From Owenia fusiformis (taxonomy: Eukaryota; Annelida; Polychaeta; Sabellida; Oweniidae), in the NCBI GenBank assembly GCA_903813345.2, contig CAIIXF020000005.1:28711375-28775374 (forward strand): DNA of 64,000 bases, read 5' to 3'. Positions within the stretch are counted from its first letter, which is position 1, and every line of letters starts with the position of its first letter. The notes beneath the pieces are model-generated. The model saw only the letters and a list, made by a program, of their open reading frames with translations, did no database searches and had not been told where the DNA came from. The position numbers were made by a program, and so were the translations under genes. Of the stretch, positions 1 through 64,000 are shown piece after piece.

Positions 1-2863
1 CTTCAATGGTCTCCTTTTTTTCCGGTCACCCTGTAGGTGTGGCAATCACCGGACACACAAACGGAGAGACGAGAGGACATCGACTCGAGGCGAACGGACG
101 GCTTCTCTATTTCAAGAATAACCTCTTTTGGTGGAATAATTGATTTTATAATACACGTTTCTAGAAAGAAATGTTGCTAACATTTTTATATCATACGTTT
201 ATCCAGTTATTTCAAAACAGTATGTCTATGTTAAGTATGCAAAAACAACTGAACAAAGATAGTAATGAAAATGAATTTAGAAAACACAAAATGTGTTTAT
301 GTCACGCAGTGCCCTTTCCAATACTTCGATTTTGGTTCTTGTCCATCTCCGACTTCAAAGGTGGTTATAACACACCTTCTATGTTCAAGGAGAAGTTGAA
401 GCAACTGCTTACTGAAACCTTGCGAATCACGGTGCTTCTTCATCAACCTATGTACTAGGGAAGAAAACTTTGATCATGTCGAGAAGCATAACAACAAGTC
501 CAAGTAAATTAACTAACTGCCAACTAAATCCTCTACATATCTGGTTAGTCTAAGGCACAGTCACAAGAATTATTTCACAAGTACTATTATTTGAGTATCA
601 GGCAATTGAGTGTATTTTGGAACTTCGCGTAAGACTGCAGAGATGTTCATGTTAATGTTGATGCGTTCAGAACAACTGGCCGTGGCATTTTGGAAGCATC
701 ATGCATATGCAATCCCTTTAATAACTATTGATAGGATGTAGGTTATGTGGTATTTGTACATACCAGTCGATTGCGAATGATAAATTGAAATATAAAGTCA
801 TTATGGAACTTTTAAATTGTTCCCCCACCCGAGTGAATTTTTCCAATGAATATCAAATGTTCTCATCATGAACTTGATGGTACGGACGTTTGTATTCTTG
901 AAGGGAGTACAGGTGTATGTAATCCGCCTTATTTGCTTTCCCGGGGTTTCTCTAATTGCATGATGGAAAGAACATCGGTGCACATTTTTGAATTTAAGCT
1001 TTTGAACAAGAAACAAAGCAGTAGCCGACTTTGTCCAATGCAGGTAAGACAATGGGTCAAGACAGAAACCACAGAGTCAATGATTCGAGCAGGAGCTACT
1101 GTGAAATAAAAACCTAATCATATTGTTTCAAAATAGCTGCATCTAATTGTCCATAATTGTCCAAACAATCCATTTTAGAATTTTTAAAAGGCCAAATTAT
1201 TGGAAAATATTGAAAAAGATCCTGTTCTGGTAGAAGTAATGTGTGTCAATGTGTAAGGAGTATTTTCACAACTACCACTGTTACTCGCGCGTATATTGAA
1301 AACAAAAGGCAATGAAAGAAATACAGAATATCAGATCATTTTGAGTGATACCATATATATTGATAAGTTCGGATATTATTATCAAATATCAACACAAATG
1401 GGTCTACAAAAATGGTATCAGCTGAAATGATCTGGTATTTGGTTTATCCCATGGTTACAATAAAAAAAAAAGTTAATCACACGGTAATGCGTGCCGATAA
1501 ACGATAGGCCTATCAACCACATACAGAATGAGATTGATAAACGATTTTCTGAAAAATATCACACGGATTTCAATAATATCAGAAATATCAATAGTTGTTA
1601 TTGAACAGACAACCTATTAATCGTGGGGTAAAACATGATATTATATGTAAGTTAATATATTTGTTTTAAGGCATTTCCGGGTTTGGTTAACGCCTTTGAT
1701 TAATTAATGAATTCAACAATCCATCTAAGTTTTTATCTTTCAAGACATATTCATTTCAATAACCGAATCTAATAGCCAACCTAATATAATAGGATACACC
1801 TATAGTACGACTTGTTCAGTCAAAACGTTTTAACAAAATAATTGTTTTAAGAACATGTTTAAATGTAATGTTTTTCACTTACCTTCCTTAGTCTTTCCAG
1901 TGGCAGCCTAACCTATGCTATGTATGTCTATGTAGTGCCTGATGCCGAGTGCAACACTGGTACGCAGAAAACACAGTAAACAGCCCCTTTATAAATATAT
2001 CACAGAGTCTGATTTCCCTACCAGATATCCTTTAAATCACAAAAGAAAAGTTACAAAATTCAACAATCAGGTACACAAAATGTTCATAGAATGGGGATAA
2101 CAAATAAGTGTTCCAAAATAAAGAGATAAAATGAAGATTTTCTTAAAACCATGGTCATGGACTGCAAGAGAGAAGCAAGTTCAAAATTAGAGAGCAAGGC
2201 AAGATTCAGAAGGGCATGCAAGTGTTGGTTGGAACAACAAAACTATATCTACAAATAGCCTAGATGCAGATACCAAAGTTATCATTTAAAGATGCAGTCA
2301 TGCCTTGGAAATGAACTCAATGAGTTAGCAATGCCAGGCGAACCCATGATCTGACCCCGGGGATCTGACTCGCCCACGACTACAACAGTACAACATACGA
2401 TTGACATCTTCGTAACAATTCTTCCAAATGATACAGTTACATTTATATTACAAAAACTCCTTCTGCAACAACAAAAAGGGAAAAAACAAAATCAACATTC
2501 TCGGTAGGCCTATATTGCAGAGTCATCTGTTATTCTCTATATCTCAGTAAACCTTTGGTAACTATCTCTTTATCTCATTTATGGCCCACATACAGACATA
2601 TCTGTCAGTTTATTACTTTCTGCTTATTTCCCAAATCTAGAAGGTTGCTGATACTGATAGTATTTCCTGAAGTCCAGATTTATTCTATAAACGTCCTCTT
2701 TATCAAGACTAAAGTGTATATCGTACGTTGTGTAGAACATTGTATTAACCTGATATTTCATCATTTTATTTTTTATTTTACACAAAAAACATTATTTTTA
2801 GCATGCACTGTTTATACTTTCAAGAAACAAGTGTCAAGTACTTTAGGATTAGAGTACAGGCAG
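1..2863. other. No recognised gene
   Basis: After TCACCCTGTAG a GTG-starting frame stays open to about 178 and could be a terminal exon of an upstream plus-strand gene, but I do not recognise it. A frame at 846-1109 ends on a stop overlapping AATAAA at 1105; this may be a 3' untranslated region. Nothing else is supported. Confidence 0.35.
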
Positions 2864-3260
2864 ACAGGGTGTCCCAAAACTGTACCCAAATGAAACAGAA
2901 ATAACTCTGTTTTATCTTAACTTTTCACTTGATGTTTAGAGAATTCATTTTCCAATTAGTATTCAAAAATTCATAAAATTTGGAAATTACATGTACTGAG
3001 AAATTTGACATTTTCGAAAAATGACCTCCATCACGATCGATGCAGACCTATGAATGTAATTCCAAATATGGAAAAATGGGTGGTGGAGCTAAAACAAGCT
3101 TTTGTCTAAAACTAAATAGAGTTTTTTACTGAAACTCTCAAATTTCTTCAATAATTAAAATGTCTGTCACGGATGACCAAATGTCAAGATTATTCCGTGA
3201 TTATTTCTCAGAGTTATTCCGCCATGTTTTTATCGGTGCAATTTTTCTCGGACACCCTGT
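2864..3260. mobile_element. MITE with ACAGGGTGTCC termini
   Basis: Left ACAGGGTGTCCCAAAA, right GGACACCCTGT. The terminal sequence is of the kind found in mariner-like elements. No transposase frame remains. Confidence 0.6.
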
Positions 3261-3975
3261 ATGTTTATGTACACCGTTCAAACATTTTCTGTATCACTTT
3301 TAATTTACAGCTCATTCACCACTGATTGCACCACATAAAAATTCTCTGAATGTTTTGAAAAGTACTTACCCTAGAAGACGTCCATCTTCAATTTTAAGGA
3401 ATTAGGACATTTCGGTGTCTTAAATCTTCAGAAACTTCATATTTTAAAAATCTTAATTGATGCTTAGAGATATTCATGTGTAATTTACTAATTTATATTG
3501 AAAAGCACTCTTAACATTTATTTTTGCTTTTTTATTAACTAATAGATCAATAGCCAACAAATAATACATTTTTACTATACATTTACCAAATTAACCATTA
3601 CATCTATTCTGATAATGATATCTACAACTAGTACTCATTATTCAATATAAGTCTCCAATTTTGACTAATCAAATTAATATCAGCACAATATAATGTTTCT
3701 CATTTATATCAGGAATATTTTAATATTTCAATGTTTCAAAAAATTGAAAGGTGAAGTGTCAGTTTGTTACTATAAACTATCCATAATATTTTGAGATTAT
3801 ATTGAACATGTTTTTGATGGGAATAAATGTCCAGTGTTAGAAGGTGTTCACTACAGACTCTGAGGGTAATTTATACAGAAGTTAGTAGAGTATGTGCTGA
3901 GGAAGGCTGTCATATGATGAGACAGGTGTTCACTAGACAGAGGTGTTCACTAAGACAGGTTTTACTGTATAGCTC

Positions 3976-4640
3976 TAGTGATCTCCCAGCATTAAAGCAA
4001 GTGGGCGCAACACCCACATGAGGTTTTGAAAACAGGTTTGCACCCACCTGAAAAATCCATTTGCACCCACTTGAAAATTAGAAAAATTGGACATTTTGAC
4101 TAATTTTGGTCTGAATTGTGAAAAGGAGAATTTTGCACCCACTTGAGAAATAATCCTGCAGAGGACACTGAGCAAGTACAACTGTAGTATCAATGTTTGT
4201 GACATGTGAATATTGTATCCATGTTTGTTCCACAAGATTAATCAATAAATCGTTTGTTTATAAATTATCCATACTTGGGGACTTATTTGTGTGATTTACA
4301 TTTCTGTTGTCGTGAGAAGGTCTTGGTGATCTCTATGACTTGAGAGTCTGTAGTGTTGTGTCCAAGACTGCGTTTATCTGAACAGCGTGTTCTTGTAGGC
4401 ATACTGTATTCCTGAAATGTTATAATTACATTGGAATCACTAAATTGAAAAAATAACATGACTGCAGTGATCTCACCAGGATTTTTCCTCAGGTAGGTGC
4501 AAAATTCATGTTTCACAATTCAGACCAAAATTTGTCAAAATATGCCAATTTTTCATGATTTTTCTAATTTTCAAGTGGGTGCAAATGGATTTTCAGGTGG
4601 GTGCTGCGCCCACTTGCTTTAAAGCTGGGGAGATCACTGG
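3976..4640. repeat. Inverted repeat around last exon of IHO1-like gene
   Basis: Left arm 3976-4146 (TAGTGATCTCCCAGC, GCACCCACTTGAAAATTAGA) and right arm about 4488-4640 (TTTCAAGTGGGTGCAAATGG, GGGGAGATCACT) are inverted copies about 155-170 bp long. The terminal coding exon (4283-4411) lies in the loop. Confidence 0.7.
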
Positions 4641-7191
4641 ACTCTGGACTGTATCATCAACATGATTGTTCAAACCACTTAGTAGTGTTACATGATACAT
4701 GTGATGATACATGAATCATGATGATTGAAAAATTCTTCCCATATGACATCTAGAATTCAAAATTGCTGCCAAAAGGTTAATGAGCTCTGGAACTTGATAC
4801 CATCTAACATCAATAAAAAAAAGTAAATCTGATAATTAGTTCTCCTGGAATTGTGATGACAAAGAAATTCAAAAACTTTTCAAAATCAAACATTTTCAAA
4901 AGATATTTTTAAATTTTTGCTGCCCAAAGGACGATTCTCGGTTTGGAGAACGAAGTTCATCAATCTAAATGAGCATTATCCCTGCTTCGGACAAATTTGA
5001 TTTTTTTTACATAATATAGATTTGAATGTCCTCTTTTGAATAGTCATTATTTAATTTGGGTAATATTTCTAGATTTTTCTCAAAAAAATATTAGCGCAGT
5101 ACACTGATGAACTTCTTTCCCAAAATCGAGACTTGTATTTTATTAAAATCGGTCTAATTGAGCGTTATCCCTGCTCCAGACCAATTTGATATTTTTACAT
5201 CTTGTAGATTTAAATGTCCTCTTTTGAATATTCATAGTTTAATTTGGGTAATATTTCTATATTTTTCATGAAAAAATATTAGCCCAGGAGACTGTTCTCC
5301 AAACCGAGAATCGTCCTTTAATGAGCTCTACATATCTGTTGTAGTGTAGCCCATCATTTGTTTTCCTGGAATCCCATTGACAAAAAAGTGCCCCATCCAA
5401 AATCACAATACCATACCACAACATCATCAGGACAACCATATTGCACCAGAAGTGTGATGATGAAAATACCTTACCCATTTTCTGACCTGGACATCCTCTT
5501 GGAATTCTCCCTGACTCATCTGTTGTGGACTCAACAGATCTGAAGTAACATGAGCCATGTATTAAATGAGGCGAAACAATGGAAAAGTAAGGTGTATAAA
5601 ATCTAATTAATTTAAAAAACTATTTCGAAAAATAACTGAAAACAAAGGATAACAAAAGTGACAAATTTAGGATCTGCAAGACATTGGAGAATCAGCTATT
5701 TATTTATTCTCTCATTCGCATACAACAGAACTTAGGTATCCAAATGTTATTGCTTCGGTCAGTCAGGCTAATATTTCAGGTAGATAATGATAGAAAGTGA
5801 TAAATGTGTACATAATTGTAGTGCCTGGGTCACATTTGCTCAGATTCATAGGCGGATATTCAGTTTTGAACAAAATACTCAATCGGCCATGCTGCGGCTG
5901 ATGAATTGGAGCCAATGTGACTCAGGCATAAGCTAAGGCAACATACCATGCTGAGTTGGATTATTCCAGAAATCCAATCCATCACATTTAGGAGTTGACT
6001 TCTCTTTCTTGATCATGCGTTTGATAAAGACCTCTTTGACAGAGAGACATGGTGAACTATCTTTGCTCTCACTAGACTCCTGTCAAAATAAAGTATAACT
6101 AAAATAATATAATATCAGAGGGGTATATCAATGCTGTCCTTCTGAAACCCATTGCAGGTGAGGAATGTAATACCTTTGGATTTATTCATATACTATGGAT
6201 TCAAGGAAAAACACACAAATGTAATCAAATTCAATATTCAGTTACAACAAACTAAATAGTTAGTGTAACTGGTATGAGATGAGTGACTTATTCTCAGGCA
6301 TTATCCTATATGTGTAATAATTCAACTCACCGCCCCTTGTAGTTCTTCATCTTCAGAGCTAAAGCTTACTTGAGATGGGCTCCTCAGATCAAGGCAGGAG
6401 TATGTTTTTCTTACTGGTCTACAATAAACAACATCAATTTTTGTACAAACATCAGATAAAACAATTGTTTAGTTACATTGGCCTCTATGTCTATTGTTGA
6501 TTTCACATTGACAATAGATTCCATATTGATTACTGACATCAATTCACATCTATATTTATAACTCCAACAAAGATTTATTTATCTTGATATTGACTTACTG
6601 TACTCCCGGTTAATTTCGCAAGTTTTAATCTCGCAAATTTTGAGAAAACACGATTTTGTGGCTATTAAATTTCGCAAATTTCACTAAGTACACCTACTAC
6701 TATGTCATCTTGGACAACGACACAGTGCACCTTAACCTCTATTACATTGTTATTTTTTGTTTATTTGATCTAATAAGCCACTGTAACAGACATTGTTACT
6801 TAGTATCCCATTTATCGCCTAAAAACACTTGATTAATATTTTACAAAACATAAAATGCAATGAGTCCCAGATAATAAAAAATACCAGGGGATCTAATTGA
6901 CAATTTCACAAAGATTAGTTTTCGCAATTTTACCACAATCGCGAAAAGCGCGAAACTAAATCGCACATGAAAAATAATGTGAGTACAGTATGTCACTTGC
7001 CAATTGATGGATTGTAGACAAGCATACCAATGTCAGAAAGACCTTACAAGAACCAAAACCAAAGAGGGGTCGTAGTCTCCTGACTCATACCTTGCCATTG
7101 CGATATCTCTAGTGCTCAACTCCCCAGCCTCTAGTTCAGCTGAAGGTGTGGCACTTCTCCTGGCTAGCTGCATACATCTTGTCCTAGTATG
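4283..7191 (-). CDS. IHO1-like gene, exons 11-15 (C-terminus)
   Basis: Exons 7091-7191, 6331-6418, 5947-6079, 5475-5539 and 4283-4411 encode the last 171 residues. There is an acidic serine cluster (VSFSSEDEELQGAESSESKD, spanning the exon 12-13 junction), then LDFWNNPTQHD and a basic tail ending KCKSHK before TAA at 4283-4285. In IHO1 the extreme C-terminus binds HORMAD1, so this tail is the place to look for a HORMA closure motif. MITEs lie in the introns at 4926-5319, 5822-5928 and 6591-6995. The last exon sits between the two arms of an inverted repeat. No clear AATAAA is seen close to the stop. Confidence 0.72.
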
Positions 7192-10100
7192 CTGCAACAC
7201 ATATCGTAACACGTGTACTTATCAAAAGCTCAAATTAATAAAATATTCTCTGATCTCTAAAACTACCAATAGCCCTAGGAATAGTTTAAACACAGAATGT
7301 GATTAAAATTATGGCTCAATATTACCCGCCTCCACATTTTTAAAACTACCATCAAATGTCATGAAAGCTACATTTGAGATTAGCCTAAATATAAATTATA
7401 ATTTTATTACCAGCATCAAAAAACGTAAAATTAGGTTAGTGTGGTTTATTTTTTATTTTCATTTAAATGAACATTGCTGCCTGTTAAAACCATTGAGTCA
7501 ATAGAGCAAGCCATGATAGTTAAGGCAAAGATAATCACAAACTACAAAGAACAATTTAACTCGTGAAGTTTACACTTAATTTTTTCACTTTTCAATACCT
7601 GATCATCATCAAATTCATAGACATCTCTGCTTCTTGGTGAATTTTCTTGTGATTGCTGCCATTCATTGACCCATGTTGGATTCCTTGATCTGGATCCCTC
7701 CCTTGGATCCATAGATGCAGAACGCTCCCTTAGATTCCTAGATGCCAGTCCCTCTCTGATAGATGCTTTACCTGATGGTGATACTGTCTGGTTATAACAA
7801 GCATCATGTTTAGTTAGGGTTCTATTAGATGCTGGTTGACATTGCTTCTTGGATGTTGATTGTTTCCTTGACCTACCACTGACTAAGGATTCTGATTTGT
7901 GTGTTTCAGGTAAGGATTTTGAACTCCTTAGTTTTTGCTGAGATTGACTAGATTGGGTTGGAGCTGGTGGACTGAATCTTTTCTTAGATCGAGGTACTTG
8001 TTCATGAACTTTCGGTGTTACTGGCTTGGTTCTAGATCTACTTGTCTCAATGGGTTGTTCTACCATTTTGGATTTTTCAGCTTCTTTGCTACGAGACCTC
8101 AATCTGGATGCTAGGTTTTCCTGCTTTGCTACTCTACCAGATTTACGTTTCTTTCGTGGACCTGGTTTCTGTTTTGTCCTCTTTGAAGCTCTACTTTGGG
8201 TGCTTCTTTGGGAATGTAAAACTTCATCTTGAAATTGATCAACTTGTTCAAATGAATGGTCAATCTGCTCAGGAGATTGATCAATCTGCTGTGCGGGTTG
8301 AGCATTGTTGGCTTGCATCCCATGAGGTATAGACTCATTGTCAATGGTTTCATGTATCTGTGGATGGACAGTTGCTACAGGGGAAGGGTTACTTCTACTA
8401 AACAGGTCCTTAGATGACCATTTTTGTCCAGTCAATGGTGATACAAACGCTGAATTCGGAGGTCTTGTTTTTAAGCGATAATCATGGAAAGGTTTTGGTT
8501 TGTTTAATGGCTTCGGTACTTCTTGATATCCATATTCGGTGTAGTTGGGCATTGACAGAGCATGATTTTCATCATTTTCCAACCCATTTGTTGCTCCTGA
8601 TCCTAACCCGGAATCCATTTTGAAGAAATCCATGTCCATTGACCAGGGTACTGTTTGCTCTGTATCAGGATTCATTTGTTGCATTCTTTGGTTCTCCCTT
8701 TCTTCATAGATTCTCTTTGCTTTATCTTGCTCTCTCAGGAGTCTCTCTACCTCCTCTTGATGTCTTTGTCTCAGTTTCTCAACTTCAGGATTCACATGTT
8801 CATCAGGTTCAGTCTGAAAAACATCATCCTCATTGTGATCAGATTTATGAAAGTTGGAGGCTGAGCCTGTAGCTCCTTCTCTTCCCATTTTTTGTCATTC
8901 TAGTAGTAATGTATGCATGATATTTTAAGAATAGTAATTCACACTGTTTTAGAATAATTAATGGATGCATTTTGGAACACATGAATTTTAAGAAACTCTT
9001 GGAACTGTAAAAGAACCATAAATGCATGTTTACTGTACAAATATCTGTAATGTGGGCATACTTACGGCATGTTTACTGATAGGAACTACAGCTTGAGATT
9101 GACTACTGCAATTATGTTCACTTGCAGTTAATGACTTCATCTAAAAAAAATTTCAAATATTTGTTGGCGTGACAGACTGTCAGTAATTTAAGAATTTTAG
9201 GAAGAAGTGAATACATCCTATTCATTTTTACCAAAAAAGTAAGACATTAAAAAAATAAGAGAGAATTAATCAAATATTTTTATAAATTTTGAAAAAATAT
9301 TTTTATATGAAAAGTTAGATTGCATAATTGGGATAACATGATGATTGATGACTTTTACTCAACCTTTCTTGTGGTATTGCAAAAATAATGTTTTACAATT
9401 TAGAGGGGAGTATTCAGGCCAATAACTTATTCTTAAACTTTTTTCGAAAAAAATTCCAAAACAATATTTGAATGATAAAAACATACATGTATTGTAGTGA
9501 AATTCTTTATTCCCAATAAACTTTTACCTGAGAGTTTCTAGTTTGTAGAATGAGCCTGTAGTTTTTCTCTAAACCAGTCTCTATGAGCCTTTGCAATTCA
9601 CTGCTATGTCTCTCATGAAGAAGGGACAGCTTGTTTTGAAACTGATTCAGTTCTTCACGAATCTTCTGTTGAGACATAGTGTGCTTATAGTCTAGTTCTT
9701 TGCTGAATCTGTAAGAAAAAGTAGCCATTATAATATAATAGTCATACAGTTGCTTTGAGTCTTTGAACTTTCCTGTCATCTTCAACTTTTGGATCACCCA
9801 AAAATTTGGATCTCAGAGATGAGTAAACAACATATTGCATTTTTGACCCCTTAACTTATGTACATGATGTACCTTGCCTGCACCCTTGGGTTGATTGACC
9901 ATCCACAAAAATTTCAAAAATCATGACCTGGACCCTAAAAAGGCCATATCATAAGACCTCTTGATATTACATGGAAATGTGACCTTTAGTAACTGCATAA
10001 ACAGATATGGCATGGTGGAAAAAGCCTGTAGGACAAAGTGGTTCTGTAAGCAGCAGGGATACTTTATCATTTTAACTAAGTTAACAAGACATTATATGCC

Positions 10101-13100
10101 ATTCTACCTTTTATGTTGTGATCTTGTTCTATAATCTATTTATGTAATAAAATGAGACAAGGCGTCAATATGCAAAATGTCACCACCTATCATTTGTTAC
10201 AAACGCCAACCACTAAACACCAACAGCAGAACATCAACCGCTGAATACCATCCACAAAAAAAGTTGGAGACTAAAACAATAGTGGTGCTACGATAAATCG
10301 GCAACTCGAATAATCTCCAAAAGCAGTTCGTTCAGTGAGCTATGGACGAAATGCTACAGTAGGATAATAATAGGGTCAGAGCCTCGTTTCGAAGTTGACA
10401 GTGCTGCAAATTCTATAGCTGGAACCGCTAATAGCAAAATATTTAAATGCATTTCGAAATTTTACTTCCGGGCGTCATTTTATTTGTTATACGCCTTTAG
10501 AGTTGATAAAATAAACAAAAAACATGTTTGAAGGTATGTAACACATTGCACTTTATTTGTATTTTCAATAACATCGATGATTAACATCAAAAAAGTGGTT
10601 GGCAGCGGGTTGGGAGATTCCCTTCAAAACTTTGGAAAAAATCGAATTTATTCGATTAATCGTCGTCAGTTTGGTCCCGATAATCGAGTCCGAAAATTCG
10701 GGCGAGTCCCACCACTATAAAACAATATGTCACCACTTATGGTGGTGACATAAAAAACAGGATCCTCATTTTAGAAAATAAGTCAAACATTTTGAAAAAT
10801 GTATCGAGGTAGTTTTCTGAGAGATGGATTGATAATAGTATCCTATGGGACCATGGTTGGAAGAAACAAGACACACAGTGATAAATATCGCACTTTGAAG
10901 AGCAAACTGGCCACCATGCAATTTACCAAGCATGGCCAAAACCTAATCAGACCTTGGCACTAGTCTGCTCTTGCATCTGTAAACATTTCAAGTTGACAAG
11001 GTTAGCGGTTTTCCTGCAATTTTGATGACAAGAATTTATTTGTAGTCTTGAACTTTGGGAAAATTTAGATAACATTGTTTGTGACCCAATTTGATGACCT
11101 TCGACCTTGAAAATTTTGTAATTAGCTGACCTAAATTTAAATCCAAAATATCAATTTAGAAAATCAAATTTTTGACCTTTTCAAGGCCACTGAAGGTCAA
11201 CGAAAGGTCAAATCTGAAATCTAAGGTCAGATTTGAACTTCTGAGAACTTGTAGATGTTTTTAAAAAAAAAATTTGGCCAATTTGGAGCAAGTTGAAAAA
11301 TTCAAAATGGCCGCCAAATTGAAAAATTCAAAATGGCCACCATGTAATTCAGCCAGCATACCCAAAACCTAATCAGATCTTGGCAATAGTCTGCTCTTGC
11401 ATCTGTAAAAATTTCAAGTTGAACGGATAAGTGGTTTTCCTGGAATTTTGATGACAAGATTTGTTGAAAAATTCAAAATGGCCGCCACATAGTTTACCCA
11501 GCATGCCCTTAACCTAATCAGATCTTGGTACTAGTTTGCTCTTGCATCTGTAAATATTTCAAGTTGAACAGGTAAGCAGTTATCTTGGAAATTTGATGAC
11601 AAGATTTGGTTTATGTTCCGCCCGCCCGCACGCCCAAACGCCCGCCCAACAGCACAAGACGACGACAATATAGCACTTTTTCAAAGTGCGATAAAAAATT
11701 TATTCAATTAAAATGTTGTATCTCAACAATAAAGGGATAAAAATCCACCTCTAGCAATGGAAATTATGGTATTATTGTTACAAATGAAAAAAAAATCAAA
11801 CTGATTTCAAAATATAATAATTACCGTTGGTCCAAGTGCAAAAATGCCTTATGTTGGTTTTGTCCAAGGGCTGACTGCTCTCTACCTATGGTATCTAGTT
11901 TGTCCTGTTGTTCAACCAGAACATCAAGGTGTTTCTCAGAATTCTCCACAACTGACTTTTGGCCTCTTTGAAGTTGCTCAAATATCTCAACATGCTCCTA
12001 AAATAAGAAAACAAGGCACAGACGTGAACAATATCGTACCTAAAACACAGCATTGTGGTCTTGTTGACCAAGAAAGCAAGATGGCCGCAGAAAAGTTAAT
12101 CAGCTCTAGAACTTATCACTGTGTAACATATGTAAAAATTTGAACAGTTTGGCTGGAAACCTGTAGACAAGCCTTGATAGACAAGATTTTAGGACGGAAA
12201 ATCTAAAATGGCAGCTTTAACATTTACCCAGAATGCCCAAAAACTAATCAGTTCTTGACGTTGATATGTAGAAACATCCCTGAAAATTTCAGATGAATCC
12301 CTCAAATGGTTTGGCTGGAAACCTGTAGACAAGTCTTGAAAGTGAAGATTTTAGGACGAAAAATCCAAAATGGCCACCTTAAAATTTACCCAGAATGCCC
12401 AAAAACCAATCAGTTCTTGACGTTGATATGTAGAAACATCCCTGAAAATTTCAGATGAATCCCTCAAATGGTTTGGCTGAAAATCTGTAGACAAGTCTTG
12501 TAAGTGAAGATTTTAGGACAGAAAATCCAAAATGGCCACTCTAAAATTTAACCAGAATGCCCAAAAACTAATCAGTTCTTGACATTGATATGTAGAAACA
12601 TCCCTCAAAATTTCAGATGAATCGCTCAAAAGGTTTGGCTGGAAACCTGTAGACAAGTCTTGAAAGTAAAGATTTTAGGACGGAAAATCCAAAATGGCCA
12701 CTCTAAAATTTAACCAGAATGCCCAAAAACTAATCAGTTCTTGACGTTGATATGTAGAAACATCCCTGAAAATTTCAGATGAATCCCTCAAATGGTTTGG
12801 CTGAAAACCTGTAGACAAGTCTTGAAAGTGAAGATTTTAGGACAGAAAATCCAAAATGGCTACCTTAAAATTTACCCAGAAAGCCCAAAAACTAACCAGT
12901 TCTTGACTTTGATATGTAGAAACATCCCTGAACATTTCAGATGAATCCCTCAAATGGTTTGGCTGGAAACCTGTAGACAAGCTGAAAATTGAGACGCCGC
13001 CCGCCCGACGCCCGTCAAGCTGACTACAATATCGTACCTTTTGTTAGGTACGATAAAAAGAGCTAATAACACAAAAAAGGCATTATTGTAACATGACAAA

Positions 13101-16100
13101 ATGTCACCACCTGCAAATGGTTACAAAAGTGTCAGCATATCACTTGTTATGGGCCCTAACTGCTGAGCACTGATGACCAATGCCTGTGACAAAAAAACAG
13201 TGGGTTTAACAATTTGTCTTCACTAATCAAACAGAACAAATTATTTTCTCATAACATTCCATTATTTGAGCATTCCATGTGAGAGAATCATATATTCAGT
13301 CCAAAGTTATCTCTTTTTCAGAGGGGGAGAAACCCCAGGGTTCAAAGATGACATACGCTTATAATGTAAATCTGTATTGAGATGACATCGTCGCTGATCG
13401 GTTTAGTGAGTCGATCGTTGATTGGTTTAAAACTAGGTCAATTTGAAAACCAATATGGAGGGTAAACAAATATACGTACTTCCGGGAAAGGAGGTGCGTG
13501 AAGGTGGAAATCATATGTCATCAATTGAATCATGGTGTTTTCCCTCCTCTTGTCTCTTTTTGAATGAAAATTATACATAACCATTTCAGATGTGAACTTG
13601 TGAGATGTCTGTTTCATTATAAGTCAGTAGCAGAACTAACCTTATTATTTTCTTTCAAAGATTTCTCTAGTGTTTCAATGATGTGGTTGTCATGTTGTTT
13701 TTGTAGAATTTTAATCTGACTTTGTAGTTCTCTGATGATTGTGTCTTTCTGGAGAAGAAAAGTGCATTCAAGATGAGAATGGGGTTTGATAAGAAAGATA
13801 CATTAAATGATAACGGGATTGCACTAAACAAAACAATATAAATGTAGCCCTCAACAATACGGTTGCACTGGAAAATAAGATTTGATTGAAAAAAAAACAA
13901 CAAAAAACAAAGCCATCTGAGCATTCAACATTAATAAGATGTGGATAGTGTTTGATAAGAAAGATGCAATAAATGATAACGAGATTTCACTCAGCAAAAC
14001 AACATAGCTTCCACTGGACAATAAGACTGCATTCAACACAAAGATTTCAATTGTCTAAAAGTTTACACTCTCTTATTTTCACCATTAATGAAACTAGAGT
14101 CATTTTCACATAATTTATAACAAAGCCATGTGGACAGTACATATATTGTTTACCATTGCTAACTCCTTCTCCAACTCATGCTGTTTTAACCTGGTATCAT
14201 CTCTATGTTCCAGAGCTTGCACCACAGCCTTGTGTTGACTATTCAGCTCTTCTCGTACTACAAATACATATATAGTGTGTTTGATACATGTGGCCAGATT
14301 TCATCCAGGGACTAGAATTTTAATACTTTGGCTGAGGCAGATTGCAAATTTTACTGGGAGTAAAGGAATTTTGTCACGAATTGTATCCAATCATTTGCCG
14401 ATTTTAAAAATAGTTGGAATCCAACTCTATTCATTTTTAATTTTTGGCAATCACTTAGCCTTTGACTTAGGGGAGGCATCAAAAGATCAATGTCTGATAG
14501 AAAACTAAATAAATCTAGTTTGGGGGGGAGGGGGTCAAAGCCATTTCAGTTTGCTATCCGACAAATTTCAACATTTAAATTTTTTGCAATTTCGAGTCGA
14601 AATGCCTTGGAATGGTTTAAAAATGAAGACTTTACTAGATGCCTTCTTCACCAAGATGCATGCAACATGGAATATCATGCCTATTGTTGTTGGCACATGT
14701 TTAAGAATCATGAATAAGTTATAGTACTGCCCCCATGAAAGTCCAAATTGAGTCGCTAAAACATGTGAAAAGTCCGCAATCAACTTTCATTGTATTTAGT
14801 TTTGAGGGGGAGGGGGGGGGTCCAACTCAAAACTAGATTTATTTAGTTTCCTATCAGACATTGAACTTTTGATGCCTCCCCTTAATTATGGAAGTAAATC
14901 CTAAAAAGAAAGCCTAGGCCCAGGAGGGTAGGTCAGAAGTTTAAATGAACATGGGCAACATTATTTAATTACACCCCTTTAAAATTCTAACAACGTGGCT
15001 ACTTACATTGTTGAAGATGGTCAGTAAGAGAGGTTTGTTTGTTAGTCTCTCCCTCATTGACAGTTGTCTTCACCTCGTGAACAACAGACTTAACTTCATC
15101 AGCACATTCCTTCACAGTACTTACTATTGACTGCAGAAAGTCCCTTCAATTAAAGCATATAATTGAATAATGTACAAGGTAACATTCTGATACTCATAGC
15201 ATCTTTCTGTTTCACCAGGGCTGAGAAGATTTGAGATGTCATGGCTTATCATGATGACAAGGTAATGTTAAACAGAAATGTTAATTCATTTAATTAAAGA
15301 TCCACTAAAATCCCTATCTTAAAATATGAGCACAAACGAATTTGTGTGGCCATGATTAGAAAAGTAAACAGATACCTTTCATCACGTTCCTTTGCCTTCG
15401 CTCTGCTGATCTGCATCTGTTGCTGGTAAGTCATCTTGGTCATGTTCTGAGTTGGATGTGAGGATGTATTCACATTCCGCATTGTCTCCTTGTTAAACAG
15501 GGGAGCCTTTGACATGTACTTCTGGTAGAACTTCCGAGGTGACTGTCAAAAAAAGTTAAATTAGTCAGGAATTTTAGAACAGAATACGTGTTTTTTTTGC
15601 AATGCAATTTAACACAAAACAAACTGAAAATTTTTCTTCAACTGTACATACCTCGCTTGAATGTGTTGACTGGGAATTTGACTTCTGAGACAATCCATCC
15701 TGACTGTTGCTTATCTGAGAAAACTCCACCTGTGAGTTCAACATTTGTGATGGGTTTTGGCTTGAAGTATATGCTGAGTCACTCTCATATCTGTTCCCAA
15801 GTAGTTGTCTGCAAGTATTAAATTTTTGATGTTTGCATCTAGTTTTAAGTTGTTTATTGCATACAACAGCAATTGTTTTTGCAACAGTAAGCTTAATTAC
15901 TTTTGATGGCACATTATACTAACTTGCTGACAAAATAACAAACTAGGAAATGATATCACTCCTCCCTAAAGTAGAGAAGTCAAGACACAATGACTTGACT
16001 GAAACTAAAGTACATGGGCAGGCCCGTAGCCAGGAGGGGTTAGATGGGTTCGAGCGAACCCCCCTGGCCAAAAAATCTTTCAAAATCATGCAGTTTTTCA

Positions 16101-19100
16101 CCATTCTGAGCATTTTTTAAGTGATTTTGACCATTTTTGGACCAAAATTGTCAGAAGTCAAGTGCACCGTGCCCCCTGGAATTTTTCAAAAAGTGAACCC
16201 CCTTGGCAAATCCTGGCTACGGGCCTGATGTGCATAGTCATAGTGACAGGGGGTTCATGGGGCTTATGCCAACTGGCCCAATTGCCTTGAACCCTCCTTT
16301 CATTATAAAGCAAACCCCCAGTTGGGAACAACCACCTTTTCTAAAAAATCAAGAAACCCCAGGCCTGGAACAAACCCAGAACTGTCAAGTGTCCTGCGAA
16401 TGGCGGGATTATCCCGCGAATTTGATCAAAATTAGGCTAATTCGCGTGTCCCGCATTGTCCCGCGAAGTCCCGCAAAATGTGGCTTTGACCTCCGCGAAT
16501 TTCCGAAATTGTTGCAATCCCCTATATTTTGATTATCTTATCTTATATAAGAAGCTACGTTTTTGCACTTTTGAGGAGTAAAGTTTACCTAATTTTAAGT
16601 ACCTAGCATGCTGTTGTTTGGTATCAAAATAAAGGGGAAGGGTTCAACTTTCATTTTAATTACGAAAATAGGGATGTAGGTCACAAATAGTTCCAACGTT
16701 GGCCTTTTTACTACCCGTGTGGCCTTCATCTCAGAACTGAGCAAATGTTAGCAAACGCGAGTTACAATAAATGTACGCTGATATCTAGAAAGGGTTTGTA
16801 TAAAAAACCGGGTACCGGGTAGTAAATCCCCCATGCTGGGTTCAAACTTTGTACCCGGTACCCGGTCAAACAAAAACGGGTACCCAAAAAACGAAAAATA
16901 CGAATATATAACATAATTAGATTATGAGAAAACGTGTAAGATTTGTTTTGAATTTACAAAAATGTATGTAACATGATTCAAAATTGAGCTAGAAGCTTCA
17001 AATAAAAAGCATATTTTAAGGCACTTTTCTTCCTCTATCGTTATGGCCATATTTTCATTGGTTATGGGGGGGGGGGGTGCGATCGCACCATCGCACCCTC
17101 TCCTGGCTACGCCTATGACATTGTAAGACATAACAATTTACAATTCAGTGGACATTTTGTCATAAATTGGGATAACTTAAATTATGATTAATAATCAAAA
17201 TCTTACACGTTGCATCATGCAAATTAACACACGTCACCTCTCTGCTAAAGCAACGATAGCTATTTACAGATTTAAATCATAATCAAAACAATTCACGTAC
17301 CAACATACGAACTATTGAAAATAGAGTAAGATTTATTTGTCTTGTTTTTCAAATCGTCTTACAATGTCATTGGCGTAGCCAGGAGGGGGTGCGATCCCCC
17401 CCCCCCTTCATTACCAATGGAAATATGATAGAGATGATAGAGGAAGAAAAGAGCCTTAAAATGCTTTTTATTTGAAGCTTCTAGCTCAATTTTGAAGGAA
17501 GTTACATACATTTTTGTAAATTCAAAACAAATCTTACACGTTTTCTAATGATCTAATTATGTTGTGTATTCGTATATTTCGTTTTTTGGTTTCTTTCGAC
17601 CGGGTACCAAGTTTGAACCCAGCATGGAGGATTTACTACCCGGTACCCGGTTTTTTATACAAACCCTATCTAGAAAATTAACCTCATTCCTTATAATTTG
17701 ATGTAGATTAATCGAACCCCTAAATCATGGGCTTTCAATTGAAAGCCCATGCCTACAGTATATGAATAGGTACATTTTAATATATAACATTATGGGGGTA
17801 AGCGTTTCATAGTTGGTCACGACGCCAGAAGTGCAAAGTATTGTTCCGAATTTTTGAATTTCGTGTTAGATTACGGTAATCACACCTGAAGCATGGTTTT
17901 TGTTTTTGATAAATTACAATAAAATTTAATAATATTCCTCTGCGTATTTTGTGAAATTGTGTTGACGTTTATTTAAGTTACAATGTAACGGTGCATTATA
18001 TTTGATTAATCAGTATCTGAAAGTTTGATTTAAGTACTTCTACACGCTTTTACATTAGTCCCAATCACGCAAATCCCTTGAATGTCACGGGACATCCTGC
18101 AAATTTAGGTGGATGTCCCGCGAAATCCCGCAAATTTAGGGCACTTTGTCTAAAAAATCTGTCCCTCTATGAAGTTTTTGGTGGTACACCTGTTAACTGT
18201 CCCGCAATTAGGGTGTTTGTCCCTCGAATGGTCCCGCGAATTTGATAAAAAAAATCTCCTATTAGCGCAATCACGCAAATCCCTTAAATGTCCCGCAAAA
18301 TCCCGCGAATTTAGTAGATGTCCCGCAAAATCCCGCGAATTTTGGGCACTGGGTCTAAAAAATCTGTCCCGCGAGAAAATCTTTAGGGGTTGACAGTACT
18401 GCAAACCCCACTTTCAAAAAGGTGACTATTTTTGTGCATCCCATGTTTATATCTAGGCTAGGTTAGCACTAGCAGTTCAAGGGGGAGCGCCGGGGGCGCA
18501 TGCGCCCTCTAAAATTTTTCCAAATTTTTCTTTTCCAAAAAGTCCAATGAAATTACCTGTTATAGTGTTAGGATTTCTGAGAAAATTTATCCAGAAGCCT
18601 TTCTTCATGAATTCATTCATATTAAATTGTGAGAAAATGCTCAGGTTGCCCCAAAATTGTGCCTTACTTTCAAAAATTTTAGGGTCCACTCCACCCCCAC
18701 AACGTATATATGCTGGACATTCATTCTTGTGCATTATTAGCGACCAATCTAGCACAAAATCCTGGATCAGTGTATGATTTAAAGGTATTCGATTACACAC
18801 ATACTTAACCAAACTCGTCTGGCCCAGTTATCTACTCCTGACGTCTACGTCGCAGATCTACGACTTCGGGTTTGGTTAACACATACTAGGCTATATTGCT
18901 TAATTTGATTGGTTATTTGAAACCATTACCGTCGTGCCAACCCCTATTTCTCCCCCCGCTCTAGCTATAAAACGAACCTCTGCTCCAGCTGTGGAAAAAG
19001 TAGCCTACCCCCCCCCCTTGGTTGGTAGATCTAAACAGAGACATATAAAACATATATGTCTCTCTGATCTAAAAGAAGAAGGGTAGCCTAAATCCTGGCT

Positions 19101-19422
19101 ATCATGAAAGTACCAGATCGAAAGAGAACTTAGCAGCTAACTTAGCTAGCTCAACAATAAAAAATAAGCTTGCACAATCTAGGCACTAGATATCTACCCC
19201 CGTCCTAAGCTTAATTTTTGTGTTTTTTATTTTTAGGCCTAGCCTAGCCTACAAATGAAATTTCAGAACACGATTTTTGGTGAATTTTAGAAACCCTTTT
19301 TCCTCTACAGTCTTTATCTGTTCATGAGCAAAACAGCTAAAATACGAAGTTCGCGTCACAAAGTTTACTTACACAGTGTTTGTTGTAAATAAATCTTTCG
19401 AAGATACTTGATTAACAAACAT
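4283..19422 (-). CDS. IHO1/Mer2-like coiled-coil protein, 15 coding exons
   Basis: Assembled by hand on the minus strand. Exons, 5' to 3': 19373-19422, 15652-15808, 15376-15542, 15007-15143, 14154-14257, 13641-13748, 11825-11997, 9528-9708, 9066-9140, 7599-8813, 7091-7191, 6331-6418, 5947-6079, 5475-5539, 4283-4411. They total 2883 nt, 960 codons plus TAA, and phase matches at every junction. The order is an SQ-rich N-terminus, an alpha-helical coiled-coil block (about residues 126-430), a long basic Ser/Arg/Gln-rich low-complexity region (430-790) and a conserved-looking C-terminus. The plan and short N-terminal and coiled-coil similarities suggest interactor of HORMAD1 (IHO1, Mer2 family), which recruits the meiotic double-strand-break machinery to chromosome axes. 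The gene model is well supported; the family name is an inference, and another coiled-coil family is possible. It is longer than mammalian IHO1 (under 600 residues). Confidence 0.72.
4926..5319. mobile_element. MITE with 26-bp terminal inverted repeats
   Basis: AAAGGACGATTCTCGGTTTG at the left and its exact inverse at the right. The interior is two diverged direct copies (ATGTCCTCTTTTGAATA and TTTAATTTGGGTAATATTTC twice). In intron 14 of the IHO1-like gene. Confidence 0.75.
5822..5928. mobile_element. Small palindromic MITE
   Basis: TGCCTGGGTCACATTTGCTC at the left pairs with GAGCCAATGTGACTCAGGCA at the right, with two mismatches. Confidence 0.6.
6591..6995. mobile_element. MITE with TGAC-TACTGTACTC termini
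   Basis: Left TGACTTACTGTACTC and right GAGTACAGTATGTCA are inverse with one mismatch. The interior has repeated TTTCGCAA/TTGCGAAA motifs. No ORF. Confidence 0.65.
7599..8813 (-). CDS. IHO1-like gene, exon 10 (large basic exon)
   Basis: This is the largest exon, 405 codons. It begins with a charged helix (EKLRQRHQEEVERLLREQDK) and passes into low-complexity sequence rich in Ser, Arg, Lys, Gln and Pro with many RSR/SRS pairs. The frame stays open further upstream, to a Met at 8888. The acceptor was placed at 8814-8815 (GTTTTTCAG) because it alone joins exon 9 in phase 0; the upstream extension meets a TGA just before that Met. The donor follows the DDDQ codons. The disordered basic region may bind DNA or act as a flexible scaffold; that is inference. 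Confidence 0.75.
9066..15143 (-). CDS. IHO1-like gene, exons 4-9 (coiled-coil block)
   Basis: Six short exons encode about 260 residues rich in Glu, Lys, Gln, Leu and His with no globular motif, typical of coiled coil. Recognisable pieces are RDFLQSIVSTVKECADEVK (exon 4), EELNSQHKAVVQALEHRDD (exon 5), KDTIIRELQSQIKILQKQHD (exon 6) and EKHLDVLVEQQDKLDTIGRE (exon 7). The exon 4 acceptor is taken at 15144-15145, the only one that keeps frame with exon 3. A stronger-looking TTTCTGCAG 13 bases further on would break the frame. Exon 9 (9066-9140) is only 25 codons. The introns here hold two rolling-circle-like elements and several MITEs. Confidence 0.75.
10172..10757 (+). mobile_element. Short GTCACCACC-family element interrupted by a hAT-like MITE
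   Basis: Left end CAAAATGTCACCACC; right end ACAATATGTCACCAC-loop-GTGGTGACATAA. Outside the inserted MITE (10280-10717) about 145 bp remain, with no core repeats. Same terminal family as the giant element in ATXN10 intron 1. Confidence 0.75.
10280..10717. mobile_element. hAT-like MITE with 8-bp target duplication
   Basis: Terminal TAGTGGTG...CACCACTA, flanked by the exact 8-bp duplication TAAAACAA (10272-10279 and 10718-10725). Removing it and one duplication restores the uninterrupted ACAATATGTCACCAC 3' end of the host element. No ORF. Confidence 0.8.
10886..11695 (+). mobile_element. Rolling-circle-like element, CGCACTTT family
   Basis: Left end TATCGCACTTTGAA. The right end has ACAATATAG followed by a hairpin CACTTT-loop-AAAGTGCGATA. 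The core has repeated blocks (CTCTTGCATCTGT at 10968, 11394 and 11539) with TTCAAAATGGCCGCC. A segment around 11150-11280 has the same GGTCAAATCTGAAATCTAAG and GATTTGAACTTCTGAGAAC motifs as the giant array. A linker of repeated CGCCCG precedes the 3' end. Lies in an intron of the IHO1-like gene. No ORF. Confidence 0.78.
12031..13056 (+). mobile_element. Rolling-circle-like element, CGTACCT family, 162-bp core repeats
   Basis: Left end ATATCGTACCTAA. Right end ACAATATCGTACCT-loop-AGGTACGATAAAA, a hairpin whose right arm is the inverse of the left terminus. The core holds about five tandem copies with an exact 162-bp period (GTTCTTGAC at 12251, 12413, 12575, 12737 and 12899), each with AAAATGGCCACC. 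A CCGCCCGCCCGACGCCCG linker follows the core. Lies in an intron of the IHO1-like gene. Confidence 0.82.
13088..13200 (+). mobile_element. GTCACCACC-family fragment
   Basis: ATGACAAAATGTCACCACC at 13092-13111 followed by AATGGTTACAAAAGTG, matching the left end of the 10172 element. The right end was not found. Confidence 0.5.
14468..14883. mobile_element. Foldback MITE, ~52-bp terminal inverted repeats
   Basis: AGGGGAGGCATCAAAAG at the left and CTTTTGATGCCTCCCCT at the right; the arms continue through the CTGATAG and AAATAAATCTAGTTT segments. G-rich runs lie inside both arms. Confidence 0.7.
15376..19422 (-). CDS. IHO1-like gene, exons 1-3 (start and SQ cluster)
   Basis: Exon 1 (19373-19422) starts at ATG 19422-19420 and ends at a GTAAGT donor after 16 codons plus 2 nt. 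That is exactly the phase needed by exon 2, which opens with the third base of a codon after a TTGCAG acceptor. This phase match and the short exon decided the start. Exon 2 (15652-15808) encodes seven Ser-Gln dipeptides, at residues 33, 37, 42, 47, 52, 57 and 62. Exon 3 (15376-15542) encodes a segment beginning SPRKFYQKY, then a basic helical stretch (SRAKAKERDER). Intron 1 (15809-19372) is filled with repeats. No promoter was identified. Confidence 0.7.
16019..16227. mobile_element. 209-bp MITE, 17-bp perfect terminal inverted repeats
   Basis: CAGGCCCGTAGCCAGGA at the left and its exact inverse at the right. The interior has GCGAACCCCCCTGGC and AGTGAACCCCCTTGGC. hAT-like by its CAGG termini (inference). 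A truncated copy is at 52146-52312. Confidence 0.75.
16382..16530. repeat. TCCCGC-rich degenerate repeat
   Basis: Repeated TCCCGCGAATTT and TCCCGCAAAAT units. Same family as 18057-18400. Confidence 0.55.
16782..17685. repeat. Foldback repeat with ~310-340-bp arms
   Basis: Left arm about 16782-17122, right arm about 17361-17685, inverse of each other with roughly 240 bp between. Landmarks are ACCGGGTACCGGGTAGTAAA against TTTACTACCCGGTACCCGG, and AGGGTGCG/GGCGTAGCCAGGAG at the inner ends. Confidence 0.7.
18057..18400. repeat. ~200-bp direct duplication of TCCCGC-rich sequence
   Basis: Two copies, each with CAATCACGCAAATCCCTT, then TCCCGCAAAATCCCGCGAAT-type units, GGGCACT and TCTAAAAAATCTGTCCC. 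Confidence 0.6.
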
Positions 19423-20629
19423 TTTACTTAGTTTTCAGCAGTTTCTGTTTCCAGACGATGTTGCATTGAAAATACGAACGGGTATTAACAGAATGTTGCG
19501 ATAAAAATCCGAACGATATTTAATTGCATTGTTCGGTATTTTACAAGCAGAACAATTCTTCATTTTTCTCGGGTATGAGCCACTGGCGGATCTGGGGGTG
19601 GGGGGGGGCTTATTTTTTAATTTTAGGCCAAATTTTGAAGAAAATTGGCCTCAAAATTTCAAAGTTAGGGCCCACTTTTTGGTTTTATGGGCGGAACACA
19701 TATAATTTGTTTTTGTTTCTTTTTTGGTTTCGAATGCAGTATTATGCCCAAGTAAGCTGCTTTATGAATGAATCAAAATGTAATCAAATACATTATATAC
19801 ATGTACTGTATGAACGTCAGCATGGGGGAGGTGACAGCTGCCCTTTTTTGAGCCAAATCCCAGGTATTTTGTTCATGGTGCTGAGGAGACTGGGAGGAAA
19901 GAATGACTATGTGCTCTGTCGTAAAGGGAGAAGATGTAAGGCTTCAAATGCAAGCTATGATGGAGAACATTTTTCTCCGCTTTTTTAGATGAAGATGTGA
20001 CATAGTGACAATCCTGTATGAGGAAATATTTAATAAAAAATTTCAAAAAGTACTTTCATACTATTGTTAAGAGTGAAAAAATGACAAATATTACAATTTA
20101 AAATGAGACATTTTGAACACCCAGTTGCAAACAGTATTACAAAATGAAAAAATGTAAATCCCTAAATTCGTTGCTATATTCACAGGCTGGTATCGAAAAA
20201 TTTGTCCGCTGTGACGGAGCGTGCTATTTTGCATAGAAACACTAAGAAACCCACACAATTTATTTTTTTACTCATATGTTTCGCTATACCAAAGAAAGTT
20301 TCTTCCTCCATGCAATGGGTATATCATTTGCGGGTAACTTTAACTTTTGTTTGAAGTCCAACAACGCTAAGAGTAAAAGCTATTGAAAACGGCGCTGGGG
20401 TATCATGCTCCAAAATGTACCATTTCTTTTATTTATTTCTAATGGTACAATATAGCGACACGATAATATTTACATATGTTTTCAGCATAACTCTGAAGGT
20501 ATTAATGATATCTTGATGTGTTGGGTATTTTTAATATTTTTTATAAAAAATAATGTTTACATTTTTTGTCCGCTGTGACGGAGCAGTTTTAACTGTGAAC
20601 TACGTTAAGAATTTAAGATTCAAATTACA

Positions 20630-21475
20630 CCCTATGCAGACAGAGCCTATGGGAAATATTGGGTGCGGAGCAAATGAGCGGAGGGTGCGGAGCTAACGGT
20701 TATTTTTGAATTTAAATTTGGGATATTTCTGAAACTAAGCCGTTTTGGGACTTCAAATATACCAAGATATGTGTATTTGACACCAAATATCAATACAATT
20801 GTGAAAATAGTAGCGCAATTCATTCTATAGCGACGCAGTGTGCCTTAAACCTTTCCCAGACCTATATATTTTGAAATTATCCTTTTAATACTGAGTCCCC
20901 AGCATTCATAAAAAATGGTGTTCAAGGTGCACTATCTATACAAATTATTTTTCCATCTTGGAAGCCAGGCAGTATCTGTGTGATTTTATAAAAATTCGGA
21001 AATTTTTCAGATATGAGCCCCCTCTAAATATTGGGTGCGGAGCAGCTCCATAAACGTAGCTCCGCACCCAATATTTAGAGGGGCTCATATCTGAAGAACA
21101 TTTCCGAATTTTTATAAAATCACACAGATACTGCCTGGCTTCCAAGATGCAAAAATAATTTGCATGGGTAGTGTATCTTGAACACCATTTTTTATGAATG
21201 CTGGGGACGCAGTATTAAAAGGATAGTCTCAAAATATATAGGTCTGGGAAATGTTTAAGGCATACTGCGTCGCTATAAAATGAATTGCACTACTATTTTC
21301 ACAATTTTATTGATATTTGGTGTCAAATACACATATCTTGGTATATTTGAAGTCCCAAAACGGCTTAGTTTCAGAAATATCCCAATTTTAAATTCAAAAA
21401 TGACCGTTAGCTCCGCACCCTCCGCTCATTTGCGCCGCACCCAATATTTCCCACAGGCTCTGTCTGCATAGGGTG
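20630..21475. repeat. 846-bp near-perfect palindrome
   Basis: Arms of about 410 bp meet near 21050, at GGTGCGGAGCAGCTCC...GTAGCTCCGCACC. The outer ends are CCCTATGCAGACAGAGCCT and AGGCTCTGTCTGCATAGGG. Very few mismatches, suggesting a young foldback element. Confidence 0.8.
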
Positions 21476-21510
21476 AATTATACCTTTTAAAAGTACCCTA
21501 AGAAGAGAGT

Positions 21511-22125
21511 GTTACGCGGTATATGGCATACATTCATGGTTGCGCGGTATTTGTGATACAGGTGAATATGCCATACTCACCTGCGGTATATGGCATATTC
21601 CGCAGGTGAGTACGCGATATTCCGCAGTGAATATGCGATACATTGATTTCAGTGAATACCCGATACTCACCTGCGGAATATGTCATACTCACTTGCAGAA
21701 TATGCCATATACCGCAGGTGAATATGACATATACCGCAGGTGAAAACGTGATACAGAAAGCCTTGATTTGATTGGTTGCGAGAATCGACACTTAATGTAA
21801 AACTACGCTGGATTACCAATATAGTAAGTGCGTCGAGTACTAATATATGAATCCTGGTTTGATTGAGAAAGTTTATTACGCGAGATTGGTGACTAATACT
21901 TCTGCTAAGTTAATATATTCGATACACAGTACTGTTGATTCAGTAATCATTATAATAATTTATAACGTTTTACTTGTTCGTTTAATCGATGCAATTGACA
22001 ATTGCGTACTTCCGTATCGCGTTCTCATTGGTTAGTGTGTATCCATATAACGCAGGTGAATCTGTCATACACCGCAAGTGAATATGCCATATTCGTTGCG
22101 GAATATGACATATTTTTGTCACAAA
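21511..22125. mobile_element. GTTACGCGG element, copy 1 (right end lost)
   Basis: Direct copy of 22316-22959 over about 600 bp. Both ends of the body carry clusters of CCTGCGGAATATG/CATATTCCGCAGG units in both orientations. Confidence 0.65.
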
Positions 22126-22315
22126 TCACTTTCCCAAATTATGACAAGTAGCCTCTGGGAGATCTGGGGTAATGTAAATCTGAGATATAAAAACTCTTAG
22201 CATTTTTCGGAGGTTTGTACTGAAATCAACATGAATCAACATGGTGTAAACTCAACATAATATTTCTAATACATTTTCGCCAAGACGTCTTAGAATGTCA
22301 CGTGTAGTGTAAATT

Positions 22316-22959
22316 GTTACGCGGAATATGGCATACATTCATGGTTGCGCGGTATTTGGGATACGGGTGAATATGCCATACTCACCTGCGGTATATGGCA
22401 TTGGCATATTCCGCAGGTGAGTATGCGATATTCCGCAGTGAATATATGATGCATTGAATTCAGTGAATACCCGATACTCACCTTCAGAATATGTCATACT
22501 CACTTGCGGAATATGCCATATACAGCAGTTGAATATGACATATTCCGCAGGTGAAAAACGTGATACAGAAAGACTTGGTTTGATTGGTTGCGAGAATCGA
22601 CTCTGAATGTAAAACTACGCTGGATTACCAATAATGTCAGTGCGTCGAGTACTAATATATGAATCCTGGATTGATTTGGGTAAGTTTATTACGTGAGATT
22701 GGTGAGTGATACTTCTGCATACGTTGATGTATTCGATAAACTGTACTGTTGATTCAGTAATCATTATAATAATTTATAAAGTTTTACTTGTTCGTTCAAT
22801 CGATGCAATTGACAATTGCATACTTCCGTATCACGTTCTCATTGGTTAGTGTGTATGCCATATACCACAGGTGAATCTGTTATACACCGCAAGTGAATAC
22901 TAGTATGGCATATTCGTTGCGGAATATGGCATATTTTTGTATCGTTTTTACCGCGTAAC
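22316..22959. mobile_element. GTTACGCGG element, copy 2 (both ends)
   Basis: Left GTTACGCGGAATATGGCATA; right ATGGCATATT...TACCGCGTAAC. The subterminal regions contain many inverted ATATGGCATA and TCACCTGCGG motifs. The centre is ordinary AT-rich sequence with no ORF of note. Confidence 0.65.
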
Positions 22960-24245
22960 ATAAATAGGGATAATATGAATTTATTCGAAATAGCGCACAG
23001 ACATCCTGCATTCCGACAGATGTATAACCTTTTACCACATACTATTACTGTGTATAAGTTACCATAAAAATGACCATGTCAGGTGATGGATCCACAGTAG
23101 GCACAACGAAAGGCAAATACCCTATACTGAAATAGAGTTGACTATCATTTTCATGAGTTACCATGCATAACTTGGATTACAGTACAAACTGAGAAAAGAA
23201 GCTTAAAGAGTGGTCGTATATGCATCTCAGAATTTGAATTGTGTACTTTTATTTCGTTTTATTTTTCAGAATACTTTACGAAAGAGATTTGATACGCTCC
23301 CTCCTCTAACGTGTAGTTATAAAGAGATATATTATAAATCTAAATTCTTAACGTATTTCAGATTTGAAACTGCTCCGTCACAGCGGACAAAATATTTAAA
23401 CATTATTTTTTATTGAAAAAATTAAAAATACCCAATACATAAAGATCTCATTAATACCTTCAGAGTAATGCTGAAAACATATGTAAATATTATCGTGTCG
23501 CTATATTGTACCATTAAAAAGAAATAAAAGAAATGGTACATTTTGGAGTATGATACTCCGACGCCGTTTTCAATAGCTTTTACTCTTAGCGTTGTTGGAC
23601 TTCAAACAGAAGTTAAAGTTACCCGCAAATGATATATTCATTGCATGGAGTCAGTAATTTTCTTTGATATAGCAAAACATATGAGTAAAAAAATAAATTG
23701 TGTGGATTTCCTAGTATTTCTATGCAAAATAGCACGCTCCGTCACAGCGGACAATTTTTTTGATACCAGCCTGTGATATTTAGCAATATGGGCCAACATC
23801 TGTATACTGTATGGGTGATCACTGTATGAATTTGGAGTCAATCTCATCACAAAGTAAATGATTTTGAAAAAAATACACTCGCAACTTGCAGCACTTTCAG
23901 CTATACCTCAATAGCTCTCGATTTAAAGCAATTTACAAAAATGTTTTTTCCAGACGATGTTGCACTGAAAATACGACTGGTTTTTCGCCGCTAAAATCTG
24001 AATTATCTGTTTCATTGGATGTTACAACAATTCTACATTATTGAGATCAAACAATGTCAAAATTAAAGAAACCTGGAAGGTCCATGCAACAAAATATCAT
24101 TAATTAGCTTACTGGAGAAAACGAGCCAAAACTTGATTCTTCGTATGCATGGTTGACCTTTCTCAGTAAAATAAACAGGAACAACAAAAAATATTTTTTT
24201 GTCATTATATTTTAATTCTTTTCACTATTCTGTTTACAAGATATA

Positions 24246-26367
24246 TCAAGTAGAGTCCTTATTAGGCCTTTTCAGAAGTAATTTTTTATCCTTGACTTCT
24301 GCTTCGATTCCAAAGTCTTTTAAGATTTCTGATTTGTTGGCCACTCCATCTATTGTAGTATTAGCTATGATTGATCGTATATCAGGGTTGTCTTCACAGA
24401 GATTGCGTAGTGCTAGGACTGCCCATTCAGTGATAACTTAAAATGCTAAGGAAGTTTATTACACATTTACAGTAACAAAAGAGAGAAATCTAAGTAAACT
24501 CTTAGCCTTGCTTCAAGCAAGACTGTGTACCAGCCCAAGTGTACTTCACCTTCAAACAGGTTGGGAATGTGAAGTACACGGGGGGTCATGCACAGTCCTG
24601 ATGCAAGACTAGTTAACTCTGTAATGTTTAATTAAGTTCAATAACTGGGTTATTCTGAACCAATTAGCTTTATTAATCATTCCGAGTCCCCCAGCTAGTA
24701 CTCAAAGAGAGAGTGCAGATAGTGGATCCCAAAATCGTACTTGATATTTGCCCTGACATCTGAAAAAGCTGATTTTATCTCAAGAATGACTACAACATGT
24801 ACAATGTTTTAGAATAAAGTGGTACCGATATTCGATACACTGTATAAGTTTTTTCTCTGTTTCCAAGAATTGGTGGATTGATATACATTGCACATTAATC
24901 TAAACAAGGTGTCACGATGACATGCATTTATAGAGAGCCTTTAATAGGTTGAATTAACAAGAGGCTTTAAATAAAGGATACAAGGATTGTTTCCATCAAT
25001 CTTGGTCAGGTTCATAATCAGCTCCAGGCCACCAGTATCTTTAACCTACAAATTAAAATACACATAGCTAAAATTACAAAAATTGCTTTTAATGCACAAT
25101 AGTGAAATTAGCAAAGAATAAACAGTTAAGTTACACAAAGATAAAAAACAATTTCATAGGCTTGATAGTTAATTAGTCCAATAGCATGAGAGTTATTTTT
25201 TGGATGGATGGACAGACAGATGGATTGACTGACTGAATGGATGGATGAACAGAGGGTCTTACAATATCCCTACTGAATTTGGTTCATCTGGATAAATAAT
25301 ACATGTGTAAAAGGGACATATAGAAACTAAATGGTAAGTTCCTGGAAAAGAAGAAATCAACTGCATTAATTTTGGGATGCCCAAAATAGGGTTTTAAAAC
25401 GAAGCTTCATAAACTTTAACCCCAGGCAACATAAAAATTATTAAGTAAACCTCTAAACTTGTGAAGACAGAACTTCTCTTCTTTCCAAAACAGTCTTCTA
25501 AAAATGTTCTAAAATCTCTTTTGAAATGAAATTAATAATGAATAAAACTTCTCAAATGAACTGATATTAGACAGCCAACAATGATTTGAAAGGTTGAATT
25601 TTGTATAACAATGTTAGAAGTGAGAAATATAAACATAGATCTGAACAATTTTAGCCAAATTCTATTTTCTGAACCGTCTTATAGAGTGACCAGATCAGCT
25701 TGACCTTGGAGTTTTAACACAGGCCATCAATTTCACTTCCAAAAATAGAGCTGTCAATCAAATTTGAAATTGAATGCTGAGAAAAGTTAATTTTAGTTTG
25801 ATGTGCTGATCTGATTTTCTATCAGATTCAGATGAACAGAAGGTTTATTATAGTGTTCAAAATTGAATTTGTACAATTTATTTAAAATCTAATTTAATAA
25901 TAAATATATAGAGGTCATTATGACCCATTTGTAATAAAATACCTATCTTCTATTTTTTCTCAGCATAAGAAAGCAAATCTTCAACTTAAATGTTGTATTA
26001 AATGTATAAATGTATATAAAATACAATAAATTACTGAAGTAGAGAAAATGTGTCATAGACTGAGAGTAGTACATGTAATGTATTTTAAATTGTAGTATAT
26101 TACAGTAATATATGTTCCGAGAACTATCCCCATTTTGATCAATATCATTTTTACCCTTTTGAGTGAACAACTCTATCTTATGTTCTCAAATACCTACCAT
26201 GTTTTGATTTGCCTTGTTTTTATGGACAAGATTTGCTATTAGTTGAATGAGACTGCATTTGACACCATGGGCAGGACTTTCACTTGTCTTTTTTGACTTG
26301 AGTTTGTTTACACATGAGAATACACTATCTGGCTGTTTCCCCAGTTCTGTGATGTTTTTCAGAAGAT
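24246..26367 (-). CDS. ATXN10: ATXN10 exons 9-11, conserved C-terminal ataxin-10 domain
   Basis: These exons encode the diagnostic C-terminal domain. KCSLIQLIANLVHKNKANQN is followed by GGLELIMNLTKIDGNNP and FITEWAVLALRNLCEDNPD, matching the family pattern of one helix ending in a KNK-NQ motif, a Gly-Gly helix and an NPF-TEW segment. The NP/F boundary falls on the intron between 24982 and 24436. The tail is lysine-rich (VKDKKLLLKRPNKD). The reading is unambiguous at the family level. Confidence 0.95.
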
Positions 26368-29300
26368 CTGTAATACATGTAGGCATGATTCATTTAAATC
26401 TTCAGTAAAACCTGTGCATCGGAACACCTCTCAAATTTGAATACCTATCAATTTAAATGCTTTTTTGGTCACAAAAACTTAAAAATGTAAATACCTACTC
26501 CATCTAAATACTTTTGGTTGTTCCCGGTGGCATTAGGATGAGACAGGTTTTACTGGACTGTACATTCATTAAATTATTCAATTCTTAATAATCTATACAT
26601 CACAAGTGATTTATATGATTTATTAATGATTGAGATTTTATGAAAATAGAGAGTGTATATTGCCAATGTTTATTCAATGATGATACGCAAGTGACAAATC
26701 CACAACTTATTAGAATAAACAGAATGATTCAGGGAAACCTTATACAACTCACCTATAACAGTGCCTAGCAATGTTGTATGTGCCTGTAGTACATGGGAGA
26801 AATGGCGAGAGCTACTACATAAACATAGTATCTCCAGTATGTGCAACACCAGCTGGCTGACCTATATGTGAAAGAAATATTGTTTCAAAGGAAATATCTA
26901 CGAGGGGTGATCAAGATGTTGCGGGTGATCAAAATAAAGTCATTGTTTTAATTCTTAGTGATATCATCCCTCTAAACTGATAACAAATGTTGATGCAATA
27001 GATGCTGGAAGGATTGCATTATGAAAACGAAAAATGTATACATCTTAAAGAAACATATGAACTTCATATAAAAACTGAACAAATTTTTGCAATCATAAGC
27101 TAATAGTTATACAGTTTTTAGAATACATGAAATATTAAATGAACTACTTATTAAATTGTGGATGGAAAAATCTCGTTGAAACAACCAAATTGTATTTTTC
27201 AAGAATTCGTTTGAGATATTTTTTCAAAAGCTGAATTGTCACGAATATATAGATTGGTTAACTGTAGAAGTTAGACATTCTCAATGCATGACAGGCTTCA
27301 CCTCTCTTCACCAAGAAAGGCTCAATTGGCCTACATTTTACCTTTTTTTATATTTAACATTTTTACTTTACATTATACCTGACTATATCTTTAAATGAGT
27401 ACAACAAAAAAGTTGACAAACCTCTGAATTGTCAGCTGTCATTCCCTCAATATATTTAACACAAATGATAAATTCAGTTGAGAGGAATGTAACATTGCCA
27501 GGTGATATCGATGGAACCTCTTCCTTTTTACATTCATCATTTTTCATGCTTGACTCTATGACATCCAGCATTAATGATCTAAAAATCAAGTAAGTCAAAG
27601 GTATTAACAGGTGTTATATCGACAAATACATACCCCAGGGCTAGGCACAAATGTTTTCTGTACCCCAATCGACGGAAGAGAGTGAGGTGTTCGAAAGCTT
27701 TTGTGCCTAGCCTTAAGGTATGTATATGTCGACATAACACCTGCTCCGAGGTTTATATTACGATTCGAACATGAAAACTCACCAAAATCTTTTTGAATAT
27801 TCATGATTGCCCGTCATTACTATGACCCGTCCCTATGACGTCACACATTACTCATTTTATCAGGTGCTGTGTCTCCGAATACATAGCAGGTGAAATGTTG
27901 ACTTTGTACACAGTTTATAGGAGTGAATACAGTCATGCTCGAATTCATATTAGCGGCTGTTTGATGGGTCTCTGCCTGAGTGGCAGTCAAACTCCCAATC
28001 CTACATTAAACAACATCTACCAAATTTATAATTATGGTATTTTTTGGAAGTTATCTTTCAAATTTGGCATGTACATTTTGCATGTTTGATATATATTTAT
28101 TGGATATTTCTCTGAAACTTTGGATGTAAATAATGCCATTCTATGCTCACTTTGACTTACCTACAAGGAATATCTAGCTCACAATAAATCTTCTCCAGGA
28201 AATCCTGACACTGCAGACAACGTTCAATGATGAATAATCTGTAGAAACAAAAAATAAGAAATGTCATGATTGTTATGACCAGAAAAGGTGAGATTTTGAT
28301 GTTCAAACTCCATGAGACATTGGGATAGCTTGCTTGCTTGCATGCTTTTCTTGCCTCAACTAAATTTAGATTTCTAGGATAGAAATTTGATTCACATTAT
28401 ACATGGGAAATCATGTACTGCTTGCACTTAGCAGCCTGTCATCCACAGGCCAGAGGGAATCCTTGATATTGGAATTTAAAGAAAATTGAATATCACTTAC
28501 TTTTTGATGTCTTAAACCATTCATACATGGCAAGTGAAAATGATTCAACGTACTTATCTATTACACAAGTTAGAAAAGCATAAGATAAAACATGTACTCA
28601 AGCTAACATTTTAAGTTTCATAAAATCGTGAACTATTTTTCTGATGGCTCTGATGCCTTGCAAATACATACCCCCATTCGGATTCTGTGTCCTGGACAAT
28701 ATTTATGACAGCTTTAAGGACTAGTTGTCCATTTTTGTCCAGTATCAACTCATTACATCTGGTGTCGTCTAACACATTATGCAACACCATACAACTGTAA
28801 CTGCATAACTTTGTGTCTCCCGATTGTAATAAAGATCTGCAAAAACAAGATGGAGATTTATTACAGTGTCTCTTAGTACAAGAATAATCTACTATTTATG
28901 TGCCAAGACATGATAAATTTAATATAAGGATGGATTTGAGAATTAATATGGGGATGAAGGAGAAACATGAAATTACACAGGGGCTGAGTACTTTGGCTCA
29001 AGTATAGTGATATCAGTCTTGACTTTAAAACCGCATCTGTATTATCTGTATCTGTATTATGAGAACATACCTGTATATTTTAATGCCAATCTTGAGCACC
29101 TGAGCTATAGCTCAAAAATATATTCCACAACAAAAATGGTGGCTATTTTGAAAATAGGCGAGCAAGCCTTAAGCACATATGCAAAAGACAGAGTGTAATT
29201 ATTTATGCAGGGTCTTGCTCACCTGTGAAGGTTCAGATCTAACAGCTTCCAAACTAATTGTTTACACTGGTTGTTATTGGTTACAAGGTTGCCCATAAAC

Positions 29301-32300
29301 TGCATTGCACATCTGACACAAATCAAAATATCTTCATCTGAAAAAAGATATGAAATCACGCATGATCAAGTGCATGATTTTTGAAAGAATCTTTTAATAA
29401 TTGTGTAGGCTTAGTAATTCAACAAACTGCGGCTGTTTCTGGGAAGGAAACACTTTGCACTTGACCTTTTGAATGTTTTACTTCAGCCATTTTATTTTTA
29501 TTTATTTATTTGGAATTACACTTTTACAACAGTGGCACACTAAAATTAGGTGCATCCAGGTAAAATATCCATTAAAATGGTTACATCTTTACTTTAAAAG
29601 TTATGACTATAAATCTGTTTTAAAAAATTCTTTGACACTTTATCAAATTTACAATAAAAGTCATGTCCTCCAATCATTGCTCCATCTCCCAAAATCCAAA
29701 CAATTTTCTGTTCAATTGGTAAAGCAAAAAACAGAGTACATATATTTGGATCGATATTAGTGATTGAGTTATAAAATAGTATACGGTAATCGTTAAAATG
29801 GGGACATATTAAGAGTCTGTGTGTCATATCTTCTACGCTATTCAAGTTACAATATGTGCATTTATCATCCAGTGGATCATTACTCAGATTTCTCCATTTA
29901 CAGGTTTCAGATCTTAATTTGAATCTACCACTCCTTGCAAGGAATTTATATTTGCATCCTAGGAAGTCATTCGAGAATGTTCGAAGGTATTCCTCCTTGC
30001 CATATCTGTTCTTTAAATGTACATAGGTTTTAAGACTAGTCATATTATTAACACTGTCACTAAAATCGCTTTTCAGCTTATCAGACATATTACATTCAAA
30101 CATCTGTTTTAGATCACTAAAATCAGTATTAAAATCTAGATCATATTTGTTAAGGATTCTATAGACACTACCAATGAAATCCCAACCCATTTGCTTACCC
30201 TTCTGGGCTCTTATTTCCATGTCGTTAAGTAACCTTGCATGTAAGTTGTCTTTGTTAAGGGACTTCAGGTAAATATAGTAATTTATCATGCTCTTTTCCA
30301 ACAATGTTTCTATGGGCTTCCAGCCTAGGTCACCAAACAGGGCAACTTTGGCAGGTTTGCAATGGACATCCATTATGGCGCATCCCACATTATATTGTAT
30401 GGATGACATTTTATTAATGTGCGACTTTTTGTCTAGTAAAAGTATTCCAGACCCGTGTAAGAGTGATGGGACTACTACTGTTTTATAAAGTCTATCACCG
30501 AAAGTGATTCTATTAACATTCAAGTGCTTATTCAGAATTGATGTCACATAGCCTTTTAACTTCTTTCCCTTTGGGACTATCAAATTCATAAGATGGATAT
30601 GATCTTTTAATGATCTGTCAAATAGGACACCTAAGTATTTGTAAGCTTTTACCTCTGAAATTCTTAAGTCACCAAATGGCCACTTCTTCTCAAAATCAGT
30701 TTTTTGGCCTACAATGAGAATTTTAGACTTTTTCTCACTGAACCTGAATCCCCATTTGGTAGCAAAATCATTAGTTATTGTTAACAGACTTTTTAGTTGT
30801 TCTTCAGACTGAGCCATCAGGACTATGTCATCAGCAAACATGAGAAGTGGAATTTTCAGGTTCTCGAATGAAAGACCGAGTTGTGATTTCATAAGCTCAT
30901 CTTGCAAATCTGTCATAACAATAGAGAACAGCGTGGATGATAATACACAACCCTGCTTAACTCCAAACGATTCATCGTCATACCAATCAGATTCAATATT
31001 ATCAAAAACAACTTTATTTTTTAATCCGCTGTAGGCTTCCCTTATTAAGTTCCAGGCCTTACCACGAATACCCTTCTGCCATAATTGTACAAACATTAAA
31101 TCCCTATTCATTACATTATACGCCTTTGAGATATCAAGAAAAGCCGTAAATGTTTTGAGCCCACGGGTTTTCCTTAATCCACATAGGTGTTTTAGGGCAA
31201 ATATGTTGTTCTCGAGCCTTTTTCCATTACGGAAAGCCCCTTGAAAGTCACCATATATGTTTTCTTTTTCACATTGAATATTAAACAAATATTTCATTCT
31301 ATTTTCTGAGTCAATAGTGTGCGATAACTTTCACAAGATGACATTCTGCTTGCCCTTCCATGTGATTGGTCAAAGAAACATCGTACAAGTATTTGCCTAA
31401 ATGGAATGAAATATTTGTTTTCCTGTGAGGGAAGTACATGTATGTACTTTGAACTTGGCCTTTTTAAACGTTTTACTGCAGCCACTGATATTAAACAAAT
31501 GTCATCATATTTTCTGTGTCGAATAGTGTGTGATAACTTTCACTTTCAAGATGACATTCTACTAATATAACCCTTCAGGTGATTGGTCAAAGAAAGATGC
31601 ACAGGTATTCGCCTGAACAGAATGGAATATTTGTTGTTTTATTATATTATTCTCAAGCTCACTTCCTCTACTTATTAATGTTTAAACATTGATGAGTACA
31701 TTTTCTTAAATTTTCTATTCTTGAATAGTATGTTCTGTGTTCTTCAGGATATGCCTTTCTATATCATACCTTTATGTATTTGGTTCATCAGACCAGTAAC
31801 AAGCTGTATTGTATCTGCTAATATTTTGCCTCTGGAAATATGTAATCATTATTAATTTAACAAATACATTATTACATTACTTTTTGTAATTTGAGTAATT
31901 CATGGTTTGGTATTTGGTTATTGTTGTCTTTTGGTCTGACATGATAAATGTCCTAAAATTGTACAAATCATGATTTTTTGATATGATAAAAATAATCTTG
32001 ATAAATCATAATATTTTATTTCTTCTAAAAGGTAAAGCAAACATATAGATTATGTATATAATTGATTATTTACTTAAAGTACTTACTTTCCTATTTCATT
32101 CTGATTTATATCACACTGAACACAAGAATTTCTAAGACATCTAAAGCACTCGGCAATTCCTTGTATCACAGCGACATCTTTTGTTGCCCCATCTGAGTAA
32201 GTTTGTAGTTCAACACCAAGAAATTGGAGCAGGCCCCCTAAAGCATGAATTACGGCATTGGACATATTCTCCCTAAGAAAAAGAGAAATACACTGTGATC

Positions 32301-35300
32301 AAAATTACTGGTGACTTATTTACTCGCTAAGCAATTATTACTACCCCATCAGGAATGTTTTAGTAACCTTTGATGGTCAAATGGGGTTTCAATGAGATGA
32401 TCGCACGATTACACTTCAGGGTATGTTGGCACTCGATCGATTACCTGATACAAGGGCGGAATGTAATTATATATCTGCTTTGTATAGGCTTATTAGCCTT
32501 TTGCAGATTATTGACATACAGTTGGGGACAAAAATAAATGACAGGTCGATTTTCGATCACCATTTCCTAATTATGGTGGTCTGAAAGCCCATAATTTCCA
32601 AAATTGTCTAGATACATATCCCTTAAAATTTGTATATTTTACATTTTGTATAATCTCATCCACTGATTTATGGCCTCTTGTAAATTCTCTTATTTTTAAC
32701 ATGGGAAATCCTCACTTCAGCAAATCCACCTGTCATTTATTTATGTCCCCAACTGTAGACATGTTGAAACTGGAAATGAAAAAGTGCTCAGATTCTACCA
32801 CAGTCAGCACTATCAATGGTATATTCTAAAAATATAGGGAATATAATAGAGAAAAGTCCATAAGGCGTTTGTGACAAAATTTCCCGGAAGTGTTATATTT
32901 CCATTTATCGTTCAAACTGAGACATTTATGCTAATAATTCGACGTGTATATGATTCTTACATACCCAATACGATCAAAAATGTTACTAACATACCAAATG
33001 AAAGGTGATTTCCTGGTCAAACTTGCAAAAGTTGGTCCAAACTCGCACTTGAACCGAATATTTACCGGAAGTGTTTATATTTCCATTTGGGTGTCACTAC
33101 GGTAAATCATTGAAAAATATTGAAAAATCACAAAATTCAGGTTCTGGGATACATATCGCCATTTTCGAACGAATTAGCCCATACAAGAACTATATTTCTG
33201 CGTTCCCCTATACATGACCTTCATCTTGACCATATATATTTAACATAGGGTTTGCGTCTTGATTTTTAAATATCACTACGCCAACACAGGGACTCATTTT
33301 TAGGTAAAATCCCTGCTTCACCGATGAAAATTAACGAATAAAGTAGTTCAAGTTTACGGGACTATATTCTTGCGATTTTTTTCTAAAAATGGCACATTTA
33401 GAAAGTAATTGGCCTCAGCTTTACATACATACCTCAAATGGCCACATTGCATACACTTAAACCTACTATACACACCATTGAAGTTTCATGGCTTCGTTTT
33501 TAAAGTATTAAAAAACACTACCCGGAAGTGGTATTTACCGTAGTAACACCTTAAAGCAGATATGAAATGGTATTTTTAACCTACAGGAATCAATATAATT
33601 TTTTGATAAATGTATTTGGACATGTTTTCTCATCAGTATTGTAAAAATTATTTCACTCTAACGATCGTTATAGCTGCTTAATAAGCAATATTCGAATTGG
33701 TTGTGACGTTATTGGCCCCCACGTGATCTCTCACTGGTCCCCACGTGGCCCATAACGTCATAATGCCAAAATGTTTTGTTTTGGTTTACACTACAATCCT
33801 ATGGTTGCCGTGACGTTGTGATTACTAAGGAACCAAGAAACCAAAGCTATATTTTGTATATGACGTTACTTATCACGTGGGGGCCAATTTGATTGATCAG
33901 TTAGTTTTATTTCGTTATTTATGACCGTTAGCAGTTATCTAACATTTATTTTATAATGGCTATCGCAAGAACTCTACGTTGGGCTTACAATGTAGAAAAC
34001 CGCATTTTTGTAGCTGCAAGTTGAGAAAAGCTATTTCAGTTGTCCTTTAATATCCAAAAATGGGAAAATTTTACTATGATAATTTTTGCTCATTCAGCAT
34101 TTTTTCAAACAATTGAGTTATTTCATGCTCAAAACAGCTGCATTTTCAAACTTTTAACACATTTTCTACAAAATCTAGTCATATTTGGGGAAATAGGTGA
34201 GGGCTGAGTCTCTAAAAACTGGCCAAAATGACCTAAACTTGGGTTATCAACTTCAGAGATCTCATGCAAAAAATTTAGACGCAAAGTCCCCGAGATTATT
34301 TCATTTTGAAATCATACACAGAATGTACTGAAACGTATGTTGTTAAATGCAAATATTTTGAGTCAAATGTGGTCCCCATGTGCAAAATTTGCCCTTTTTC
34401 TCCCCCTTTACGCCAGTTAGGCCCCAGTGTACTGTGACATCATACTCATACCATTGCTACAATGTAGCAATTTACAAATTAATCATGATTACTCTTCCTG
34501 TGATACACCTGTGGTAGTTGAACACTGTTTATTCCCCAGTGTGTTGATTGATTACATGCCAGCTTACTTAGTTACTTACTAAGTACGCAATAACCACCAT
34601 CAAAGACCTGCCGGCACCTATTTATTTTCGGGTTGGTAATGGAATTTTACAAGGGCAATACGAGAAGAATTCAATTTTTCATTATTTAATGATAATTGCG
34701 GTAGATTTTACGGTAGTTTGAATAACATGACAAAATGTCACCACCTAAAACAATTTGGTCAATTTAAAGCAAGTTGGAAAATACCTTTTGACCTTAAGAA
34801 GGTTTGTTTGAACTTCTTAGAACATGTAAATGATTTTGAAAAAAAAATCGTCAATTTGAAGCAAGTTGAAAAAATACCTCTTTGACTTTTTTTGACATTG
34901 AGAAGGTCATTGAAGGTCAAATGTAAAGTCAGATTTGAACTTCTGAGAACATGTAGATGATTTTGAAAAAAAAATTAAGTAAATTTGAAGCAAGTTGAAA
35001 AAAGACCTTTTTGACCTTGAAAAGGTCATTGAAGGTCAAATGTCAAATCTAAAGTCAGATTTGAACTTCTGAGAACATGTAGATGATTTTGAAAAAAAAT
35101 TAGTCAATTTGAAGCAAGTTGAAAAAAGACTTTTTTGACCTTGAGAACGTCATTGAAGGTCAAAGGTCAAATCTAAAGTCAGATTTGAACTTCTGAGAAC
35201 TTGTAAAGTCAAATTTGAACTTCTGAAAAGATGTAGATGATTTTGAAAAAAAAATTTGGTCAATTTGAAGCAAGTTGAAAACAGACCTTTTTGACCTTTT

Positions 35301-38300
35301 TTGACCTTGAGAAGGTCATTAAAGGTCAAATGTCAAATCTAAAGATTTGAATTTCTGAGAACATGTAGATGATTTTGAAAAAAAAATTTAGTCAATTTGA
35401 AGCAAGATGAAAAAATACCTTTTTGACCTTTTTTGACATTGAGAAGGTCATTGAAGGTCAAATGTCAAATCTAAAGTCAGATTTGAATTTCTGAGAACAT
35501 GTAGATGATTTTGAAAAAAAAATTTAGTCAATTTGAAGCAAGTTGAAAAAAGACCTTTTTGACCTTTTTTGACTTTGAGAAGGTCATTGAAGGTCAAATG
35601 TCAAATCTTAAGTCAAATCTAAAGTCAGATTTGAATTCCTGAGAACACGTAGATGATTTTGAAAAAAAATTTTAGTCAATTTGAAGCAAGTTGAAAACAG
35701 ACCTTTTTGACCTTGAGAAGGTCATTGAAGGTCAAATGTCAAATCTTAAGTCAAATCTTAAGTCAGATTTGAATTTCTGAGAACACGTAGATGATTTTGA
35801 AAAAAAAATTTAGTCAATTTGAACGAAGTTGAAAACAGACCTTTTTGACCTTTTTTGACCTTGAGAAGGTCATTGAAGGTCAAATGTCAAATCTAAAGTC
35901 AGATTTGAAGGTCAAATGTCAAATCTAAAGTCAAATCTAAAGTCAGATTTGAATTTCTGAGAACATGTAGATGATTTTGAAAAAAAAATTAGTCAATGTG
36001 AAGCAAGTTGAAAAAAGACCTTTTTGACCTTGAGAAGGTCATTGAAGGTCAAATGTCAAATCTAAAGTCAGATTTGAACTTCTCAGAACATGTAGATGAT
36101 TTAGAAAAAAATTGAAGTCAGTCTAAACAGTATTTGTTAAGTTATAGGAAGTTGTAAGAAATTGTTACAGACGCCGGACGCCAACCTCCAACCACCAACC
36201 GCCGGACGCCGTCGCAAAAAAACGGAGACCATAACAATATGTCACCACTTTTGGTCAAAGGTCAAATGTCAAATCTAAAGTCAGATTTGAACTTCTGAGA
36301 ACATGTAGATGATTTTGAAAAAAAATTAGTCAATTTGAAGCAAGTTGAAAAAAGACTTTTTTGACCTTGAGAACGTCATTGAAGGTCAAAGGTCAAATCT
36401 AAAGTCAGATTTGAACTTCTGAGAACTTGTAAAGTCAAATTTGAACTTCTGAAAAGATGTAGATGATTTTGAAAAAAAAATTTGGTCAATTTGAAGCAAG
36501 TTGAAAACAGACCTTTTTGACCTTTTTTGACCTTGAGAAGGTCATTAAAGGTCAAATGTCAAATCTAAAGATTTGAATTTCTGAGAACATGTAGATGATT
36601 TTGAAAAAAAAATTTAGTCAATTTGAAGCAAGATGAAAAAATACCTTTTTGACCTTTTTTGACATTGAGAAGGTCATTGAAGGTCAAATGTCAAATCTAA
36701 AGTCAGATTTGAATTTCTGAGAACATGTAGATGATTTTGAAAAAAAAATTTAGTCAATTTGAAGCAAGTTGAAAAAAGACCTTTTTGACCTTTTTTGACT
36801 TTGAGAAGGTCATTGAAGGTCAAATGTCAAATCTTAAGTCAAATCTAAAGTCAGATTTGAATTCCTGAGAACACGTAGATGATTTTGAAAAAAAATTTTA
36901 GTCAATTTGAAGCAAGTTGAAAACAGACCTTTTTGACCTTGAGAAGGTCATTGAAGGTCAAATGTCAAATCTTAAGTCAAATCTTAAGTCAGATTTGAAT
37001 TTCTGAGAACACGTAGATGATTTTGAAAAAAAAATTTAGTCAATTTGAACGAAGTTGAAAACAGACCTTTTTGACCTTTTTTGACCTTGAGAAGGTCATT
37101 GAAGGTCAAATGTCAAATCTAAAGTCAGATTTGAAGGTCAAATGTCAAATCTAAAGTCAAATCTAAAGTCAGATTTGAATTTCTGAGAACATGTAGATGA
37201 TTTTGAAAAAAAATTTAGTCAATGTGAAGCAAGTTGAAAAAAGACCTTTTTGACCTTGAGAAGGTCATTGAAGGTCAAATGTCAAATCTAAAGTCAGATT
37301 TGAACTTCTCAGAACATGTAGATGATTTAGAAAAAAATTGAAGTCAGTCTAAACAGTATTTGTTAAGTTATAGGAAGTTGTAAGAAATTGTTACAGACGC
37401 CGGACGCCAACCTCCAACCACCAACCGCCGGACGCCGTCGCAAAAAAACGGAGACCATAACAATATGTCACCACTTTTGGTCAAAGGTCAAATGTCAAAT
37501 CTAAAGTCAGATTTGAACTTCTGAGAACATGTAGATGATTTTGAAAAAAAATTAGTCAATTTGAAGCAAGTTGAAAAAAGACTTTTTTGACCTTGAGAAC
37601 GTCATTGAAGGTCAAAGGTCAAATCTAAAGTCAGATTTGAACTTCTGAGAACTTGTAAAGTCAAATTTGAACTTCTGAAAAGATGTAGATGATTTTGAAA
37701 AAAAAATTTGGTCAATTTGAAGCAAGTTGAAAACAGACCTTTTTGACCTTTTTTGACCTTGAGAAGGTCATTAAAGGTCAAATGTCAAATCTAAAGATTT
37801 GAATTTCTGAGAACATGTAGATGATTTTGAAAAAAAAATTTAGTCAATTTGAAGCAAGATGAAAAAATACCTTTTTGACCTTTTTTGACATTGAGAAGGT
37901 CATTGAAGGTCAAATGTCAAATCTAAAGTCAGATTTGAATTTCTGAGAACATGTAGATGATTTTGAAAAAAAAATTTAGTCAATTTGAAGCAAGTTGAAA
38001 AAAGACCTTTTTGACCTTTTTTGACTTTGAGAAGGTCATTGAAGGTCAAATGTCAAATCTTAAGTCAAATCTAAAGTCAGATTTGAATTCCTGAGAACAC
38101 GTAGATGATTTTGAAAAAAATTTTTAGTCAATTTGAAGCAAGTTGAAAACAGACCTTTTTGACCTTGAGAAGGTCATTGAAGGTCAAATGTCAAATCTTA
38201 AGTCAAATCTTAAGTCAGATTTGAATTTCTGAGAACACGTAGATGATTTTGAAAAAAAAATTTAGTCAATTTGAACGAAGTTGAAAACAGACCTTTTTGA

Positions 38301-41300
38301 CCTTTTTTGACCTTGAGAAGGTCATTGAAGGTCAAATGTCAAATCTAAAGTCAGATTTGAAGGTCAAATGTCAAATCTAAAGTCAAATCTAAAGTCAGAT
38401 TTGAATTTCTGAGAACATGTAGATGATTTTGAAAAAAAATTTAGTCAATGTGAAGCAAGTTGAAAAAAGACCTTTTTGACCTTGAGAAGGTCATTGAAGG
38501 TCAAATGTCAAATCTAAAGTCAGATTTGAACTTCTCAGAACATGTAGATGATTTAGAAAAAAATTGAAGTCAGTCTAAACAGTATTTGTTAAGTTATAGG
38601 AAGTTGTAAGAAATTGTTACAGACGCCGGACGCCAACCTCCAACCACCAACCGCCGGACGCCGTCGCAAAAAAACGGAGACCATAACAATATGTCACCAC
38701 TTTTGGTCAAAGGTCAAATGTCAAATCTAAAGTCAGATTTGAACTTCTGAGAACATGTAGATGATTTTGAAAAAAAATTAGTCAATTTGAAGCAAGTTGA
38801 AAAAAGACTTTTTTGACCTTGAGAACGTCATTGAAGGTCAAAGGTCAAATCTAAAGTCAGATTTGAACTTCTGAGAACTTGTAAAGTCAAATTTGAACTT
38901 CTGAAAAGATGTAGATGATTTTGAAAAAAAAATTTGGTCAATTTGAAGCAAGTTGAAAACAGACCTTTTTGACCTTTTTTGACCTTGAGAAGGTCATTAA
39001 AGGTCAAATGTCAAATCTAAAGATTTGAATTTCTGAGAACATGTAGATGATTTTGAAAAAAAAATTTAGTCAATTTGAAGCAAGATGAAAAAATACCTTT
39101 TTGACCTTTTTTGACATTGAGAAGGTCATTGAAGGTCAAATGTCAAATCTAAAGTCAGATTTGAATTTCTGAGAACATGTAGATGATTTTGAAAAAAAAA
39201 TTTAGTCAATTTGAAGCAAGTTGAAAAAAGACCTTTTTGACCTTTTTTGACTTTGAGAAGGTCATTGAAGGTCAAATGTCAAATCTTAAGTCAAATCTAA
39301 AGTCAGATTTGAATTCCTGAGAACACGTAGATGATTTTGAAAAAAAATTTTAGTCAATTTGAAGCAAGTTGAAAACAGACCTTTTTGACCTTGAGAAGGT
39401 CATTGAAGGTCAAATGTCAAATCTTAAGTCAAATCTTAAGTCAGATTTGAATTTCTGAGAACACGTAGATGATTTTGAAAAAAAAATTTAGTCAATTTGA
39501 ACGAAGTTGAAAACAGACCTTTTTGACCTTTTTTGACCTTGAGAAGGTCATTGAAGGTCAAATGTCAAATCTAAAGTCAGATTTGAAGGTCAAATGTCAA
39601 ATCTAAAGTCAAATCTAAAGTCAGATTTGAATTTCTGAGAACATGTAGATGATTTTGAAAAAAAATTTAGTCAATGTGAAGCAAGTTGAAAAAAGACCTT
39701 TTTGACCTTGAGAAGGTCATTGAAGGTCAAATGTCAAATCTAAAGTCAGATTTGAACTTCTCAGAACATGTAGATGATTTAGAAAAAAATTGAAGTCAGT
39801 CTAAACAGTATTTGTTAAGTTATAGGAAGTTGTAAGAAATTGTTACAGACGCCGGACGCCAACCTCCAACCACCAACCGCCGGACGCCGTCGCAAAAAAA
39901 CGGAGACCATAACAATATGTCACCACTTTTGGTGGTGACATAACAAGAATACTGTTAATTCAAGCAGAAATATGGTAGATTTTCAAATATTTACGGTATA
40001 TTTTACGGCCGTTCTTATAGAAAAAATCTAATTATAATAAAATATTTTATGGTAGATTTTGGTAAAATTACAGTAGATTTTGTCGGTTGTTTTACAAGAA
40101 AAAACAGTAATTTTTTACGGTATTTATATTATTTTTTATGGTAGATGCCGGTAAAAATACGGTAGGTTGGCAGGTATGAGTTACCATTGCAACCGTGGAA
40201 ATGGGTAAAAATGAGAGCAAAAAACACCCAGACCCGCCATAATGGCACTAATTTTCAAAATATTTCGAGACATACACATTTTCTTAAACTTTGATATCGT
40301 CTAGAACACTTCTAGACAACAAAAATATCAAAAATGGGGGGAAGGCAGGGTCGGATCTGAGAACCAACAAGGAGGGGGGGGGCCAAATTTCAGGTCAGAA
40401 AAAAATTTGGGGCCCCTGAAACCAAAAAGTGGGCCCAAATTTTGAGGCCCATTTTCTTCAAAATTTGGCCTGAAATTAAAAAATAAGGCCTTAAAAGGCC
40501 CAGTTATGACCAAAAAGGCCCACTATTTGGGGCCTTAAGGCCTTTTTGGCCCAAAAAATTTTTGAGCCCAATTTTTTTTTCTGGGCCCACCCAAGGGGGG
40601 GGGGGGGCGGGCCCCCAGCCCCCCCCCCCCTCCTAATCCGCCAGTGGAAGGTTTAACACTTCAATTATTTTCAAGCCTTGGTCAAAGTAAAACTACGAAA
40701 AAAGCACTCATTTTCACTTTAGAATCACCTATTATCGCCCAAATGGCTATATGTTGTCAAGGTCGCCATGTTAAAAGTAGAATTAGAATGCTCTTCAGAC
40801 AATGTTTGATAGCTTTCCTTTATCACGGAACAAAGACCTTTGCACTGGTATGCCCATTTCCATGAGATAATGCACGTGAAAGAGGAACAGTGTCTTTAAA
40901 TGTCATCAAAACTTTTTCTCACTACTTTTGGTGTAATAATACCATCTGATTGATTGTTGGTGTAAACAACGAGTCGGGTTAATCTGCACGAGGTTCGGTT
41001 TTTCATTAAGGGAAGTACTTTATTCCCATGATTCAAAGTGCTTTTCTGCCATTGGTTCGGTTTAAGTTTGTACAACAAACGTCCACGAATCCAGGGCAGG
41101 TTGACATTATATCATTACATTTGTTTTGGGTGTATAGTTTTTGTTTTGACAATAAACAAAAAAAATCCCGCAATATATGGTGCATCATGGGTAGGACACG
41201 CTGTGAAATATGAACGTAAGTGACATCTATGTTAAATTAAATGTTCCTACAAAGTTATTAATCGCGCATGCGTCATGATAACTTAAACCAATCAAGGAGG

Positions 41301-43189
41301 ATTGGAAGCCAGGGTTCCAACTCGATATTCTTTAATCTCCACGCATGCGTCATTTGCTATTCGTGTCTGTATAATTTGTACGACTGCATGGAGAATGACC
41401 CGATACTCTCCAACAAAGCTATCGCTAGGTGATTGTTTTGCAGAATATCGGTGTTGCATTCTGGGAGCCAATCCTCCTTGTAAAGCAATCAGATTACTGG
41501 GTTTAATGCGCACGCGCCATAAACCGAATACTTTCCCGGGATTCGGGCTTTAGGATACGATTTTACACTGACCGATTGCAAACGAGATTTAGCGAGATGA
41601 AGCGGTTGTGAAACCAAGATGGCAGAAAGTTTGTGAACTTCTAGTATTATTATATCTTACGGTAGAGTATACCATTGATAGTGCTGACTTTGTCTGACCC
41701 ATATTCTCCATGCTGTATTACCCAGGATGCATCTCTGAGAAGAGGAGATTTGGATAGAGATTTAAACGAGATTTAGCGAGATGACGCGTTTGTGATACTT
41801 TTGTTGAAGAATGAGCACATTTGAACTGATTTCTACGATCTCAACGTAATTTGAGGTACGGACTTTCATTTTTAATAACACCTTGGTGTCTTATGGACCT
41901 CCGTCACTAAAAATAATAGGGAAACACTTGTGTAGAAACGTCGAATTCTTAGTCTGAAAAGTAGGGTGTCTGTAATTTTATAGAAAAATTGCCAAAATCT
42001 TATGAACTTTTAGCTCTTACTACCACTACTTACCACACATACTATCTATTGCAAGACTTACGCCTGGCGTAACCGTCACCATGTTATTCAGTGTTTTTAA
42101 GTAGCGCAAGGATCCTGCCATGACCGTGGTAGTGTTATCGTGTAAGCCTGGTTTAACCGTGACAACGCTGTATTATATTGCAAGGCCTGTCATGGCCGTG
42201 GTAATGTTAAAGCCTGATATAACTTTGACAATGGTTGCAAAGCCTGTCATGACCGTGATAATGTTAAGGCCTCTTATAACCGTGACAATGCTTGCAAGGC
42301 CTACCATGACCGTGGTAATGTTAAAGCCTGATATGACCGTCATAATGATTGCAAAGCCTGTCATGACCGTGGTAAGGTTAAAGCCTGAACTGGACAATAG
42401 TTGCGAGGCCTCTCATGACCGTGGTTGTATTAAGTAACATTTAAAGTAGCATGAGAACACTGTAATGACAATTTTCCTCGTGTTTAACTACCTTAAATAT
42501 GTAAATCGAGACTACTATACATGAACATGGTACTCATGTTCATTGATACATAAAAATGTATATTAATTTCACAACGAAACCCTCATTTTTAACTCAGTCA
42601 TAAATAATTTTCGAACAAACTACATCTCTACTCTCATTCAAGAAGGTTCGATTCGAAAGCACATACTTTCTATAATGATCAATTAATAAGGTTAATCCAT
42701 GAAAAAACTAATAGCAGCAACGGGAGAAACATGAAATAAGTCATAAATGTCATATAAAGCGGCTACGGTCGCGCCAGGCTTACACGATTACATTGTCACG
42801 GTCATGGCAGGCATTGCAATATAATACAGCGTTGTCGCGGTTATACCAGGCTTTCACGATAACACTACCACGGTCATGGCAGGATCCTTGCGCTACTTAA
42901 AAACACTGAATAACATAATGACGGTTACGCCAGGCGTAAGTCTTGCAACAGATAGGGTCTCACTACTTACCATTGAGAGTGCTGACTTTGGATTCTACAT
43001 ACAGAAAAATTCATAGGTGGATATATTATATAATTACCTCTGTGATTGATGTTTCAAAGAATCAGAAAGTAGCTTCAGTATCTCATGTACATTATTTGCA
43101 GTATATGTGTTGCCATACTTGCTATTAACACATAGAAAACCCAAAATTTCTGAGATAGATTTCTCAACATTTGTGTCGACGTTCGCCAT
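24246..43189 (-). CDS. ATXN10: Ataxin-10, complete, 11 exons
   Basis: Exons, 5' to 3': 43038-43189, 32087-32272, 31770-31831, 29223-29337, 28672-28836, 28161-28238, 27422-27578, 26753-26861, 26198-26367, 24982-25045, 24246-24436. They total 1449 nt, 482 codons plus TGA, with all phases consistent; vertebrate ataxin-10 is about 475 residues. Exon 2 carries the family signature ECFRCLRNSCVQCDINQNE. The protein is an armadillo/HEAT-type alpha-helical repeat protein, cytoplasmic and centrosome-associated, linked to neurite outgrowth and cytokinesis in vertebrates. ATG 43189 is the first Met of the frame. Exon 7 uses an unusual GTTTGT donor. A variant ATTAAA signal lies at 24211-24216, about 30 nt past the stop. 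Intron 1 (10.8 kb) and intron 3 host large insertions. Confidence 0.94.
24492..24620. repeat. Small palindromic repeat, ATXN10 last intron
   Basis: GCAAGACTGTG pairs with CACAGTCCTGATGC; an inner stem GTGTACTTCAC/GTGAAGTACAC is perfect. Confidence 0.5.
26403..26555. mobile_element. MITE, CAGTAAAACCTGT termini
   Basis: CAGTAAAACCTGT at the left and ACAGGTTTTACTG at the right, exact inverses, 153 bp in total. In ATXN10 intron 8. Confidence 0.65.
27608..27743. mobile_element. Palindromic MITE, CAGGTGTTAT termini
   Basis: Left CAGGTGTTATATCGAC, right GTCGACATAACACCTG. The arms extend through ATACATACC and GGCTAGGCACAAA. In ATXN10 intron 6, 29 bp upstream of exon 7. Confidence 0.7.
29594..31297 (-). 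mobile_element. LINE reverse transcriptase ORF, 567 codons, 5'-truncated
   Basis: An uninterrupted 567-codon ORF inside ATXN10 intron 3, same strand as the gene. It starts inside the reverse transcriptase domain. Motif A is FTAFLDISKAYN with the catalytic Asp at residue 55; SFGVKQGCVLS follows; motif C is FADD at 154-157, then WGFRFSEKKSKI. A C-terminal zinc knuckle (C480, C483, H493, C498/H500) is present. The N-terminal reverse transcriptase part and endonuclease are missing. The 3' tail, read on the minus strand, is an AAAT-type repeat (about 29490-29515). This identifies a non-LTR retrotransposon with a CR1/Jockey/I-like arrangement; the clade is not resolved. Lack of internal stops suggests a fairly recent insertion. 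Confidence 0.88.
31280..31645. repeat. Tandem ~180-bp duplication at LINE 5' side
   Basis: Two diverged direct copies (about 31280-31420 and 31487-31640) share AATATTAAACAAAT, GATAACTTTCA, AGATGACATTCT and TGATTGGTCAAAGAAA. A related stretch including GTTTTACTTCAGCC at 29455-29490 flanks the 3' side of the LINE and resembles 31427-31488 here. The flanks may be a long, decayed target duplication or an older host repeat. Confidence 0.6.
32517..32757. mobile_element. MITE, ACAGTTGGGGACA termini
   Basis: Left ACAGTTGGGGACAAAAATAA, right TTATTTATGTCCCCAACTGT, about 29 bp of inverse match. Mariner/Tc1-like in appearance (inference). Confidence 0.7.
33091..33550. mobile_element. MITE, GTGT(C/T)ACTACGGTAAAT termini
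   Basis: Left GTGTCACTACGGTAAAT and right ATTTACCGTAGTAACAC are inverse with one mismatch. CGGAAGTG motifs lie at 32885, 33067 and 33522. Confidence 0.55.
34733..39943 (+). mobile_element. Giant rolling-circle-like (pearl/HINE-type) element with four 1226-bp units
   Basis: The left end carries AAAATGTCACCACC (about 34733-34746). The right end carries ACAATAT, then the hairpin GTCACCAC-loop-GTGGTGAC (39917-39940). Between them four copies of a 1226-bp unit run from about 35032 to 39936; the marker ACGCCGGACG recurs at 36171, 37397, 38623 and 39849, spaced exactly 1226. Each unit has about seven diverged ~150-200-bp subrepeats built on AAGGTCA, GATGATTTTGAAAAAA and TTTGAAGCAAGTTGAAAA, and ends in a GC-rich linker. 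No ORF. The plan (5' motif inverted in a 3' hairpin, tandem core) matches non-autonomous Helitron2/Helentron elements such as bivalve pearl/CvE. Class assignment is inference. Confidence 0.82.
35032..39936 (+). repeat. Higher-order tandem array, 4 x 1226 bp
   Basis: Copies at about 35032-36257, 36258-37483, 37484-38709 and 38710-39936 differ only by rare single-base changes, mostly in A runs (for example near 37217 and 38111). Such homogeneity implies very recent amplification, gene conversion, or assembly duplication. Confidence 0.9.
40345..40648. mobile_element. GGCGGAT-type MITE, G/C homopolymer-rich
   Basis: The right end CTAATCCGCCAGTGG is the inverse of the CCACTGGCGGAT end seen at 19579. 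The interior is TTTGAGGCCCATTTTCTTCA and repeated AAGGCC. Long G and C runs flank the ends. Confidence 0.6.
41294..41479. repeat. Small foldback repeat
   Basis: AAGGAGGATTGGAAGCC pairs with GGGAGCCAATCCTCCTT; AACTCGATATTCT pairs with AGAATATCGGTGTT. Confidence 0.55.
42044..42954. repeat. Foldback element with ~57-bp minisatellite
   Basis: Arms 42044-42190 and about 42800-42954 are inverse (TCTATTGCAAGACTTACGCC against GGCGTAAGTCTTGCAACAGA). Copies of CATGACCGTGGTAATGTTAA at 42191, 42248, 42305 and 42362 are spaced 57 bp. Because 57 is divisible by 3, long open frames appear on both strands, but they look like repeat artefacts. Confidence 0.7.
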
Positions 43190-45811
43190 GTTTTTGTGGT
43201 ACACACGGTACAATTAATTGACGCAAATTATATTAAATTATGAACAACGTCAAACCGTCAAAAACATTAAAATATTGTACAATTATTCAATGTATATTTG
43301 GCTCGTACAGACTTATTGATCACAATCAAACAAATTATGTCATATAGATAAAATTACTTTTGCGCAAATATTTTACATTACTTAGAATCTTGATGACTAT
43401 TTAACTCTCGCGAATTTTAGAGCGAGACTGCACACGAGACATCCGGTTTTGGATTTTAGCATTTTCAGAATTTATTCACTTTATATGAAGATAAGTGACC
43501 AATTACGCCATCCAGTGCCCGAATAAGGTATGTGCAATAAACTAATACATATTTAAAACATATTTTGCCTGAAAAGAAGTTCTCAATTCGTGACTGATTT
43601 CTTAAAACACGATTTGAAATTGCCACACCTTTGTTATGATCTGAAGCTCAAGCTGTACAAAAAGTACAAATATGGAAAATTTGGATTGACCCAGTTTGTG
43701 ATTTGTAGATTTTTACAATTCAAATACACCATTTTGTTCAAAGAAAGTCTGCAATTATTAGTCTACACAAAAGAGCTATATTGGATAACCATCTTCCAAG
43801 TCTGTCTCTGTATTCCAGCGCTGTGTAAGACATGTAGCCGTTAATATATTCTTAATATGCACCACCCATGATATAATTGAAATATCATGGGAGTAGCGCT
43901 ATTTTTATGAGTAGTATACCACCATGGTTATATAAGTTGAGCAAAGAATTCAGGGGAGTTCTGGAGATTCTGCCCCCAATGAACATTTTGAAATTTGATT
44001 GTATATTTGGAGGGATCTGACACAATCTGGTATTCCTGAGCGCACCGGGCGCTACACCCATGAATATATAGTATAGAATAATACAGACGACCCATTCATA
44101 CTTTCCACGCAGCATTTCATTCAGACCAATAGCTCAACTGTAGATCATGCAGTTTCTTCTATCTTAGAACAGGCCATCCTCCTCTAACGCCCTGTCCTAA
44201 ACTTGTCTGCAAAAGACCGCAAAACATTATTTTCTAATATTTTAATTATTTTTACATCAGACATGGTTTGATAACATGTCACAAAATTAAAGTTCAAAGT
44301 CAATACATTATTTCGTGATAGGGCCAACGCCGACCCGGAAGTAAACACGGGAAAAATGGAAAAGTCCAAAAAGCCCAAAAAGCATTAACACAAATTTCAA
44401 TCAAGTACTGTGCTTATGCTTCATCATGAACCAAACAAAGCTGATATGGTTTCATTGAAATGTGTGTCTTAACCTCTAGAGGGTATGTAAGACTCCCTAA
44501 TCTTCAGGTAAATCTTATTTTTCAAGTTCTACCGACGCAGTCAGGCCATGAAATAGACTCTAATACATTAACTTTTCATTGCACTTGCCATTTATGAACA
44601 CAATCATAATAAATGTATTGCATCTCATTCCTGAGTTATAATAATATAAGTTATTCAATGATTCGAGTGAAATACAGAAAATATTCTTCCCGAGAAGGTT
44701 GTATTTCACGATGCGCTAGCAGAGTGAAATACAGACGTTCAAGGGAAGAATATTTTCTGTATTTCACGAGAAATCATTGAATAACGTTTTTATTCCATGA
44801 TTACCCATATAAAACTTGCCTAAATCAAGTCCCTTGGCTTGGGGCCAGAGAAACAGATCAACTTTCTCACCTCAGAGATATTTACATTGATATTCCTTCA
44901 AAATCTTTATGGCCTTGTTGTTTGCTTTTTATTGTATTATATGAGACATTTTATTTTCTTTCTTTTTTCTTCAATTTCATCAGCTGGAATTGCAGTGTAG
45001 CGAAACGTTTTTTCGACTTTCGTCTGCCATATTGGATTTTAAAATTTTTTACTAGTCATGAAAACAATGTGCATGCTTCATATTGATCTTTTTATATTCA
45101 CAGATGTGTGTTTTTATCCTAAAATTATAAATTGTGATGATCACCCTATCATTTCCTGATATTCAAATCAGATATTTCTAGCAAAATGCAAATATTAGCA
45201 TGCATATTTTCAGTAATAGTCATATCCTGGATGGAAATCTGGGGCGTTGGGATATTAGACCGTATCCCAACGCTGATGTCTTTTTCACTCTGTATCCAAC
45301 GCTTTGTGGAATGTGAGTGTAAATACAGGATATATTTAAGTCACGTGCACCAATCAGATTGCAGGGAATTTCACCATCATAGAATAATGCTATATATCTT
45401 ATTTTGAATACATGGATAAACATTAAACATGCGTGGTTATATAGAGAACGCCCCAGCCCAAACGTCTGTATGTGCGGGCAATACTTCAAATTCTTGTGGC
45501 CTAATTGATTATTAAATTATTTATCATTTTTCTGATTCGGGCCTCAGAAAGTTCAAAATGACTGCCTAATGTGGGATTTCTCAACTGATCATTTCAAAGT
45601 AAGGCTATATTCTACTCAAATTGAAGGAATTTTAGATTTGATCAATATTATGTAATTGTTTTCTGAATAGTTGTGCAAGAAATTCAAAATGGCCACCTCG
45701 TGTTCGTGTTTTGTTTGTTGGGATGAGCTGCTCCTTTGAGTTCCCGATTTCTAGTTGAAACTTAAAAAATGCACCTCCTTCAAACAACAAATATGTATAA
45801 TTTTAGTGACA
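43190..45811. other. Spacer between divergent ATXN10 and PBRM1 starts
   Basis: About 2.6 kb with no convincing exon. A palindromic MITE lies at 44650-44785. A short perfect dyad GCGTTGGGATA/TATCCCAACGC lies near 45244-45272. No TATA box could be assigned with confidence. Confidence 0.6.
44650..44785. mobile_element. Palindromic MITE, GTTATTCAATGATT termini
   Basis: GTTATTCAATGATTCGAGTG at the left and AATCATTGAATAAC at the right, with AGAAAATATTCTTCCC inverse to GGGAAGAATATTTTCT. Confidence 0.7.
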
Positions 45812-48800
45812 ATGCCTAAAAGGCGCAGGGCATCCGTGACGTCTGAAAAGAGTGAAGCATCTGAAGTGTCTCCTGTAGTCCAGAAGAGAAGAAAGCAATC
45901 AGCACATACGGATCCTGTAAGTTTCTAGAAAGCTTATAAAATATATAATCTAGTACATGTAGTGAAACTTGTATTTCTTAACATAACTCTTGTCAATGCG
46001 AACACTTTTTCTCAGTCCCAGTTTTGTTCCCTCCCATTGACTCACATATTAGAAAAAGCTTGAAATGTGAACACCTGCCTACATGAGCACTTTTAGCCAG
46101 TCTCATTGGGTTTTGATGTGACAGGTTTGGTGTAGTCTATACAGTGTACTTCCATTTATGGTGTCAAAAAGTTACAATGGAAATTCCATGTCCACTGAGA
46201 TAACAACTTTCAGTTATATACTGTAACTAGGGTCAGAACAGTAACATGTATCCAAATCTTTCATTTATTTGTTGAACCATGGACAACGACTTACAAAAAC
46301 CACACAAACCAAACCAGATACAACATGAATTACAATATATAATGGTCCAAAAGTTTCAGAAAATGTTTTAAGAATATGTGTTGTAGAAAAATACATTCAC
46401 CAACCCATAGTGTTAGAACATGTCGAATGTACAAACAATGATCCTGCATTATTTGGATACCATCATGATTGGAAGACGCAGACAGTGATTCAATTACAGT
46501 ACACATTTGATAACAAAATGAATGTTTGACCATTGTTATTGCAGGTTGAAATATGCCAGGAGCTTTACGACTATGTTCGTAATTACAAAACTGAAGATGG
46601 CCATCTCCTTTGCGAGGCTTTTGTAAGGGTCCCTAAAAGAAGGTAAGTGATTTATTTGTCAAAACTCATTCTCAATTATAAAACAATTTTTTTCAAAACA
46701 TCTCATTTCTCAATTGTATTCACATTTATTTGTTTGATTGCCTTTTTTAATACACATCTAAAAAGGTTGAGATACTTAAAAAGAAAAAATTGCACACAAT
46801 ATTGGTAAAATTATATGATTCGGTTGTAAGTATCAACATTAACATGGGTCAAGTTCCGTTTAAAGAACACATGTATATTTGTACTTTCAGGACCGCACCA
46901 GAGTATAACAACATTGTATCTCAGCCTATTGATCTACTTAAGATACAACAAAAACTGAAAACTGATGAATATGAGGATGTCGATGCATTTACAGATGACA
47001 TCTTACTCATGATTAGAAATGCAAAGGTGTATTACAAAGTAAGTCAATAGTATATTTTTTGATACATGTGGAGTATTATTACTTGCCAAGCTATTTTATA
47101 TCACATATATTCAGTTGTTCTGGTCTATATTTGAGGCCACATAGTTTTTCAGTCTGGGAATTCCTTTCACTATAATATTAAGTAAGATCACAATAATTTT
47201 ACTATTACTGTCATTAAAACAACCAATTAACATATTTACCGAGAGAAATATCTGACCACCAATTGCAATTTTTTTTCCAGAAAAACTCACCAGAGTATAA
47301 AGATGCTGTTGAGTTGTGGGATCTGTATGTGCAAATGCGTGATGAGCTGATGGATGACCCCTTTGATGATGGTACGGAAGGAGAACCTGAGGTGGGCCAC
47401 AGAGGTCGTAAATCTCAGTCGGTTGATAGAGATCATGAAGAAGAATCCAAGGTAGGTATTAGCATGTTAGAGATCTTTCGAAAGTCCATGGTATTTGGAA
47501 TGATATTTTTGAACCATTGACTCAAGATCTGTTCTGCTTAAATCCATAACTGATATAAACTTTTCAAATAAAGTTTATTTAGTATTCAAACATGACCGTG
47601 CTCTATTCGAATTTCTCAAGCAATCAGAATGCAGCATAGCCAATATAGAACGTTCTCTAATTCTCCATAGATGCACGACCATGCTCTATTAATATTGAAT
47701 CTGCAATTTGCATTGTTTTGAGTGACGTCACATCTCAGCTGCACATCTGGGGCTCTGTCCGGGGATAGCTGTTCTTTTTTACTCCCTCCGTAACTACTGT
47801 AACTATTTAACACCCCATGTTTGCATTTACCGTATAAAATCTAAAACGGGGAGTAAAATAGAACAGCCCAAACAAATTCTAAATTTTTCCGGCCGACTTC
47901 AGAATCTTGACAGCATGCGTATTCTTCCTTCATGCCCGTTCCACAGACACGGCTTTTACTAATTTTTATGTTTGAATCGAATAAATAATGATAGGCCATT
48001 CAATATGGTGAAATTCAGCACTCCTTGGACAGAATGTTAGTACAAATGCACTCACCTTCGGTTCGTGCTTTGTACAACATTCTGTCCAACTCGTGCTGAA
48101 TTTCACCATATTGAATGGCCTATCATTATTTATTCCTTAAACAAATTACACCATTTGGCTTGCATTGGTAGTGATCAGTGGTCCAAAGCAGGGTGAACTG
48201 ACTGGAGTCAGTCACATTCAAAATTTGTTTGATTCGGATAAACTCTTGATTCCAGCTAAACCAAGTAAAATCTGGATTTCAAATATTTTGCAATGCAAAC
48301 TAATAAAAATCCTATTGTAAACAACCATAAAGAAATCCTCAAGTATTATAAACCAAAAATAAAAACCCTATTATATTCATATATTTAATACTTAAGATAA
48401 TAACATTTAATTTTTGTCTTTCTATTTTAGGGTAGTGAACCATCTAGCCGAGCAAGTAGCGTAACACGTGGTGGCAGCGTGCCTAGGTCTGGCAGTGTGC
48501 CAAGAACTGCTCAAACACCTGGGACTATTGATGAAGACATTGAAAACAAACTAGAGTTGTTATTTGCCGCTGTTATAACTGCTAAAGAGGGTGACAGAGA
48601 GATCAGCGAAGTTTTTCAGCTTCTACCTTCTAAAACTGTAAGGCTTGAAATCAATCTCAAATCTTAACTAGACAGTATTTATATACACTTTTTGATATTC
48701 AATTTTTAAGAAATATGGTTGAATATGAGCGAGTATACACGTAATTTACACTTGATCACTCCTAGATAAAAATAATGATATTGTGTCAAAGTAATGAATT

Positions 48801-51800
48801 TCAGTGATAGCTACAGCTCATATTTGAATATATTTATGAGAACAAAGAACAAAGCCTTGTCATCATTCTTGTTATTTTATGACATCATAACTAAAGGCTT
48901 TTACATTGTATTGCAGAAGTTTGCAGAGTACTATGAATCTATCACAGAGCCCATAGATTTGAAACAGATTGCCATGAAGATACAAGATGGATCATACACA
49001 TCTCTACATGACATGGAGAAAGATTTACTTCTTATGGTGAAGAATGCAAAATATTTTAATGAACCCGGATCCCAAATATACAAGGTATAACTGAAATTTT
49101 ATCAATATGTAAACTTTATTGAGATGACTATATATAACTGTGGCTGTGCAAGACCATTATGAGACAACTGCTGAATTTAAGATATAGAATTGAATTTGAT
49201 TAAGAAATTGATAATGAAAGAGGCTAAAACCTCACATATTATGTCACCACCACAATTTTTCCATTTTCTTATTTTTCTGGTGGCAGTTGGTAATTGGCAT
49301 TCAGCATCTGTAACAAATGGCAGGTAGTGACATTTTGCATATTAATGCCTTGTTTATCTTACAAGCAAGGGTTATAATGAATGGTTACCAACTCTATCTC
49401 ATCAACTTTATAACTTTAGGACGCTGTTACATTGAGGAAATTGATAACAGCAAAGAGAATTGAGCTTGAGAACATGAAGCACAACCCTCACAAGACCAGT
49501 GAAAGAATAAGGTAAGAAGATAAGGTTACATATCTGTCTGCTTAAATGTTCGTTTCATGCTATTTCTCCTTAAAATTTGAATGAACTGAATAATGCGTTG
49601 TTGTTTTTAAACAATTTACAGTGTAACCTATTATTTCGTATAGATCTTTCAGTCCGTGTAAATTTTACGTATAAAACTGTATTATGCACATGAAAAGTGA
49701 TTATTTTTATGTGCATAAATTTAGGTCACTTAATCTGTCCTCTGCGCTGCATTATCCTATAATGTATGTATGCTTATACATTTATTAAGGTCAAAGAGGC
49801 ATGCAGCTACTCACAAGCTATCTTCAGTTTGTGCTGCACTATCCTATGGGTCTGAGGATGAGACAGAGCTTGAACAGAGTGACTACAACAGTGCACATGA
49901 TACAACAAGCCAGATAGACTATGATGATGACTCTGGTTTGTGATCTTAGTTACTTTTATTTTATTTTGTGACCAATAGCCATTTTTTTATTTGCTGACTT
50001 ATTTTTTATTCCTTAGTCCTCAGATGCTCATTTGGCCTAATATCAATGTAGTGGTTTCTGGACCTGAATAGCATTCAGTGTATCAATATAGCTTCAATAT
50101 TGTCCACAGTAAAAACTTATTAAAAATGGCTAGACACCTTGAATGAGATGATTTAACTACAACTATGATCTTGCATCACTACTTGATTGATTAATTGACT
50201 GATTATTGGTTTATTGATTGCTTTGTGTTTTCAGGAACAGAAGGGTCAACGATGACAATGGATACAGATGAGAACATTTACTGGGCTCTGTACAACACTG
50301 TACATAATCACAAAAACTCACTCGGACAGATTCTCTCTGATCCATTCCTGAAACTCCCAAGTAGAAGGTTTGTCTGTTCCCTCCTAATTTTCCACTTATT
50401 CCACTTTTTAGAGATGAATCCCTGAAGTGCCTTTGCAACTGTAGTCTGTGTTCAATATTTGAATGTGTTCCTGTTGTCTCTAAAGTTGATTCATATTGTT
50501 GTCGTGGCAACACAACATTTGTGATTGGTTGATTCATGAAACATTCTTGATTGCTACCTTGGTTCGATTGAACTTTGATTGTATTTTCTGTTTTCTGAGT
50601 GAATTATATTGCCATTACATAATGTTTAACTGTTCAACTAGTTTCATATTTGAAGTTTATAGATTGGTTGATAAGTATTGTTTTATTTGTTGCAGATTTT
50701 ATCCAACATACTATGAGGAGATTGCAGAGCCATTGTCTCTGTTGCAGATCAGGAGAAAAGTTAAGGTAATAAAGATTTAAAGTAAAAGGAACGCCCACTA
50801 CTCTACAAAGTAAATGTAATACATATTTTTGTACAGCATACAATGCTCTCAGTATTTTAATCGTACTTATAATACATTGTTTTTTCTTGTCCTGCTGGAA
50901 GTCCAAGAGGCTGGTTGTCTAGCTCTTAACCTTCTACATGCAATGAAAATGTCTTTTGAAAATGGGGCAATGTGACACATTTTGCAGAAAGTAATCCTGT
51001 AATAGTTTTAACATTTTTGAAAACTTTGTCACAATTATCAGCATTATCGTGTATGTTTTCCAGCACAACAAATACACGAGCATTAGTGTGTTGGCTCAGG
51101 ATCTGAACTTGGTCTTTGAAAATGCAAAGAAGTACAATGACAGTGACAGTAGGCTGTATAAGGTAATATAGACATGGTTGAAATATGTTTCAATTCAAAT
51201 TTTCCCCAGTCCCCATAACTTTGATAATATAAGAATGACTTTAATGTATTTTGTGCTGAATTTATTAATGGTAAATATGTATTGATTCAACTAAAAGTAG
51301 AAATCTGAAAACTGAACAATTTAAAGAATAAATAATGAGGCTGCGCTTTGCAGTGAACTCTATAAGACATTTTCAGAAGAATACCAATTGGGAGAAAATG
51401 CTTGGTCACAAAGTGTTTGGCAAAACTGTGTGCTTACTTTATACATGTACATATGTTTATTTTCAATTATATCTCTCCACCACAAGTGGTCTGTAGCAAA
51501 TGGCAGGTGGTCACATTTTACCTTGTTTTTAATTTCACTAGGATGCAGTTCGCCTTCAGAATGCCATGCGGGCGAAGTACCAGGAGTTGGAAAAGTATGA
51601 GTCGCGTCAGTTAGCCCAGTTCACTGTAAGTATTCACTCAGCATCACATTAATATTGATTAGGTGAATAACAGTTTTGTTTTTCAACACACTTTTTAGTT
51701 TCTTGAATAAGGGTGTGATTTTTGAACTCAGCACTTGTTTATACTCATGTTAATTCAAATGGTGTAAGTTTCTAAATAGTTATAGGATATTCCACACTGC

Positions 51801-54800
51801 TGGTACTTCTATTGCAATGCCTTGTACATGTTTATCTGTCACTTTATAATCCTTCACGCACGTCGCACAATGATCAGACTTGATAGTTTTCCATTTCTAT
51901 CAGGTTTGATTGTTTGATTGGAGGTGAAATGGATTATGAGGATTTTATGGTGGCAGATTATTCAAAAAAATTCATGAGTTAAAACATGTTACTGTGTGTT
52001 GTAAGGACAGAATTACTAACACATTTTGTATAAGATACAACTGAAATTATTTAAATTTGAATTTCCTTATCCAGATTGGTTGTTGGATTTTTAGTTTTTT
52101 TTATATCTATATAGCCCATTTTTTATCTCAAATATTCACTCACTTTATGATACCCCCCCCCCCCCCCTGGCAAAAAATGTCTTTCAAAATCATGCAGTTT
52201 TCACCATTCTCACTATTTTTTGAGTGATTTTTGGCCAAATTTGGCAAAGTGAACCCCCGTAGAATTTTTGGGAAAAGTGAACCCCCTTGGAAAATGCTGG
52301 CTACGGGCCTGATATCTCTTGGCCTACTTTATTTCTGACTCGTATGACATGACACCTGATAAGCCCTACACACAAGTCTTTATCACTGTCATATAAATAA
52401 GTTCATGTGATTTTAGTAATTGAATAAATAAAGCCAAACCTGTTCAAGAATCTCAAAATTTTTCAGGAATGAATGGAAAGTGACAATAAAGATATCAATC
52501 AAGATATTTCAATTACATTATTGACAAACCTAATCTATTATACATACATTTGTCAAGAAAAATGCACTTTTTATTTTGAAACACACCAAATTCACTCCAC
52601 TGCATTTGCTAGAATATTCACTGAACTATTATTTGTTGTCAATAGGCACAAACTGCTTGGTGCTCTATTTGAAATTGATGTTAACATAAAGGAGTTGAAT
52701 ACAAGTTGAAACTCTCTCTTTGCCCCCTTTAGCACAAATATTTAAAAATCTATTTGAAGAATAATTTGGGAGAAACTTTTATTAAGTTAGGGAAACTTTT
52801 TTGTTATTGTTATTAAGTTTAGTAACATGGGAAGAGGAAAATAAAACAACTTAGTAAGAATAATTTTGGAGAAACTTTTGTGTTATTAAGTTTAGTAACA
52901 TGGGAAGAGAAAAATAAAACAACTTAGTAAGAATGATTTTGGAGAAACTTTTGTGTTATTAAGTTTAGTAACATGGGAAGAGAAAAATAAAAAAACTTAG
53001 TAAGAATGATTTTGGAGTAACTTTTTCTTTTCATTTTTTCATAAAGTTTTGGAACCTGAGATTTTTTGGGGTTTGAAGAGCTTAATACATTATCCAAAAC
53101 AAAACACCTTATGGATTTAATATAGTGTCTTTCTAGCTCTGATTGCCCTCTCATCACAAGTATAACTTATACTTCACTTAAAGTGTCCTTCTGTAAGATC
53201 ACAGAGCTCACACTTTACTATACATTTGCTAGGAAACTCTGGAGGAAGACCCCTTACCTCCATTATCATATCTTATGAACCCTATGGTAGTGCTCAGGGT
53301 AAGTCTAGATGTTTGTGATGCTGCTAGTAGGTCTTTTCTCAGGGGGCTATTTCATTGGCTATTTTTAAAGTGGATCAGCCAATCTAAATCTAAAAGATGT
53401 TTTTATACAAGTTGACATCTTAGATCAAACCATGGGCAAAGTCAAATTACATTACATGTAGTTTGCCCCAATGGGACTAAGCTATTCTGTAAATGTATAA
53501 TTTATAAATGGTCTCTAATGAAAAATCTGAATTAAAGTAAGAGGAAGATTGGCTGGTCCTCATCTGTTAGTTACAGTACATGTATGTTGTAACTTAAAAA
53601 ATCTACTTCTACAGGGTGTTCAATGGAGCAGACTTATTTAACACTCTGTGCTGTACATTGCAGATTGAAGGCAGGCTTATTTATCACTTTAGGAGCCTTC
53701 AATTTTAGAGTCTCTTCACTCAGGATAACAATGCGCTTAAAATGTCACTCTGGTTTGGTTTGTTCCACACAAATTCCCTCCAAAATGATACTAGACTGCA
53801 TATTTTTCAGACATTTCTCTATCTCTATAATCTGTAGGTGTAAAGTCCATGTAACTTATTCAATGTTGATTTCATTTGTTTTTACAAATAGCTTCACCAT
53901 ATTGGCATTTTACTTTCAAGTTAGAAGTATCCTGAAGATCCTCGGAACGCAGACTCCAAACATCATCTGAGTTCCTTTCTCTTTCTTCAGAGAAGAAGGG
54001 ACTTAGAGGATGACTGGAGGTCAATATTATTTTCTTAGTGCTTCGTTCTCGCATTGTGCCCCATTCTTCTAAGTTCATCCATTCAATGGGAGATTATGTT
54101 TTAGTAGTGTATGTATTTTATGAAAACATTTTTTTGATTATATATACTATTTTAATTTGATATGTAATGTGTAAAAGTAGTGAACCAGCATTATTTATAT
54201 CAGTTTCACATTTCATATACTTTTGCATGTCCTGACTTTTTAGACCAAAACTGGATTGTATGTTCACTGTAGTAATGTCACTTTGAAGAAAGTTTTTTAT
54301 TTCATCTTAAATGATTACTTTCTTGAAATTTTATTTGTTTATAATGGCATAAGCAAACTCTAAAAAACTAAAAATCAACCTTTTCATCTAGGTATCCATG
54401 GTGATACATAAACATTAGGAGAAAATTAGTGTATGAAATACAATTCCTTAGACACCATATAAAGCCCTGAGGGGAAATGAGACTCCCAGGAAATTTTATT
54501 GAACATCTTTTAGTATTCTCAATATTTGTGGTTATTTAACAATGCATGTTGTTGGTTATGCTTATTAATATTATGCCATAATATCTCAACAGATCTTCAT
54601 ATTGCTTCATATCACTATATGACAAAAGATCATGTTTAAACAATTAAATCAATGTCTTTAAACTGTTGGTGTTGTTAGAAACATTGCACAAACTTATTTT
54701 ACAAGAGATTTCGTAATTTAAATATGTAGAACATGTTTTCAGATGTTTGGGATTGTTTAGAATCCAGTCTTACACACGTTCTCTGCTTTCTGTAGCAATT

Positions 54801-57800
54801 GTGCTTCAGAACACTTAATATGTGTCTAAACTATTGAAGTCTCAGAGCATTTAATGTGTCTTAAAATTTGTTTCACAAAATACAATACAACCGTATCAAG
54901 ATTAATGTACATGTATCTCTGAGCATTTAAGTGGTTCAATTGATTTTTTTGTGATGTTATTCAAAGTATCAAAAAGTATTTAAAGTTTCACTCTTCGTTC
55001 AAAATGCCACACAACATTCAAATTTCCAGCAGAAAGAGCAAGAGGAACCTCCGCAGGAATTTGCAACCCCAAAGCCTCGAAGTAAACCTCCCGGTAAGAA
55101 AGCCGTGTCCAGTGTGGAGGGTACCCCAGAGAGGGGGGCTGTGAGCACTGGGAGGAAGAAGCCTGGACGTAAACCTCTTCCCCCAGAGGAGGCCCTGAAG
55201 AAGAGGCTCTCGGTGATCTACAATACAGTGAATGATCATGAGGTATGGATCATTTGGGATCAAGGTCCTTGGATGATTTTGGATAAAGATCAGAGATTAT
55301 GTTGTATTTAAATTTTTGATTCTCTACTATTTATCCATTTCTTAGAGATTCTCAAGGTACATAAAGAAATTGACCATGATCTTTCCAGGAGTTTTCCCTT
55401 ATTTTCTGTCACTCTGAATGCCTGGTCTTTTAGTTCTGTTTGTGTATCATGCTATGTACATCCCAAGTCATAAAACATACCCCAATATTTTATTGACTTG
55501 ATAACCTGACTTTTCTCCACTGTAGGTTGATGGGAGGCGTCTCATTGAAATCTTCACCTACTTACCATCTAAGGACGTGTACCCGGACTATTATGACATC
55601 ATCAAGGATCCTATTGACATGAACACAATACGTCAAAAGGTGGAGAATAAAGTGGTAAGAATTTCAGTTTCAAATTCTGCATGTGGACATACATGGTGAC
55701 ACAAAAATGTAAAATACATATTTCATGTTTAACGTGTAACGTGTAACATGATATAATGTGTCTTCAGCTCGTCCTCAACATTAGTCATTGTGTAGAACAA
55801 ATAAAAAAGGAACCAGCTATAAAATAAGGTCAGAGCAAAATTTATCGGAGGTTTCCTGCAACAGAGGAACCTATTTAATGTAATAATGTTCATCAAGCTT
55901 TTTAAACTATGATGAAAAATGTTACATGGATTCATCTTTATTGAACATCTTTAGAATACATTGGAACACCAGCGCAATGCCAAACCATTTAAATTTTATT
56001 TTAGGAATGTATGTTTGATTCATTTTTTCTTTTTTCAGTATTTAACTGAGTTCCAGTTGTTGGCTGACTTAAACCTTATGTTCAGTAATGCACAGAAATA
56101 TAATGAAGAAGGGTCACAGGTTAGAGTTATTTACTCATTATGTTTTCTTTTGTAATTAAAATTGATGTAAATGTTTAATACTAAATGGTTCAGTAAGGGC
56201 ATGGTGTCTTTTAATAGCATTATGCTTTCCTTTAGATTTTTTAACAAACATGCAGTGAGGTATATAATGTATATTTTCTACAACTTTGATATATACTCTT
56301 GTATACCCAATTTCTGACTGTTATAAAGGTACACAACGACTCCATTGTGCTTAAGAAACTTTCTAAGAAGGTAGAAGTCATTTCTTTTCAGGATACACAC
56401 ACTCTTTGCAGCTTGAAGTTTTATTAATTACATACTCTCCTCCGCTAAATCATGAGATCTCCTGACCTTTTGGACATCTCACAGAGTGATTTGAGATGTG
56501 GTTTTAATAATCTCCAGATTTTCATATAAAAACATGTTTACGCCCTTCTCTCCTTTTAAAAATTCAACAATTCTCCAGTTTTAAAATTGTATCTTTTTTT
56601 GTTCTGTTTCTTTTAATGTTCTGTTCTTAAAAACATCTGCTGTTTTTAAAAGATATCTTGTTTTCCCCTGTTTAAAAATGATTTCTCTTGTGTTTAAAAT
56701 TAGCCGATTCTCCCGTTTTCTTTCAAATTCTTCTGCTTTTTTGAGTAAGTGGTATGTATGTAATTAAAAGAGAAATTGAATTTTTATCCAACACTTCTAG
56801 TTACAAAGAGTGAATTATTAGTTTATGGTTGATGTTCATTCAAATTGATTGTTTTTTTGCAGATATTTTATTTTTATTATTTAGATATTACATCACTGGT
56901 TTTCATTGCATTTTTAAATGAAAATTTGGTTGTAAATATAAAGATAAGTGTAAACAAAACACATTTATATAGACTTTCTTTTGAAGATGCTGAAATGAAC
57001 TAATTTTTTTATTTACTATTAATACAAATACATGTAAAATACTATAGACAAAAAATTAATTTATGACAAAATGTCTAATAATATTTTGAATTTTTGACAC
57101 ATCTGAAAATAAAACAAATTTTGTAATTTAACACCCCTTAATTTTCTGTTCATAAGGTATGGAATGACTCTAAGGCACTTCATCGTGCCCTGATGAACAA
57201 GAAGCGCAATCTAACACCACTTGGGTATACTCCCCCTAGACCAGGCCACAGCCCATCACAGGCAAACAAAGGGTAGGTTCACAGAGATACACTGAAACCA
57301 ATTTTTTTAACACATATCACAAGATTTCAACTGAGTTCTTATCATAACATTATTATATGTAGTAAAAAGTGTCTGATTTTTGATTTCTGCACTTGGGGTG
57401 TTCAAAGGAAATACTATATCTTGTTTAGTATACTTGATTGTTTTGTAAAATTCAGAGTTCTTTCCTCTATACAAAAGTATCATTAATCTTGTCATATATT
57501 AGTTGGGTATAAAGGCCATAATTTACAGGTTACTGTAGTTTGATAATAAACAGGGAAATATAAAGTTCCTTCAACGTGTTATTGTCTATCTCTACATAAA
57601 TGAGTGAAAAATTCTCTCCCATGTTTAATCGCCTGTGTACTATATTTGTTTAGTGTGAAGGCCAGGGCAGAAAGTACATTGACTCAGAAGTTACAAGATC
57701 TATACAACACAATTAAAGACCATGCAGACAAGGACAGAATTCTTTCAACTCTCTTCTTAAGGCTGCCAACTAAACAGGTGTGTAGATTCAGGACTTTTAC

Positions 57801-60800
57801 CTCAGTCATTTTTGATTTATGCAAACTGTAAGGTGGTCGTAGCTTCCCTAAATCGAGAGAAATATTCAGCATAGAATATAGGGAGTAGCAGTACGATGTA
57901 GGTTTCTATATCGATTGTATCATGCATCATACTGTAGATGAAACACAGGGTTCAATGGAGCAACTTGATGCTTGTACCCTGTTGAAAATTACATGCCACT
58001 TTGTCGAAAATATGCTTGCAGAAAATGATGAAATACTATAAAGGATGAAACTGTGTTATTTTGATCAAAATAGGTAACACTGGCAAAAAGAATTACTGTT
58101 CCTTCATTATTTTACTTTTATACCTTTCAGGAGTATCCAAACTACTATGACATCATAAAGAAGCCTATTGACATGAGTCGCATTCAGCAAAGGATTTTGT
58201 GTAAACATTACGACAACATTGATGACCTTGCGGCTGATTTTGCTCAGATGTTTGACAATGCTTGCAAGTTCAATGAGCCAAACTCAATGGTATATAAGGT
58301 AAACTATCATTCATTTATAGTGTAACTAGTCTTTTTATTGCACTTTTTATTGCACTTTTTTAAGTGCTATTGGGCAGACTCCACATAAATTCAAAATACA
58401 AAGAAAACCCCTGTATCCTTTATCATTCACTATCATCAAACCTGATCCCTTACCAGAAGTATTACAGTTCATTTCAGTAGAAAAGCGTTTACTTGTACTC
58501 TATGTTAATTTTTTCGTTGTCACCCCAGGATGCATTGACACTACAACGTGTGATGCTGGAGAAAAAGGCGGAGCTCCTCCAAGATGATGACTCTAGTGAG
58601 GTACCGGACACACGAGCCTTCATCCAGGACTTTCTCACCAATCTGTTCGTCTCGACTTACAACCACCAGGATGAAGAGGGACGTTCTTTCAGCGACTCTT
58701 TTGCAGAAATACCTAAACAAACAGCAGATGGCTTGGAAATAAAGTAGGCATTTATTTTGTTCGATAGTTCAGATTATTTGTTTACTGGTAGCTGACAACA
58801 ATTTCAATTCAGATTTCATGCATTTTCTATTTCTCCATCATGAATACATCTGCAAATGTTATTGGTAATTTTCTGAGCAGCCATATTGAAATCTGTTAGT
58901 GATATTATCTTTTATTTTTTCAAATTAATTTAATAGTATATTTGTATTAGCAAAACTGAAGGTTGAGAAAATAGGGACATATTTTACCAAAATTTATATC
59001 AAGATTTTCTGACATATTTATATATTTCTGTATACCAAGTGTCTTCAGGATTAACATAAGGATGCCATTTCAAATCAGGACACTGTTGTTCAAGTGAATT
59101 TGAGCTGAGCTACTATATAGATTTATAAAAGATGTTGCACTCAATATGGCCATGTATACGAGGAATATTAAAGAGAGTTAGAGCAAATAGTGCATTACTT
59201 CTGGGACATACAACCCTCGTACTACATTTATTTGATAAGGTTTTATGTTATTTGGATTCATGCAATTTCTTTCTTTTAACAGGCCAGTCCCATCATTTGA
59301 GAGATTGAAGAAGAATCTCGATAAAGGCTGCTATAGACGTGTGGATAAGTTCCAGGAAGACATGTTTGAAGTGTTTGAGCATGCTCGTAGGTGCAGTCGT
59401 ACTGATTCTCAGGTAGGTTTGTTTTTATCACACAATAGATCTTGAAGATGGTTATTTACTTGGTGGGTTGGTGATTATATTTTTGGCATTTTGCTGAAAG
59501 ATTTTTACTTTTTTAGGTGCAGTATTTTTTAAATGTGTTCCTTGAACTTGATGTATTAATTCCAATATCATTTTATGAAAACTAATGAACAAATGAACGC
59601 AAGAACGCAACAATGAAAATGTCTAAAACAAATATTTCATTCTAGCTCTATGAAGACTCTGTGGACCTTCAACAGTACTTCATGAAAATCAGAGATGAAC
59701 TCTGCAAAAATGGTGAGACTTTGTTGACGCCTGCACTAAGTTACACAGAGCGCCATCTACAGCTTGCTCTTGAAAAGGAGAAAGAAGAAAAGCTGCCACT
59801 TGAGATGAAAGAGGATGAAGAAAAGAAATTGGCCGATGAAAAAAGCCAGCAAAATGGTGAAAACAAGGTAATTATGAATCCAAGTAATTTTCATATGATG
59901 ATATTTCTGCTACATATAAGTTTAGTGCAACTCAGGGCGTGGTTATTCTGTACAGTCTATTGAGTTATTAAGTAAAATGTGAAAAATGTTGTGCTTTAAA
60001 TTGTTCAGTTTGTAAAGTGAATGTGTACCTAGTTCATTTGTTAAAAAGGATTATATTTTTAAGTTAATTGCTATAGAGTATGATCGCAGCTTGTCATGAA
60101 AGTATATGCATGTTAAATGGCATGTAGCCTACCAAATCCCACCTCAATGTCTGTAGATTATATCATGTTTGTCATGTTTAAAAAAGATTTAAAAAAGATT
60201 GGAATTGGCAAGGAATAGTGTAACCATGTCCATAGTCGACAGTCTTTGTAGAAATTCATGAAATTTTATTACAAATTCATGAATTTTTTTTTTAATTCGA
60301 GAAAAAAATGACATTGAATAAACATGACCAGCAAGATTTTTCTGAAAATAATCTAAAAATAATTTTATTGTGGTAAAGAACAGTAGAAATGCTAGGTCTT
60401 TACCTTATATATTCATCTTATTAGATCAGAACTTAACAATAGATACATCAGGTGTAGGTGTTAATATTGATTTTAGAAGTAAATATTGGTAGATATTCTT
60501 TTAATCTCATACTGGATGGGATTTGAGGTAGATAATGATTGGGTACATTAATGTTTTTTGAAGGTGGGGAATATTTTATATCCTACTTTCCTATCAGGCA
60601 ATAACCCTAGAAACTTTAGCTGAATACACGCACAAACCAGAAAATGAGTTATGACAGCAAACAATGTAATGGAGTCCTTATCATATTTTTTCTATTTCTT
60701 AATGGTGAATACGTTTTATCTGTTGAGTGTATTGCATTTATACAGCCTTGCTCCTGGATATAATCTATTTAGCTTTTAAAAAACTGAACACTTTGTGCCA

Positions 60801-63800
60801 AGTCAAAGAGAACTAATGGTTTGTGGGGGATGGTTCCTTATAGTCTGTAGTGTCTTAAGTACAAGCTGCTCATTTACCAGTAGACTATTCTAATAACCAG
60901 CACATCATTTTATTTCATAAAAGATAAGCTAGGGATGAAATTAACTCAGGGGTCCATTTTTGGAACCATCATAACTTATGATTTGGTGGCATGTCATTGT
61001 TCTTCAAAAAGAGGACAATGGTTTTCTAGGAATCATAAGTTATTATTCGACCAAAAAGAACCCCATAGTAACATTATTTCCCTCAATTTAGTTTTCTAAA
61101 CCACCAAGGGCTATAATCTTTTCCCTTAAAATGGCTTGATCTTAAACTAATATCTTACAATATATCAGTATAACAAGCATGATGATCTGTATTCTGCACC
61201 ATTAATCATTCTGATACTTTAACCAATCTCTACTTTGGCAACTAGAGAGAAACTGAAAGTGATCTCTCATAATGAGCTTCAATAGACTCTGGTACATATC
61301 ATCTTTTCTGTAAATGTCAAAGTTTGATAAAAAATGCTAACAAAAATTAATTTCTTCAAACTTTGATATTTTGAGGGTTGTATCGTTAGTCTATTGTGAG
61401 TTATAGGTTCCTGTCATTTTATTTTCTAGGTAGTTAAGGTTGAGCCATTTAAAGAGTTAAACCAAAATAAGATTTTAGAAACTCGGTTAGGCTAGTTCCT
61501 TTGTATCATATGCTACTTATAGCTGTTATTAAAATGCAATGGTGATCGTGCTTTGAAAATGAAAAGTAAAAAAAAGAATAAAGTAAAGAAACAGAAATAA
61601 ATTGTGTAATTTGTTTTGAAGGAAATACTAAATGAGTAATCTCCTCATGTTTTCTCTCACAAGGCTGAAAACCCCCTAGTTTTACCTATTTTGGTCGCAA
61701 TATTTTGATGTTTCATCGTTTTGACATGGTGCAAACAGATTTTCAACAGGATGGTATGAAAATTTCAAATTTTTAACAGGGTGCAGCAAATGGTAACTCA
61801 AATGATGGGGAGATCACTTCCAATTGATAATAAGAATCTTCATTCAAATTATAAAGAGAATGAAGTTTCTGAGCATGATCAGATTGGTATTTTAATGCAT
61901 GGGCTAACGACAGCCTCATCCTCATCAACTTGGGTGGTGTCACTAACACACATTATCTCATTGTGAAAATTGCTTAAAGATAATCTTGTGCTTTCTCTTT
62001 TTTTAAGATACATTCAATGTTAATGGTAAGTCATCCTTCTTGCTAGATATCAGTGTTTAGCTTTTTTCTATTACTTTATGCATTTTTGTATGGATGCCAA
62101 TTTTAGATTTTTCATAGTTTTTTATCATCCAGATTTTTGTTGCGCAGGCTCTTTTCTCATCGCATGTAAGCAGTAGTATTTTATCGTAGCTGCCATTTGT
62201 TTTAGATTTATTTTGTTATGTAACAAAATATTGTGCCTGTTTTTGTAAGTTACATTTGGTTCCATGTTTACTGTTTCATTTTGGTTATGAAATTTCATTG
62301 CCTTTTTTGTTGCAGAGTTTTTCAAGTTTTATTGTTTGTTGTTTATTTGTTGACATTATGAATTTTCTACTCTAAAATACATTTTATTTTAGGAGTATTT
62401 TTTATAATTTTGTAATAATTCTTCAGAAAGAGCTCACTGTATCAGAAATATTCAAGTATTTTATACATGAATTAATTATTAAAGCCATCCAAAAGTCATC
62501 AAACCTTGAGTTGAACTACTTCATTTCTCTATCTTTCAAGTTAAAATAAGCTTTTATGATTGATATAAGATCATTAAACATCGATGGATAACACAGGTAT
62601 AAAATACTTAAAGGCCCCGTGCAAAGATTGAAAATATCATTCAAACACTACTTTTCGTAATTTGAAAAATTATTTCAGGCATTTTTGGAAAAAAAGTTCT
62701 CCATCGTATAATTTTCAAATATTTGATTATGAATTTATCGCCATTTTAGAAACAAACATTTATATTTTTTAGTTCATCAAGTACAGCACTTAATACTCTT
62801 TGGAATTTTTATGTACTATTGGATTCAGTGAAAACTAATATTTAAAAATGCTTTTTTATGTGAGCCACTTTTCTGAGCTTTTGAGTGAATTTCTTATTTT
62901 TCAACCAATTTTTTCGACACAAAATAAATATTGCTTTACAATGTATGTGCATGCCAACTTAAATTTGATTCAAAATAAAAGCAAATAGTTCTTCAAAACC
63001 AGCCTTTTGAAATCAAATTGAAAAGCTTCACATACCACATTTTAATAACATTTGGTAGGACTATTATATGAGCCAAAGAGGTTTAGACTTTACATGGGGC
63101 CTTTAAATAGTGGTCTGAAGCTCATAATATGCTATATGGTCTTTGTTACTGTTAAATAAAAGTTTAAGTATATATACAAGTATTAAATTATATTATATGA
63201 TGATGTTTTCTAGAATGGTGATAGCCAGGTTGAAAGTGTGAGCCACAAAGATCAAAGTTACAATGTGGGAGATTATGTCTATATAGAACCGAGGTATGTT
63301 GTGGAAATTTCTCTCAACATAAGAGAAAAGATTTCATCAAAAATTTGTGTGTGGGATACTATTTCAGCAAAAAGTGTCATAAGTGGAAAGATCAATTTTT
63401 AAAGGAGGGTACTAATTAGAGAAAGGTACTAATTAAAAGGAAGGTACTAATTCAGTGATTTCAGTCTGAGGGAATCAATAAATGTTGAATAAGTCAGGGA
63501 GAGAGAATTATTATGTCTTGGAACAAGTTCGATATGTTGACATGGTCCCTAGATTCAGTTCACATACTAATTGTTTACTAAACAAACTTTTGTTTTTAAA
63601 TATCAGGGAAAAAGGTCTAGAACCTCACATAGTGCTCATAGAGAAGTTATGGCGAGACAACAATGGCGAACCCTGGTTGCATGGAATCTGGTTCTACAGG
63701 CCTAGTGAGACATTCCATGTTGCGACTCGCAAGTTCTTGCAAAAGGTAAAATATTAGAAGATGCAATATCTCAAGAAAACCTTTTTCTGGAACATTAATG

Positions 63801-64000
63801 AGTTGAAGCTTGTTAATATATAAACAATAGTCAAACCTAAAATTTGAATGATATTCTGAGATCTATGTATTGTTTTGTAAATTAATATGTTCTTGAGAAA
63901 TATTAATAGAAATACATGATGTGCTTGAATATGTTCTTATAGGAGGTGTTCAAGAGTGACTTCACAGACAGCGTGGCCTTCAACAAGGTCATCAGCAAAT
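45812..64000 (+). CDS. PBRM1: Polybromo-1 (BAF180), N-terminal 25 exons, runs off window
   Basis: Exons: 45812-45916, 46545-46642, 46891-47038, 47281-47451, 48431-48637, 48917-49084, 49420-49511, 49790-49935, 50235-50367, 50696-50765, 51064-51162, 51542-51625, 53233-53298, 55030-55242, 55526-55654, 56039-56119, 57157-57272, 57654-57777, 58131-58298, 58529-58743, 59283-59412, 59646-59867, 63214-63293, 63607-63745, 63943 onward. All phases agree, giving about 1087 residues here. The N-terminus is basic (MPKRRRAS). Six bromodomains and the start of BAH1 follow in the order known for PBRM1, the PBAF (SWI/SNF) subunit that reads acetylated histones in the nucleus. The rest (BAH1 end, BAH2, HMG box) lies beyond 64000. 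Exon 13 (22 codons) and a cryptic exon at 56329-56370 are less certain. Confidence 0.96.
46545..47451 (+). CDS. PBRM1: PBRM1 bromodomain 1 (exons 2-4)
   Basis: Residues about 36-145. The segment runs from the Z helix (CQELYDYVRNYKTEDG) through PEYNNIVSQPIDLLKIQQKL to the C helix. At the position of the canonical acetyl-lysine-binding Asn the sequence reads NAKVYYKK, so Tyr replaces Asn. Exon 4 continues into an acidic linker (DDPFDDGTEGEPE). Confidence 0.93.
47981..48134. mobile_element. 154-bp palindromic MITE, PBRM1 intron 4
   Basis: The first 40 bases are the almost exact inverse of the last 40 (ATGATAGGCCATTCAATATG). The stem continues through GGACAGAATGTT/AACATTCTGTCC. Confidence 0.75.
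48431..49511 (+). CDS. PBRM1: PBRM1 bromodomain 2 (exons 5-7)
   Basis: Residues about 205-315, after a Ser/Arg linker (SRASSVTRGGSVPRSGSVPR). It contains FAEYYESITEPIDLKQIAMK and KNAKYFNEPGS, with the canonical Asn in place. In vertebrate PBRM1 the second bromodomain is a main acetyl-histone H3 reader, so a functional pocket is expected. Exon 6 opens directly at the KFAEYY segment. Confidence 0.93.
49236..49370 (-). mobile_element. GTCACCACC-family element, PBRM1 intron 6
   Basis: Read on the minus strand it starts with CAAAATGTCACTACC and ATTTGTTACAGATGCTGAAT, and ends with GTGGTGACATAA. It is a core-less copy lying just upstream of PBRM1 exon 7. Confidence 0.6.
49790..51625 (+). CDS. PBRM1: PBRM1 bromodomain 3 with acidic linker (exons 8-12)
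   Basis: Exon 8 is a Ser/Asp-rich linker (SEDETELEQSDYN). Bromodomain 3 covers residues about 390-500: NIYWALYNTVHNHKNSLGQ, then YPTYYEEIAEPLSLLQIRRK and ENAKKYNDSDS, with the canonical Asn present. Exons 8 and 9 use GTTTGT donors, the same type as ATXN10 exon 7. Confidence 0.92.
51475..51530 (-). mobile_element. GTCACCACC-family remnant, PBRM1 intron 11
   Basis: CCACCACAAGTGG followed by AGCAAATGGCAGGTGGTCAC repeats the ends of the same family. It ends 12 bases before PBRM1 exon 12. Confidence 0.45.
52146..52312. mobile_element. Truncated copy of the 16019 MITE, PBRM1 intron
   Basis: Shares TTTCAAAATCATGCAGTTTT, AGTGAACCCCCTTGG and the right end GGCTACGGGCCTG. The left end is replaced by a run of C. 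Confidence 0.7.
52849..53030. repeat. 72-bp tandem repeat, PBRM1 intron 12
   Basis: AACTTAGTAAGAAT recurs at 52849, 52921 and 52993, exactly 72 bp apart, with TTAAGTTTAGTAACATGGGA inside. A partial copy precedes at about 52780. Confidence 0.75.
53233..53298 (+). CDS. PBRM1: PBRM1 candidate exon 13
   Basis: A 22-codon open segment in phase 0, bounded by a TTTGCTAG acceptor and a GTAAGT donor, encodes ETLEEDPLPPLSYLMNPMVV. It would fall in the linker between bromodomains 3 and 4. Since neighbours are also phase 0 it could be skipped without a frameshift, so it may be an alternative exon. Confidence 0.55.
53299..55029 (+). other. PBRM1: PBRM1 intron 13 (1.7 kb)
   Basis: AT-rich sequence. No exon, repeat or palindrome that I can support. 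Confidence 0.5.
55030..57272 (+). CDS. PBRM1: PBRM1 bromodomain 4 (exons 14-17)
   Basis: Exon 14 starts with a basic Pro-rich linker (RKKPGRKPLPPEEALKKR, AT-hook-like GRKP). Bromodomain 4 covers residues about 583-690: YPDYYDIIKDPIDMNTIRQK and SNAQKYNEEGS, canonical Asn present. Exon 17 (57157-57272) completes the last helix (VWNDSKALHRALMNKK) and a Pro-rich linker. The exon 14 acceptor is a CAGCAG pair, so 55030 or 55033 may be used. Confidence 0.92.
56329..56370 (+). CDS. PBRM1: Possible alternative or relict 42-nt PBRM1 exon
   Basis: Between exons 16 and 17, a TTATAAAG acceptor and a GTAGAA donor flank 14 in-frame codons (VHNDSIVLKKLSKK). These resemble the start of exon 17 (VWNDSKALHRALMNKK) and fit the last helix of bromodomain 4 equally well. 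Length is a multiple of three and both ends are phase 0, so it could be included before exon 17 without breaking the frame. It cannot replace exon 17, which ends in phase 2. Confidence 0.4.
57654..58528 (+). CDS. PBRM1: PBRM1 bromodomain 5 (exons 18-19)
   Basis: Residues about 715-825, ending in exon 20. It shows LTQKLQDLYNTIKDHADKDR, then YPNYYDIIKKPIDMSRIQQR and DNACKFNEPNS with the canonical Asn. Exon 18 is 57654-57777 and exon 19 is 58131-58298; the rest of the span is intron. Confidence 0.93.
58529..59867 (+). CDS. PBRM1: PBRM1 bromodomain 6 (exons 20-22)
   Basis: Residues about 845-950: FIQDFLTNLFVSTYNHQDEE, FERLKKNLDKGCYRRVDKFQ and EHARRCSRTDS. The Asn position is Ser here, and the usual PxDY-type segment is divergent, as in other PBRM1 sixth bromodomains. 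It ends with a family-specific stretch (KIRDELCKNGETLLTPALSY) and a long Lys/Glu-rich helix in exon 22. Confidence 0.93.
59868..63213 (+). other. PBRM1: PBRM1 intron 22 (3.3 kb)
   Basis: No coding exon was identified. It contains an inverted repeat at 60930-61081 (AACTCAGGGGTCC / AAGAACCCC) and a MITE at 62609-63106. An AT-rich remainder shows nothing else I can name. Confidence 0.6.
62609..63106. mobile_element. MITE, TTAAAGGCCCC termini
   Basis: Left TTAAAGGCCCCGTG, right CATGGGGCCTTTAA, inverse with one mismatch. Interior AT-rich, no ORF. Confidence 0.6.
63214..64000 (+). CDS. PBRM1: PBRM1 BAH domain 1, partial (exons 23-25)
   Basis: The BAH domain opens with YNVGDYVYIEP, then EPHIVLIEKLWRDNNGEPWL and WFYRPSETFHVATRKFLQKE, the standard BAH core. 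Exon 25 (from 63943) is cut by the window end inside VFKSDFTDSVAFNKVISK. Exons 23 and 24 are 63214-63293 and 63607-63745. Confidence 0.94.

Follow-up and report, generated by a model that had tools for sequence, protein, structure and literature searches.

Non-autonomous Helentrons of the HINE type have a published layout in which a 5' subTIR and its inverted copy lie beside a microsatellite and a 3' subTIR with a palindrome is found at the opposite end (PMC7492417). Canonical Helitron1 elements, as outlined in PMC5148889, carry 5' TC and 3' CTRR following a hairpin and insert at A|T. Tandem arrays of truncated Helitrons occur in plants, where several to several hundred units combine several 5' ends with one 3' end (Xiong et al. 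2016, as summarised in PMC12628747), and aberrant rolling-circle copying has been proposed for them (Xiong et al. 2016, as cited in PMC12628747 and PMC5148889). For clustered DINE-1/HINE-Mo copies, missed termination is mentioned (PMC4067079).

The window analysed here, 64,000 nucleotides of an Owenia fusiformis contig, contains a short rolling-circle transposon that has no genes and has been copied fourfold in tandem, starting within the hairpin that marks one end. The element is of a known kind and its rearrangement is a new variant. It shares with Cg_HINE of Crassostrea gigas the subTIR, the nearby inverted copy, the microsatellite, the central tandem repeats and the 3' subTIR with a candidate palindrome, as well as T-rich insertion sites lacking target-site duplication, whereas the Cg_HINE arrays consist of short monomers within one element and the results given for it include no duplication of 5' end plus core (PMC7492417). 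The 'shuffled' Helitron/satellite loci of C. gigas likewise contain truncated or tandemised Helitron/Helentron parts with satellite-like repeats, but the account of them in PMC12628747 names no preferred breakpoint in a 5' hairpin. The plant arrays, as presented in the same source, resemble the window array in their head-to-tail order and in combining several 5' modules with a single 3' end; in contrast, most inner 5' ends in the present genome are interrupted inside the subTIR/IR hairpin, and two units are found at most loci in the stretch fetched. Fusarium FoHeli elements also have doubled 5' terminal modules and a single 3' end, to which 48-bp modules in the present genome are a close match, but the stretches described there are whole, short 5' segments (e.g. 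31–85 bp) that are repeated and common to copies (PMC5148889). DINE-1/HINE-Mo elements have subTIRs and TT insertion as well, along with a 3' palindrome like the candidate one here, whereas hairpin-to-core joints are absent from the description in PMC4067079.

Architecture of the element

The features of the window copy are as follows.

34723–39943, minus strand: whole tandemised HINE-like element, inside another repeat (from element-free copies of the host repeat)
34723–35028, minus strand: 3'-end module and core monomers, occurring once in the array (sequence comparison)
34728–34740, minus strand: palindrome TGACA-AAA-TGTCA near the 3' end (sequence)
34735–34745, minus strand: 3' subTIR, 11 bp, ATGTCACCACC, inverse of the 5' subTIR; its plus-strand letters are those of the hairpin's left arm (sequence)
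35029–36254, minus strand: unit 1, with core monomers, unique stretch, GC-rich microsatellite, linker and half hairpin
36239–36262, minus strand: joint 1, where half hairpin ATGTCACCACTTTTGG meets core TCAAAGG; joints 2 and 3 lie 1226 and 2452 bp further on
36255–37480, minus strand: unit 2, same sequence as unit 4
37481–38706, minus strand: unit 3, one difference from units 2 and 4
38707–39932, minus strand: unit 4, followed by the remainder of the complete hairpin
39848–39893, minus strand: microsatellite-like, GC-rich sequence in the last unit, GTCC-like in minus-strand reading (sequence)
39917–39941, minus strand: complete 5' subTIR (39932–39941), loop (39927–39931) and inverted copy (39917–39926) (sequence and folding)

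Judged by these sequence features, the element appears to be a non-autonomous Helentron with the HINE layout in reverse, its own 5' to 3' direction being read on the minus strand. The rolling-circle character ascribed to it in the earlier note is supported by this layout. The hairpin, described there as a 3' terminator, corresponds in the HINE layout to the 5' subTIR with its inverted copy beside the microsatellite (PMC7492417). A 5' subTIR of 11–15 bp with a nearby complementary inverted repeat is expected, and the segment 39917–39941 has arms of 10–11 bp and a 5-nt loop on the minus strand. Folded as single-stranded DNA, this complete end reaches −11.4 kcal/mol (z −5.04), a value matched by none of 200 shuffles, and the half-hairpin joint shows no fold beyond chance (z 0.24, 112 of 200 shuffles as good). 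The microsatellite by the 5' end (39848–39893) is accompanied by central tandem repeats with periods of 124, 136 and 148 bp. The 3' end occupies 34723–34745, where the palindrome is present with a stability no greater than that of shuffles (z −0.25). This left end with its 3' subTIR is shared with 12 of 18 other copies examined (L005–L024 without L009 and L024), and the window copy is without the outermost ACAAGGCAT found at the left end of other copies.

The right boundary, at ~39943, was placed from element-free copies of the host repeat, and host DNA directly abuts both outer ends. The element-free site reads TTTGAA|CAAG in all four host-repeat copies fetched. Comparison of this one locus with the four sites places the insertion within a T-rich AA/TT without target-site duplication, a 2-bp duplication being indistinguishable from the element's own terminal bases. 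A canonical Helitron1 was considered, and its terminal motifs and A|T insertion do not occur with ends at 34723 and 39943 and insertion within AA/TT. A TIR transposon or MITE, suggested by GTCACCAC/GTGGTGAC at both ends, was rejected because other copies carry the left repeat in a subterminal position, both arms are present at the right end and there is no target duplication beyond AA. The genome contains 58 Helitron_like_N matches, 23 of them within open frames longer than 3000 aa.

Units and joints in the window

The array comprises four head-to-tail units of 1226 bp (copy number as assembled), ending at 36254, 37480, 38706 and 39932. Unit 2 has the same sequence as unit 4, unit 3 carries one substitution relative to them, and unit 1 differs from the others at 3–4 positions. 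Two of these differences fall within the first three bases of unit 1, at whose start there is no joint. The array has one left end and four terminal modules, three of which are broken. The three joints (36254/36255, 37480/37481 and 38706/38707) are identical and lead from half hairpin to core. Only three positions of the window carry TTGGTCAAAGG (36251, 37477 and 38703), and the array has GTGGTGAC solely at 39932, in the single complete hairpin, with one distant occurrence at 10742. Unit comparison therefore confirms the organisation proposed in the earlier note, four such units with a broken hairpin joined to core at three joints and one hairpin left complete, and the window sequence agrees with its head-to-tail repeat. 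Microhomology (GGT) makes a position one base further on equally valid for the break (TTTTGGT|CAAAG). A search of the 498-Mb genome allowing up to 3 mismatches returned three matches to the joint 26-mer, all at the window locus, and 4756 complete hairpins. The joint sequence is private to the window locus; the class of joint recurs elsewhere in the genome.

The same class of joint at other loci

Exact-pattern searches identified 14 loci, the window included, where the 5' end runs into core, each with a different joint; the search for further half-hairpin/core junctions suggested in the earlier note thus recovered the class and not the sequence. Hairpin-anchored patterns gave 17 matches, of which 3 were excluded as the left end of another subfamily, leaving 14 matches at 11 loci, and a linker-anchored pattern gave 6 matches at 5 loci, adding 3 new ones. 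An internal break disrupts the hairpin at 10 loci; it is lost at its first base at one and complete or nearly complete at three (L076, L077 and L081). As a control, a single anchor placed ~75 bp deeper, within the unique stretch, was combined with a single core motif and gave 0 matches; junctions unrelated to the hairpin, which the earlier note held would count against its view, were absent from this search. The control anchor is present in 72 of 82 fetched units and the other two in 70 and 71, although the units were chosen by the same unique stretch, which biases the figure in the control's favour. With the core motif common to the three anchors, 10 distinct loci stand against 0 (P ~0.017 under equal shares).

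Microhomology at the joints, judged by eye, is mostly 0–3 bp, and some joints carry small inserts. Duplicated stretches of ~170–1226 bp start in the hairpin, each with a private joint, and no joint was matched at a second locus by the exact-pattern searches or the genome search with the joint 26-mer. Breakpoints are spread across the whole hairpin, with non-significant clustering near the loop (p 0.058). In the window and at the three other loci where both ends were reached, at least two units are enclosed by a single 3' end and a single complete 5' end; L075, L078 and L102 have one left end and one complete hairpin flanking two units. Two units only were seen in the stretch fetched at 11 of the 14 loci, the left end being reached in 4 of these 11. 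Unit counts are minima at L074, L076, L077, L081, L082, L083, L101 and L103, where the left end lies beyond the fetched stretch. L101 has at least four units and L080 five terminal modules.

Half hairpins of the form GGT|not-G gave 44 matches, three of them the window's. Sequence was fetched for 38 of the remaining 41 (36 loci); the three left out lie on C11 (37.1 Mb), C12 and C343. A loose script classed 31 as arm-like, 5 as unrelated and 2 as core, and L040, L048 and L064 also appeared unrelated by eye. These half hairpins are mostly mutated hairpins, with a few truncated against other DNA and two core joints. Small duplications ending in the same hairpin loop occur at L031, L047 and L054. 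Separately, the genome contains 162 joints of doubled 48-bp 5' modules.

Units were compared at 11 loci (without L101–L103). At 8 of them the second unit is closer to its own locus than to the best other fetched copy, and the four units longer than 600 bp show 98.4–100% identity to their own locus vs 95.2–96.4% to another copy. The remaining three are closer to another copy (own vs other: L075, 93.4 vs 95.1%; L080, 91.8 vs 93.7%; L081, 95.6 vs 97.4%). In a tail tree the second unit of L083 groups with that of L103 and not with its own first unit; the tree gives a weak, mixed signal for sisterhood, with 40 of 58 inner branches open.

Origin of the array

On balance, a non-autonomous Helentron probably inserted once into another repeat, and its inner part was tandemly duplicated from the 5' hairpin and then multiplied by unequal exchange. 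This account builds on direct observations, namely how the element is organised, how cleanly the window copy ends on both sides, its joint and the 14 loci of that joint's class. The duplicated stretch would run from the terminal 5' subTIR/IR hairpin to an arbitrary point among the core monomers. When extruded or single-stranded, this hairpin might break or cause the polymerase to dissociate, and the end so freed (...CACCACTTTTGGT) could be rejoined to the core, or re-prime there, with little or no homology to give two units; near-identical units could then grow from two to four by unequal exchange or a similar process. The duplication would have occurred in or after insertion, with no transposing concatemer. 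One 3' end and one complete 5' hairpin with host DNA outside both are what tandem duplication predicts, and the layout of L075, L078 and L102, the joint loci set against none for the control anchor, own-locus similarity, low microhomology, the duplications at L031, L047 and L054 and the lack of joints shared between loci also argue for it. Against it count the greater closeness of L075, L080 and L081 units to other copies, the L083–L103 pairing, breakpoints across the whole hairpin, the many modules of L101 and L080, the eight loci with minimal unit counts, the restriction of the control to one anchor and one motif, and the complete or nearly complete hairpins of L076, L077 and L081, which self-insertion or end joining explains equally well. 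Of the origins put forward in the earlier note, recombination in the hairpin fits the recurrent pattern, whereas read-through at a 3' terminator is weakened because the hairpin is the element's 5' end; such read-through would join 3' end to 5' end, and the three joints contain no 3' end.

A serious rival, if a rather unlikely one, is rolling-circle copying of a circular intermediate in which core had been joined to the 5' hairpin with loss of the 3' end. Aberrant replication of this circle would yield a concatemer combining many 5' modules with a single 3' end, and the concatemer would then have inserted. The make-up is that of the plant arrays as described in PMC12628747 and PMC5148889, the window units are nearly identical with identical joints, and the several modules of L101 and L080 are easily produced this way; however, no joint recurred at a second locus in the searches run, the joint lies away from the element's terminus at 11 of 14 loci, and as many have two units only as fetched (left end reached in 4 of 11). 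Insertion of one copy into another's T-rich core, with later transposition from the outer 5' end to the inner 3' end yielding a composite, has been put forward for Fusarium Helitrons with several 5' termini (PMC5148889). The complete-hairpin joints of L076 and L081 fit it, as do the doubled 48-bp modules and the units of L075, L080, L081 and L083/L103, which are not clearly mutual closest relatives. It seems improbable here, since different copies of such length are ~4–5% apart whereas the window units differ at 0–4 positions in 1226, and the inner 5' end is broken or lost at 11 of 14 loci. Multiplication of units during assembly could account for the identity of units 2 and 4, the copy number being that of the assembly, but is very hard to reconcile with private differences in units 1 and 3 and with the same joint class at 13 other loci, whose joints and divergences differ.

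A simple rolling-circle concatemer, in which the 3' end of one copy meets the 5' end of the next, was tried and set aside. Exact patterns requiring a complete right end and, no more than 30 bp on, a complete left end matched 7 joints at 6 loci. At L066–L070 the two sides look by annotation like different copies or fragments and are thus read as neighbouring insertions at an A/T-rich end. L065 has two units whose tails agree to 99.2%, and their 7-bp spacer is the same as that ahead of the third, different unit; unequal exchange between neighbours accounts for this pair, although it may also have arisen by rolling-circle copying.

Implications

The origin of satellites from transposons has so far mostly been inferred from finished arrays. 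Two-unit and four-unit stages with different joints coexist in this genome, which lets the initial breakpoint be seen directly and makes it possible to test whether the arrays arose by rolling-circle copying or by duplication in place. We tentatively propose that the 5' subTIR/IR hairpin of the HINE family may act as an inherent fragile site at which tandem duplication of the neighbouring satellite-like core is initiated again and again, so that the terminus would drive higher-order satellite arrays, by in-place breakage or as a rolling-circle by-product. The recurrent joint class suggests one way in which transposons can start satellite-like arrays.

Anatomy and insertion site of the array

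The HINE-like element (a non-autonomous Helentron) at 34723-39943 reads 5' to 3' on the minus strand and is a single insertion within another dispersed repeat. A query made of its joined flanks gave at least 40 matches (40 of 262 candidates scored), and in four fetched copies of the host repeat the element-free site runs from TTTGAA directly into CAAGAATACTG. The array comprises the following parts.

34723-35028, left end, occurring once in the array
35029-39932, four units of 1226 bp each
39917-39941, complete hairpin, its remainder directly after unit 4

Units 2 and 4 have the same sequence. Unit 3 departs from it at one base and unit 1 at three or four, two of them at its joint-less start. 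The complete end folds as DNA with -11.4 kcal/mol (z -5.04), and the half-hairpin joint, at which the broken hairpin runs into the core, folds no better than chance.

On the minus strand the element begins with a T-rich start, the subTIR ATGTCACCACC, a short loop, the inverted copy and a linker. A GC-rich microsatellite of GTCC-like units, a unique stretch, the core monomers, the 3' subTIR and a palindrome follow in that order. This is the HINE order in the accessible text of PMC7492417, and it agrees with the HINE layout in that of PMC4067079. The left end was present in 12 of 18 other copies examined (20 fetched, L005-L024), with ACAAGGCATTAACATGACAAA directly before each of the 12 on the plus strand; the window copy lacks ACAAGGCAT at its left end. 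By the HINE-type order of parts and the conservation of the left end, the hairpin that the earlier note had taken for the 3' terminus is therefore the 5' end.

The genome holds 4756 hairpins of the window type (up to 3 mismatches) and 58 Helitron_like_N matches, 23 of them within open frames of more than 3000 aa. These long frames often lie outside the 12 large contigs (e.g. C13, C515 and C505) and are possibly young autonomous Helentrons. Further features of the window are listed below.

10729-10749, further hairpin (GTCACCAC...GTGGTGAC, arms 5 nt apart), probably another copy of the end of the element family
12147-12981, tandem array, 162 bp x 5.2
29597-31330 (minus), reverse transcriptase frame (RVT_1, 6.3e-25), a retrotransposon fragment
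42178-42425, tandem array, 57 bp x 4.4
46751-47047 and 48779-49087 (plus), bromodomain matches, which we take to be possible exons of a polybromo-type gene
52808-53025, tandem array, 73 bp x 3.0

Hairpin-to-core joints across the genome

The exact window joint (up to 3 mismatches) occurs three times in the genome, always in the window. The wider genome search for half-hairpin joints that the earlier note had proposed did, however, reveal the class elsewhere. Patterns required the hairpin and then one of two core motifs within about 60 bp. The first motif gave 7 matches, of which 3 were discarded as the left end of another subfamily (CACCACCTAG...); the second gave 10 matches at 7 loci, and a linker-anchored pattern 6 matches at 5 loci, adding 3 loci to the set. 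The total of 14 loci is a lower bound because the patterns are exact and detect only joints near either core motif. All 13 loci outside the window were fetched.

Loci with hairpin-to-core joints
The window
C2, 14.86 and 14.93 Mb
C3, 8.04 and 25.4 Mb
C4, C6, C8, C9 and C10, one locus each
C11, 10.9, 15.5 and 29.2 Mb
C12, one locus

At the C8 locus (L080) there is also a joint of another kind, which links the loop to a point just ahead of the unique stretch and brings the total to 15 joints.

The hairpin is broken internally at 10 of the 14 loci; it is lost at its first base at L101 and is complete or nearly so at L076, L077 and L081. As a control, a pattern was anchored within the unique stretch, some 75 bp further in than the hairpin as measured on the window unit; with the same core motif it gave no match genome-wide. 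Among 82 fetched units, chosen by the unique stretch and thus favouring the control, that anchor was present in 72 and the others in 70 and 71. Ten distinct loci versus none for the control has a P of about 0.017 under even breakpoints. With positions judged by eye, 8 of 15 joints lie in the stretch that starts where the left arm ends and extends two bases into the right arm; such clustering near the loop is not significant (p 0.058, 15 joints). At eight further loci (L040, L041, L048, L055, L058, L059, L061 and L064) elements end in the hairpin loop and then run into apparently unrelated DNA, three of the eight being classed by eye only.

Two units were found at 11 of the 14 loci within the fetched stretches, which reach the left end at four of the 11 (L075, L078, L079 and L102); a complete hairpin is missing from the fetched stretch of L079. 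The window array contains four units that are almost the same, L080 contains five terminal modules, and L101 at least four, with three joints of one kind and units of 632, 1091 and 1025 bp; L101 is taken as an older stage of expansion. The joint loci thus show a range of expansion stages.

Origin of the arrays

We consider tandem duplication at the 5' hairpin followed by unequal exchange the most likely origin, with somewhat more than even confidence. Breakage of the hairpin or template switching would produce the duplication, and unequal exchange would then add units. The joints were compared by eye with the hairpin and their own upstream unit at 11 loci. At most of them microhomology spans 0-3 bp; L074 and L083 have a single added base or a few, and the L077 joint lies within a shared A run. 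As read from these sequences, the short overlaps speak for end joining or template switching as the first step and against homologous exchange. The second units of 11 loci (without L101-L103) were also set against the loci fetched up to that point, and in 8 of the 11 the own locus was the better match. For the four second units longer than 600 bp it matched at 98.4-100%, versus 95.2-96.4% for the best other copy, as duplication within one element would predict. However, L075, L080 and L081 gave the opposite result, another copy being closer. In the unit-tail tree the window units group together (83/84), as do those of L078 (98/92), but the second unit of L083 pairs with that of L103 (96/89).

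Rolling-circle copying of a circle without its 3' end predicts the same outline and is favoured by the multi-unit loci; according to the accessible text of PMC12628747 and PMC5148889, such an origin was proposed for plant arrays of Helitrons in which several 5' ends accompany a single 3' end. The two-unit loci and the position of the joints inside the hairpin rather than at the terminus count against it, and we regard it as less likely than duplication at the hairpin, though still a strong competitor. Self-insertion of one copy into another, proposed in the accessible text of PMC5148889 for elements of Fusarium that have multiple 5' termini, fits the window array less well than a different structure, tandem repeats of the element's terminal ~48 bp (linker and complete hairpin). 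These occur at many copies (162 joints by a genome-wide exact pattern), with up to four modules at L071 (L071:299-469) and others at L073 and L101, and are similar to the several 5' termini of the Helitrons of Fusarium. At six loci (L065-L070) there are seven joints in which the 5' end of one element abuts the 3' end of another; the copies on the two sides mostly differ, so these are probably neighbouring insertions.

Helentrons, their central repeats and arrays with several 5' ends are already known, as are, from the accessible text of PMC12628747, 'shuffled' oyster loci with tandemised parts of Helitron/Helentron elements. Among the titles and abstract openings listed from the open-access literature, none concerns recurrent breaks inside the subTIR hairpin of the 5' end with joining to the core and, within that scope, such joints, rather than the elements or arrays themselves, seem to be what is new here.
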